DNA from: a virus
Reading direction: 5' to 3' (one strand)
Length of the DNA: 39,732 nt
Virus record (IMG/VR): IMGVR_UViG_3300042090_000562
Coordinates: 1 to 39,732 of that record
In this document: piece after piece, positions 1 to 39,732 of the stretch
Layout: each line of letters starts with the position of its first letter
Numbering within the stretch: position 1 is the first letter of the stretch
The notes under the pieces: generated by a model
Database searches by the model: none
What the model saw: only the letters and a program-made list of their open reading frames with translations
Told to the model about the DNA's origin: nothing
Program-made: the position numbers and the translations under genes

Positions 1-97
1 TTTCCTGCAACAGGAGGGTTGGATTAATGATGGCCCCAGGACCTAGGAGCAAGGTTGCGTCCTTGTTAATCATCCCAGTGGGCAGTTGCTGGGTCAT
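1..97. repeat. Terminal direct repeat (circular contig overlap), left copy
   Basis: The first 97 bases are identical to the last 97 (39636-39732). The overlap lies inside purZ, and reading across the join gives one uninterrupted 360-codon frame, so this is an assembly overlap of a circular or circularly permuted molecule. It is not a gene-bounded physical terminal repeat. A headful-packaged P22-like genome would assemble this way. The true unique length is 39,635 bp. Confidence 0.93.
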
Positions 98-253
98 CAC
101 CGATTCCCCCTGTGGGAAGATGAAGGTATGCCCCGCATTAGGTCCGAAATTGCAGACCACCACATCCGGGTTCCGGTCGATGGCCAACTTTCCAGCCAAC
201 AGGCCCTTACCACAGGAACCCCATTGCCCATCAACGATCATGTAAGCTTTCAT
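1..253 (-). CDS. purZ: PurZ, N-terminal part (gene continues across the circular join at 39635)
   Basis: N-terminal 84 residues of N6-succino-2-amino-2'-deoxyadenylate synthase, the PurA homologue that condenses dGMP with aspartate using (d)ATP or GTP to start 2-aminoadenine (Z) synthesis. The start is ATG at 253-251, which overlaps the polymerase stop as ATGA and is preceded by GGGAGG seven bases upstream. The phosphate-binding loop reads GQWGSCGKG (residues 9-17). The Asp used as general base in ordinary PurA (Asp13 of E. coli) is Ser13 here, a recognised mark of PurZ. His42 in PNAGHT matches the PurA catalytic His41. The full protein is 360 aa, close to known PurZ proteins. The rest is annotated at 38806-39732. 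Function comes from family knowledge; the motif and the join are read directly. Confidence 0.95.
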   Translation of the reverse strand, partial: MKAYMIVDGQWGSCGKGLLAGKLAIDRNPDVVVCNFGPNAGHTFIFPQGESVMTQQLPTGMINKDATLLLGPGAIINPTLLLQE

Positions 254-2079
254 TTGCTGGCCTCCCACCAGTTTGGCCCGATCCCGCAGGATGAGCGAAT
301 AGGAACATCGAACTTGATAGGGCAGTTCACCCCATCGAAACACTCATACACTCGACCGATTTCTTCGGTTAAGCGTTCACTTCCTGGAGCCATTGACATA
401 TCCAGTTCATCATGAACATTGAGGATAAGCCTAGACCCTGATCCACGGAGAACTTCGTAGACTTCCACGATTTTTTGTTTAAGAGCATCTGCTGCTGAAC
501 CCTGGAAGATGAGCCCACCCGCTTTATGAGTGAACTGACCATGCGGGAATCGGATTCTCCTTCCCAACACTGTGCGGACGTAACCGCGAGACTTCGCAAT
601 GGAAGAGGCCCGAGACAATAGAGCCTTGATCCCCGGCACGTTTTCGTGATATTGCGCAAACACCTCACGAGCTTCCTCTCCTGGCTCATAATACTCTTTC
701 CCGGCACGTCCAATGGAAAGGGTATAAGGGAGACCCATTTCGTGGGCCAGTTTCCCCTCACCCATACCAAACACCAAGCCCAAGTTAATTTGTTTTGCAT
801 TACCTTTAACCTCCGGTTTGTCCCCCGCTTTACGGGGCAATCCTGTCATGTCCGCGACCATTTGATGAAAATCCATATCCGGATTCTCCCGATACATTGA
901 CAGGATCTTGGGATTCGCAGCATAATGAGCGAATACCCTAAAGTCCATTTGCGACCAATCCCGACACGCCCAATCCTGTCCTTCATCCGGAAGGAACACC
1001 GATCGAACAATCGTGGCAATCTCATGATCACGCTTAGGGATCTGTTGCAAGGCCGGAGAGTTGCAGGATAACCTGCCCGTTCCTGTGCCCAATTCATTGT
1101 CACCCTTCGTTTGATTGAAATTAGCATGAATTACCCCATTGTGGTGACCCCCCAGAACATGGCCCTTGAGGAACGTGTCCCGCGTCTTGGCCTTCTTCCT
1201 CAAATCAAGAATGAGTTTCGCGGTGGGGTCTGACATCCGTTGCAAACAGTCCGCGTCAATCGAAGGTTTGCCTGCTTCTGTAGTCTCGCATACTGTTCCG
1301 TCTCGGAGGGTCCATAGTTTAGATCCCTCATCGTATTGTGGATTGAATAGCGTGTGGATGGACTTTGAAGGGTTCGGGTTGATGGGAAACCCGGCCATCC
1401 GATCAAGTTTCTCCTGTTTAACGCGCATAAGATTCGTGATCTCAGCCATGGCACGTTCAGCCGCTGGCAAATCCACGCGCACTCCATATTGCTCCATTTC
1501 CACAAGTACAGGGAGCAATCGCATTTCGAGATCGGACACAATAAGAAGATCCTGCTCCGCCATCTCACGAATTTCCCATTGGTAGAGCGCAAGCGTCGTC
1601 TCGGTATCTTGGATTGCGTATTGCGACAGGAGGGACCAGGGCGCTTCGTGGAAATGGGGGGCTTGTCCTTTAGCTGTGGCAGCCCCCCCAAACATCTCAG
1701 CCAGTTTACCATAGATTGAAACATCTTTGCCCTTTCCACAGAACTGGAGCCCTAAGTTGTCGAGCGAGTAACTAAGAAGGTGCTCATCAATAAGTGCCGC
1801 CCCCACCATCGTACAGAATACGGGTCCCTTATAATGAATCCCGCTTTCTCTGAGGAAGTGAAGATCGAACTTGAGGTTGTGATTGACCAATAATCGGCAT
1901 TCGGGAAGATTATCCTGCGCCCAGTTGAGCTGATTTCGATCGCGTAAGTCCACACAAAATGATTCTCCTTCCGAGGTTGTGATCGCGACAGCGAACGCTT
2001 TATGCTTCCACCATTCCAGTCCGGTGGTTTCGCAATCCGCCACCACGAACGGATATTGACTAAGATCGGGAAAATCCAT
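250..2079 (-). CDS. dpoZ: Family A DNA polymerase with 3'-5' exonuclease (DpoZ)
   Basis: 609 aa; replicates the phage genome. The N-terminal DnaQ-like proofreading exonuclease is intact: D15 and E17 (DCE), D72 in NHNLKFD, Y154 and D158 (YAIQD). The polymerase domain has TGTGRLS (332-338), motif A with D374 (RDWSQMDFR), an O-helix motif B (residues 425-438) and motif C HDE at 556-558. No 5'-3' nuclease domain is present. In the O-helix the usual Arg-x3-Lys-x3-Phe/Tyr-x3-Tyr-Gly reads K425-x3-K429-x3-L433-x3-F437-G438. Sharing an ATGA overlap with purZ and an operon with datZ and mazZ identifies it as DpoZ, the polymerase type reported to prefer aminoadenine. Its ATG directly follows the helicase TGA, with GGAG upstream. 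Preference for dZTP is inferred from context. Confidence 0.92.
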   Translation of the reverse strand: MDFPDLSQYPFVVADCETTGLEWWKHKAFAVAITTSEGESFCVDLRDRNQLNWAQDNLPECRLLVNHNLKFDLHFLRESGIHYKGPVFCTMVGAALIDEHLLSYSLDNLGLQFCGKGKDVSIYGKLAEMFGGAATAKGQAPHFHEAPWSLLSQYAIQDTETTLALYQWEIREMAEQDLLIVSDLEMRLLPVLVEMEQYGVRVDLPAAERAMAEITNLMRVKQEKLDRMAGFPINPNPSKSIHTLFNPQYDEGSKLWTLRDGTVCETTEAGKPSIDADCLQRMSDPTAKLILDLRKKAKTRDTFLKGHVLGGHHNGVIHANFNQTKGDNELGTGTGRLSCNSPALQQIPKRDHEIATIVRSVFLPDEGQDWACRDWSQMDFRVFAHYAANPKILSMYRENPDMDFHQMVADMTGLPRKAGDKPEVKGNAKQINLGLVFGMGEGKLAHEMGLPYTLSIGRAGKEYYEPGEEAREVFAQYHENVPGIKALLSRASSIAKSRGYVRTVLGRRIRFPHGQFTHKAGGLIFQGSAADALKQKIVEVYEVLRGSGSRLILNVHDELDMSMAPGSERLTEEIGRVYECFDGVNCPIKFDVPIRSSCGIGPNWWEASK

Positions 2080-3429
2080 TCATAACTCCATCGGGTTATC
2101 ACCCTCAATGATCGTTAACTTATGCTTCGCTCGTGTAACTGCAACGTACCAACACCGAAGCTCGTTATCGTCAAAGTTTTCGTAGGTCTTTGATCCCATC
2201 GCATTGTATAGGATCACGTGATCCGCTTCACCCCCCTTAGCTGCATGGATTGTGGATACCCGGAACGTGGGCCTAGATCGCAGATCAACAGAACGAAGGT
2301 ATTCGATCCGGTCCCCAGGCATCGGGATTAGGTGTTCCCACGAGTTTCTGCGAATGCAACTGAAATCGTTGCCCAGGATCTCGGATCGGTAACTGGGGTG
2401 GACAGCCTTCGCAAGGCAGACTTGCTGGGCCTTGCTGATTTCCTCATCCCGCCTTAGTGCTTGGTAAACCCGAACCGCGTTCGCGTATCGGTCATCAAAC
2501 GCCCCACTAAGCCCCGTGATGGAGTACGGTACGTTGTGATGTAGGAGCCATTCCTCGATTTCGGATCGCGACGAATGATTTCGATACAGAACCAGGGTAT
2601 CCGATCCCAGGTCCGGAGCCAAGTAATCAAATGAAGGGTAACGTGTGACGGTTCCATCCTCATCCTTCGGTTTGTAACTCTTCTCAATTCGGTCCCCCAT
2701 TCGTTGTGCAATCCGTTCTGCTATTTCATGAACCGATCGCGGGATACGGTGTGATTGATCCAGGACTCGATAAGGTGCGTTAAATCTTGCCATGCCGTGA
2801 GCATCTGCTCCTGCCCACGTATAGATAGCCTGATCATCATCCCCAGCAATAACAACATTCGGAGTTTTTTCCATAATCTTTTCAACCGCCCTCCATTGGA
2901 GTTCGGAGAGGTCCTGTCCTTCGTCGAGGAACAACCAGTCCAGATCACAATTAACATCCATATCGACCATATGAAGAAGCAAATCATTATAATCAACGTA
3001 TCCATTCTGCTTCTTCCATTTGGTGTAAGTGATGGAGAAATGGCGGTCAACTTCATCTGGCTGCCTGTCTGAACATTGGGCCACCCTAAACTGGTGGGCG
3101 GTGTGGAGTTCGTCCCCAAATGTTAGTTCTCCTGCTTCAATGATTGATTGACCAGTGACCCGATACCCGATGATTTCACTGAACTCTTTAAGCTTCTCGT
3201 GGTCCACAATTTGGGCTCGGGTCGTTCCGGTCAATTCATAGGCAAGGCTGTGTATGGTCCGAACGGTCTTTGAAGTCCTGAGATTTAATCTCCTCAAGGC
3301 CTCTCCTGCAGCATTTTTAGTGAAAGCGAGGAATCCGATCTTGGTCGGGTCCCCAGCCTCAGCCATCATTGCCAGCAGGGTGGAAGTCTTACCAGTTCCG
3401 GGGGGGCCATACACAACCTCGACACTCAC
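2080..3429 (-). CDS. SF1 DNA helicase, UvrD/Rep-like
   Basis: 449 aa ATP-dependent DNA helicase. Motif I GPPGTGKT is at residues 8-15. Further along are LDEGQD (DExx box), AGDDDQAIYTWAGAD (motif III region), a QSHRIP motif IV segment, STIHAAKGGEAD (motif V) and YVAVTRAKHKL (motif VI). The set is complete, so the enzyme should be active. It is shorter than UvrD (about 720 aa), nearer phage Dda-type helicases. The likely start is GTG at 3429, overlapping the upstream stop as GTGA; the ribosome binding site is weak, so coupling from the 74-aa gene is probable. It sits directly upstream of the polymerase and is a candidate replicative or recombination helicase, since no DnaB-type protein is seen. 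Confidence 0.9.
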   Translation of the reverse strand: MSVEVVYGPPGTGKTSTLLAMMAEAGDPTKIGFLAFTKNAAGEALRRLNLRTSKTVRTIHSLAYELTGTTRAQIVDHEKLKEFSEIIGYRVTGQSIIEAGELTFGDELHTAHQFRVAQCSDRQPDEVDRHFSITYTKWKKQNGYVDYNDLLLHMVDMDVNCDLDWLFLDEGQDLSELQWRAVEKIMEKTPNVVIAGDDDQAIYTWAGADAHGMARFNAPYRVLDQSHRIPRSVHEIAERIAQRMGDRIEKSYKPKDEDGTVTRYPSFDYLAPDLGSDTLVLYRNHSSRSEIEEWLLHHNVPYSITGLSGAFDDRYANAVRVYQALRRDEEISKAQQVCLAKAVHPSYRSEILGNDFSCIRRNSWEHLIPMPGDRIEYLRSVDLRSRPTFRVSTIHAAKGGEADHVILYNAMGSKTYENFDDNELRCWYVAVTRAKHKLTIIEGDNPMEL

Positions 3430-3650
3430 AGCTTGCCCGCCAAATACTTCAATCTCGCCAAGAGTCCGGCCAAATCTGCTTTCATTCGGGTGATTTCGTT
3501 CTCGTATTCCTTGACCCCGGTGGCGGCCAGAGATTCCATCTTCGCTTTCAGCGCTTGGTATTCCGCTTCCGCGAAGTGAATCTCTCGAGCGGCGGATCCT
3601 TTAACCCAGGCCGTGATCTTCGATTCTTCCGACTTCAACCAGTTCCACAT
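3426..3650 (-). CDS. Small coiled-coil protein
   Basis: 74 aa, not recognised. After a Trp-rich start (MWNWLKSEE) it is almost entirely charged and alanine/leucine-rich helix with heptad spacing, so a coiled coil is likely. It sits between the SSB-like gene (the SSB stop abuts its ATG) and the helicase (GTGA overlap). A structural or accessory role in the replisome is possible but not shown. Confidence 0.75.
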   Translation of the reverse strand: MWNWLKSEESKITAWVKGSAAREIHFAEAEYQALKAKMESLAATGVKEYENEITRMKADLAGLLARLKYLAGKL

Positions 3651-4390
3651 CAGAATTCCTCCTCTTTGATGTCGTCCTGCAGACCAGAACGATCAATGTC
3701 CTTGGCCCCGGAATGGATGGCATCGTAGAACTTACGAGCCGCTTCGAACGTCTTCTGGTCAACCCATGGTCCGGGGGACACCACGAAGTTGAAATAGGTG
3801 TACTGATCTTTCTTCTGCTTGACGACGCCCAGCTTCCAGGTCCCGGCGAACCGGGCCATGTCCTCGCCCTTCATCCGAATCATCGAATTCCAGTTCCTGC
3901 TGATCTTCAGCTGGGTGGATTTCATGGGGATGGCGGCCTCGCCGATGGGGTGTCCCTGCTCGTCCAGCAGCAGGACGAAATGCACCGCCGTATCGATAAT
4001 CTCACAATCCTCGGGGTGGTCAGATTGCGCCACGGCCTCGATTGCTTCCTGCATGACGGTGTAAGTACCACGGAACCCCCCACCACGCTTCCGGATCACG
4101 AACACGTTCCACTCCATCCGGTAGAACACATTAACGACACGGCAAGCGGGGAAGGCTTCCCTGGTGAGAGTGTTGAAGATCATCCCTTTTTCACAGCCGG
4201 GGATGAACTTCTCAGCGTTGTCCGCATCAAGTTCGGGGCTCAGGTCCTGAATGATTTGGAGCCGAGGGACGGTCAGGTCCTTGATGCCGACATTTTCATT
4301 TCCGAGGTTCCCGGCCCCCTTGAGGAAATCCGGGACTTCGTTGGTCACGACGGGCATTGCTTCGACTTTCTTCACTTCGTTCTTGGTCAT
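3650..4390 (-). CDS. Putative single-stranded DNA-binding protein
   Basis: 246 aa. The body has conserved-looking phage blocks (IKDLTVPRLQIIQ, PGCEKGMIFNTLTREAF, YFNFVVSPGPW), and the chain ends in an acidic tail with terminal aromatic residue, DDIKEEEF. That kind of tail is typical of SSBs such as T7 gp2.5 and E. coli SSB, where it recruits polymerase, primase and helicase. Its place beside two helicases, a primase and the polymerase fits. The OB-fold itself cannot be proved by eye. ATG at 4390 is preceded by GGAGAAGAA. Confidence 0.65.
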   Translation of the reverse strand: MTKNEVKKVEAMPVVTNEVPDFLKGAGNLGNENVGIKDLTVPRLQIIQDLSPELDADNAEKFIPGCEKGMIFNTLTREAFPACRVVNVFYRMEWNVFVIRKRGGGFRGTYTVMQEAIEAVAQSDHPEDCEIIDTAVHFVLLLDEQGHPIGEAAIPMKSTQLKISRNWNSMIRMKGEDMARFAGTWKLGVVKQKKDQYTYFNFVVSPGPWVDQKTFEAARKFYDAIHSGAKDIDRSGLQDDIKEEEF

Positions 4391-4401
4391 TTCTTCTCCT
4401 G

Positions 4402-4683
4402 TTATTGGTTCTTGATTTCTTCAAGGTCCTCGGGTAGGGGGTCCGTCTCATGGGTCCGCCCGGTGTAGTCCTCGAAGTTCTCTCTCACTAACTTCATGAT
4501 TGATCCGTTACGGTTCATAAAGCTGTGTATTTCGTCATAGGCCTCCTGCAAAGTGACTTCTTTGAACTTGTCATAGGGCTCATTGATATCATAAACCCTG
4601 ATCCAAACCTCGCTGGCTTTAATAGAAACGGGCTTTCGGGACCACAGTGACGTTAACCAGTTCGGCAGGATATTCCTCGCCAT
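4402..4683 (-). CDS. Hypothetical protein, 93 aa
   Basis: Not recognised. Start chosen at ATG 4683 because it has a strong GGGAGG site six bases upstream. Longer reading to 4821 is Ser/Arg-rich shadow of the upstream gene. It overlaps the end of that gene by 65 bases. The protein is acidic towards the C-terminus (DPLPEDLEEIKNQ) and has a mixed alpha/beta appearance. Confidence 0.6.
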   Translation of the reverse strand: MARNILPNWLTSLWSRKPVSIKASEVWIRVYDINEPYDKFKEVTLQEAYDEIHSFMNRNGSIMKLVRENFEDYTGRTHETDPLPEDLEEIKNQ

Positions 4684-5044
4684 TCTTGATCCTCCCATTG
4701 ACGAATGATTTGAGGGTGCTGGGGTGGACCGTTTCCTTGATGATTCCCGCCTCCCCCTGCTCGATGAGCCAAACCTTGAACTTCTCGAACCGTTCAGCAG
4801 GAACCGACACGAACAGTTCATCCTGGACCCTGACCCCCTTACCGGATTCCAGTCGGAACGAGGTGAACCCGGACTGCTCCATCATTGGGGGGATCTTCAC
4901 GGTCCGGATGAAGTCATATTCCTTCTCCAGCGCCGTCTTCACGTAAGTGGCCTCGTCCAGTTGGGCGCGGACCTCTTCCATGGCCCGGCCCAGGGCCGCC
5001 AAATCCATGGCGTCATACTTTCCGTAAGATTCATTGCCTTCCAT
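4619..5044 (-). CDS. Hypothetical replication-region protein, 141 aa
   Basis: Not assigned to a family. The first 50 residues form a charged helix likely to be a coiled coil (MEEVRAQLDEATYVKTALEKE), followed by a compact region (HPSTLKSFVNGRIKNGEEYP) that resembles small phage DNA-metabolism proteins. The start ATG at 5044 directly follows the stop of the preceding gene, whose last codons supply GGAGG. Confidence 0.75.
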   Translation of the reverse strand: MEGNESYGKYDAMDLAALGRAMEEVRAQLDEATYVKTALEKEYDFIRTVKIPPMMEQSGFTSFRLESGKGVRVQDELFVSVPAERFEKFKVWLIEQGEAGIIKETVHPSTLKSFVNGRIKNGEEYPAELVNVTVVPKARFY

Positions 5045-5335
5045 TTAAACCTCCAGCAAACGAAGGGCATCCGCAATCCGGGATCGCATATCCACTGCTT
5101 TCCGGTTCATGTGGCGGAGAGTTGTTGCGTAAGGGCACAACATAACATCGGGTGCGTTGGGCGTTAGCCCGGATGAGGCGCAGGGGGAAGGCCCATCGGG
5201 CATACTTACCCCACTCAGCCTTTCAATGAGCGTGTTTAGGCCACTTTCAAGAGATTCAAGCGTTTCCCCAAGATCACAAATCCCCTGTGAAATCTGGGTT
5301 TGCCGTGATGCGGTGTTGTTGCCTTGGATGCTCAT
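5045..5335 (-). CDS. Hypothetical protein, 96 aa
   Basis: Not recognised. Start at ATG 5335 because AGGAGGAAGT lies immediately upstream; a longer frame to 5440 lacks a binding site and overlaps the upstream gene. Predicted helical N-terminal half (DLGETLESLESGLNTLIERL) and a central stretch with two cysteines. Lies between the SNF2-side genes and the SSB block. Confidence 0.7.
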   Translation of the reverse strand: MSIQGNNTASRQTQISQGICDLGETLESLESGLNTLIERLSGVSMPDGPSPCASSGLTPNAPDVMLCPYATTLRHMNRKAVDMRSRIADALRLLEV

Positions 5336-5343
5336 ACTTCCTC

Positions 5344-5652
5344 CTATAGGATAATGGTTATTGGTTGATAGACCTTCTTCCTTCGATCCCACTTCAGGAT
5401 CGGAATGGATCGGGTCTGGGTGGAAAGGATAGCGAAACATATGCCAATCAACACTGGGTCACCCAACAACAATAGGCGATCCTGTTTAGGGTCAAACGTG
5501 CGAAGCTGGGTGCGCAGAAAATCCGTGATTTCCGCTCCCGACGAAGTAGATGTAAAAGGGAAATCCATATTACATAGGATCTGGATCTCCCCGAATCGGA
5601 GCGCATCCGCGTAATTATGTCCTGAATCCTCAACTACAAATACCCTGCCCAC
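5344..5652 (-). CDS. Hypothetical protein, 102 aa
   Basis: Not recognised. GTG start at 5652, with AGAGG upstream inside the end of the SNF2 helicase gene (23-base overlap). The protein looks like a small alpha/beta domain (MGRVFVVEDSGHNYADALRFG ... DRLLLLGDPVLIG). The order suggests a helicase accessory, but there is no direct evidence. Confidence 0.65.
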   Translation of the reverse strand: MGRVFVVEDSGHNYADALRFGEIQILCNMDFPFTSTSSGAEITDFLRTQLRTFDPKQDRLLLLGDPVLIGICFAILSTQTRSIPILKWDRRKKVYQPITIIL

Positions 5653-7378
5653 GGGTTGCCTCTCTTACTTCTGCCATGATTGTTTCGGTGTAGCTCTTGC
5701 CACTGTTTAGAGATTTGAGAATCTTGCTGTCGATCCAGGACATGTCGATTAGGAAATCAACGTAGATCACGGATTTGGTTTGCCCGACACGATGAGCACG
5801 ATCTTCAGATTGGATACGATGACGAAGCGCCCAGGAGTTCGAGAAGTAAAGCTCATAGCTGCTAGCTGTAAGAGTGATGCCGATACCCCCGGTCGAGATT
5901 TGTCCCACAAAAAATCGTGTGCCCGGATCAGTTTGGAAACGTCGTCTTGCGTCAGCCCGTTGATCGGTATTTGTCTGGCCACTGAACGTAACAACAGCTG
6001 CATCGCCGTATTCCTTCTTAAGAGCTTCCGTGATGAGATTGACCTCGGGCGTGAATCTTGCCCAAATGATGGCCTTTTCCTCGGGCCGGATCTGATAGAT
6101 GTAAGCGAGGAGGTCCTGGAGCTTGGGATTCGGGCCAGGAAGAGCCTCGGGTCGTGAAGTCTTGCTGTCGGCCAGGGCATCGACTAATTCATCACTTTCT
6201 GCTCCAACATTCTCCGGGTCTATTACAAGATTAGGAGTAATAAACCCACCAGTAAGCTGCTGAAGACGTAAGTCCCTAACAAGGACATTATTATAGCTGA
6301 GCAATACACTATCATCCTCTCGGAGGATCGCACCTGACTTTCGGAGTTCCTCATACATCCTCTTCATTTCTGGTGTTGGGGTTACTTTCCGGATTTGGTA
6401 GATTTTGGGCGGAAGGTCAAGACATTCTGCCTTAGAGATTTGGAAGGTATAGGGGGCAACGAGATCAATGAATTCAGCCTCGTTACAATTGGCTACGATT
6501 TGCTTCCCCTTGAAGCCGCCCTTGATGCAGTAATGATTGGTGAACGAGTAGTAACCGGTACCCAGAATACCCGGATCCAGAAATTCATATTGCGACCAAG
6601 TGTTGTGGATTCCCTTACTGATCGGGGTCCCGGTCCCAATACGCCGTTTAATGGCCAACTTAGCCAGTTTATGACATTTCCGCGTCCGGATCGCGTCGTG
6701 CGAGGCAATGGTGTCAGACTCGTCAACGATAAACACTGACCGGTTGAGGCAGAGAAACTTGTCCAATATTGCATCAGCCCCTCCCTGGGACAAGGATTCG
6801 ATACCCATGATCAGCCATTTGACCTTGCCCTCGTGGGGCTTCATCGAGAATTTCTCTGCTTGAGCCTTGAACCCGGAATCGTAAACATGGACGTCAAACT
6901 TCTCCGAACTGTGGAGCAGGAGTTCGTCTACCCAGTTGGACTTCACAGAATTTGGGCATAGGACCACGGCTGCGGTGATTTCCTTTCGGAGGAATGAGAC
7001 GTTCACATCGTCGATGAAGATTTTGGTCTTCCCAGTCCCTGGGTCCATGAACAGGGCGTAGGCTGCCAGATCTGCCATCCGCAACAGGGGTTCCAACTGT
7101 TGGGACATTGGGGGCTTCCTAAATCTAAAGGCTTCGGGGAGAATCGTATGCTTAAACTTCGGGCCATCGAGTATTGACTGAATTGCAAACTTAGCATCAT
7201 CCGTGAACCCCACTTTCAGCCGGTTGAAGTATGCAACGTTGGATTTCGTGGGGCCTGCGATCCAGAGCTTGCGGGATTTGTCATAACGCCGGTTCGGGAT
7301 CCCCCTTACCAGGGCCAGTTCCTCAAACTCGCAGCCCACGATGAACTTTCCGAGCGAAGGGTCGTAATCAATGATCAT
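5630..7378 (-). CDS. SNF2-family DNA helicase/translocase
   Basis: 582 aa superfamily 2 ATPase. Motif I is DPGTGKT (112-118), motif II is IVDESD, motif III is GTGTPIS, and the C-terminal RecA domain carries FFVGQISTGGIGITL (motif V) and QSEDRAHRVGQ (motif VI, the SNF2-type arginine fingers). An N-terminal segment of about 60 residues (YDPSLGKF ... SRKLWIAG) precedes the ATPase, as in SMARCAL1-like and phage SNF2 proteins. It may remodel forks or strip protein from DNA during replication. The ATG overlaps the 44-aa gene stop as ATGA. Confidence 0.9.
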   Translation of the reverse strand: MIIDYDPSLGKFIVGCEFEELALVRGIPNRRYDKSRKLWIAGPTKSNVAYFNRLKVGFTDDAKFAIQSILDGPKFKHTILPEAFRFRKPPMSQQLEPLLRMADLAAYALFMDPGTGKTKIFIDDVNVSFLRKEITAAVVLCPNSVKSNWVDELLLHSSEKFDVHVYDSGFKAQAEKFSMKPHEGKVKWLIMGIESLSQGGADAILDKFLCLNRSVFIVDESDTIASHDAIRTRKCHKLAKLAIKRRIGTGTPISKGIHNTWSQYEFLDPGILGTGYYSFTNHYCIKGGFKGKQIVANCNEAEFIDLVAPYTFQISKAECLDLPPKIYQIRKVTPTPEMKRMYEELRKSGAILREDDSVLLSYNNVLVRDLRLQQLTGGFITPNLVIDPENVGAESDELVDALADSKTSRPEALPGPNPKLQDLLAYIYQIRPEEKAIIWARFTPEVNLITEALKKEYGDAAVVTFSGQTNTDQRADARRRFQTDPGTRFFVGQISTGGIGITLTASSYELYFSNSWALRHRIQSEDRAHRVGQTKSVIYVDFLIDMSWIDSKILKSLNSGKSYTETIMAEVREATRGQGICS

Positions 7379-7509
7379 AGGCCAATCTCACTGAGCCAAA
7401 TATCGGCAAACCCGAAATAAAAAGCCATGCCGCGATCATACGCAGCCAACCATGCAAGATGCCGCAACACATCATTGAATCGGGAATACTTGATATGAAG
7501 GCGATTCAT
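7375..7509 (-). CDS. Small protein, 44 aa
   Basis: Not recognised. It exactly fills the gap between two genes with ATGA overlaps at both ends (7509-7506 and 7378-7375), which is strong evidence that it is translated. AAAGGA lies about nine bases upstream. The sequence is aromatic-rich (RHLAWLAAYDRGMAFYFGF) and amphipathic. Confidence 0.65.
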   Translation of the reverse strand: MNRLHIKYSRFNDVLRHLAWLAAYDRGMAFYFGFADIWLSEIGL

Positions 7510-7865
7510 TTGAGGAGATCCTTTAAAGAAGAGAATCTAACTGGAACCCCTGGGAAGGTGTTCTGGTTATCGGGCCAGGGTAGTAGTTCCACAACCCGGT
7601 GCCCTCTTTTCTGGCGCTCGAACCAATTCTTAATTTCTTCTGCAGACTGCCGTTGGCCATTCCCCAGGAAATTAATTATCATCTGGCGCAGACCAATGTG
7701 GTTATATTCTACATTGACCCACCAATCAAGCCGGTAACAATTTGCATCCAATTGCAAATTGTAGTAAGGCCCTACAACTCGAATTTCCCTGTTTCTATTT
7801 TTTGAGGGGATAAAAATGTCGTGGTAAAGACCATCACCCCCTTTATGGAGGGTTGTGGTGTTCAT
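7506..7865 (-). CDS. Hypothetical protein, 119 aa
   Basis: Not recognised. Contains many aromatic residues (GPYYNLQLDANCYRLDWWVN) and a basic region near residue 85. ATGA overlap with the upstream gene, and ATGA overlap with the downstream 44-aa gene, place it in the coupled replication operon. Confidence 0.72.
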   Translation of the reverse strand: MNTTTLHKGGDGLYHDIFIPSKNRNREIRVVGPYYNLQLDANCYRLDWWVNVEYNHIGLRQMIINFLGNGQRQSAEEIKNWFERQKRGHRVVELLPWPDNQNTFPGVPVRFSSLKDLLK

Positions 7866-8125
7866 CGCATCATCCCCAATCCTAGGACCCGGATCAACGT
7901 ATCCCGATCCAGCCGACAGTAATCTACCCCGTTTGGGGATTTACAATGTACTAGATCCTGGGGTTGCCAGAAGTAACTTTCGATACGTGCAAGACAATCC
8001 TTGCGGGTTTCAAGGCGGGTTCTGGCGGCAAGCTTTTCCATGTCGAGCCCACCGGGGGTAATTTCGGGATTGGGGGCAGTAACAGTAGGTTTAAAAGCAA
8101 GAAGATCATCTTTGTCCTCCCTCAT
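7862..8125 (-). CDS. Hypothetical protein, 87 aa
   Basis: Not recognised. Start set at ATG 8125, which has AGGAGGTCAAATC upstream and overlaps the preceding stop as ATGA; an earlier ATG at 8161 has no site. It carries two well-spaced Cys/Trp blocks (KDCLARIESYFWQPQDLVHC) and a basic/acidic C-terminus. Confidence 0.7.
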   Translation of the reverse strand: MREDKDDLLAFKPTVTAPNPEITPGGLDMEKLAARTRLETRKDCLARIESYFWQPQDLVHCKSPNGVDYCRLDRDTLIRVLGLGMMR

Positions 8126-8349
8126 GATTTGACCTCCTGGACCACCCCATTGTCCAACCACCTTCGGGGCAACGTCATCCTCGTATCTGAAATCTCGGGG
8201 CTGGTAAGGACAGCCCTGGTATCGTTACACCATGGACATTGCTGGAACTCCAGGAGCCGTGTGAATGGGTGCGCCTTATCGGGTGCCAGCCATTCTGCAT
8301 GGATCGTCGGCCACTTGCAGCCCCCTGAAAAATAGCATATTACTCGCAT
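8122..8349 (-). CDS. Small Cys-containing protein, possible zinc finger, 75 aa
   Basis: Start at ATG 8349 (GGGAGGTCCC upstream). Residues include a C-x6-C pair in CYFSGGCKW and a CPWC knuckle later on, a pattern that suggests zinc binding, although the spacing is loose. It ends with an ATGA overlap. Function unknown. Confidence 0.68.
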   Translation of the reverse strand: MRVICYFSGGCKWPTIHAEWLAPDKAHPFTRLLEFQQCPWCNDTRAVLTSPEISDTRMTLPRRWLDNGVVQEVKS

Positions 8350-8624
8350 GGGACCTCCCATTGGTAGTTGCAACCCCTGCAGACAAACTTAATCCTCTCG
8401 GGGATGGGTTCCTCGACCCGAAACTCTTCAATCTTCCTGTGACCTCTGCAAATAATGGTGGCTTCCTCAGTTGTCAAAAGGGCTTTAATTTGGGTCCCAG
8501 GCTTCACAATGGATGGATGGGAATATCGAGATTCCTGTTTGAGATACTCCCGTTTGTGCATGAACTCGTTCCCGTTCTCACCTAGCCCACACTTAGGGCA
8601 TTGATATAAGACGACCTTTAACAT
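8340..8624 (-). CDS. Zinc-ribbon protein, 94 aa
   Basis: Two CxxC knuckles, CPKC near residue 9 and CRGC near residue 83, frame a beta-rich core, and a further Cys-x3-His (CRGHRK) lies between. The arrangement resembles a zinc ribbon. It lies directly after the primase gene (shared base at 8624) and may be a primase or transcription accessory factor. Its biochemical role is not known. Confidence 0.72.
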   Translation of the reverse strand: MLKVVLYQCPKCGLGENGNEFMHKREYLKQESRYSHPSIVKPGTQIKALLTTEEATIICRGHRKIEEFRVEEPIPERIKFVCRGCNYQWEVPCE

Positions 8625-10207
8625 CAGAACCTCTCTTTCATTTCAGGGACTTCGAATCGGATATCGTTGCTTTCAAATGGAACGCCCCATACCTGAAGGA
8701 TGTTATGCCCCACTCTAAGTTTATCATGAATGCAGCCACACTTTCGCAATATTGACCAAAGCTCGGCACCCTTAAATTCTTCGGCGCGCTTTCTTTTAAG
8801 CATTTGGATGAAGTCAACCCCACGGAAATAAACGAATAACTCACCGGTGTCGGAATCTTTTGCAACAACCGGTATCCCCCGTAACAGATCCTCCTTCCTC
8901 CCGAACCTGGGCTGCCCACTGTCGTCCAACCGTTCGACGGGCCGGACGAATTCCATCAAGAGTGATCCGATGATTCCACCCTTGGAAGCATCGTCTGGTG
9001 CAGAAACCTCAGTGCGCTGTTCATTCTTCACCCGCATCAGAACCAGCCAATCTTCGGACTTCATGGGGGGTGCGATGATCCCGATCTTTTCCAGCATGGT
9101 CTTGCGCACTGACCGGAAATCCATCAGCTGTTCAGTTGTGAGTTCGAGATGTAATCCGTTAACTTCGAGATCCCACCTGGGCGGGTCGGACAATACCTTT
9201 TTAAGCCCCCCAAACACAGCAGAATCATAAGCTTTTGAAGGTCCCGCTTCTCCAACTCCGAATCGCCTTGTGACGCAAACTTCTCGATTGCACATATCAC
9301 ACAAGGGGGTTTCGTTGCAACGGTATTGATAATTCCCCTTGCCCACAGACTTCGCAATCGTAGCGACTTCGCCCTTTGCCAATGGCTTTGGCACAAGGGA
9401 ACTGTCATAGTTAATGGCGAAGAGTCTTTCATCTAAATCCTCCACCCCGGCCTTTTTCAAGTACGTGGCAATTGTAAATAGGCCCATGTTCCTGGATCCG
9501 ATTGGGACCCCTTCAGTCAGCATCCGCTCCACGCAAGGTGGCGCTTCCGAATAGTCCGTCAGGGAATCGTAACACTGGGTCCGGGATGCCCGTTTGAGTT
9601 CTGCCAGGTCGATGAACTCTTCCAAGGTAAGTTGCCGGTTGCTGAAATAAGCAAACCGTATAGTCTCCCTGGCGTTAAAGTATGGAAGATTGACCCAGGA
9701 TCCAATCTGATCTTTCGACAACCGCTTTTGTTTTGGAAAAATCTCCACAAGAGCAGCCTGCAATACCGTTCCCGATGATTGAGACTTAACAACGGTGACC
9801 GCAGTAAGCTTTGCAGCCCAGCCCTGCAGTATTTTCTGCAATTGAACGGCTGGAATCGGTTGCTGCAGAAAAACGTAACAATGCGCCCCTTTAGACTTCG
9901 ATTGACAGACAACCAGAGGAAGGCCGATTTCCTCAACCTTGAGGGCCAGGGCCGGTATGTCGATAAACCAATCTTCTTCATGTGCATCAACATCGATCAC
10001 CCCCCACCAGGACATGTGTTGTTCATCGATTGGTACAATTCCTAGGCCCGTGGACCCCTCCAAATGGGATAACCAATGAGCCTCGGTGATCGTCTCTTTG
10101 GTTGTCTCCATGCTGGAATTGTGGGGATGGAATAAGCCCCGCCGGTTGAGGGGGCTCTTGAACAGGGCCATCAAGGCCGTAACTTGCTCGGACTTTGACC
10201 TAACCAT
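8624..10207 (-). CDS. AEP-superfamily DNA primase (PrimPol-like)
   Basis: 527 aa. The N-terminal catalytic domain shows the archaeo-eukaryotic primase pattern: metal-binding D72 and D74 (VIDVDAHEED), the S-x-G-x-H nucleotide motif SKSKGAHCY (H109), and VEIFPKQ...WVNLPYF (154-176), a block I associate with TOTE-conflict/phage AEP primases. A four-Cys cluster (C297, C303, C306, C311) follows the catalytic and linker regions and could bind zinc or Fe-S. The C-terminal 200 residues are unassigned. It should make primers for the leading and lagging strands and might also polymerise. The ATG overlaps the pentapeptide gene stop by eight bases. A primase of the same superfamily occurs in the Z-genome cyanophage S-2L, but without DpoZ. 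Confidence 0.85.
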   Translation of the reverse strand: MVRSKSEQVTALMALFKSPLNRRGLFHPHNSSMETTKETITEAHWLSHLEGSTGLGIVPIDEQHMSWWGVIDVDAHEEDWFIDIPALALKVEEIGLPLVVCQSKSKGAHCYVFLQQPIPAVQLQKILQGWAAKLTAVTVVKSQSSGTVLQAALVEIFPKQKRLSKDQIGSWVNLPYFNARETIRFAYFSNRQLTLEEFIDLAELKRASRTQCYDSLTDYSEAPPCVERMLTEGVPIGSRNMGLFTIATYLKKAGVEDLDERLFAINYDSSLVPKPLAKGEVATIAKSVGKGNYQYRCNETPLCDMCNREVCVTRRFGVGEAGPSKAYDSAVFGGLKKVLSDPPRWDLEVNGLHLELTTEQLMDFRSVRKTMLEKIGIIAPPMKSEDWLVLMRVKNEQRTEVSAPDDASKGGIIGSLLMEFVRPVERLDDSGQPRFGRKEDLLRGIPVVAKDSDTGELFVYFRGVDFIQMLKRKRAEEFKGAELWSILRKCGCIHDKLRVGHNILQVWGVPFESNDIRFEVPEMKERF

Positions 10208-10958
10208 TATAAGCTTCCGCCTCTTCGCGGGTCAGGAAGAAGTGAATCCCATAGGAACACTCGTTCCAACGATCTGGGTCCCAGGAGTCCGGATAAACTC
10301 GGGTGCCTGGGCAATACTCGGTCCGGGGTCCGTGATTCTTCGTATAGCCTTCGCCTTCAAGGACGTCGGCAAACTCAGCCCGACATTTCCGGCCCGTGGC
10401 ATTGGATCGCTGAGCCTCGGCAGGAATTGAGAGCTTAATGATGCCGCCTTCGACCTTCTTCCAGCCAATAATCGTTCCCGCAGGAATGATACTTAATTGG
10501 GCCGCGATCAACGAATTCAGGCCCTTGGCCCCTTGAAGGTAGGCCCCTTCAAGGTCGGCCCCTTGAAGGTTGACCCCTTCAAGGTCGGCCTCTTGAAGGT
10601 AGGCCTCTTGAAGGTAGGCCCCTTCAAGGTGGGCCCCTTCAAGGTTGACCCCACGAAGGTAGGCCCCACGAAGGTAGGCCCCACGAAGGTCGGCCCCTTC
10701 AAGGTCGGCCCCTTCAAGGTCGGCCCCTTGAAGGTAGGCCTCTTCAAGGTCGGCCCCACGAAGGTTGGCCCCACGAAGGTTGGCCCCACGAAGGTTGGCC
10801 CCTTCAAGGTTGGCCCCTTCAAGGTTGGCCCCACGAAGGTAGGCCCCACGAAGGTCGGCCCCTTCAAGGTCGGCCCCACGAAGGTTGGCCCCTTCAAGGT
10901 CGACCCCACGAAGGTTGGTCCCCTCCCTAACTGCTTGAAGGATTTCTTCCCTGTTCAT
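10200..10958 (-). CDS. Pentapeptide-repeat protein with C-terminal DUF5758-like domain
   Basis: 252 aa. Residues 18-145 are uninterrupted A(D/N)LxG / A(Y)LxG pentapeptides, about 25 copies, expected to fold as a right-handed quadrilateral beta-helix. Residues 150-252 form a separate domain (IIGWKKVEGGIIKLSIPAEA ... RKCRAEFADVLEGEG), similar to the DUF5758 domain that follows pentapeptides in other phage proteins. Some pentapeptide proteins mimic DNA and inhibit gyrase, but here the function is unknown. Strong GGAGAAGGA site before ATG 10958. Confidence 0.85.
   Translation of the reverse strand: MNREEILQAVREGTNLRGVDLEGANLRGADLEGADLRGAYLRGANLEGANLEGANLRGANLRGANLRGADLEEAYLQGADLEGADLEGADLRGAYLRGAYLRGVNLEGAHLEGAYLQEAYLQEADLEGVNLQGADLEGAYLQGAKGLNSLIAAQLSIIPAGTIIGWKKVEGGIIKLSIPAEAQRSNATGRKCRAEFADVLEGEGYTKNHGPRTEYCPGTRVYPDSWDPDRWNECSYGIHFFLTREEAEAYNG
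10510..10920. repeat. 15-bp tandem repeats inside the pentapeptide gene
   Basis: About 27 direct copies of a 15-base unit of the form ccccttcaaggtcgg / ccccacgaaggttgg, each encoding one pentapeptide. Because the unit is a multiple of three with few stops, both strands remain open. Copy number can change by slippage. Confidence 0.9.
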
Positions 10959-11118
10959 TCCTTCTCCTCTCTTGTTTAAGTTTCCACCATCTTGCCACTA
11001 AATAGGACCCAGCTTCACCGCGCGTCTCTGGACGATAGCTGTTCGTTACCACGTGATGAACTAACTCTTCCCAGGTCAACTGGTCAACCCAGGCCTTAAC
11101 CTTCGGTGTGAGCTTCAT
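10927..11118 (-). CDS. Small basic protein, 63 aa
   Basis: Not recognised. Start chosen at ATG 11118 (AGGGA upstream); an ATG at 11145 lacks a site. It has a helical N-terminal half (KVKAWVDQLTWEELVHHVV) and a strongly basic tail (WWKLKQERRRNEQGR). It overlaps the pentapeptide start by 32 bases and contains that gene's ribosome binding site. Confidence 0.6.
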   Translation of the reverse strand: MKLTPKVKAWVDQLTWEELVHHVVTNSYRPETRGEAGSYLVARWWKLKQERRRNEQGRNPSSS

Positions 11119-11452
11119 GAGGATTCCCTGCTGATAGTATGGCACGCTGTCCGGCTATAGTGGTGGCACAGGCAGTAGCCACACGGCTCCGGCGTGCCCC
11201 GTCGCTCAGTGACGTATGGTAGACGACCGCCCTGGCCTGGGCGCTGAGCCAGGGCTCCGACTCGAACTCCAGATCCTGGAGGTATTTGAGGCAAAGCTGG
11301 TGCAGGCCATGCTTCTGGGACTTCGACGTATTCTGTTTGTCAGCCAAGGATGCGGCATGCAATAAACGGGTCGCGACAGCCAATGTGTCGGAATCGAGCC
11401 CGTGAAGGAGGGAAACGAAAATCCGGGTGGGATGGGATTCAGGAAGGCTCAT
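11096..11452 (-). CDS. Hypothetical helical protein, 118 aa
   Basis: Not recognised. ATG at 11452 overlaps the upstream stop as ATGA. Predicted mostly helical (LLHGLDSDTLAVATRLLHAASLADKQN), with no metal or nucleotide motif. Part of the P3 operon leading into the replication genes. Confidence 0.65.
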   Translation of the reverse strand: MSLPESHPTRIFVSLLHGLDSDTLAVATRLLHAASLADKQNTSKSQKHGLHQLCLKYLQDLEFESEPWLSAQARAVVYHTSLSDGARRSRVATACATTIAGQRAILSAGNPHEAHTEG

Positions 11453-11604
11453 AACGCACCGCCCTTTACATGGTAGATGCTTGCCTTGATCTCGGGATTC
11501 TGGCACTTCCAAGCTCTCTGACGCTCTTCAGCTTGTTCACGGCTGTCAAGTGCCGCCCACAATCCGATGAAGGGGGTGTAACCCCAGATTATCCAGTATT
11601 CCAT
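11449..11604 (-). CDS. Small protein, 51 aa; first gene after promoter P3
   Basis: Not recognised. ATG at 11604 is preceded by AGAGAGG seven bases upstream, and the stop overlaps the next ATG as ATGA. The sequence (MEYWIIWGYTPFIGLWAALD) is Trp-rich and hydrophobic at the N-terminus, then charged (SREQAEERQRAWKC). It may contact a membrane or another protein. Confidence 0.65.
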   Translation of the reverse strand: MEYWIIWGYTPFIGLWAALDSREQAEERQRAWKCQNPEIKASIYHVKGGAL

Positions 11605-11637
11605 GTGAAACCTCTCTTTGTTGGTATCTTTGGACCT

Positions 11638-11677
11638 AAGCCCCCAGACCCGATACCAGTATACGGTCTGGGGGCTT
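11638..11677. promoter_or_regulatory. Large hairpin overlapping promoter P3
   Basis: Inverted repeat with 13-bp arms (AAGCCCCCAGACC and its complement) around a 14-base loop that contains the -10 box of P3. It could be an operator. On the plus strand it resembles a terminator, but only CTTTCC follows. Confidence 0.7.
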
Positions 11678-11686
11678 TCCTGTCAA
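11658..11686 (-). promoter_or_regulatory. Promoter P3 (sigma70-like)
   Basis: On the minus strand: TTGACA (11686-11681), 17-base spacer, TATACT (11663-11658). It faces the 51-aa gene at 11604 and the whole replication/Z operon. Expected transcript start is about 11651. Confidence 0.8.
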
Positions 11687-11704
11687 GTACGCATAGGTCA
11701 TGCC

Positions 11705-11732
11705 AGTGTGAAACCCTAAGAGATTTCACACT
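11705..11732. promoter_or_regulatory. Palindrome upstream of P3, operator candidate
   Basis: Perfect 9-bp arms AGTGTGAAA / TTTCACACT with a 10-base centre, starting 18 bases upstream of the P3 -35 box. It contains TGTGA/TCACA half-sites like the palindrome upstream of the 13.1-kb promoter. Confidence 0.6.
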
Positions 11733-11735
11733 CTT

Positions 11736-11777
11736 TCAGCAGATCTGAATCTTGATCTTTTCGAGTTCGGTGGCCAT
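11736..11777 (-). CDS. Possible 13-aa micro-ORF
   Basis: ATG 11777 with AGGAG eight bases upstream, encoding MATELEKIKIQIC and then TGA. The site is good, but the peptide is very short and there is no coupling evidence, so this is a weak call. Confidence 0.25.
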   Translation of the reverse strand: MATELEKIKIQIC

Positions 11778-11808
11778 TTCAGGCTCCTAGTAGAAGAATC
11801 GTCTCCAA

Positions 11809-11841
11809 CCCGAAAGCCCCGTTAGGGGCGACTGAATCGGG
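11809..11841 (-). terminator. Intercistronic hairpin, copy 1
   Basis: Inner stem GCCCC-GTTA-GGGGC inside outer arms CCCGA/TCGGG. In the minus-strand RNA it becomes GCCCC-UAAC-GGGGCUUUCGGG, a terminator- or processing-like shape with a short U run. It lies 15 bases after the 82-aa gene and is nearly identical to the element at 12122. Confidence 0.65.
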
Positions 11842-11855
11842 CTTGATATGCAGAC

Positions 11856-12104
11856 TTACTTCGTGGAGATTTTGCAGCGGCGATGGAGGAAGATTTGATC
11901 TTCAACCGTGAACCGAGGATGGGTGGGAAGAAGGTCATCCCAGGAATCCGGGTCCAGAATCTTACTGATTCGAACCTCTCTCCGGGCGTTCTTCCAGGCC
12001 TCCTTTGGGTCCAGAGGCCGGAACATTGCCAGCAAGCGCTTTTCGGCACACTCCAAACAGTCGGCCCAATAGATGTTGTGGCGGCAGGTTTCTCGTGCGT
12101 TCAT
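11856..12104 (-). CDS. Small Cys-rich N-terminus protein, 82 aa
   Basis: Not recognised. Cysteines at CRHNIYWADCLEC (residues 7-19) suggest a metal-binding knuckle. The rest is charged and Trp-containing (LDPKEAWKNARREVRISK). ATG 12104 has GGGAGGAGC upstream. It is the last gene of the 13.1-kb promoter block and is flanked by the two near-identical hairpins. Confidence 0.72.
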   Translation of the reverse strand: MNARETCRHNIYWADCLECAEKRLLAMFRPLDPKEAWKNARREVRISKILDPDSWDDLLPTHPRFTVEDQIFLHRRCKISTK

Positions 12105-12121
12105 GATTTGCTCCTCCCTAG

Positions 12122-12153
12122 CCCGAAAGCCCCGTTAGGGGCAGTAAATCGGG
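12122..12153 (-). terminator. Intercistronic hairpin, copy 2
   Basis: Near-identical to 11809-11841: stem GCCCC-GTTA-GGGGC within CCCGA/TCGGG arms. It ends 17 bases before the start of the 82-aa gene. Partial termination or RNA processing is possible. Confidence 0.65.
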
Positions 12154-12167
12154 TTCGTGCGTAGGGG

Positions 12168-12719
12168 TTAAATGGTGGCTTCCCCCTGGTTCTTGATCAC
12201 TTTCGCCTTGGGGTCCGAAGATTCTTTCAGAACTTTGGACCTGTATCCCCGGACCTTATTGCCGACGTTCATGCGCTGCATCCCCTTATTCAAACTCGAA
12301 TACCGGGTGCGCAGAACATCCGATTCACCGGCTTCCACAACATCGGGGAACAGGTAAAGGTCCTTACCATCGAGAGTCCAGGCCAGCAACTCGAAGGCCA
12401 CATGGTCTTCGTTGTCCTGGACTTTCCGGGCCTTGCCATCCGGCAACTTCGCGGTGCGAATCGGGTGCTGCTGCCGAAACTTGGGAAAGCCCATCATTGA
12501 GGTGAGCGGATTCTTGACCGTGGGCTCTTCGATTGCAGCCAATTCGGCTGGGGTCGAATCCTGCAGGGTAAGACCGGTTTCGATATGCTCGAACCGACTG
12601 CCTTCCTCGTCTTCGAGCTGGTAGTAGAACTTCTTCCCGCGCTTCTCGCCAGAAATGACGACAGCACGCCGGTCGGAAGGTGTTGCAACCACGGATCCGG
12701 GTTCGATCTTACGGGACAT
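12168..12719 (-). CDS. Hypothetical early protein, 183 aa
   Basis: Not recognised. The N-terminal 50 residues look like a small beta-barrel (PGSVVATPSDRRAVVISGE), reminiscent of KOW/SH3-type folds, then come a central LLAWTLDGKDLYLFPD segment and a basic C-terminus (NKVRGYRSKVLKESSDPKAK). A nucleic-acid or host-protein-binding role is possible. ATG 12719 has AAGGAG eight bases upstream. Confidence 0.72.
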   Translation of the reverse strand: MSRKIEPGSVVATPSDRRAVVISGEKRGKKFYYQLEDEEGSRFEHIETGLTLQDSTPAELAAIEEPTVKNPLTSMMGFPKFRQQHPIRTAKLPDGKARKVQDNEDHVAFELLAWTLDGKDLYLFPDVVEAGESDVLRTRYSSLNKGMQRMNVGNKVRGYRSKVLKESSDPKAKVIKNQGEATI

Positions 12720-12738
12720 GACAAACTCCTTGAGTTGT

Positions 12739-12754
12739 GGGCCATCCTAGGCCC
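12739..12754 (-). other. Small intercistronic hairpin
   Basis: GGGCC-ATCCTA-GGCCC, 20 bases upstream of the 183-aa gene start. One of seven hairpins spaced between early genes. Confidence 0.45.
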
Positions 12755-12780
12755 CGGTTAACTACTGAACGAGGCCCAAA

Positions 12781-13056
12781 CTAACCTCGTCTACGAGCGG
12801 CCTTGAATGCCTCTGCGGCAGCCTCGGCAGCGGTTTCAACAATCTTCTCTCGGTGCTCTTTTTCCGCTTCTAACATTCGCTTGTGGTCAGCGCGCTTCAT
12901 TTTGGCGGCTTGATTGATGGCCAGCTTCCGTTGAGTCTTCAACGTCTGCTGATGCCGTTCGGCCTTAACAAGGCGTTCGCGCCACAATTCGCACCGGTCC
13001 TTGTCACCGCCTGCCAGGGAAATTTGGAGCTTAATCTCTGTGACGGACCAGCGCAT
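12781..13056 (-). CDS. Coiled-coil early protein, 91 aa
   Basis: Not recognised. Almost entirely alpha-helical, highly charged, Lys/Arg/Glu/Ala-rich (KAERHQQTLKTQRKLAINQAAK), ending in basic ARRRG. ATG 13056 has GAGGTGAGAG upstream. It is the first gene after the promoter at 13076-13104, so it is probably among the earliest and most abundant transcripts. Confidence 0.78.
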   Translation of the reverse strand: MRWSVTEIKLQISLAGGDKDRCELWRERLVKAERHQQTLKTQRKLAINQAAKMKRADHKRMLEAEKEHREKIVETAAEAAAEAFKAARRRG

Positions 13057-13075
13057 CTCTCACCTCGCTACCCCA

Positions 13076-13104
13076 AGTATAAGGCCTAAAAAGGGCTCTG
13101 TCAA
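13076..13104 (-). promoter_or_regulatory. Early leftward promoter (sigma70-like)
   Basis: Minus strand TTGACA (13104-13099), 17-base spacer, TATACT (13081-13076) followed by TGGGG, the same extension as at 15617. It drives the 91-, 183- and 82-aa genes. Expected start is about 13069. Confidence 0.85.
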
Positions 13105-13120
13105 GGGGTCTTGGGCGGGG

Positions 13121-13136
13121 TGTGACTCCGGTCACA
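13121..13136. promoter_or_regulatory. CRP-type palindrome upstream of the early promoter
   Basis: TGTGACTCCGGTCACA matches the CRP consensus half-sites TGTGA-N6-TCACA exactly. Its centre is about 60 bp upstream of the expected start, close to the classical -61.5 activator position. Whether a host CRP-family protein or a phage factor binds is not known. Confidence 0.55.
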
Positions 13137-13626
13137 GGCTCCCGAGAGGGGGTGCAGACTGGCACGAAGCTTGCGTGGGGGTTCCGAGGCCCGAGAATGA
13201 TGATTTTCCAGAGGTGGCGGTCCAGGTGGCGGCGACGATGACACGCGCAGAGGCCCGTGGGACGCGGTCCGGAATGGCTCCTGTAGTCGGGGGGCGTCTG
13301 ACAGAGGCGAGAGGCGACCCTCTGAGGCATATAGTCTGCGCTGGCTGCCGCCACACGCCACACGATAGGTATACCCTCACCGGGGTCCGTCAGACGGGGC
13401 TCCAAATGGCTGTGGGGTGTGGCGGGGTATGTGACACTGGTCCAGGAGCCGCTCAGGACGCGGGCTCTCTGTGGCTGCCAGAGCGTTCCTATGGGCAGAG
13501 CTTGCCTACTCGGACTGGCATGGCCTGTGCGTATATGGTCGGACGGCACATACTGCCGTATACTGGTCGGTTGTGTAACGGGCTCCGAGGGGGCGCTGCC
13601 GTGGTGGGTGTGGCTGCCAGAAGCCA
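13137..13626. other. GC-rich gap without a credible gene
   Basis: Both strands stay open because the stretch is GC-rich, but neither frame has a ribosome binding site, and one runs through the promoter. It contains a 13-bp direct repeat, tgtggctgccaga (13470 and 13609), and several GTATA/TATAC elements. One of them, CCGTATACTGGT near 13557, is the exact complement of the P3 -10 region. I see no RNA gene. Confidence 0.55.
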
Positions 13627-13812
13627 TTACAGGCGAAATGCGAGCGGGTTATTCGGGATAGGTCCCTCGGGGCTGCCGTGACTCATCCCGATGTAAGGGT
13701 AGACGCGCTCCAACCGGGCTCCAGACTTGTGGCGAATGACGTAGACCAGGAAGGCTCCGGTTCGCTGGAAGCAGCGTAATTCTGCGGAAGGGATAATGCG
13801 GTGAAGGTTCAT
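13627..13812 (-). CDS. Small early protein, 61 aa
   Basis: Not recognised. ATG 13812 has AGGGG upstream. Sequence such as RTGAFLVYVIRHKSGARLERVYPYIG looks like a folded beta-hairpin domain. It follows a hairpin (13838-13874), the same arrangement as its early neighbours. Confidence 0.6.
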   Translation of the reverse strand: MNLHRIIPSAELRCFQRTGAFLVYVIRHKSGARLERVYPYIGMSHGSPEGPIPNNPLAFRL

Positions 13813-13837
13813 GGAAGCCCCTGTCGTTCAATGTGGA

Positions 13838-13874
13838 CACCCCTTTGGCCCGGAATTACCGAGCCAAAGGGGTG
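13838..13874 (-). terminator. 12-bp intercistronic hairpin
   Basis: Perfect arms CACCCCTTTGGC / GCCAAAGGGGTG with a 13-base loop, between the 87-aa gene stop and the 61-aa gene. No T run on either strand, so attenuation or processing is more likely than simple termination. Confidence 0.6.
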
Positions 13875-13885
13875 GAATAGGGGGA

Positions 13886-14149
13886 CTATTCAGGTTCGGT
13901 CACTTCCGGAGGAACAGGCTTCAGCGCCATTTTGGTGAACTGAATCCCAGCCATTTCCGCGCTGTCGATGGCTGCAGAGTTCCAGCGGTAGGTAATTTGT
14001 TCAGGCCGGATGGCGTGGGCGATGACCCGAATTGCTTCGGCTTGAGCCTCTGCGAATGACTCGCAGGAACTCTCAACTTCAAACGTCATGGGGATGACGA
14101 GCTTGATGCGGTGCTTGATTCCGGCTTGGTATTCGTGGATTGAAGGCAT
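13886..14149 (-). CDS. Hypothetical early protein, 87 aa
   Basis: Not recognised. ATG 14149 has AAGGAG eight bases upstream. Likely alpha/beta fold (IKLVIPMTFEVESS then AEAQAEAIRVIAHAIRPEQ), ending in an acidic, proline-containing tail (PVPPEVTEPE). Confidence 0.72.
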   Translation of the reverse strand: MPSIHEYQAGIKHRIKLVIPMTFEVESSCESFAEAQAEAIRVIAHAIRPEQITYRWNSAAIDSAEMAGIQFTKMALKPVPPEVTEPE

Positions 14150-14165
14150 GGTGAACTCCTTGAAG

Positions 14166-14179
14166 GCTCCTGTCGGAGC
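14166..14179 (-). other. Small intercistronic hairpin
   Basis: GCTCC-TGTC-GGAGC just upstream of the 87-aa gene's binding site and downstream of the 24-aa ORF. Confidence 0.45.
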
Positions 14180-14182
14180 GGG

Positions 14183-14257
14183 TTAGCGGACGCAAGCCGC
14201 GAAGGTTAGAAGGCCGATGGCGAGGAATGCCAGGAAGAAGCGAATCGGGTGAGGCAT
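14183..14257 (-). CDS. 24-aa hydrophobic membrane microprotein
   Basis: ATG 14257 with AAAGGAG eight bases upstream. It encodes a short basic start, then an uninterrupted hydrophobic stretch (FFLAFLAIGLLTFAAC), and stops at TAA 14185-14183. It looks like a single membrane segment. The strong binding site supports translation, but comparative evidence is missing. Confidence 0.5.
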   Translation of the reverse strand: MPHPIRFFLAFLAIGLLTFAACVR

Positions 14258-14271
14258 GGTTGAAGCTCCTT

Positions 14272-14568
14272 TCAGGCGGTGTAACCTTCGTTGGCAAACT
14301 TGGCTGCTTCGCGCTTGATCGCTCCACGGATCAGGTTACCGAGGTTCATCCGGACCTGACCAGGGTTCAGGCCCCGATAACGCTCCTGAAGCTCCGGGAG
14401 GCGGTGGAGCAGGAAGCGGACCACGAGCGGATTCGTCCAGATTGCGTCACCGTGGGTGGACGCAAGGGTCGTGCCAACTTCGTCCAGGCCGACGGTGGTC
14501 AGGCGAATGGCGAGCTTGGGCAGGTTCCGGGGCTGGAACGGGCGGCGGGCGGTGGATGAGTCGTTCAT
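14272..14568 (-). CDS. Hypothetical early protein, 98 aa
   Basis: Not recognised. ATG 14568 has AGGAG six bases upstream. Helical and basic towards the C-terminus (RMNLGNLIRGAIKREAAKFAN). It shares its first eight residues (MNDSSTAR) and the DNA behind them with the next upstream gene at 14882, a sign of local duplication or of a shared leader. Confidence 0.7.
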   Translation of the reverse strand: MNDSSTARRPFQPRNLPKLAIRLTTVGLDEVGTTLASTHGDAIWTNPLVVRFLLHRLPELQERYRGLNPGQVRMNLGNLIRGAIKREAAKFANEGYTA

Positions 14569-14602
14569 GAGAAGCTCCTGTGGGTTGGCTTACACCCCGA
14601 AG

Positions 14603-14619
14603 GCCCGGACAAGCCGGGC
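14603..14619 (-). other. Small intercistronic hairpin
   Basis: GCCCGG-ACAAG-CCGGGC inside flanking CCCCG/CGGGG, the same nested architecture as the hairpins at 11809 and 12122. Confidence 0.5.
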
Positions 14620-14642
14620 GGCAACGGGGCTGGCTGTGGTGG

Positions 14643-14882
14643 TCAGGCTTCGGTGTTGGGGAACACTCGGTCGTAGAGCTGGTCGAGTTCGGCTTGGTTG
14701 TCGCTTCCGTCTTCGGGGCTGAAGGTTCCCCCAGCCCAGGTGTCTGCCGCTTCCTGGAGGTAAGCAGCTAGGTCAAGGAGCAAAAAAGCCGGGAGGTGCT
14801 CGGGGTGAGTGTGGGGACCAAGGACGACGCGGAGTGCGGCAACCAGAGTGTCGTTGGGGCGGGCGGTGGATGAGTCGTTCAT
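14643..14882 (-). CDS. Hypothetical early protein, 79 aa
   Basis: Not recognised. Start at ATG 14882 with GAGGAGG seven bases upstream. The N-terminus MNDSSTAR matches the 98-aa neighbour. The rest is acidic and leucine-rich (LPAFLLLDLAAYLQEAADTW, DNQAELDQLYDRVF). It is the first leftward gene next to the control region. Confidence 0.7.
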   Translation of the reverse strand: MNDSSTARPNDTLVAALRVVLGPHTHPEHLPAFLLLDLAAYLQEAADTWAGGTFSPEDGSDNQAELDQLYDRVFPNTEA

Positions 14883-14895
14883 GAGAGTCCTCCTC

Positions 14896-14909
14896 GGCCC
14901 TTCGGGGCC
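14896..14909 (-). other. Leader hairpin with tetraloop
   Basis: GGCCC-TTCG-GGGCC, 14 bases upstream of the 79-aa gene. Confidence 0.45.
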
Positions 14910-15050
14910 TATAAAAAAAGAAGCAAGCCGCGTGCCAGCCGCGTGCCATGAAGCGGTCATATGAGCTTTTCATCCAGGCGCCCTAAGAGCCACCACGCAA
15001 GCCACGTGCCAATGAGTCCTTCAAGTCGCCTAGTGGGCAAGCCTTGCCGT

Positions 15051-15088
15051 ATGACGCGTCCTGCGTCATATCGTGACGTCCGGCGTCA
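15051..15088. promoter_or_regulatory. Pair of TGACG-type palindromes
   Basis: ATGACGC-N5-GCGTCAT at 15051-15069 and TGACG-TCCGG-CGTCA at 15074-15088, with related arms in tandem. They look like tandem operators for a dimeric protein. Confidence 0.6.
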
Positions 15089-15100
15089 TATCAGGCAGAT

Positions 15101-15156
15101 TGAGACGCGTTCTCAGTGGCCGGCTTGATGAGCCTTTTATGTTGAGACGAGGTCTC
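15101..15156. promoter_or_regulatory. TGAGA/GAGAC palindromes
   Basis: TGAGA-CGCGT-TCTCA at 15101-15115 and GAGAC-GAG-GTCTC at 15144-15156. They share the TGAGAC word with the iterons at 15393-15474. Confidence 0.55.
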
Positions 15157-15240
15157 TTCACGGGGGCCGCTGGACGAGCCGGGGACGTACAAGGACACGC
15201 CCAGGTACCTCTTGTGTAGAGTCTCAGTCTCAGCGGCCAG

Positions 15241-15297
15241 TGCCGACCGGTCGGCATACGCAAGCCACGTGCCAGCTTAGGTGCCGATCCGTCGGCA
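15241..15297. promoter_or_regulatory. Pair of TGCCGA-N4-TCGGCA palindromes
   Basis: TGCCGACCGGTCGGCA (15241-15256, perfect 16-bp palindrome) and TGCCGATCCGTCGGCA (15282-15297) start 41 bp apart, about four helical turns. A protein bound at both would sit on the same face of the helix. Confidence 0.65.
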
Positions 15298-15321
15298 TCG
15301 GACCGTGAATCAAAAAAACGC

Positions 15322-15474
15322 GACTCAATCTCAGTTCCTCGGCCCACGGATCGAGACTCAATCTCAACGGGCCCCGGGCCGAGGCCCTGGATTGAGACGC
15401 TTTCGCAACTCGACGCTTTGACGCTGAGACGCAATCGCAGGACATGGGTGGATATTGACTGAGACGCAATCGCA
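15322..15474 (+). repeat. Iteron array (TGAGACGCAATCGCA family)
   Basis: Exact copies of TGAGACGCAATCGCA at 15425-15439 and 15460-15474, a close copy TGAGACGCTTTCGCA at 15393-15407, and degenerate copies GAGACTCAATCTCA (15353-15366) and GACTCAATCTCA (15322-15333). Spacing is roughly three helical turns (32 and 35 bp). Confidence 0.75.
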
Positions 15475-15593
15475 ATACCGAGGCCCCCTTGAGGAGGACC
15501 CGCGATACTTGGACCCCCCGTTCTCCCACACGAGATTCCCGGTAAAAGGATCACGGTTATTTATCCAACCCCCGGCTTCTATTGCATAGATAC

Positions 15594-15622
15594 TTGACAG
15601 CAGCCCTCAGGGACTATATACT
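15594..15622 (+). promoter_or_regulatory. Rightward promoter for packaging and structural genes
   Basis: TTGACA (15594-15599), 17-base spacer, TATACT (15617-15622) followed by TGGGG. The boxes and extension are the same as the leftward promoter at 13076-13104. Expected start is about 15629, just ahead of GAGGG and the GTG at 15642. Confidence 0.85.
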
Positions 15623-15641
15623 TGGGGGGAGGGTACTGATC

Positions 15642-16085
15642 GTGTCTCACGATGAAGCGTGGTATAAATCCAAGGTCGTGCATGATCTGCGCACCGACCT
15701 TTATGTCCGCGTTCAGAGATTCGAGGATGCCTTCTGTGTCGGTTTGGTTGACATGTTAGTAACAGATAGACGGGATGGGATTTGGTTGGAGTGTAAGTGT
15801 CACACGATTACGGCGAATGGTGTCCTTCTTCCCAAATCCAAGATCACCGGAAATCAGATTGCATGGATGAGTTCCTGGAACGGGTTCCCATTCCCTGCAG
15901 CTGTGATGCTATTTACGGATAGGGGTTGGTTGGTCTGCCCCATAGATTCAGTGTTATCAACGATCTGCACAAACAACGAAGCAATGGAATTACTGGAACC
16001 TTATCCGGTAAAGAGCTTCAAGAACATAATGAAGGCATATGATAGGATGAAGGAATGGCAGAAGTCAGCGCTGGTCAAAGGTTAG
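15642..16085 (+). CDS. PD-(D/E)XK-like nuclease
   Basis: 147 aa from GTG 15642 (GGGGAGGG upstream). The longer frame from 15582 would have the promoter inside the gene, so it was rejected. GLVDML supplies an Asp, and WLECK supplies the E-x-K pair some 15 residues later, followed by a Gln-containing helix (GNQIAWMSSW). This is the order of PD-(D/E)XK nucleases such as VRR-NUC/Holliday-junction resolvases. It may resolve branched DNA before packaging, and it lies next to the terminase genes. The fold is inferred from motifs. Confidence 0.65.
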   Translation: MSHDEAWYKSKVVHDLRTDLYVRVQRFEDAFCVGLVDMLVTDRRDGIWLECKCHTITANGVLLPKSKITGNQIAWMSSWNGFPFPAAVMLFTDRGWLVCPIDSVLSTICTNNEAMELLEPYPVKSFKNIMKAYDRMKEWQKSALVKG

Positions 16086-16495
16086 CCATTCCCGAGGTTA
16101 GGGAAAATTTTTTGAAGGCCCTAGCTAATACGGGTTCAATCACAAAATCCGCATTGCTGGCTGGGGTGGACCGAAGTTCTGTTTACGATTACCGAAAAGC
16201 ACACCCAGAATTTGCAGAAGAGATAGCGGAAGCTATTAGAACAGGTGAAGATGCTTGGGAGGATGAAGCCAAGCGTCGGGCCGTTGAGGGTGTTGAACAC
16301 GGAGTCTGGAAGGATGGAAGACAAGTTGGGTCCAGGGTCGAGTATTCCGATTTGCTGATGATCTTCCTGCTCAAGGGCGCAAAGCCTGAGAAATATAAGG
16401 ATCGGGTGGACAACTACAATTACAACAAGGACCTGGATTTGGCAGACCGCCTTAAAGAAGCAAGGGCCAGGGTTGCTGAGAAGGAAAAGAAGTAA
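16055..16495 (+). CDS. terS: Terminase small subunit
   Basis: 146 aa; recognises viral DNA and starts packaging. The N-terminal helix-turn-helix (NTGSITKSALLAGVDRSSVYDYRKAHPEF) is typical of small terminases, followed by helices for oligomer assembly and a charged C-terminal tail. It begins inside the nuclease gene with AAGGA upstream, and its stop overlaps the large-subunit ATG (TAATG). Confidence 0.88.
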   Translation: MAEVSAGQRLAIPEVRENFLKALANTGSITKSALLAGVDRSSVYDYRKAHPEFAEEIAEAIRTGEDAWEDEAKRRAVEGVEHGVWKDGRQVGSRVEYSDLLMIFLLKGAKPEKYKDRVDNYNYNKDLDLADRLKEARARVAEKEKK

Positions 16496-18018
16496 TGGCT
16501 CAAATCCCCACCGGAACCAGGGACTGGACTGAACGTTCCCTAATAGACTTCATCGGGGCCTACAACCACGATCCGATGGGGTTTGTTATGGCGGTGTTCC
16601 CCTGGGGTAAGGTTGGGACCGATCTGGAAAAGTACGACGGGCCGGATGAATGGCAAAAGAAGATCCTGAACGATATCAGGGACGGGCTGATTAATACGAA
16701 TGAGGCAATCCAAATCGCGGCTGCCTCGGGCCACGGAGTTGGTAAGTCTGCACTGGTGGCGTGGATTATTTACTGGGCAATGTCGACTTGCGAGGATTGC
16801 AAAGGGGTTGTCACCGCGAATACGGAAGTGCAGCTGAAGACAAAGACCTGGGCGGAGTTGGCGAAATGGCACAGGTTGGCGCTGAACCACCATTGGTTTG
16901 ACTTCACGGCCACGGCTTTATATGCGGTGGACCCCAAACATGAGAAGACATGGCGTGTTGATATGGTGCCATGGTCTGAGACGCGAACTGAAGCTTTCGC
17001 TGGTCTGCACAACCAGGGCAAACGGGTGTTGCTGGTATTTGATGAAGCGTCCGCAATCCCGGATGTGATTTGGGAAGTATCGGAAGGTGTGACGACCGAC
17101 ATGAACACGGAAATCATATGGGCTTGCTTCGGGAACCCGACCCGGAATACGGGACGATTTAGAGAATGCTTCGGATCAGGAAGATTTGCGCACCGATGGA
17201 TAAAGCATCAGGTTGATTCCCGTGATGCAAAGATGACCAACAAGGCCAAGATCCAGAAATGGGTTGAAGATTATGGCGAAGATTCTGACTTTGTTAGGGT
17301 ACGTGTTCGCGGTGTGTTCCCTCGTGCTGGTACTTGCCAGCTTATTGCTCAAGATGTGGTCCTGGCAGCTAGGAAGATGAACCTGCCCCCCAACAAACAC
17401 CTGCCGATCGTGCTGTCTTTAGATGTAGCCCGATTTGGCTCAAACAAGACGGTGCCTTGTCTGCGTCAAGGGCGGAAGGCTACGATTTTGGGTAAATGGC
17501 GTGGGTATGGGGTGGTACAATCTTCAGAAGCGTTCATCAAATTAATCAATCAGCACGATCCGGATGCGATTGTGGTGGATGAAGATGGCATAGGTGGTGC
17601 CATCGTTGACATTCTCCGGGCCAGGGGTTACGATAAGCGGCTTGGCAAAGATATCCTCTACGGGTTCCGGGGTGGGTTGAAGGCCCACGACGAGACGAAG
17701 TACTACAATAGACGGGCCGAGGTCTGGTGTTTGATGAATGATTGGTTCGTCAAAGACTTCCCCGACATTGACGACGATCCGGACCTGGAGTTGGAACTCA
17801 CGGCACCCGAATATGGGTTGGATGCAAAGGGCAGGTTCCAGCTCGAAACCAAAGATCACATGGAGGAACGGGGCCAGGAATCGCCAGACATGGGGGACGC
17901 TTTGGCCATGTCGTTTGCGGTATACCTGAACCTCCGAAGGAAAGACCCTGAAAAGGATGATGAAGAAGCGATGAACATCTACGCCAATTTGGCGTCACAC
18001 ACTTCCTGGATGAATTAA
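16495..18018 (+). CDS. terL: Terminase large subunit
   Basis: 507 aa packaging motor. ATPase: Walker A GHGVGKS (79-85), Walker B VFDE (181-184). Nuclease domain: first metal Asp D310 (LSLDVARFG), then VVDEDGIGG and a C-terminal MGDALAMS with a further Asp, the RNase H-like set. Normal length for the family. It probably packages by headful, in line with the circularly permuted assembly. Confidence 0.95.
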   Translation: MAQIPTGTRDWTERSLIDFIGAYNHDPMGFVMAVFPWGKVGTDLEKYDGPDEWQKKILNDIRDGLINTNEAIQIAAASGHGVGKSALVAWIIYWAMSTCEDCKGVVTANTEVQLKTKTWAELAKWHRLALNHHWFDFTATALYAVDPKHEKTWRVDMVPWSETRTEAFAGLHNQGKRVLLVFDEASAIPDVIWEVSEGVTTDMNTEIIWACFGNPTRNTGRFRECFGSGRFAHRWIKHQVDSRDAKMTNKAKIQKWVEDYGEDSDFVRVRVRGVFPRAGTCQLIAQDVVLAARKMNLPPNKHLPIVLSLDVARFGSNKTVPCLRQGRKATILGKWRGYGVVQSSEAFIKLINQHDPDAIVVDEDGIGGAIVDILRARGYDKRLGKDILYGFRGGLKAHDETKYYNRRAEVWCLMNDWFVKDFPDIDDDPDLELELTAPEYGLDAKGRFQLETKDHMEERGQESPDMGDALAMSFAVYLNLRRKDPEKDDEEAMNIYANLASHTSWMN

Positions 18019-18743
18019 TGCCCGTAATTAATCAACCCCTCAGTAATTTGATCCCGGATGGGGTCAATACGGTGTGGCCGTTGCCCAATAATTCGGCCAT
18101 GTTGCTGCTGGGTTCTGATCCGACGATGACGTTCCAAGGGTGGTTAGACTGGCAAGGTTACCGAACTTTGTACCCCTCACTTCGGACTAATTTGGCATTG
18201 TGGTCTTCAAACCTTCTTAATGGAGTTTGGGTTACGGTGAATGTATCGGACTCAGCTACAACTGGGCCGGATGGTGGTTCCAGTGCGATTCAAGCAACGG
18301 CAACGGCAAATAATGCCTATGGATCACAGAACGTAACGGTGGTGGCTGGAACTTATACTCATTCAGTTTGGATACAACGGGTTTCTGGGGTCGGAAATAT
18401 CTACCTTTGGTATCCGAACGGAACCCAAGGGCCAGCGTTGCCAGTGACGACTTCCTGGCAGAGGTTCTCAATTACCGGACCTTCAAATGGAACTAATGCT
18501 CTTCTCAAACTTGGGTGGGATGCCTCGGGCGATGTATTTAATATATCAGACCCCCAACTTGAAGCCGGATCAACCCCGACTGGATTTATTAGCACTTCTG
18601 CGGCAGCGGCTTCAGCAACAGATGTGACAATTCACAATGCCAATCAGACGCCTAGTAACAATTACGTCTCCTTCAGTCCGGCCCCGGTTGCCAGATCTGC
18701 TCCCCCACTTTGGTCGGGGCAGACTTTTGATAGGGGGAATTGA
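18018..18743 (+). CDS. Beta-rich head-spike/carbohydrate-binding-like protein
   Basis: 241 aa. Residues 60-200 form a beta-sandwich-like region (LALWSSNLLNGVWVTVN ... VTVVAGTYTHSVWIQRV ... SWQRFSITGPS) ending in the QLEAGSTPTGFI signature seen in phage head-spike fibre and CBM-like domains. Placed between terminase and portal, it may decorate the head or bind cell-surface sugars. The ends (residues 1-50 and 205-241) are unassigned. Confidence 0.6.
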   Translation: MPVINQPLSNLIPDGVNTVWPLPNNSAMLLLGSDPTMTFQGWLDWQGYRTLYPSLRTNLALWSSNLLNGVWVTVNVSDSATTGPDGGSSAIQATATANNAYGSQNVTVVAGTYTHSVWIQRVSGVGNIYLWYPNGTQGPALPVTTSWQRFSITGPSNGTNALLKLGWDASGDVFNISDPQLEAGSTPTGFISTSAAAASATDVTIHNANQTPSNNYVSFSPAPVARSAPPLWSGQTFDRGN

Positions 18744-18922
18744 TGCCTTATAAATCCAAGGCCCAGGAGGCCTTCTTTAACGCCAACCGCCCAGCGTTGG
18801 AAGCAAGTGGGGTGGATGTTGACGAATGGAACAAGGCATCAAAGGGCAAGAAATTGCCAGAAAGGGTAGGAAAGAATGGCAAAGGAAATCGGAATCCCCA
18901 AAAACGCGCCAAAGGCCGTTAA
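18743..18922 (+). CDS. Small basic protein, 59 aa
   Basis: ATG 18743 overlaps the previous stop (TGATG). Starts MPYKSKAQEAFFNANRPALE, a pattern common in small phage proteins near the portal gene, and ends in a Lys/Arg/Gly tail. It may bind DNA or the head interior; function unknown. Confidence 0.75.
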   Translation: MPYKSKAQEAFFNANRPALEASGVDVDEWNKASKGKKLPERVGKNGKGNRNPQKRAKGR

Positions 18923-19133
18923 GAAAGAGGATGAAAAGATGGACAAGAAGCATCACGTGAAGGAAGGGTCCAAGAAGGACCTGAAAATGGACCACGAAAT
19001 CATGCAGAAGCATGAACACCATCACGAACATCATGGTGAGGAACATATTCACCAGCACATCCATAACGAACACCATGTCCATCACCATGGCGGTGAAGGC
19101 CATAAGGCCCCTAAAGGGCATGAGGAGTACTAA
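18876..19133 (+). CDS. Histidine-rich protein, 85 aa
   Basis: ATG 18876 with AGGAAAG upstream; overlaps the 59-aa gene. A lysine/acidic N-terminal half precedes a segment with about 18 histidines (HEHHHEHHGEEHIHQHIH, then HHVHHHGG). Such a run should bind divalent metal (Zn, Ni, Cu) and could help assembly or pH sensing. Not assigned to a family. Confidence 0.75.
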   Translation: MAKEIGIPKNAPKAVKKEDEKMDKKHHVKEGSKKDLKMDHEIMQKHEHHHEHHGEEHIHQHIHNEHHVHHHGGEGHKAPKGHEEY

Positions 19134-19134
19134 G

Positions 19135-19311
19135 ATGGCGAAACATAAGGGTGGCGCTTTTGCCGGAACGAAGCCTGCTGAAGATAAGCAGCCTAAACAG
19201 TCCCCGAGTGGCGGTAAGTGGGACGGGACCGGGGCTCTTCCGAAAAATATCAAGTACCCCACCAACGTCTATCCCACGGATGATTACGATTCCCACAAAG
19301 ACAAGGATTAA
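19135..19311 (+). CDS. Small protein, 58 aa
   Basis: ATG 19135 lies one base after the His-rich stop, with GAGGAG upstream. Gly/Lys/Pro-rich and apparently disordered (PSGGKWDGTGALPKNIKYP). A member of the small-gene cluster before the portal. Confidence 0.68.
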   Translation: MAKHKGGAFAGTKPAEDKQPKQSPSGGKWDGTGALPKNIKYPTNVYPTDDYDSHKDKD

Positions 19312-19314
19312 GCC

Positions 19315-19596
19315 ATGAAATATAAGGGCGCAGAAAATTGCCCCCCGAGCCTCCAGAAGGAGTCGGGTAAGGCCAAAGGCCATTCCGGTGGAAAGTCTGC
19401 AATGCCGGGACAGAAGCGATTGAACGAGAATGTAGCGAGGGGTCCGAAGACGACCGTGGAGACGAAATCCCCTGGGAAGGCCCAACCGATGGCCTCGACT
19501 CATTCGAAGGTTGCCAGTCGAGCGATGGGTGCCCTTAAGACTGAATCGAAGTTTGCTGCGAAGCGGACCGACATGAAGAAGGGGGACAAGCATTGA
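19315..19596 (+). CDS. Small basic protein, 93 aa
   Basis: ATG 19315 follows the previous stop by three bases. Lys/Gly/Ser-rich, mostly disordered, ending in KKGDKH. No known domain; the charge suggests contact with DNA or the scaffold. Confidence 0.72.
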   Translation: MKYKGAENCPPSLQKESGKAKGHSGGKSAMPGQKRLNENVARGPKTTVETKSPGKAQPMASTHSKVASRAMGALKTESKFAAKRTDMKKGDKH

Positions 19597-19808
19597 TCAA
19601 ACCGGTCAAGACAGGGAACTCACGGGCTTTGGGGATCAAGACGCCACGATCCGGGGTCCGCGTACCAAAGATTAACCTCTCCCCAACCCCCAATCCGTTA
19701 ATGGCGAATCCAGGTGGTGGGCTTGCCCCTTCTGCAGCCCAGGTCCCAGGAACGTTCCCCGCGTCTGAATTTCCCACGGTTGGGTTCTCAAAGAAAGCGA
19801 AGATGTGA
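19593..19808 (+). CDS. Small protein, 71 aa (TTG start)
   Basis: TTG 19593 overlaps the previous stop as TTGA, with GGGGGA upstream. Basic N-terminus, Pro/Ala/Gly-rich middle (NPGGGLAPSAAQVPG). Function unknown. Confidence 0.65.
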   Translation: MIKPVKTGNSRALGIKTPRSGVRVPKINLSPTPNPLMANPGGGLAPSAAQVPGTFPASEFPTVGFSKKAKM

Positions 19809-19981
19809 TGGCTAAACCGATGATCAAGCCTTCCCATAAGGGCCTTCTCCATAAGGATCTCGGAGTTCCGGCAGGTCAGAAGATCCCTGTGAAGAAGATG
19901 GAAAAAGCCAAGAAGAATGCCTCTCCTGCTGAAAAGAAGCGGATTGTGTTTGCCGAAAATGCGAAGAAGTGGGGTAAGTAA
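19808..19981 (+). CDS. Small basic protein upstream of portal, 57 aa
   Basis: ATG 19808 overlaps the previous stop; the TAA overlaps the portal ATG (TAATG). Residues 9-35 (SHKGLLHKDLGVPAGQKIP) resemble a small family that sits beside portal genes in many phages, with the pattern H(R/K)xLGVPxGxKIPxKK. Function unknown. Confidence 0.78.
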   Translation: MAKPMIKPSHKGLLHKDLGVPAGQKIPVKKMEKAKKNASPAEKKRIVFAENAKKWGK

Positions 19982-22074
19982 TGCCTGAAGATCGGGCAGT
20001 TGACCCTGAGCAGCGACTAATTCATAAGGTAATTGATCGTCACAAGATGGCTGACGAAGCTGAAGATAATCAGCGGAAGAAGTCAATGGATGATCTGAAG
20101 TTCTGTGACCCGAATAACCAGTGGTCGGAAGCAGACCGTATGAAGAGGGAGCAGGAAGGGAAGCCTTGCCTGAGTATTGACCGGACGACCCCATTCGTCA
20201 AACAGATTACGAATGAACAAAGACAGAACCGACCTGCAATTCATGTTTCCGCAACCGGTGAGATTGCCACTGAAGAGGTAGCCGAGGTTCAATCTGGTCT
20301 GATCCGCCATATTTGTGAGGACTCGAACGCGGACCATGCCATTGATACCGGTTTCGAAGCCATGGTTCGAATGGGCTTCGGCTATATGCGGGTTATCACT
20401 GAATACGAAAGTCCGGATTCCTTCAATCAAGTCCTGAAGGTGAAGCGGATTCCAAATGCTTTCATGGTCCACATTGATCCCTCCTACGTTGAAGCTGATG
20501 GGTCAGATATCCGGTGGGCCACCATTGAAGAGGATGTTCCTCTCGACGAGTTTCGTGAACAGTTTAAGGGCCATGTTTCTGCGTTAGCAACTACAGAAGC
20601 CTGGGTCGGAATCGGGAACGATTGCCCTGGTTGGGCGGCCAAAGATGGGGCCACGATCCGGCTGGTTGAGTATTACGAGGTAAAGCACGTACCTACTGAA
20701 CTCAGGTTGGGGTCGGATGGTAAGACCTACACCAAAGGGGAGCCCCTTCCGAAGCGGGTAAAGGTGGTTAAGGAGCGGAAGTCCTTTAAGAAGGAAGTCC
20801 GCTGGTGGAAGTTGAATGCGATGGAAATTCTGGAGGGTGGGGTAGAGGGCAAGGAGACAGTCTTCGAATGGATCCCCATCATCCCGATCTTCGGTGATGA
20901 ACTTATCATCAACAATGAACGGTGCTATTCTGGCCTGATCAGGCACGCAAAAGACGTTCAGAAGATGATCAACTACTGGAAGTCCACGCAGACTTACATC
21001 ATCGCCCTTGCACCAAAGGCACCCTGGAAGGGGCCTGTCGGATTCCGGGGTGACCGTGAGAACGAATGGAACCGGGCCGCGATTTCCGGTGCTGCGACCC
21101 TTGAATACGAGTGGTGGGACCCGGTTAGGAATCAGAAGATGCCTGAGCCGGTTCGGGATGTTTCTGAGCCCCCGATTCGTGCAATTACTGAGGCCCTGGG
21201 GCAATCTGAGGAGGATATTAAGGCGGTTCTCGGAATGTTCGACCCAAGCCTGGGGAACAATAAGGGGATGGCGGATCAGTCAGGTGTGGCTATTCGATCC
21301 CTCCAGAGCCAGGGTGCGACGGTTAACTTCCATTTCTCCGACAATCTTGCCCGTTCTCTGAAGTTCCTGGGGCGGTTGCTGATTAAAGCGATACCCAAAG
21401 TCTATGATACCAAGCGAATTGTGCGAATTATCGAACCTGATGGTGAGACAAAGACCGTCACCCTGAACGATGTGAACCTTCAAAAGGGTATCGCAAGGGT
21501 TCTGAACGTCACCGAAGGCGATTATGACGTCACGGTGACCATCGGACCTTCCTACAATACCAAGCGGCAGGAGAATTTGGCCCTGATGCTGGGTCTTCTG
21601 AAGGTAATGCCAGCCGTTGGTCAGATGGCCCCCGACATTATTCTGAGCCAGATGGATGCCCCGATTACCAAGAAATTGGTGGCTCGGATTCAAAAAGGCC
21701 TGCCTCCGGGGTTGCTCGACAAGGAAGGGGACCTCCCGCCCCAGATTAAGCAGCATCTGGCCCAGGCTGATCAGATGATTCAACAGCAGCATGCGGTCAT
21801 CCAACAGTTGACCCAGACCATTGAGACGAAGAAAGTTGAACTTGAAAGCAAGGAGCGGATCGCGAATCTCCAGGCGAAGACCTCGATGATTAACATGATG
21901 ATCCAAACTAAGTCGGCGGAAGCTCAGACCGCTTTCAAGGAAGAAAATGACGCCATTGAACATAGGCTTGACTTGTTACATGAGGGTGCGCAGCTGGAAG
22001 CTACCTCCCTTACTCCTGAGGAACCAACCTCTGAATCTCCCGCAACGGGTGGCGCTTCATCCGGTCCTGAATAA
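19981..22074 (+). CDS. Portal protein, P22 gp1 type
   Basis: 697 aa. Forms the dodecameric ring at the head vertex through which DNA is packaged and ejected. Length (P22 gp1 is 725 aa) and blocks such as NQWSEADRMKREQEGKPCLSID, FVKQITNEQRQNRP and MVRMGFGYMRVITEYE fit the P22-type portal family. The C-terminal 120 residues are a Gln/Lys-rich helix, likely the barrel that extends into the head. Confidence 0.92.
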   Translation: MPEDRAVDPEQRLIHKVIDRHKMADEAEDNQRKKSMDDLKFCDPNNQWSEADRMKREQEGKPCLSIDRTTPFVKQITNEQRQNRPAIHVSATGEIATEEVAEVQSGLIRHICEDSNADHAIDTGFEAMVRMGFGYMRVITEYESPDSFNQVLKVKRIPNAFMVHIDPSYVEADGSDIRWATIEEDVPLDEFREQFKGHVSALATTEAWVGIGNDCPGWAAKDGATIRLVEYYEVKHVPTELRLGSDGKTYTKGEPLPKRVKVVKERKSFKKEVRWWKLNAMEILEGGVEGKETVFEWIPIIPIFGDELIINNERCYSGLIRHAKDVQKMINYWKSTQTYIIALAPKAPWKGPVGFRGDRENEWNRAAISGAATLEYEWWDPVRNQKMPEPVRDVSEPPIRAITEALGQSEEDIKAVLGMFDPSLGNNKGMADQSGVAIRSLQSQGATVNFHFSDNLARSLKFLGRLLIKAIPKVYDTKRIVRIIEPDGETKTVTLNDVNLQKGIARVLNVTEGDYDVTVTIGPSYNTKRQENLALMLGLLKVMPAVGQMAPDIILSQMDAPITKKLVARIQKGLPPGLLDKEGDLPPQIKQHLAQADQMIQQQHAVIQQLTQTIETKKVELESKERIANLQAKTSMINMMIQTKSAEAQTAFKEENDAIEHRLDLLHEGAQLEATSLTPEEPTSESPATGGASSGPE

Positions 22075-22090
22075 ATTCTTGGAGTAATCC

Positions 22091-22918
22091 ATGTCGAATG
22101 ATTTTGATGTGATCGAAGACGGGTTCGCCCCCGGTACGATTCCTGACAACCCTGTGGCTAGCGCCCCCCCGGCATCAGTACCCCCGGGGCCTGCCCCCGA
22201 CCTCCCGCCTACCCCTCCGGTGGCCGTGGAGCCCCCCACGACGCCCCCTGTCGTCCCCCCTCCGACCCCTGCTGTTGAAAAGAATAGCCCTGGAGTCCAG
22301 AAGCGGATTGATCGGCTGGTCCGTGAGAGGGAAGAACTTCGTGCGCAACTTCAGGCCGTTCAGCGTCAGAATCCGACCGCCCCGGCCCCCGCTCAAATCG
22401 CCGCCCCGCTCAATGAACCCAAAGAGGAAGATTTTAAGACCTATACGGAGTTCATCGATGCTCGGGCTGATTGGCGCTATGAGCAGAAGGAGAGGGAACG
22501 CAATATCAGGGAGTCTGCGCAACGGGTTCAGTCCGAACAGGACGCGACTTATACCCAGTTTAGGGGCCGCGAACTGAAGGTAATGGACCAGCACGACGAT
22601 TACGACGATGTTGCAGATGCCAAAGTCTTGGCCGCGAAAGGTGGTCTGACCCCCGTAATGGCTACGATGATTAACGCTTCACCGGTTGGCCCTGATCTTC
22701 TTTATCACTTGGGTGCAAACGTTGAAGAAGCCCGTAAGATTGCCGCGATGCCCCCTGTGCAGGCCGCTCGTGCACTTTTTAAACTTGAATCAACCTTTGA
22801 TGGTGGTTCGGAACCCCCACCCGTGAAGACGAGTTCGGCTCCGGAGCCTATCAATCCCCTGACCAGTCACCCACCCACGAATCCGACTAATCGGAATGAT
22901 GGAATGGAGATGTATTAA
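22091..22918 (+). CDS. Scaffolding protein (P22 gp8-like by position)
   Basis: 275 aa. A Pro/Ala-rich, disordered N-terminus (residues 15-60) is followed by a charged coiled coil (QKRIDRLVREREELRAQLQA). It lies between portal and coat, where P22-like phages keep scaffold. GGAGTAATCC precedes ATG 22091. Sequence identity to known scaffolds cannot be judged by eye. Confidence 0.75.
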   Translation: MSNDFDVIEDGFAPGTIPDNPVASAPPASVPPGPAPDLPPTPPVAVEPPTTPPVVPPPTPAVEKNSPGVQKRIDRLVREREELRAQLQAVQRQNPTAPAPAQIAAPLNEPKEEDFKTYTEFIDARADWRYEQKERERNIRESAQRVQSEQDATYTQFRGRELKVMDQHDDYDDVADAKVLAAKGGLTPVMATMINASPVGPDLLYHLGANVEEARKIAAMPPVQAARALFKLESTFDGGSEPPPVKTSSAPEPINPLTSHPPTNPTNRNDGMEMY

Positions 22919-22927
22919 GGATGAGTA

Positions 22928-24160
22928 ATGGCTACTAATGCATACAACAACATTGTTGATATCGTCCCTCGGGCAATGAATTGCATCGAGAATAACTTGA
23001 CCCTCACCAAGCACGTGAACCGGGGCTATGATGACCGGTTCCGGGAGACGGGCGGTAAGATCGGTGATACGGCCAACATCCGTATTCCTGGTTTCTACAC
23101 CGTCAATACTGGTGCTGTTGCGGTTCCTCAGGGTTACAACGACACCTATGTTCCTGTGGTCCTTCAGCAGTACAACGTGCCCCTTCAGTTCACTTCGAAG
23201 GAACTTCGCCTGAACCTGGACGAATTTGAAGAGAACGTGCTGGCCCCCATGATCGTTCCTCTGGCCAACTTCATTGACCAGCAGGGCTTCCTCCTGACTC
23301 CCCAGTTCAATCAGGTGTCTCTGAACGCTACCCTGGGTAATCTTCCGGTTGATCTGTCCAGCGTCCTTACTGCCGGTGCGATTTTGGATGAAGCTGGTGT
23401 CCCTCGCGCCGATAATCAGCGTGCCATGATCCTTACCCCCCGGTCCCAGTCTTCAATCGTCAATGGTTTGAAGACCCTCTACAACCCGATCCCGGATATT
23501 GCCCGTCAGTACAAGGAAGGTAATATGGGCATGCTGGCTGCCGGTATGAAGTTCTCCATGGACCAGAACACTAACACGTTCACCACTGGTTCGATGACTT
23601 CCGGTACCCCGCTTTACGCTTCCGGCGCTTCTGATGGTGGCAACACGATCGTTGGTTCCGGCTTTGGTGCTACGGTTGCCCTGGTCATTGGCGACTCGTT
23701 CACCATCAACGGCGTGTTCTCTGTGAATCCTGTTTCGAAGGCTTCCACTGGCCAGCTGAAGCAGTTCACCCTGACCGTTGCCAACACCACCGCTTCTACC
23801 CCCACCCTGCAGTTCAGTCCGGCCATGATTCTGACTGGCCCCCTGCAGAACGTGAATGCTCTCCCGGTTGCTTCCGCCCCCATTAATTTCTGGGGCCTGA
23901 CCGGTACTTACGCTCTGACCGCCACCAGTGTTCCCAATAACTTCGCGTTCCATCGGGACGCCCTGTTGCTGGCTTGCGCTGACCTCCCCTCGGTTGGTGA
24001 TCCTTCGATGTGTCGCCGGATTCGGTCCAAGAAGCTGAATCTCGCTATCCGTCTTGTCAAGTGGTACAACGGAACCACTGACGTTGAACTCTACCGTCTT
24101 GATGTGCTCTTTGGGTGGGCGATGCTCCGTCAGTCGTTCGGTTGCCGGGTCCACGGTTAA
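22928..24160 (+). CDS. Major capsid protein, P22 coat (gp5) family
   Basis: 410 aa. Starts MATNAYNNIVDIVPRAMNCI, with the P22-coat-like TLTKHVNRGYDDRF and GDTANIRIPGFYTV segments, and the expected length (P22 gp5 is 430 aa). HK97-like fold expected. Residues 205-330 form a Thr/Ser/Gly-rich beta-region, the place of the P22 insertion domain. AAGGATGAGTA precedes ATG 22928. Confidence 0.92.
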   Translation: MATNAYNNIVDIVPRAMNCIENNLTLTKHVNRGYDDRFRETGGKIGDTANIRIPGFYTVNTGAVAVPQGYNDTYVPVVLQQYNVPLQFTSKELRLNLDEFEENVLAPMIVPLANFIDQQGFLLTPQFNQVSLNATLGNLPVDLSSVLTAGAILDEAGVPRADNQRAMILTPRSQSSIVNGLKTLYNPIPDIARQYKEGNMGMLAAGMKFSMDQNTNTFTTGSMTSGTPLYASGASDGGNTIVGSGFGATVALVIGDSFTINGVFSVNPVSKASTGQLKQFTLTVANTTASTPTLQFSPAMILTGPLQNVNALPVASAPINFWGLTGTYALTATSVPNNFAFHRDALLLACADLPSVGDPSMCRRIRSKKLNLAIRLVKWYNGTTDVELYRLDVLFGWAMLRQSFGCRVHG

Positions 24161-24172
24161 TAGGAGATACAA

Positions 24173-24628
24173 ATGGCTAATACCCCTTACCAGACGAACT
24201 TCCCCGTGGCAACCCGTGGCGTCTACACTGTTGACTTCACCGTTCCGTGGGCTTCTACCAATATCGCCAACGGCGACCAGCTGACTGGCTTTGTTCCTGG
24301 CCACAATTTCCGGGTTCTGGGTCTCGCTTGCATGTGCAATTTGGCGTGCGTTGGTGCCGGTGGTACTGCTGTCTTCACCCCCCGCATCAATTTCACGGCC
24401 ACCACCACTTCCCAGCTGATTACGACCGGTGCCATTACCGTTACCACCGCCAATATGGCTACTATCGGCGCGATCGTTGGTGCTGGTAACAATGCCAGTC
24501 AGTATCAGGTGGGCAATCAGGGCGGTCCGGCTGACAAACTCGGTGTGGTTGCCTCCGCCGTTGGCGGTACCATCACTTCTGGCACCATCACGGTTACTGT
24601 CACTCTTCAGGATCTCGATTGCGCCTAA
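24173..24628 (+). CDS. Putative head decoration protein
   Basis: 151 aa, nearly all beta: alternating Thr/Val/Gly strands (TAVFTPRINFTATTTSQL, GTITSGTITVTVTLQDLDC). Directly downstream of the coat gene with GGAGAT upstream. Position and composition suggest a capsid decoration or cement protein. Three cysteines (CMCNLAC) are unusual for that role. Confidence 0.55.
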   Translation: MANTPYQTNFPVATRGVYTVDFTVPWASTNIANGDQLTGFVPGHNFRVLGLACMCNLACVGAGGTAVFTPRINFTATTTSQLITTGAITVTTANMATIGAIVGAGNNASQYQVGNQGGPADKLGVVASAVGGTITSGTITVTVTLQDLDCA

Positions 24629-24637
24629 GGAGGCCCC

Positions 24638-24871
24638 ATGGCAGATAAGGTTTATCCACGTTGGGTGTTCAATCCGGATGCACTTGACCGGATCGTAAAC
24701 ACCCCGGAAGAGGAAGCGGCTCTGGGTGAAGGTTGGTACGACACCCCGGCTGATTTCCCACAGGATTCTGCGGCCACGGCTGCAGAACAATGCCCCTATT
24801 GTGAGGTCTATCAGGCCCGGATCACGGAGCTTGAGAATCAAATTGTTGACCTTGAGAAGGCGAAGGAATAA
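24638..24871 (+). CDS. Hypothetical protein with C-terminal coiled coil, 77 aa
   Basis: AAGGAGG before ATG 24638. The acidic N-terminal region (DTPADFPQDSAATAAEQ) leads to a CPYC knuckle and a leucine-zipper-like helix (ARITELENQIVDLEKAKE). Its stop abuts the gp4-like gene. Possibly a small head-tail factor. Confidence 0.7.
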   Translation: MADKVYPRWVFNPDALDRIVNTPEEEAALGEGWYDTPADFPQDSAATAAEQCPYCEVYQARITELENQIVDLEKAKE

Positions 24872-25606
24872 ATGAACGGGAACGCGGTCCAGGATCTCAT
24901 AAATGCAGCCTATCGATCGTTCGGCTACCTTGGTAAGGGTGCGGCTCTTGAAGCGTCGGATTCTTTTGACGCGTTCGAGGCCCTCAATGACTTAATTGAC
25001 GAATGCAATAATGATCGATTGATGATTTACGAGATCCGTATGGACGTGTTCCCGATGGTTGTGAATCAGCAAGTTTATACCCTTGGGGTGGGCGGAAATT
25101 TCAACATGCCCCGCCCCCCCAAGGTTGATCGAATGTCGGTACTCCTTACCCTTACGACCCCGATGCAGGAAATTCCGATTGATGTTCTGGACGATATTGG
25201 GTGGCAGAATGTGACCTTAAAGGACCATCTGTTCTCGGCCTTTCCGGTCATGTGTTACCCTGATAATGCCTACCCTCTCAGCAACCTTTCAGTTTGGCCC
25301 ATCCCTTCAGCCCCTTGCTCCCTGGTTCTTTACACTTGGCAGCAGATTGCGGCTTTTACATCCCTTACCCAGATCGTGGCGTTCCCTCCGGGTTACAAGA
25401 ATTTTCTGCGGTATGGGTTGGCAATTCGGATGGCCGTGGAAAAGGGTTTTGAATGCTCAATGGACGTTCACACGATGTTTGCGAATGCTAAGGGGATGAT
25501 TCGGAACATCAACTGGCGTGAAGGTAAGGCCGAAATCGATCCAATCCTTTATGGTCGATCAAACACGATGCGCGCTATTAAGTCCCAAGGTCTGGTGGTG
25601 GATTAA
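24872..25606 (+). CDS. Head-tail adaptor, P22 gp4-like tail accessory factor
   Basis: 244 aa; the part that attaches under the portal and closes it after packaging. Helical N-terminus (NAAYRSFGYLGKGAALEASDSFDAFEAL) and a Tyr/Pro-rich core (VNQQVYTLGVGGNFN ... PLSNLSVWPIP) match the P22 gp4/Gp4-like family pattern. P22 gp4 is 166 aa, so this is a longer version. Gene order (coat, gp4, gp10) agrees. Confidence 0.8.
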   Translation: MNGNAVQDLINAAYRSFGYLGKGAALEASDSFDAFEALNDLIDECNNDRLMIYEIRMDVFPMVVNQQVYTLGVGGNFNMPRPPKVDRMSVLLTLTTPMQEIPIDVLDDIGWQNVTLKDHLFSAFPVMCYPDNAYPLSNLSVWPIPSAPCSLVLYTWQQIAAFTSLTQIVAFPPGYKNFLRYGLAIRMAVEKGFECSMDVHTMFANAKGMIRNINWREGKAEIDPILYGRSNTMRAIKSQGLVVD

Positions 25607-27132
25607 TGGGTCGGCAGCAAACAATACCCTTCAAGGGTTTCGTGGATGGTGCTTACACTCTGGATAGCGTGAAGGTGGACGCCCAGGAGTGCATTAATTA
25701 CTACCCCGAGCAAAATGAGATCGTGTTTGGTAAGGAAACCGGACAGCTCTCAATTTTGCCACCCCCTGGCTTTACCCTGATTCCGACCCCCGGATCCCAA
25801 TGGTTCTTCCAGGTTGATAATGGCCCGGTCCGGGGAATGTGGACCTTGCCTGATGGTCGGTTCATCGTAGTCTCCGCTAATAATTGTTACGTTATTTCCT
25901 ATACTGGGGTATTCAACCTCCTCCTGGTGGGTTCCCTCCAGACTAATTCCGGCCCAGTCTCGATTTCCGATAATGGGGTCCAGGCGATTATTGTTGATGG
26001 TCTTTATGGTTACATCATCACGATCGGGACCCCCACCGGTAAGCCCCTCTTCAAACAGATCCTTGACCCCACCTTCCAAGCCAACGGTGCCCAGTTCGTG
26101 GTCTTCAACGATGGTTACTTCATCGTTGGTTCACCCAATTCCGCCCAGTGGTACCTTTCAAATCTCTATGATGGAACTGTCTGGAATCCGTTAGATTTTG
26201 CGACTAAGGAAGGTACTACGGATTGGTTAATGTGCCCAAAATGTTGTAACGGATATGTCTGGTTGGTGGGAAATAAGTCAATCGAAATTTACTACGATTC
26301 CGGGAACGCGAACTTCCCATTCTCTCGAATCGCGGGTGTGCAAGTCCAATATGGGGCATGGTCGGGTGGATCAGTTCAAGTGTTGGATAACTCGATAATT
26401 TGGGTTGGAACAGCGGTTGATGGTGGTTGTTCAGTTTGGAAGATGAATGGTTACACCCCGGCCCGAGTCTCGAACTTCGCAGTAGAGTTAGATCTAGGTA
26501 ACGCATCTGGGGCTCAATTGGCTGGGATGACTTCCTGGATCTATCAGCGCAACGGGCATTCCTTCTATAATTTAAATATACCTGGATTTGACCACACCTG
26601 GACCTTGGATCTGGCAACTGGCAAATGGCATAAGCGAACGACCCTTGGTAAACAGGGCCAGCGTCAACAGCACCAGTTCCTATGCTCCTGTGCCGCTTAT
26701 GGGTTTATCTTTGGTGGTGACCAATACGGTAGCTGTTATACCCTCAAGGAGAATCTTTGCACTGATGGAACCAGTGGGAATATGGGGACCGTTACTGTCC
26801 CGATTGAGCGGGTCCGGATCTCCCCACACATTGGCCGTATGATGATGAACGTGATCCACAATCGTATCGAGTTGGACTTCCAGGCCGGTGCCGGAACGAA
26901 TACCGGGCAGGGTTCGAACCCCCAAATGATGATGCAATATTCGGATGATGGTGGCTCGACTTGGTCCACGGAACGGTGGCAACCAATGGGTCGCATTGGA
27001 CAAACCTTCCAACGGTTGCGCTGGGATCAATGCGGGATGGCCCGAAATAGGGTCTACAAATTCAGGTTAACCGATCCGGTTTGGGTCCCAATCGTTGGGG
27101 CACAAATTGGAATAACCGTGGGGACAGCATAA
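25606..27132 (+). CDS. Packaged-DNA stabilisation protein, P22 gp10-like
   Basis: 508 aa (P22 gp10 is 472 aa). Opens with GFVDGAYTLDSVKVDAQECINYYPEQ, a well-known opening of the gp10 stabilisation family, and continues with repeated beta-blade-like segments (VRGMWTLPDGRFIVVSANNCYVI). It forms the tail hub to which spikes attach. The ATG overlaps the adaptor stop. Confidence 0.88.
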   Translation: MGRQQTIPFKGFVDGAYTLDSVKVDAQECINYYPEQNEIVFGKETGQLSILPPPGFTLIPTPGSQWFFQVDNGPVRGMWTLPDGRFIVVSANNCYVISYTGVFNLLLVGSLQTNSGPVSISDNGVQAIIVDGLYGYIITIGTPTGKPLFKQILDPTFQANGAQFVVFNDGYFIVGSPNSAQWYLSNLYDGTVWNPLDFATKEGTTDWLMCPKCCNGYVWLVGNKSIEIYYDSGNANFPFSRIAGVQVQYGAWSGGSVQVLDNSIIWVGTAVDGGCSVWKMNGYTPARVSNFAVELDLGNASGAQLAGMTSWIYQRNGHSFYNLNIPGFDHTWTLDLATGKWHKRTTLGKQGQRQQHQFLCSCAAYGFIFGGDQYGSCYTLKENLCTDGTSGNMGTVTVPIERVRISPHIGRMMMNVIHNRIELDFQAGAGTNTGQGSNPQMMMQYSDDGGSTWSTERWQPMGRIGQTFQRLRWDQCGMARNRVYKFRLTDPVWVPIVGAQIGITVGTA

Positions 27133-27329
27133 TGCCGACCGTACCGACCATTCAACTTCCACCGATCACGTTCGTGGATAAGGAAACTGGTAAACTTACC
27201 GTTGAGGGCCTTACTTGGTTCACAAATCAACTATCACAGATTTCTCAAACGGCTAGCGTTGCTGCAGCCCAATCTGCGCAAGCGGCATATCGGGCTCTTC
27301 AACAGGCCCAACAGCAGGCGGTGAAATGA
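27132..27329 (+). CDS. Small tail-region protein, 65 aa
   Basis: ATG 27132 overlaps the gp10 stop (TAATG). Residues 30-65 are an Ala/Gln-rich helix (AAAQSAQAAYRALQQAQQQA), a likely trimeric coiled coil. Its place after gp10 matches the tail needle position (P22 gp26), but it is far too short to be a full needle. Function unknown. Confidence 0.7.
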   Translation: MPTVPTIQLPPITFVDKETGKLTVEGLTWFTNQLSQISQTASVAAAQSAQAAYRALQQAQQQAVK

Positions 27330-29449
27330 AAAGAATCTTCGCAATTCTCGCAGCCCTTGGGCTCATTTTCTTTGGGGCCCGATCCCAGGTCCTGAATACT
27401 GTTGAAGCACCCTACATTATAGCAGATGTGGCGTTCCAGGGTCCCGGATCCGGGATTACGGGGTTTGCCCCAGGACTTACGACTGGGGATTCTACTGCAA
27501 TATTTGCGGCCCTCGCCTCCACTGCCGCAGGGCAGGGGGATGCGCTGGTGGTGGGCCAGAGATCGGAGGTCGGCGCGGTTGCGTTCACCCAGCACGTGGA
27601 GAACCAGAATCGGGTGCCTAACATCAAAACTGACTTCGGAGCCAAGGGCAATGGCGTCTGGACGGGCATTCCCGGCTATGCAGGTGCCACAGCTACAGGT
27701 ACCAACGACACCGCCGCCTTCGTCACAGCCATTGCTTCCGGGGCGACGAAGATCCGCATACCGGCTGGAACCTACATCGTCAACGGCGGGTTCCTGATCC
27801 CCAACTTCCTGGAACTGGAAGGGGATGGTATCGACCGGACCATCATCTACATGGGCAATCCTGGGACCAACTACCAGCTCTTTTCTAATACCCTTGGTGC
27901 CACTTCTGGTGCTGTAGGGGTTCGGATCTCGGGCATGACCCTCCACGGCAACGCTGTACCGCAGAATGGCGTGGGCAATGTAAACGGTAACGGGACCACC
28001 CTCGGGACCGGGGACGGCAACCAGGCGCTAAATTTCAATCTCAACGCGCCTACGGTTGGGTTCGATAACATCCCCGCCCTCACGTTGGATCACATCAAGA
28101 TCACAGCATTCTACGGCCAGGTCAACGGCTCCCTCTACCGTTCGGCCCTCTATACCTACGGGGCGGGTGGGACTGGGTCCACGGGCCGAGTTGAAGCGGA
28201 TAATGTGGTAATTGTGGATAATTTCTATGCGGTTGGGCATTATATTAAATCGACAGATGGCGTATATAAGGGCGTCTACTCCAGCAGTAACGGAACCTGG
28301 GGAGGCGGATATCCGGATACCTTGCTTCAGCAAGCCAGTGACAACAAGTTCATCCGCTGTTACTTCGGAGGCGGTGGATGCACTGACAACGTGCGGCTGG
28401 TGGGCGCGATCTACAACGAATTCATCGCCTGCACCAATGACAACACCTACGGATGCAACTACCACTTCCAGGATGATACTGGATCAATAGCTTGTGTCGC
28501 CAACGCCGTCATCGGCGGAAGTTGTACCGCCGCTTCCCAGGTCGGCTCAGGCACCTGGCCCAACGTCTTGCTGGAGGGGGACAGCCACAACAACATGCTG
28601 GACGGCGTGAAGATATACAACGAGGACGGGAGCACTGGCGTCCACTACGCATCTTACGGGGTTAAGGAAACCGCTAATGCCTACGGGAACTTAATACGTT
28701 CCTGTGACTTCGACCAGCCATTTGCCTTCACCAGCGGCCTCCAGGTGCTTCTGAACACCCAGGTTCCCTGCTACTTCACGGCCACGGCAGGCAGTGGCAA
28801 CCTGGTTGTCTCGGCCATCGCATCCGGTTCCCTGGCCTATGGGATGCCGGTACAGACAGTCGGCGGGGGGACGGCCCTTGCTGCGGGTGCGGTCCTAACC
28901 AACAATCCCAACGGTGGAAGCACGGGTACTTACACCATCAGCCCCACCAGCACCGTGGGGGTCGCCACCACGATGATGGGGATATTCCCCACATCCAAGG
29001 TTTTGGATGCCCCAGGTTACCGTGGGACCGGGTTTGTCGGTGCCGCCTATACCACCAATGCGGCCCAGGCCCTTACCCAGGGCGCATGGACCGTCATTAA
29101 CTTCGCCACCAAGGAATATGATGCCCTTGGATCGGTCCAGACGGGCGCAGCGTGGTCATATACTGCCCCGGTAGCAGGCGTCTATAGTGTCAAGGGCGCG
29201 GCATCATGGTCTGGCGGGTCATCGTCTGTCCAGCAGCTTTCCCTATACAAAAATGCGGCCCTGCTACGTTATCTGAACTCCATCCAGACCACGAACGGGA
29301 CGGCTGGTGTGATGCCATTTTCCACCGAAGTTATGCTCGCAGCTGGAGATCAAATCAGCGTTGAAATTTACGTCGGTAATACTGGGATCACACTTCAGAC
29401 GGCATCAGGAAGTAACCATATTCAGATTTCTCGTTTGCCAAATTCCTGA
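27326..29449 (+). CDS. Tailspike: beta-helix plus C1q-like C-terminal domain
   Basis: 707 aa receptor-binding/depolymerase candidate. Residues 95-420 show the pectate-lyase-like pattern (TDFGAKGNGVWTGI, NDTAAFVTAIASGATKIRIPAGTYIV, IPNFLELEGDGID), typical of right-handed beta-helix spikes that cut or bind surface polysaccharide. The last 125 residues (AWTVINFATKEYD ... AAGDQISVEIYVGNTG) resemble a C1q/TNF-like trimerisation head. Residues 1-20 (KRIFAILAALGLIFFGA) form an apparent signal peptide or membrane segment, odd for a virion protein. ATGA overlap with the 65-aa gene. The base composition looks richer in GGC/ACC/ATC codons than neighbours, so the gene may be a horizontal acquisition. Confidence 0.8.
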   Translation: MKRIFAILAALGLIFFGARSQVLNTVEAPYIIADVAFQGPGSGITGFAPGLTTGDSTAIFAALASTAAGQGDALVVGQRSEVGAVAFTQHVENQNRVPNIKTDFGAKGNGVWTGIPGYAGATATGTNDTAAFVTAIASGATKIRIPAGTYIVNGGFLIPNFLELEGDGIDRTIIYMGNPGTNYQLFSNTLGATSGAVGVRISGMTLHGNAVPQNGVGNVNGNGTTLGTGDGNQALNFNLNAPTVGFDNIPALTLDHIKITAFYGQVNGSLYRSALYTYGAGGTGSTGRVEADNVVIVDNFYAVGHYIKSTDGVYKGVYSSSNGTWGGGYPDTLLQQASDNKFIRCYFGGGGCTDNVRLVGAIYNEFIACTNDNTYGCNYHFQDDTGSIACVANAVIGGSCTAASQVGSGTWPNVLLEGDSHNNMLDGVKIYNEDGSTGVHYASYGVKETANAYGNLIRSCDFDQPFAFTSGLQVLLNTQVPCYFTATAGSGNLVVSAIASGSLAYGMPVQTVGGGTALAAGAVLTNNPNGGSTGTYTISPTSTVGVATTMMGIFPTSKVLDAPGYRGTGFVGAAYTTNAAQALTQGAWTVINFATKEYDALGSVQTGAAWSYTAPVAGVYSVKGAASWSGGSSSVQQLSLYKNAALLRYLNSIQTTNGTAGVMPFSTEVMLAAGDQISVEIYVGNTGITLQTASGSNHIQISRLPNS

Positions 29450-29937
29450 TGCCCCCCCCCACCGAACCGCAAGACCAAGCCGCAATGGTCTCTTTTCAGC
29501 AGGCCTACCAAACCTTGGTAGAGGTTACGAAATCCGGATCCCGGATCGAGCGTCGCGATGCCATTCAAAAGTTTGAGGATGCCCTTCTTACGCTGCCCCA
29601 GGTTGACCAGCCTTTGAAGCACCACTTCGTGAATAAGATGTATTGGCGGGAGATCTTCAATCCCAAAGGTTGCATCATCACCACGAAAATCCATGGTGAA
29701 CCCAATGTATCCGTGATCCTCCAAGGCCGACTTCTTTGCATTACCGAGGATTCAGTCTCTATTCTCCAGGCCCCTATGATGTTTGAGACAAAACCCGGAA
29801 CTAAACGTGTTCTCTATGCCGAAGAGGATACAATTTTCTGCACCATCCACCCAAACCCCGAAGATTCACGAGACATTGAGGCCCTTGAGGCCCGGATTAT
29901 TGCACCGACATTTGAAGTACTGGAGGTTCCTCAATGA
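29449..29937 (+). CDS. Cupin-like virion-region protein, 162 aa
   Basis: Central part (LKHHFVNKMYWREIFNPKGCIITTKIHGEPNVSVILQGRL ...) matches a family found next to tail genes of many phages, with a likely double-stranded beta-helix (cupin) core: the HH near residue 57, an IHG turn, and GTKRVLYAEEDTIFCTIH at the end. Catalysis is not established. It lies between the spike and the ejection genes. Confidence 0.6.
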   Translation: MPPPTEPQDQAAMVSFQQAYQTLVEVTKSGSRIERRDAIQKFEDALLTLPQVDQPLKHHFVNKMYWREIFNPKGCIITTKIHGEPNVSVILQGRLLCITEDSVSILQAPMMFETKPGTKRVLYAEEDTIFCTIHPNPEDSRDIEALEARIIAPTFEVLEVPQ

Positions 29938-30713
29938 CATTTTGGGTAGCGGGGGCAGTAGTTGCAGGGAGTGTCGGATCAGCCCTGATTTCTGGTAATG
30001 CCGCACAGAAAGCTTCATCCGGACAGGTTAATGAGGCTAATAATGCCACGGCCCTGGAACAGCAGGAATTTAATACGATTCAGGGTAATCAGCAGCCCTT
30101 CATCAATGCTGGGCAGGGGGCTGTGGGCCAATTGGCTGCGGGGACCCAGCCAGGGGGTCAATTCTCCGGGTCGTTCACCCCACAGGACTTCCTTAATAAC
30201 CAGGACCCGGCTTATGGCTTCATGCAGCAACAAGGTCAGCAGGCCGTGGAACGATCTGGGGCTGCACAGGGGCTTGACCTTTCAGGCGGTACTTTAAAAG
30301 GGCTTACCCAATATTCCCAGGGGCTGGCTTCTAATGAATATCAGAACGCCTATAACCGTTACATGTCATCCCGGAATCAAAATTATAGTGAACTTTCGGG
30401 TCTTGCTGGAATCGGATCCGGGGCCAACGCAACAGCAGCCCAGGCCGGAATTGGGATGACTGGACAAATTGCTAACTCGATGGCTGGTGGGGCAAATGCT
30501 GCCGCTGCCGGAACGGTCGGGCAGGCAAACGCGTTCTCCGGTGCTCTAGGTTCTATGGGAAATTACGCTGGGCAATACGGGATTTTGAGTCAGGTGGGTC
30601 TTCTGGGCGGGGGCCAGACGTTTAATAATGGGGTCATCAGTAATGCAGGCAACGTAAATTCTGGAATCGATATGTCCGGCATCAATCCCGATAATCTTGG
30701 GTATGGAGTTTAA
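29934..30713 (+). CDS. DNA ejection protein candidate, 259 aa
   Basis: N-terminal hydrophobic segment (FWVAGAVVAGSVGSALISG), then Gly/Ala/Gln/Asn-rich helices (QEFNTIQGNQQPFINAGQGAVG, FMQQQGQQAVERSGAAQG). This composition and first place in a three-gene set before the second fibre gene fit internal ejection proteins like P22 gp7. ATGA overlap with the upstream gene. Confidence 0.65.
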   Translation: MTFWVAGAVVAGSVGSALISGNAAQKASSGQVNEANNATALEQQEFNTIQGNQQPFINAGQGAVGQLAAGTQPGGQFSGSFTPQDFLNNQDPAYGFMQQQGQQAVERSGAAQGLDLSGGTLKGLTQYSQGLASNEYQNAYNRYMSSRNQNYSELSGLAGIGSGANATAAQAGIGMTGQIANSMAGGANAAAAGTVGQANAFSGALGSMGNYAGQYGILSQVGLLGGGQTFNNGVISNAGNVNSGIDMSGINPDNLGYGV

Positions 30714-30714
30714 T

Positions 30715-32436
30715 ATGGCCGGAATTGATCCAAGTATCCCTCTACAGGCCAAATCCCCAGTGGCCCTTGAAGGCCCAATGGAAATGGTTGGGAAGGCTAT
30801 GCAGCTGAAGCAGTTGGGTTTGCAAGGTCAGCACATGGGTCTTGAGAATCAAATGCTTGGGCTTAATATGCAGAACCAACAGGCAATGCAGGCCGCATTG
30901 AAGGACCCATCACTCCGGAACCCGGATGGGACGATCGATACCAATAAATTGCTGTCTACGGTTCCTAGTCCTCAAGGTATTGCTGCCGCTGGGAGTATTG
31001 GGAAGGCCCAGGGGGAAGCGGCAAAATTAACCCAAACCAACCAGACTATGGCATTTGAGCGGAATGCCAAAGCTTTGACTGGGATCGCGGCCCTGGCCCA
31101 GGTCCAACCCACGGGAACGGCAGCTGATGTAGCGAATGTCCACAAATACATTGATGGGCAGGTCCAGTTAGGTTTGTTGAAGCCGGATGAAGCGGCCCAG
31201 ATTCACAGTCACGTTCCGGCGAATGCTGCGGAACTTCCGGACTATTATCGTAAATCCGCCATGGCTCTCGCAACCCCGATCCTGGCTGCCGCCGGGATTA
31301 CGGGAAAAATTGTCATGGATAATGGGAACGTGGTTCAGATTGGGCAGGCCCCCGGTATGAACCCGGCAGCCTACCCTAAACAGGGTCCCGGATCCGTGGA
31401 TGCGCTTCCTGGATCACCCCCGGTGGCTCAGGGTGCCGCCCCAGCAGGCCAGCCCCCTCCCCCGGTTTCACCCACGGGAACTGGGGTAAGTGTCCTAGCC
31501 ACGATGCCAAAGCAGGTGATGCCGGACACCCTTACCAAGATTTTGCAACATGTTCCAGGGGCTATCAATCCGGATGGCTCATATAATATGGCCAACCCCA
31601 CCGTAATTAAAGCAATCGATGCCAAGCTTACGTGGCATGCCCCGGCAATGACCGCGATCATGCAAATGAAACCAGATACCTCTGGCTCGTTTGGTGGGAT
31701 GTCAAAGGACCAATTGATCTCGATTGGTGACATCATGGCGAAGCAGGGATTTGGGGCCGCGAGACTTGGTTCCGGACCCTTGGCTACGAAAATTGGGATG
31801 GAGGCCTGGAAAGCCTGGACTGCGGATCAGGCTAGCAAAAATAGTGGGGTGATCCCGGATCCGAATGTGATGGGCGCGGTCTATCATGCGGATAAAGGGT
31901 CCCTGGCCCAGGCCACGAAGACCTATGACATGATTCGAGGATTTGAGGGGACGATGCTGAAGAACTATGATCAGCTTCAGTCATTGTTTGCGAAGATCCC
32001 AGATACCGGGTCTCCTTGGATCAATAAACCATTGCGTGATGTGGCTGCTGGTAAATTCGGTGATGGGCCAACTGCCGCTGCTAAGTTCGCAATCCAATAT
32101 CAGATCCCGGAGATTGTGAAGCTTTCTTCCACAATGGGTGGCGTTGGTGGCGTTGTTTCGGATGAGGCAAAGACTAAAATTGAAGCTGCCGGTATCAATG
32201 ACTCGGCCTCCATGGCAGGGTTGAAGGCTATCTATGAGGGGGTTATTAAGCCGGATGCCAAGAATCGGGAATCGACTCAGCGGGATATCATAAATCAGAT
32301 CTCTTCCCGAATGGGTGGGGGTTCTGCGCCCCAGGCCCCAGCTTTACCACCCAGTAAAGTGAACCCGGCGAATGGGAAGACCTACGTCCTGAATCCCTCC
32401 GATGGTAAGTATTACCTTCCTGCTGGGAGTAAGTGA
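30715..32436 (+). CDS. Putative internal virion/DNA ejection protein, 573 aa
   Basis: Start set at ATG 30715 (GGAGTTTAAT upstream). Residues 20-60 are Met/Gln-rich (KQLGLQGQHMGLENQMLGLNM); the middle is Pro/Gly-rich; residues 290-500 are helical. No enzymatic motif recognised. Position and composition suggest an ejection protein like P22 gp20. Confidence 0.6.
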   Translation: MAGIDPSIPLQAKSPVALEGPMEMVGKAMQLKQLGLQGQHMGLENQMLGLNMQNQQAMQAALKDPSLRNPDGTIDTNKLLSTVPSPQGIAAAGSIGKAQGEAAKLTQTNQTMAFERNAKALTGIAALAQVQPTGTAADVANVHKYIDGQVQLGLLKPDEAAQIHSHVPANAAELPDYYRKSAMALATPILAAAGITGKIVMDNGNVVQIGQAPGMNPAAYPKQGPGSVDALPGSPPVAQGAAPAGQPPPPVSPTGTGVSVLATMPKQVMPDTLTKILQHVPGAINPDGSYNMANPTVIKAIDAKLTWHAPAMTAIMQMKPDTSGSFGGMSKDQLISIGDIMAKQGFGAARLGSGPLATKIGMEAWKAWTADQASKNSGVIPDPNVMGAVYHADKGSLAQATKTYDMIRGFEGTMLKNYDQLQSLFAKIPDTGSPWINKPLRDVAAGKFGDGPTAAAKFAIQYQIPEIVKLSSTMGGVGGVVSDEAKTKIEAAGINDSASMAGLKAIYEGVIKPDAKNRESTQRDIINQISSRMGGGSAPQAPALPPSKVNPANGKTYVLNPSDGKYYLPAGSK

Positions 32437-34757
32437 TGCCTGATGAATTTGTTGATACCCCACTTCCAACACAGGTGGATTCCGCCCCTGGCCAAGTTAC
32501 CCATGGACCTGGGGCCGCCCATTTGGATCCCACTCTCCCTTCAGAATTCATTGACGCCCCCGCCCCGACTGGTCCTGGGGTCGGTGGTCTGCAACAGATG
32601 GAAGCCAACCCCCTCAATAAAATGTCGGAGGATGACCTCATTAAGAAATTCGGGGGCAATCCGGCCCAGGTTAAGAAAGCCGCAAATTATTCCCCAGGGA
32701 TGTTTACCAGGGCAGCGAACGCTGACTGGGGGCACCTGGACCGGTTGGCCTATGGTTATTCCGATATTGTGAAGGGCCTGGGCCAGATCGGGCGACATTT
32801 GGGAATTGGATCAGATCAGGACCCAATGCACATCCTCCAGAACCTTCATGATTATCGGTATGAACAGGAGAAGCCCCAGGGAACTGATGTGATGCGGGGG
32901 ATCGGTAACGCAGTCGGTGTCGCCACCACGGTCCCTTCCGCCCCCGGTGTTATTGGGGCAATGATGGCGGGTGCCGGTGCCGGTTTGGTACAGCCGGTCA
33001 AGAACGAGAATAGCCCGGATTTCTGGATGCAAAAGGTTGGCCAAGTCGGAACCGGTGCCGTCACTTCCGGTTACCTCCATTCCTTATTCAATCCGATGGT
33101 TAATGCTGCCGGATCCGCAATTAACGCTGGTCTGCGGAAAGGCGCGAATTGGGTTGAAGGGCATACGCCACAAGGGGTTCAATCGGACCTGTTGAAGAGG
33201 ATGGCAAATACGCCCTTTACTGGGGAATCGGACCTGGATGCCGCCATTGCGAAGGGTTTAGGCCCACGATATGAAGCAGCGGTGAAGTTAAAGCAGCAAT
33301 TGATTGCAATGCGGGGTGGGCAAGGGGCTACAATTGGGCCAATGTATCACGGGGGGGCCAATATTCCTACGGAACAGCTTAACCCGGAACAATTCTGGTC
33401 ACCTGATAAAAAATTGGCCCAATCCTACGCTAAGACATTCGGGATGGAGGATAGGAGTGCCCAAACCCCGCCAACAATAACTCCGAATCAGATTGAAGAT
33501 TTGGTTCCTCTCAAATCTGGGCAGGTTAAAACCTCCCCCCAAACCGCCATTGCTCCTATTGAGCCTACTCCTGGGAGGGTGGCCCAGATTTCGATGCAGT
33601 TACAATCCCTTCGCGCCAGAATACTGACTGATGCTAATTATGCCAAGGTTGGGGAAATGATAGGACAGGCAAATCTTTACCCAGACCCCACTGGTCCGGT
33701 TTCAGTGTTGAACAAAATTATCAATCAAGAATCCGGCCCTGAGGCTTCAATGATACCGGATGAAGCTAAGGCCGGATTAATTCGCGATCTCCAAATTCTT
33801 CGTGATAATCTTGCAAAGGGCGGTCAACCCTACACCGCGTTTGACAATACCCGAAAAGTTTTGGGTGACAAACTCGATGCTTATTTTAAGGGTACCAATG
33901 GGGTGATCGGTAAGACCGGTTCCCAATATATCACCGAAATTGATAATGCCCTGGGTAAGGCAATGACGGATGCGGTTCAGAAGACTGGGAACAATGCCCT
34001 TATTTCCGCCCAGGGTTTTGCGGATAGCGAATATGCTAAGATGGTCGGCACTTTCCGGGATCCGGAAATAGTAAAAGCGATGACCAGCGACAATCCCTCT
34101 TCTATCATTTCGGCCTTGTCCCGGTCGGGTGGCCCCAATACCCGGATCGACCAGGAACAGCGGTTCTGGAATGCCCTTGAACCTAAAGGGCGTCTCGCGG
34201 GAATGGCTGGCATGGCGGATTTCGCAATCCGGAAGATGCAACTAAAGGGCAATAACGACCCCATGGATTTCATATCTGGGATGAAGGATCAGACCGACGC
34301 TCACCACGTATTCTTCCACGGGGATGAGGCAACCCGGATGAAGGGTGTGATCAACACGATTAAGGTTATTGATAAAGTATCCAAGGCCCTGGGTCCTGTT
34401 GAAGGTGCCGTCGTTGGTGCTTTGGGTGGCGGGGCAACCGCTGGCTCGTTCTCCCCGGTCGCGGGTGGCCTTGGGGCTGTTGCAGGCGGCATCGTTGGTG
34501 CTCGGGAATTGGGCGGTATTGGATCTAAACTTACGGGCGATGGCCTTAAATGGCTGCTTACCTCCCCCCAATCGGAGGATTTTCTGCGTAAGATGGCCTC
34601 AATGCCCCCTGGTTCATCCGTCGCAGCACAATTCATAACGAGACAGCTTCCGAAGGTAATGGCTGGGTATGCAGCCAAACAAAGATTTGATCAAGAAATG
34701 GCGGCCCCCGAGCAGCCCTCCCCAATGTCGTTACCCAGCGTGGAGTCCCTTAAATGA
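32436..34757 (+). CDS. Large internal virion protein, possible embedded ADP-ribosyltransferase-like segment
   Basis: 773 aa from ATG 32436 (TGATG overlap; GGGAGT upstream). The Pro-rich N-terminus is followed by Gly/Ala-rich hydrophobic stretches (VIGAMMAGAGAGLVQPV near residue 170; VVGALGGGATAGSF and AVAGGIVGARELGG near 660-690) that could insert in membranes, as P22 gp16 does during ejection. Residues 303-330 read MYHGG ... FWSPDKKLAQSYAKTF, resembling the Y-H-G and F-(S/W)-x-D-xx-A-xx-Y pattern of ADP-ribosyltransferase-like folds in other phage internal proteins. The toxin-like reading is tentative. Confidence 0.6.
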   Translation: MPDEFVDTPLPTQVDSAPGQVTHGPGAAHLDPTLPSEFIDAPAPTGPGVGGLQQMEANPLNKMSEDDLIKKFGGNPAQVKKAANYSPGMFTRAANADWGHLDRLAYGYSDIVKGLGQIGRHLGIGSDQDPMHILQNLHDYRYEQEKPQGTDVMRGIGNAVGVATTVPSAPGVIGAMMAGAGAGLVQPVKNENSPDFWMQKVGQVGTGAVTSGYLHSLFNPMVNAAGSAINAGLRKGANWVEGHTPQGVQSDLLKRMANTPFTGESDLDAAIAKGLGPRYEAAVKLKQQLIAMRGGQGATIGPMYHGGANIPTEQLNPEQFWSPDKKLAQSYAKTFGMEDRSAQTPPTITPNQIEDLVPLKSGQVKTSPQTAIAPIEPTPGRVAQISMQLQSLRARILTDANYAKVGEMIGQANLYPDPTGPVSVLNKIINQESGPEASMIPDEAKAGLIRDLQILRDNLAKGGQPYTAFDNTRKVLGDKLDAYFKGTNGVIGKTGSQYITEIDNALGKAMTDAVQKTGNNALISAQGFADSEYAKMVGTFRDPEIVKAMTSDNPSSIISALSRSGGPNTRIDQEQRFWNALEPKGRLAGMAGMADFAIRKMQLKGNNDPMDFISGMKDQTDAHHVFFHGDEATRMKGVINTIKVIDKVSKALGPVEGAVVGALGGGATAGSFSPVAGGLGAVAGGIVGARELGGIGSKLTGDGLKWLLTSPQSEDFLRKMASMPPGSSVAAQFITRQLPKVMAGYAAKQRFDQEMAAPEQPSPMSLPSVESLK

Positions 34758-36313
34758 CAGCCTCTTATTCACCAGTAGCACATTGGAAATTCTGGACCCA
34801 GGGGGGTGTCCCGGTTCCTGCAGCTGGGTATCAGCTTTGGTTTTATCAAGCCGGAACGACCACCCTTCAAGCAGTTTATACTGACACAACCGGGACCGTC
34901 CCACTTCCGAATCCCGTGATCCTGGACAGTAACGGTGAGTGCACGTTCTGTCTATCTGATTCCCTGGCTTATAAGATTTTACTTACCGACAACTCTAATG
35001 GACCTTCTACTCCCGGCAATCCTGAGGCCGGGTGGCCGGTCGATAATGTTCAATCCGGGACCCTGGCTGCTCTTACCGCGATTGAAGCTCTGCTCCTGAA
35101 CGCTACCGTTGTTACTGATGGCGCAGGGATGATTAGCTTCTACCCCCTCCTGACTTACCCAGCCAACACGGTGGGTAACGCCTTGAAGGCGGCGGCTTCC
35201 ACGACCCAGATCCAGAACAATAGCGTCACGTATTTCGTATCCTCGTTTGACGTCACCGGGATTCCGGCTTATAAACTTACTCCGTCACCCGCGACCCTGG
35301 GTTACGTGGTCGGGCAGCAGTTCCTATGGCATGCTCACGCTTCCGGTGTAACTGGTTATAACACCCTCAATATTAATGGGTTGGGGGCTTGGCCGGTTGT
35401 TTATATCGACCAGTTTGGCAACCAGCAACCTGCCCAAATCCTCGCTGGTATTGACTACCAAGTTGAGTACATTGGATCTGCGTTCCGGATCCTGAATCCG
35501 CTACCCCCGACCGGTAACGTAATCCGGGGAGAGCTTAAGAATTTAACGATTAATTACCCAGGGAATGCGTCAACTGTAAACCTATACACCTTGGATGAAA
35601 TTATCGTTAAAAATATTCAAGGTGATGGTCAGATTCTTTCCAATGTCAGCCCTCTTGTTTGCAATTTGGGGGTTGTCGGGGCAGGTGGGGTTGATACTGG
35701 ATCTGTTGCAGCCAATACGGCATATTATCTGTATGTAATTTGGGGCCCCGCCACTAATCCCACTAATGGTGCCCCCATTGGCCCAGCCTTGATCGCAACC
35801 ACCAAACTCCCAGCGGTTGGTGGGCCGACCCTCCCCACATATTACACTCATTGGGCAAGAATAGGTTCTTTTACCACAGACCTCAATAAATACCCTTACT
35901 CAGCCCAACAGATTGGTCGGAATCTTTATTTCCTTCCCAACGCCGACCTTAGTTTGGGCCTCCCAATTCTCATGTCTGGGGCATCTGGGAACCCCATGAC
36001 CCCCACTTGGACCACTATCAATCTAAGTGGAACAACCCCCTTTAATGTCCCCTTGTATTGCTCCGCTTTTGATCTGCAACTGTCGGGGCAGGGGTCCGGG
36101 TCTGCAACCGCCTCTTTTACTGGCGCATCTGGTGCAATCGCTTCGCTCACCAACCCCCCGCCCCTACAAGTTGGTAACGCGGCTGCCTCAGCTATTGCGG
36201 TTAGAGGGAGATTGCCAAATACTCAGGGACAAGGGAACGTACCCACGTATTTTTATGCCTCTGCTATTTCTGCCGCGGTTCTTCAACTCACTGGTTGGGA
36301 GGACAACCTGTGA
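34754..36313 (+). CDS. Second tail fibre/spike protein
   Basis: 519 aa. The first 80 residues (FWTQGGVPVPAAGYQLWFYQAG, TTGTVPLPNPVILDSNGEC) form the attachment-type beta-domain found at the start of many podovirus fibres; the rest is Thr/Gly/Asn-rich beta-structure. The C-terminal 100 residues (DLQLSGQGSGSATASFTG) may form the receptor-binding tip. No catalytic motif is seen. Confidence 0.72.
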   Translation: MTASYSPVAHWKFWTQGGVPVPAAGYQLWFYQAGTTTLQAVYTDTTGTVPLPNPVILDSNGECTFCLSDSLAYKILLTDNSNGPSTPGNPEAGWPVDNVQSGTLAALTAIEALLLNATVVTDGAGMISFYPLLTYPANTVGNALKAAASTTQIQNNSVTYFVSSFDVTGIPAYKLTPSPATLGYVVGQQFLWHAHASGVTGYNTLNINGLGAWPVVYIDQFGNQQPAQILAGIDYQVEYIGSAFRILNPLPPTGNVIRGELKNLTINYPGNASTVNLYTLDEIIVKNIQGDGQILSNVSPLVCNLGVVGAGGVDTGSVAANTAYYLYVIWGPATNPTNGAPIGPALIATTKLPAVGGPTLPTYYTHWARIGSFTTDLNKYPYSAQQIGRNLYFLPNADLSLGLPILMSGASGNPMTPTWTTINLSGTTPFNVPLYCSAFDLQLSGQGSGSATASFTGASGAIASLTNPPPLQVGNAAASAIAVRGRLPNTQGQGNVPTYFYASAISAAVLQLTGWEDNL

Positions 36314-36594
36314 CACCCCAAAATGAACGTCGGAAAACGAATTTCCTCAGCTGGGTGGTGCCAGCTTTGTTGGCCGTAATTACAGGTCTAATTATTGAGG
36401 GCGGGGCATCCATTATTGATATCATGCGTGCCCAGGCGAATTCGGTAGTTGATCTGCGCAAAGATTTTAATGAGATGCAAATCCAGGTTGCCCATCTGGA
36501 GGATGCTATCAACGACTTCAACAACCGGTCAATTGTGGTCCGGGAACCAGTACCAAAGCCAATTAAACCAGTACCAGACAAGACTGGGAGGTAA
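36310..36594 (+). CDS. Single-pass membrane protein with coiled coil (lysis region)
   Basis: 94 aa from GTG 36310 (GTGA overlap; GGGAGG upstream; an earlier TTG is less likely). One transmembrane helix (residues 12-33) followed by a coiled coil (LRKDFNEMQIQVAHLEDAIND) and a Pro/Lys tail (PVPKPIKPVP). Position next to the endolysin suggests a spanin- or holin-associated role; the tail is like those of inner-membrane spanins, but no outer partner is seen. Confidence 0.65.
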   Translation: MTPQNERRKTNFLSWVVPALLAVITGLIIEGGASIIDIMRAQANSVVDLRKDFNEMQIQVAHLEDAINDFNNRSIVVREPVPKPIKPVPDKTGR

Positions 36595-36595
36595 C

Positions 36596-37075
36596 ATGGA
36601 CTACGATTTCGAGTCCTCATTTAACGCATTGATCGGAGCGGAAGGGGGTTATGTTAATGACCCAGCAGATCCCGGAGGGGAAACTAACTTCGGAATATCT
36701 AAGAGATCGTATCCGGATCTTGATATTGCTAGCCTTACCCGAGAAGCAGTTAAACCTATCTACCTTAAAGACTTCTGGAACCGATGCGGGTGCGATTCCT
36801 TACCTTCACCGGTTAATTTCAACGTGTTTGATACTGCGGTTAATAGTGGGGTCTGGACGGCTTCGAAGATGTTGCAATCGGTTCTGGGGGTGATCGCTGA
36901 TGGCAATATTGGGCCAGCGACTAGGGCCGCGATCCAGGGTTGGGAGCCTATTAAATTGGTTGTGATGTTCTGCGCAGCCCGGCTGGAATTTATGACAAAT
37001 TGTTCTGCGTGGCAGAATGATGGTAAGGGGTGGGCGCGAAGAGTCGCCAGTAACCTAAGGGGGGTGTTCTCATGA
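36596..37075 (+). CDS. Endolysin, GH108-type N-acetylmuramidase
   Basis: 159 aa; cleaves peptidoglycan at lysis. The start of GH108 is clear: FNALIGAEGGYVNDPADPGG with catalytic-type Glu16, then NFGISKRSYPDLD. The C-terminal half has VFDTAVNSGVWTASKMLQ and DGNIGPATRAAI, typical of the attached peptidoglycan-binding part. ATG 36596 has GGGAGG six bases upstream. No signal peptide. Confidence 0.88.
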   Translation: MDYDFESSFNALIGAEGGYVNDPADPGGETNFGISKRSYPDLDIASLTREAVKPIYLKDFWNRCGCDSLPSPVNFNVFDTAVNSGVWTASKMLQSVLGVIADGNIGPATRAAIQGWEPIKLVVMFCAARLEFMTNCSAWQNDGKGWARRVASNLRGVFS

Positions 37076-37608
37076 GTGATTGGGCGAGTGTGTCGGGATG
37101 GGTAACCAAATTTGCACCGATGATCGGTACTGCATTGGGTGGACCTCTGGGTGGTGCAGCGGGTGCCCTTTTAGCCTCGGCTCTTGGAACGAAAGACGCG
37201 ACCCCGGAATCAATCCAACAGGCGATTGTCTCTGGCAATTTGACCGGGGACCAGATCCTGGCGCTGAAGAATGCGGAGAATACTTTCGCATTGCAGATGG
37301 CGGACCTGGGGTTCAAGGACACGGAAGCATTGGCTAGTATCGAATTCCAGGACCGAGCTTCAGCACGTGTCCTTGCAGAAACCACACATGATTGGACCCC
37401 ACGGTTATTGGCCTATGGGGTCACAATCGGTTTCTTTGGATTGTTGATCTTCCTGGTCCGTCATGAAGTAGCCCCAGCAAGTCGGGATCTACTCAACATC
37501 ATGATCGGCACTTTGGGGTCGGCCTGGGTTAGCGTCATCACCTACTATTTCGGATCTTCCGCTGGGTCCAGGGAAAAGGACGCTACTATTGGCAAACTAT
37601 CTACTTAA
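37072..37608 (+). CDS. Holin-like membrane protein
   Basis: 178 aa. Three hydrophobic segments: FAPMIGTALGGPLGGAAGA (residues 14-39), LLAYGVTIGFFGLLIFLV (about 110-127) and LLNIMIGTLGSAWVSVITYY (about 137-157). This resembles the three-TM holin family seen in gene transfer agents and phages. It is next to endolysin and its ATG overlaps the endolysin stop as ATGA. Last plus-strand gene; its stop lies inside the 3' end of datZ. Confidence 0.75.
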   Translation: MSDWASVSGWVTKFAPMIGTALGGPLGGAAGALLASALGTKDATPESIQQAIVSGNLTGDQILALKNAENTFALQMADLGFKDTEALASIEFQDRASARVLAETTHDWTPRLLAYGVTIGFFGLLIFLVRHEVAPASRDLLNIMIGTLGSAWVSVITYYFGSSAGSREKDATIGKLST

Positions 37609-38118
37609 CCCCTTGAGAAAGGATAGGACGTCTTTCTCTTCCCGGAAATTTTGAAACGCGAAACTAATCGCGTCCGCCAATAGCCGGTCCTTGATCCCCC
37701 GGTCGAAGCCTTCCTCAGAGTAATAGAGGAAGGCTTCGACCTTATCCGCCAGGATTACGATTTTCTGCGCCAGAGGGGAAATCGCGACATCGAGGTCATC
37801 CCCCCGTTTGCGCCAGAACTCTTGTTCCATTTTAAGAATCAGGTCCGGGTGCCCGAGTTCCGCCAATGCCTTCTTAGTTGGGGTGGGAATATCCCCGTAA
37901 TCAATCTCGGGAATGTCATGGACCAGGGCATATTCTAGGGTTTGAGCCCATTGCTCCGGGGTCGGGGGTTCGTTCAACCGGCTGGCTACTTTACCTGCTA
38001 AAAGGGCAACGGTATAGGAGTGTTCGGCCAAATTCTGCCGTCTGCTGGTTCGAACCATGTGCCAGCGGTAAACATACTGGACAGATTGGATGTCGTCGAG
38101 AGAGAGATACTCGATCAT
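37597..38118 (-). CDS. datZ: DatZ, HD-domain dATP triphosphohydrolase
   Basis: 173 aa (S-2L DatZ is about 175 aa). It removes dATP so that the polymerase is supplied with dZTP instead. HD-fold residues: H33 (AEHSY), H67 and D68 (VHDIPE) and D125 (ILADKVEAF). The N-terminal RWHMVRTSRRQNLAEHS matches YfbR/DatZ-type enzymes. Start ATG 38118 overlaps the mazZ stop as ATGA with GGGGGA upstream. Operon context with purZ, mazZ and dpoZ makes DatZ much likelier than a plain 5'-nucleotidase. Confidence 0.9.
   Translation of the reverse strand: MIEYLSLDDIQSVQYVYRWHMVRTSRRQNLAEHSYTVALLAGKVASRLNEPPTPEQWAQTLEYALVHDIPEIDYGDIPTPTKKALAELGHPDLILKMEQEFWRKRGDDLDVAISPLAQKIVILADKVEAFLYYSEEGFDRGIKDRLLADAISFAFQNFREEKDVLSFLKGLSR
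37615..37638. terminator. Weak hairpin after the convergent stops
   Basis: GAGAAAG / CTTTCTC with a 10-base loop, just after the holin stop and within the datZ 3' end. It could help end rightward transcription. Confidence 0.35.
37701..37741 (+). terminator. Perfect 16-bp hairpin inside datZ, candidate terminator
   Basis: Arms GGTCGAAGCCTTCCTC and its exact complement flank a 9-base loop. It lies about 95 bases past the last rightward gene, on the antisense side of datZ (codons about 126-140), and is followed by CTTATCC. Such a long perfect stem within a coding sequence is unlikely by chance. Confidence 0.6.
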
Positions 38119-38459
38119 GCTTGTTTCCCCCGATAGCACTTCAATTCCGGGTCCCACCCGCCAGCGGTACTGTGCTTCATGAACCCAGTTACCGGATCAA
38201 TACTCCAGGCCCTGGATCGGTTAATCCCCATCTTCTCGATTACGGCCTTCCCAACGTCGATCCCTTTTAAATGCGCTATGTCCAGGATCATGATTACAAG
38301 GTCAGCATATTCATGGGGGTCCGACATTCCGGATTGAATGAACTCTGGGATCTCTTCCAGTACGAGTTTGGCCAAGGAGCCATGGGCTGTTCGGTCCGGA
38401 AACACTTTATCGGCCCATTCTGCGATATCAGCTTGGAGTGAGGTAATTGAGTCATTCAA
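38115..38459 (-). CDS. mazZ: MazZ, MazG-like nucleotide pyrophosphohydrolase
   Basis: 114 aa; expected to turn (d)GTP into (d)GMP, the PurZ substrate. MazG-fold residues: E35, E36 and E39 (LEEIPEF) and E50, D53 (HEYADLVIMILD). The C-terminal AGGWDPELKCYRG ending is a mark of phage DUF550-like MazG proteins. TTG start at 38459 overlaps the Nmad1-like stop as TTGA, with GGGGGA upstream. Confidence 0.88.
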   Translation of the reverse strand: MNDSITSLQADIAEWADKVFPDRTAHGSLAKLVLEEIPEFIQSGMSDPHEYADLVIMILDIAHLKGIDVGKAVIEKMGINRSRAWSIDPVTGFMKHSTAGGWDPELKCYRGKQA

Positions 38460-38809
38460 AACAGATCCCCCGGGACAAAAGGGTCTTTTCGAACTTCTTT
38501 GATCAATCGAACTTCTTTGATCAATGCCTTGAGCAGAACCAAGTAAAGGATAACATCATCAATCCGGCCTTCGATCGGTTCCGAAGATGCGGTTCCCCCA
38601 CTAATGAACTTATTGATGGAGCCCAGGTGCTTGTTGAGGTAAACGCCCAGAACCTGGATCGGGGATGCGAAGCCCAGGATCTTGGCCTGTTCCTTGAAGT
38701 TGGCCAGCCGATCTTCCTTACCGGAATACTCCAGCCCTTTACTCGCTGAAAGTTTGGTCAGATTACCAAACGTGTTGCCCATCAGGGTCTCGAAGTCGCT
38801 GCTGTTCAT
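38456..38809 (-). CDS. Nmad1-like (DUF1599-like) protein inside the Z operon
   Basis: 117 aa from ATG 38809, chosen because it gives an ATGA overlap with purZ and GGAGG seven bases upstream. Blocks SKGLEYSGKEDRLANFK, QVLGVYLNKHLGSINKF and EGRIDDVILYLVLLKALI match my memory of the nucleotide-modification-associated domain 1 pattern (Tyr-x-Gly start, K-H pair, acidic RIxDxxxYLxLL helix). That domain belongs to modified-base phages and is probably an all-alpha NTP-binding protein. Its role between purZ and mazZ is undefined. The end contains a duplicated LIKEVR segment. Confidence 0.72.
   Translation of the reverse strand: MNSSDFETLMGNTFGNLTKLSASKGLEYSGKEDRLANFKEQAKILGFASPIQVLGVYLNKHLGSINKFISGGTASSEPIEGRIDDVILYLVLLKALIKEVRLIKEVRKDPFVPGDLF
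38490..38525. repeat. 18-bp tandem duplication in the Nmad1-like gene
   Basis: Two exact copies of cgaacttctttgatcaat in tandem. The frame is kept, giving LIKEVRLIKEVR near the C-terminus. Probably a recent slippage event. Confidence 0.9.
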
Positions 38810-39732
38810 TTCCATTCCTCCACATTCTGATAGGCGGGGCCGAATCCGACATACTTGATCCGGGATCCGAATTGACGGGCCACATCGTTGCGTTCATAGA
38901 TGAAGTTGGTGGAGAACATGTCCAGGTCCGCAACCTTATGGGCAGACGGGTCCAGATAATTCACGTAGTTGAGGAAGATCTCGACCGGGCCGAAGGTTCG
39001 GAGCATTCGCTGATATTGCGTCTCACTGAACGTGAAAATTCTGCGGACCTTCTTGGTCACGGTGGTCAATTCCTTGACAGCGGTGCCGCCCTTCCCCATC
39101 AGATCGATCGAGAGGTCATCCCAGGAAATTTCCTTCATATCATCGTATACGGGTCCGGAATTTCCGAGTTCGTTCCCCATCGCGTCATACTCGTTCCCGA
39201 CCCGGATCGGGAACGTTCTAATTACGGCGTAGACCCGTTCCAGATCTCGGTAAGATACCGCTACATCGGCCAGGATCTGTTCCGGGACGACGTCCCGGCT
39301 GGTACAGTAGGGGTAGGACGTACCTCGGTTCAGGGAGAGTTCCAGCCCCTGGGCCGACTCGATTTGGACCAGATGCGCTTCCCGGATCACCTGATCATAG
39401 ATTTCTTGGGTGGTCACGTATTCAAAAAGTTCGTTACACTCATCCGCGATCCGGGGCAGCCATTCATTGAACCGGGTAATCTTACGTGATAGCGCAGAAC
39501 CAGTGCCTTTACGGGTCGAGGCATTATGAACGAGGCCCAAGGATTCGCGTTCCTTGTCAGTCTGCGTAACCACCGCCGCCCTGGGATGAATCATAAGGCG
39601 ACCCATGATCCCGAACCGTTCGTTGAAGGATCTGATTTCCTGCAACAGGAGGGTTGGATTAATGATGGCCCCAGGACCTAGGAGCAAGGTTGCGTCCTTG
39701 TTAATCATCCCAGTGGGCAGTTGCTGGGTCAT
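38806..39732 (-). CDS. purZ: PurZ, C-terminal part (joins 1-253)
   Basis: Remainder of PurZ (residues 53-360, with 97 bases duplicated from the other end). PurA-family blocks are visible: a Thr-x-Gly-x-Gly-x-Ala segment STRKGTGSA (124-132), ESAQG (177-181) followed by an RGTSYPYCTS segment matching the PurA substrate loop, PIRVGN (227-232), and TTVTKKVRR (275-283) matching the TTVTGRPRR loop that binds aspartate. Together with the Asp-to-Ser change at residue 13 these support PurZ over a host-like PurA. The stop TGA (38808-38806) overlaps the ATG of the next gene as ATGA. Its neighbours are the polymerase upstream and the Nmad1-like gene, mazZ and datZ downstream, all apparently translationally coupled. 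The expected product is dSMP, which host PurB and kinases would turn into dZTP. Confidence 0.95.
   Translation of the reverse strand: MTQQLPTGMINKDATLLLGPGAIINPTLLLQEIRSFNERFGIMGRLMIHPRAAVVTQTDKERESLGLVHNASTRKGTGSALSRKITRFNEWLPRIADECNELFEYVTTQEIYDQVIREAHLVQIESAQGLELSLNRGTSYPYCTSRDVVPEQILADVAVSYRDLERVYAVIRTFPIRVGNEYDAMGNELGNSGPVYDDMKEISWDDLSIDLMGKGGTAVKELTTVTKKVRRIFTFSETQYQRMLRTFGPVEIFLNYVNYLDPSAHKVADLDMFSTNFIYERNDVARQFGSRIKYVGFGPAYQNVEEWK
39636..39732. repeat. Terminal direct repeat (circular contig overlap), right copy
   Basis: Exact copy of bases 1-97. Removing one copy closes the circle and restores purZ. Confidence 0.93.

Follow-up and report, generated by a model that had tools for sequence, protein, structure and literature searches.

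Does the phage represented by IMG/VR record IMGVR_UViG_3300042090_000562 carry everything required to replace adenine by 2-aminoadenine (Z) in its DNA, and what is the small gene lodged among its Z genes? The window, i.e., the whole stretch of 39,732 nucleotides analyzed here, ends in a terminal direct repeat of 97 bp, positions 1-97 being identical to 39636-39732, so that the contig closes into a circle whose unit length is 39,635 bp. A separate IMG/VR assembly, the contig L002 of 6,931 bp, matches the circularized unit at 100% over its full length and crosses the join, and a second one of 8,612 bp (L206) matches it at 99.99% and does not span the join. The end repeat, the read-through of L002 and the family matches given below confirm that a complete 2-aminoadenine gene set is contiguous on the circle through the join, as a preliminary description of this DNA had proposed. 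The genes are arranged as follows, from the helicase downstream.

2080..3429, minus strand, UvrD-like helicase, directly upstream of dpoZ (PF00580, 7e-22; phrog_1967, 8e-79)
250..2079, minus strand, dpoZ, family A DNA polymerase of the phiVC8-like DpoZ clade, 609 aa (NF038380, 753 bits)
1..253, minus strand, first part of purZ, with the start codon at 253, an ATGA overlap with the dpoZ stop, and Ser13; it runs on through the circular join
38806..39635, minus strand, second part of purZ, 360 aa for the whole protein, unbroken in L002 (39636-39732 repeat 1-97)
38456..38809, minus strand, gene X, probably 117 aa (119 aa from the first ATG, 38815), predicted all-helical, phrog_6802, Nmad1/DUF1599-like predicted fold
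38115..38459, minus strand, mazZ of the MazZ-1 type, 114 aa, TTG start (7ody, 6e-18; PF04447, 4.5e-9)
37597..38118, minus strand, datZ, HD-domain dATP triphosphohydrolase, 173 aa (6zpa, 1.3e-10; phrog_7076, 5.7e-24)

All reading frames of the cluster are open. It contains purZ and datZ with mazZ between them, the arrangement that defines a Z cluster, with gene X as an extra member after purZ and before mazZ. Start and stop codons overlap by 4 nt at dpoZ/purZ (ATGA), X/mazZ (TTGA) and mazZ/datZ (ATGA). The overlaps announced in the preliminary description are right, with the refinement that the ATGA shared by purZ and X requires X to begin at its second ATG (38809). Since the homologues of X also align from this second Met, X is probably 117 residues long. 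The interval originally assigned to the operon, 37597-39732, covers only its distal half.

For all four enzymes, the best solved-structure or curated-model match is a characterized protein of a Z phage. PurZ is closest among solved structures to the enzymes of phiVC8 (6fm1, 4e-52) and S-2L (7odx, 6e-45) in phmmer searches, and it matches phrog_1211 at 5e-63. Its score on the curated model NF038379, 237.8 bits, lies under the cut-off of 300, which the PurZ proteins of S-2L, phiVC8, SH-Ab and Ghobes exceed. Scores below 300 were likewise obtained for the PurZ of the uncultivated phage contig L040 (IMGVR_UViG_3300045051_000520; 241.8), for a cyanobacterial chromosomal homologue (231.9) and for the PurZ of phage OH (241.3), in which a Z cluster is present. 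No close relative of this PurZ was found among annotated phages, the best rows being at about 35 to 40% identity, and megablast with positions 1-12000 of the window did not find a close relative either.

A Ser replaces the catalytic Asp13 of PurA, and all but a few of the residues in contact with dGMP, Asp and ATP are unchanged. In S-2L numbering, the retained residues are S23, N49, A50, G51, H52, T53, S131, T132, R146, Q190, Y203, C204, T205, R240, V241, T273-T276, R280, N305, G335 and P336; the departures are G130A, R244E and F306Y, and Q308 is Asn as in phiVC8. Ser13 alone is not proof of a PurZ, because bacterial chromosomal homologues carry it too. Ser13 PurZ/PurA homologues of this kind (L126-L163) come from both bacterial and archaeal assemblies and span many phyla, with Nostoc, Paenibacillus, Sinorhizobium and Granulicella among the sources; some of them lie on contigs of great length.

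In a phylogeny of 102 rows, built by a quick search with SH-aLRT as the single support measure, the PurZ of the window pairs with that of L040 (SH-aLRT 100). The pair belongs to a 49-row set (SH-aLRT 99) that contains the PurZ of S-2L, phiVC8 and SH-Ab 15497; PurZ0 and E. coli PurA fall outside it. The three experimentally characterized enzymes fall in a nested set of 41 rows (SH-aLRT 99) that excludes the window, so that PurZ activity is here extrapolated along the phylogeny one step beyond the tested enzymes. These data support the view that the protein is a divergent member of the PurZ clade, not of the PurZ0 type, and make it a deep branch outside the group formed by the three characterized enzymes.

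DpoZ scores far above the cut-off of its curated model (753 against 500 bits for NF038380) and is 46 to 49% identical to the DpoZ proteins of Acinetobacter phage SH-Ab 15497 and Klebsiella phage K21lambda1. The exonuclease residues D15, E17 and D72, L433 and F437 of motif B, and G522 of motif 6 are present (window numbering); the exonuclease residues, R440, L455, F459 and G548 (phiVC8 numbering) are shared with phiVC8. The protein also has the three insertion regions of the phiVC8 type, the third being shorter than in phiVC8. By its curated score, by L455, F459 and G548 and by the three insertions, it is a phiVC8-like DpoZ. At the helix-E2 sites R161 and M165 (phiVC8 numbering) it has Ala twice, a combination unique among the 65 DpoZ rows compared. 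The R161A/M165A mutant of phiVC8 DpoZ has reduced exonuclease activity and gains selectivity for Z over A (PMC8599892), and a natural DpoZ with Ala at both positions offers a ready test of that published rise in selectivity.

The best solved structures for MazZ and DatZ are their S-2L counterparts (7ody and 6zpa). MazZ has the MazZ-1 metal ligands E35, E36, E39, E50 and D53 and the residues I56 and D60, described as guanine contacts (PMC8342488), and R83 is also kept. DatZ keeps H33, H67, D68, E71, D125, R18, W19 and K82 (window numbering); in reference numbering, the HD metal ligands, R19, W20 and K81 are retained. K116, reported to bind the gamma-phosphate and to be strictly conserved among close homologues (PMC8065100), is replaced by Ile; a Lys is found there in 64 of 78 DatZ rows and another residue in 14. 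I22, whose side chain keeps the 2-amino group out, is Met, as in 5 of the 78 rows. The initial statement that all diagnostic residues are intact accordingly holds for the catalytic core and fails for DatZ K116 and I22, for DpoZ R161 and M165, and for G130, R244 and F306 of PurZ.

The biochemistry of Z clusters has been published (PMC8342488, PMC8065100, PMC12884076), and the activities of the families are established: MazZ makes (d)GMP, PurZ makes dSMP with ATP or dATP, host enzymes finish dZTP, DatZ removes dATP and DpoZ prefers dZTP. For this phage, the activities and the base composition of the virion DNA are predicted from the genes. MazZ would cut (d)GTP to (d)GMP, PurZ would form dSMP from dGMP and aspartate at the expense of ATP or dATP, and host PurB and kinases would complete dZTP. 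DatZ and PurZ would drain dATP, and DpoZ would place dZTP opposite T, putting 2-aminoadenine instead of adenine into virion DNA. The sequences, their active sites, the gene order and the phylogeny point the same way, and we consider it likely, with a probability of roughly 0.86, that this podovirus possesses a complete Z cluster of the PurZ type and a Z-preferring polymerase, and that its virion DNA should hold 2-aminoadenine for adenine.

It is unlikely that the pathway works only in part and yields DNA of mixed A and Z, an outcome suggested by the divergence of PurZ, with its score under the curated cut-off, and by the DatZ substitutions, Met for I22 and the loss of the phosphate-binding lysine K116. 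The S-2L cluster expressed in E. coli did give partly substituted DNA (PMC8342488). However, DatZ retains its metal ligands as well as R19, W20 and K81, its position 116 varies elsewhere in the family too, the DpoZ signature is intact, and no reading frame is interrupted. Less probable still is that PurZ is in fact a PurA-like enzyme, ordinary or otherwise, and that the operon has a different nucleotide role. On the PurZ model, Ser13 homologues from bacterial chromosomes do come close to it in score, but the window protein prefers that model to the archaeal PurA model (237.8 versus 163.6 bits), whereas a Nostoc homologue shows the reverse (232 versus 270 bits), and such a role would not readily account for the co-encoded DpoZ, MazZ and DatZ.

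The assignment to podoviruses comes from the P22-like head genes (portal, PF16510; coat, PF11651), combined here with a replication module resembling that of the SH-Ab group. SH-Ab 15497 and K21lambda1 share the order helicase, DpoZ, PurZ, MazZ-1, DatZ with the window, and their DpoZ proteins are 48 to 49% identical to it in the alignment, whereas PurZ reaches only about 37%. Unlike in the window, an SSB gene separates DpoZ from PurZ in these two phages, and their MazZ is fused to an N-terminal DUF5664 domain, at the place where the window has the separate gene X. Vibrio phage phiVC8 is likewise a podovirus with a PurZ of the same clade, DatZ and a DpoZ with three insertion regions, but its DpoZ and PurZ genes flank a primase gene, its MazZ is MazZ-2 and not MazZ-1, and X is absent. 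Cyanophage S-2L has purZ, an unfused MazZ-1, datZ and overlapping genes, but it encodes a PrimPol instead of DpoZ and lacks X. The contig L040 is the closest, with helicase, DpoZ, PurZ (57% identical), X, MazZ and DatZ, and differs in that X and MazZ form a single open reading frame. As the Z pathway is already known, another carrier is a modest gain, and the novelty lies in the small gene X.

Gene X matches phrog_6802 only (4e-19), and searches with X or its family against Pfam, NCBIfam and PDB sequences gave nothing useful, leaving it without a Pfam family. Its AlphaFold2 model is a confident helical bundle (pLDDT 90, pTM 0.80). Among the named viral models of BFVD, those nearest to it in structure belong to Nmad1 and DUF1599 proteins (TM 0.64 to 0.66 and E 0.017 and 0.07, at a Foldseek probability of 1.0). 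The Pfam model of that family, PF07659 (Nmad1/DUF1599), had no match at E values up to 1 in 22 X members and none in the genome of the window. The name "Nmad1-like" given to X in the preliminary description is therefore plausible by predicted fold and has no counterpart in the Pfam comparison. With a structural aligner, X matched MazG and dCTPase chains at Z of about 5 over 76 to 80 residues, tied with unrelated helical chains, and this likeness of the model is within helical-bundle noise. Comparison of X by hhalign with DUF5664, MazZ-1, MazZ-2 and DatZ found nothing; the probability for DUF5664 was 0.1%, from small alignments (22 and 8 rows) with which even MazZ-1 against MazZ-2 reached just 1%. 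A similar order of motifs in this comparison (EY/KY, NF/NW, KH/RH, acidic), seen by eye, lacked statistical support. The model of DUF5664 (pLDDT 77) retrieved mostly DUF5664 proteins among the 50 matches listed, with none named Nmad1 among them.

A model made from the single sequence of X found it in Z clusters of other IMG/VR contigs. In a whole-record search, the X profile placed X in 8 of 81 PurZ-bearing contigs; the profile includes rows from seven of these eight, only L098 being new to it. The same profile did not detect X in any of seven reference phages that encode PurZ. Scanning viral contigs by motif yielded 38 X loci; Z genes accompany 17 of these, two of which are the window's own twins. 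In all contigs whose gene order was compared, X and the Z genes share a strand, in L098 provided that this contig is circular. X is located between purZ and mazZ in the window and L040, and 3' of datZ in all the others, at a distance of at most about 0.45 kb except in L099 (1.5 kb). There, an open frame at 10539-11663, 1.5 kb after datZ, joins a sequence resembling D12-class DNA adenine methylases (by eye, from a DPPY motif) to an X domain.

The distribution of X on the PurZ tree requires five changes, at least three of which are forced by supported branches. On the tree of X itself, the Z-linked copies cluster beyond chance (3 changes versus 11 in shuffles) without forming a resolved clade. 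Homologues also occur in phages with no detected purZ (Gordonia phages, RM378 and Mel-JY34 among others), in some of them near a DNA polymerase, and X is not exclusive to Z phages. We found no mention of an Nmad1-like gene in Z clusters in the literature covered, supplementary files and most subscription papers being outside its scope, and the novelty of this association is provisional.

The linkage, the fusion to MazZ and the Nmad1-like predicted fold favor a role of X in the dNTP pool or as a partner of MazZ. X is probably an accessory dNTP-pool protein. Most likely it would support the supply of nucleotides, either as an all-alpha protein that acts on or binds them or by association with MazZ. 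At slightly short of even odds, we tentatively regard it as a previously unrecognized component of 2-aminoadenine clusters, Nmad1-like and acting on nucleotides, that may work with MazZ or its substrates in the place taken by DUF5664 in SH-Ab 15497. By analogy of position only, it would perhaps do the job of that fused domain; the DUF5664 protein of phage Wayne hydrolyzes dATP and dGTP (PMC12884076). Alternatively, X might be a passenger of the replication module with no part in Z metabolism, a somewhat doubtful account that concerns X only and does not conflict with the Z pathway. The homologues in phages with no detected purZ, some close to a DNA polymerase, fit such a passenger, as does the finding that all seven reference Z phages and the majority of PurZ contigs lack X. 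Against this, the PurZ contigs that do carry X have it on the same strand within or adjoining the Z cluster (with the proviso for L098), it is fused to MazZ in L040, and its presence switches at least three times on supported branches of the PurZ tree. Recurrent in Z clusters of uncultivated phages and once joined to MazZ, X is a concrete candidate for a further pool-control protein.

Elsewhere in the genome, no tRNA genes were found. A primase with a TOTE-type archaeo-eukaryotic primase domain (PF22548) and PriCT-1 is encoded at 8624-10207, alongside DpoZ in the same phage. A pentapeptide-repeat protein with DUF5758 is encoded at 10200-10958, in a region where the DNA has a 15-bp periodic repeat (about 10452-10991). 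Two proteins encoded within 3650-5044 belong by Pfam match to families that take their names from phage Pam3 (gp34-like and gp33-like). Identical 29-bp direct repeats are found at 14544-14572 and 14858-14886, 314 bp apart. A 31-bp repeat present in two copies, at 11799-11829 and 12112-12142, contains the inverted repeat GCCCCGTTAGGGGC, and these copies are possibly terminators.
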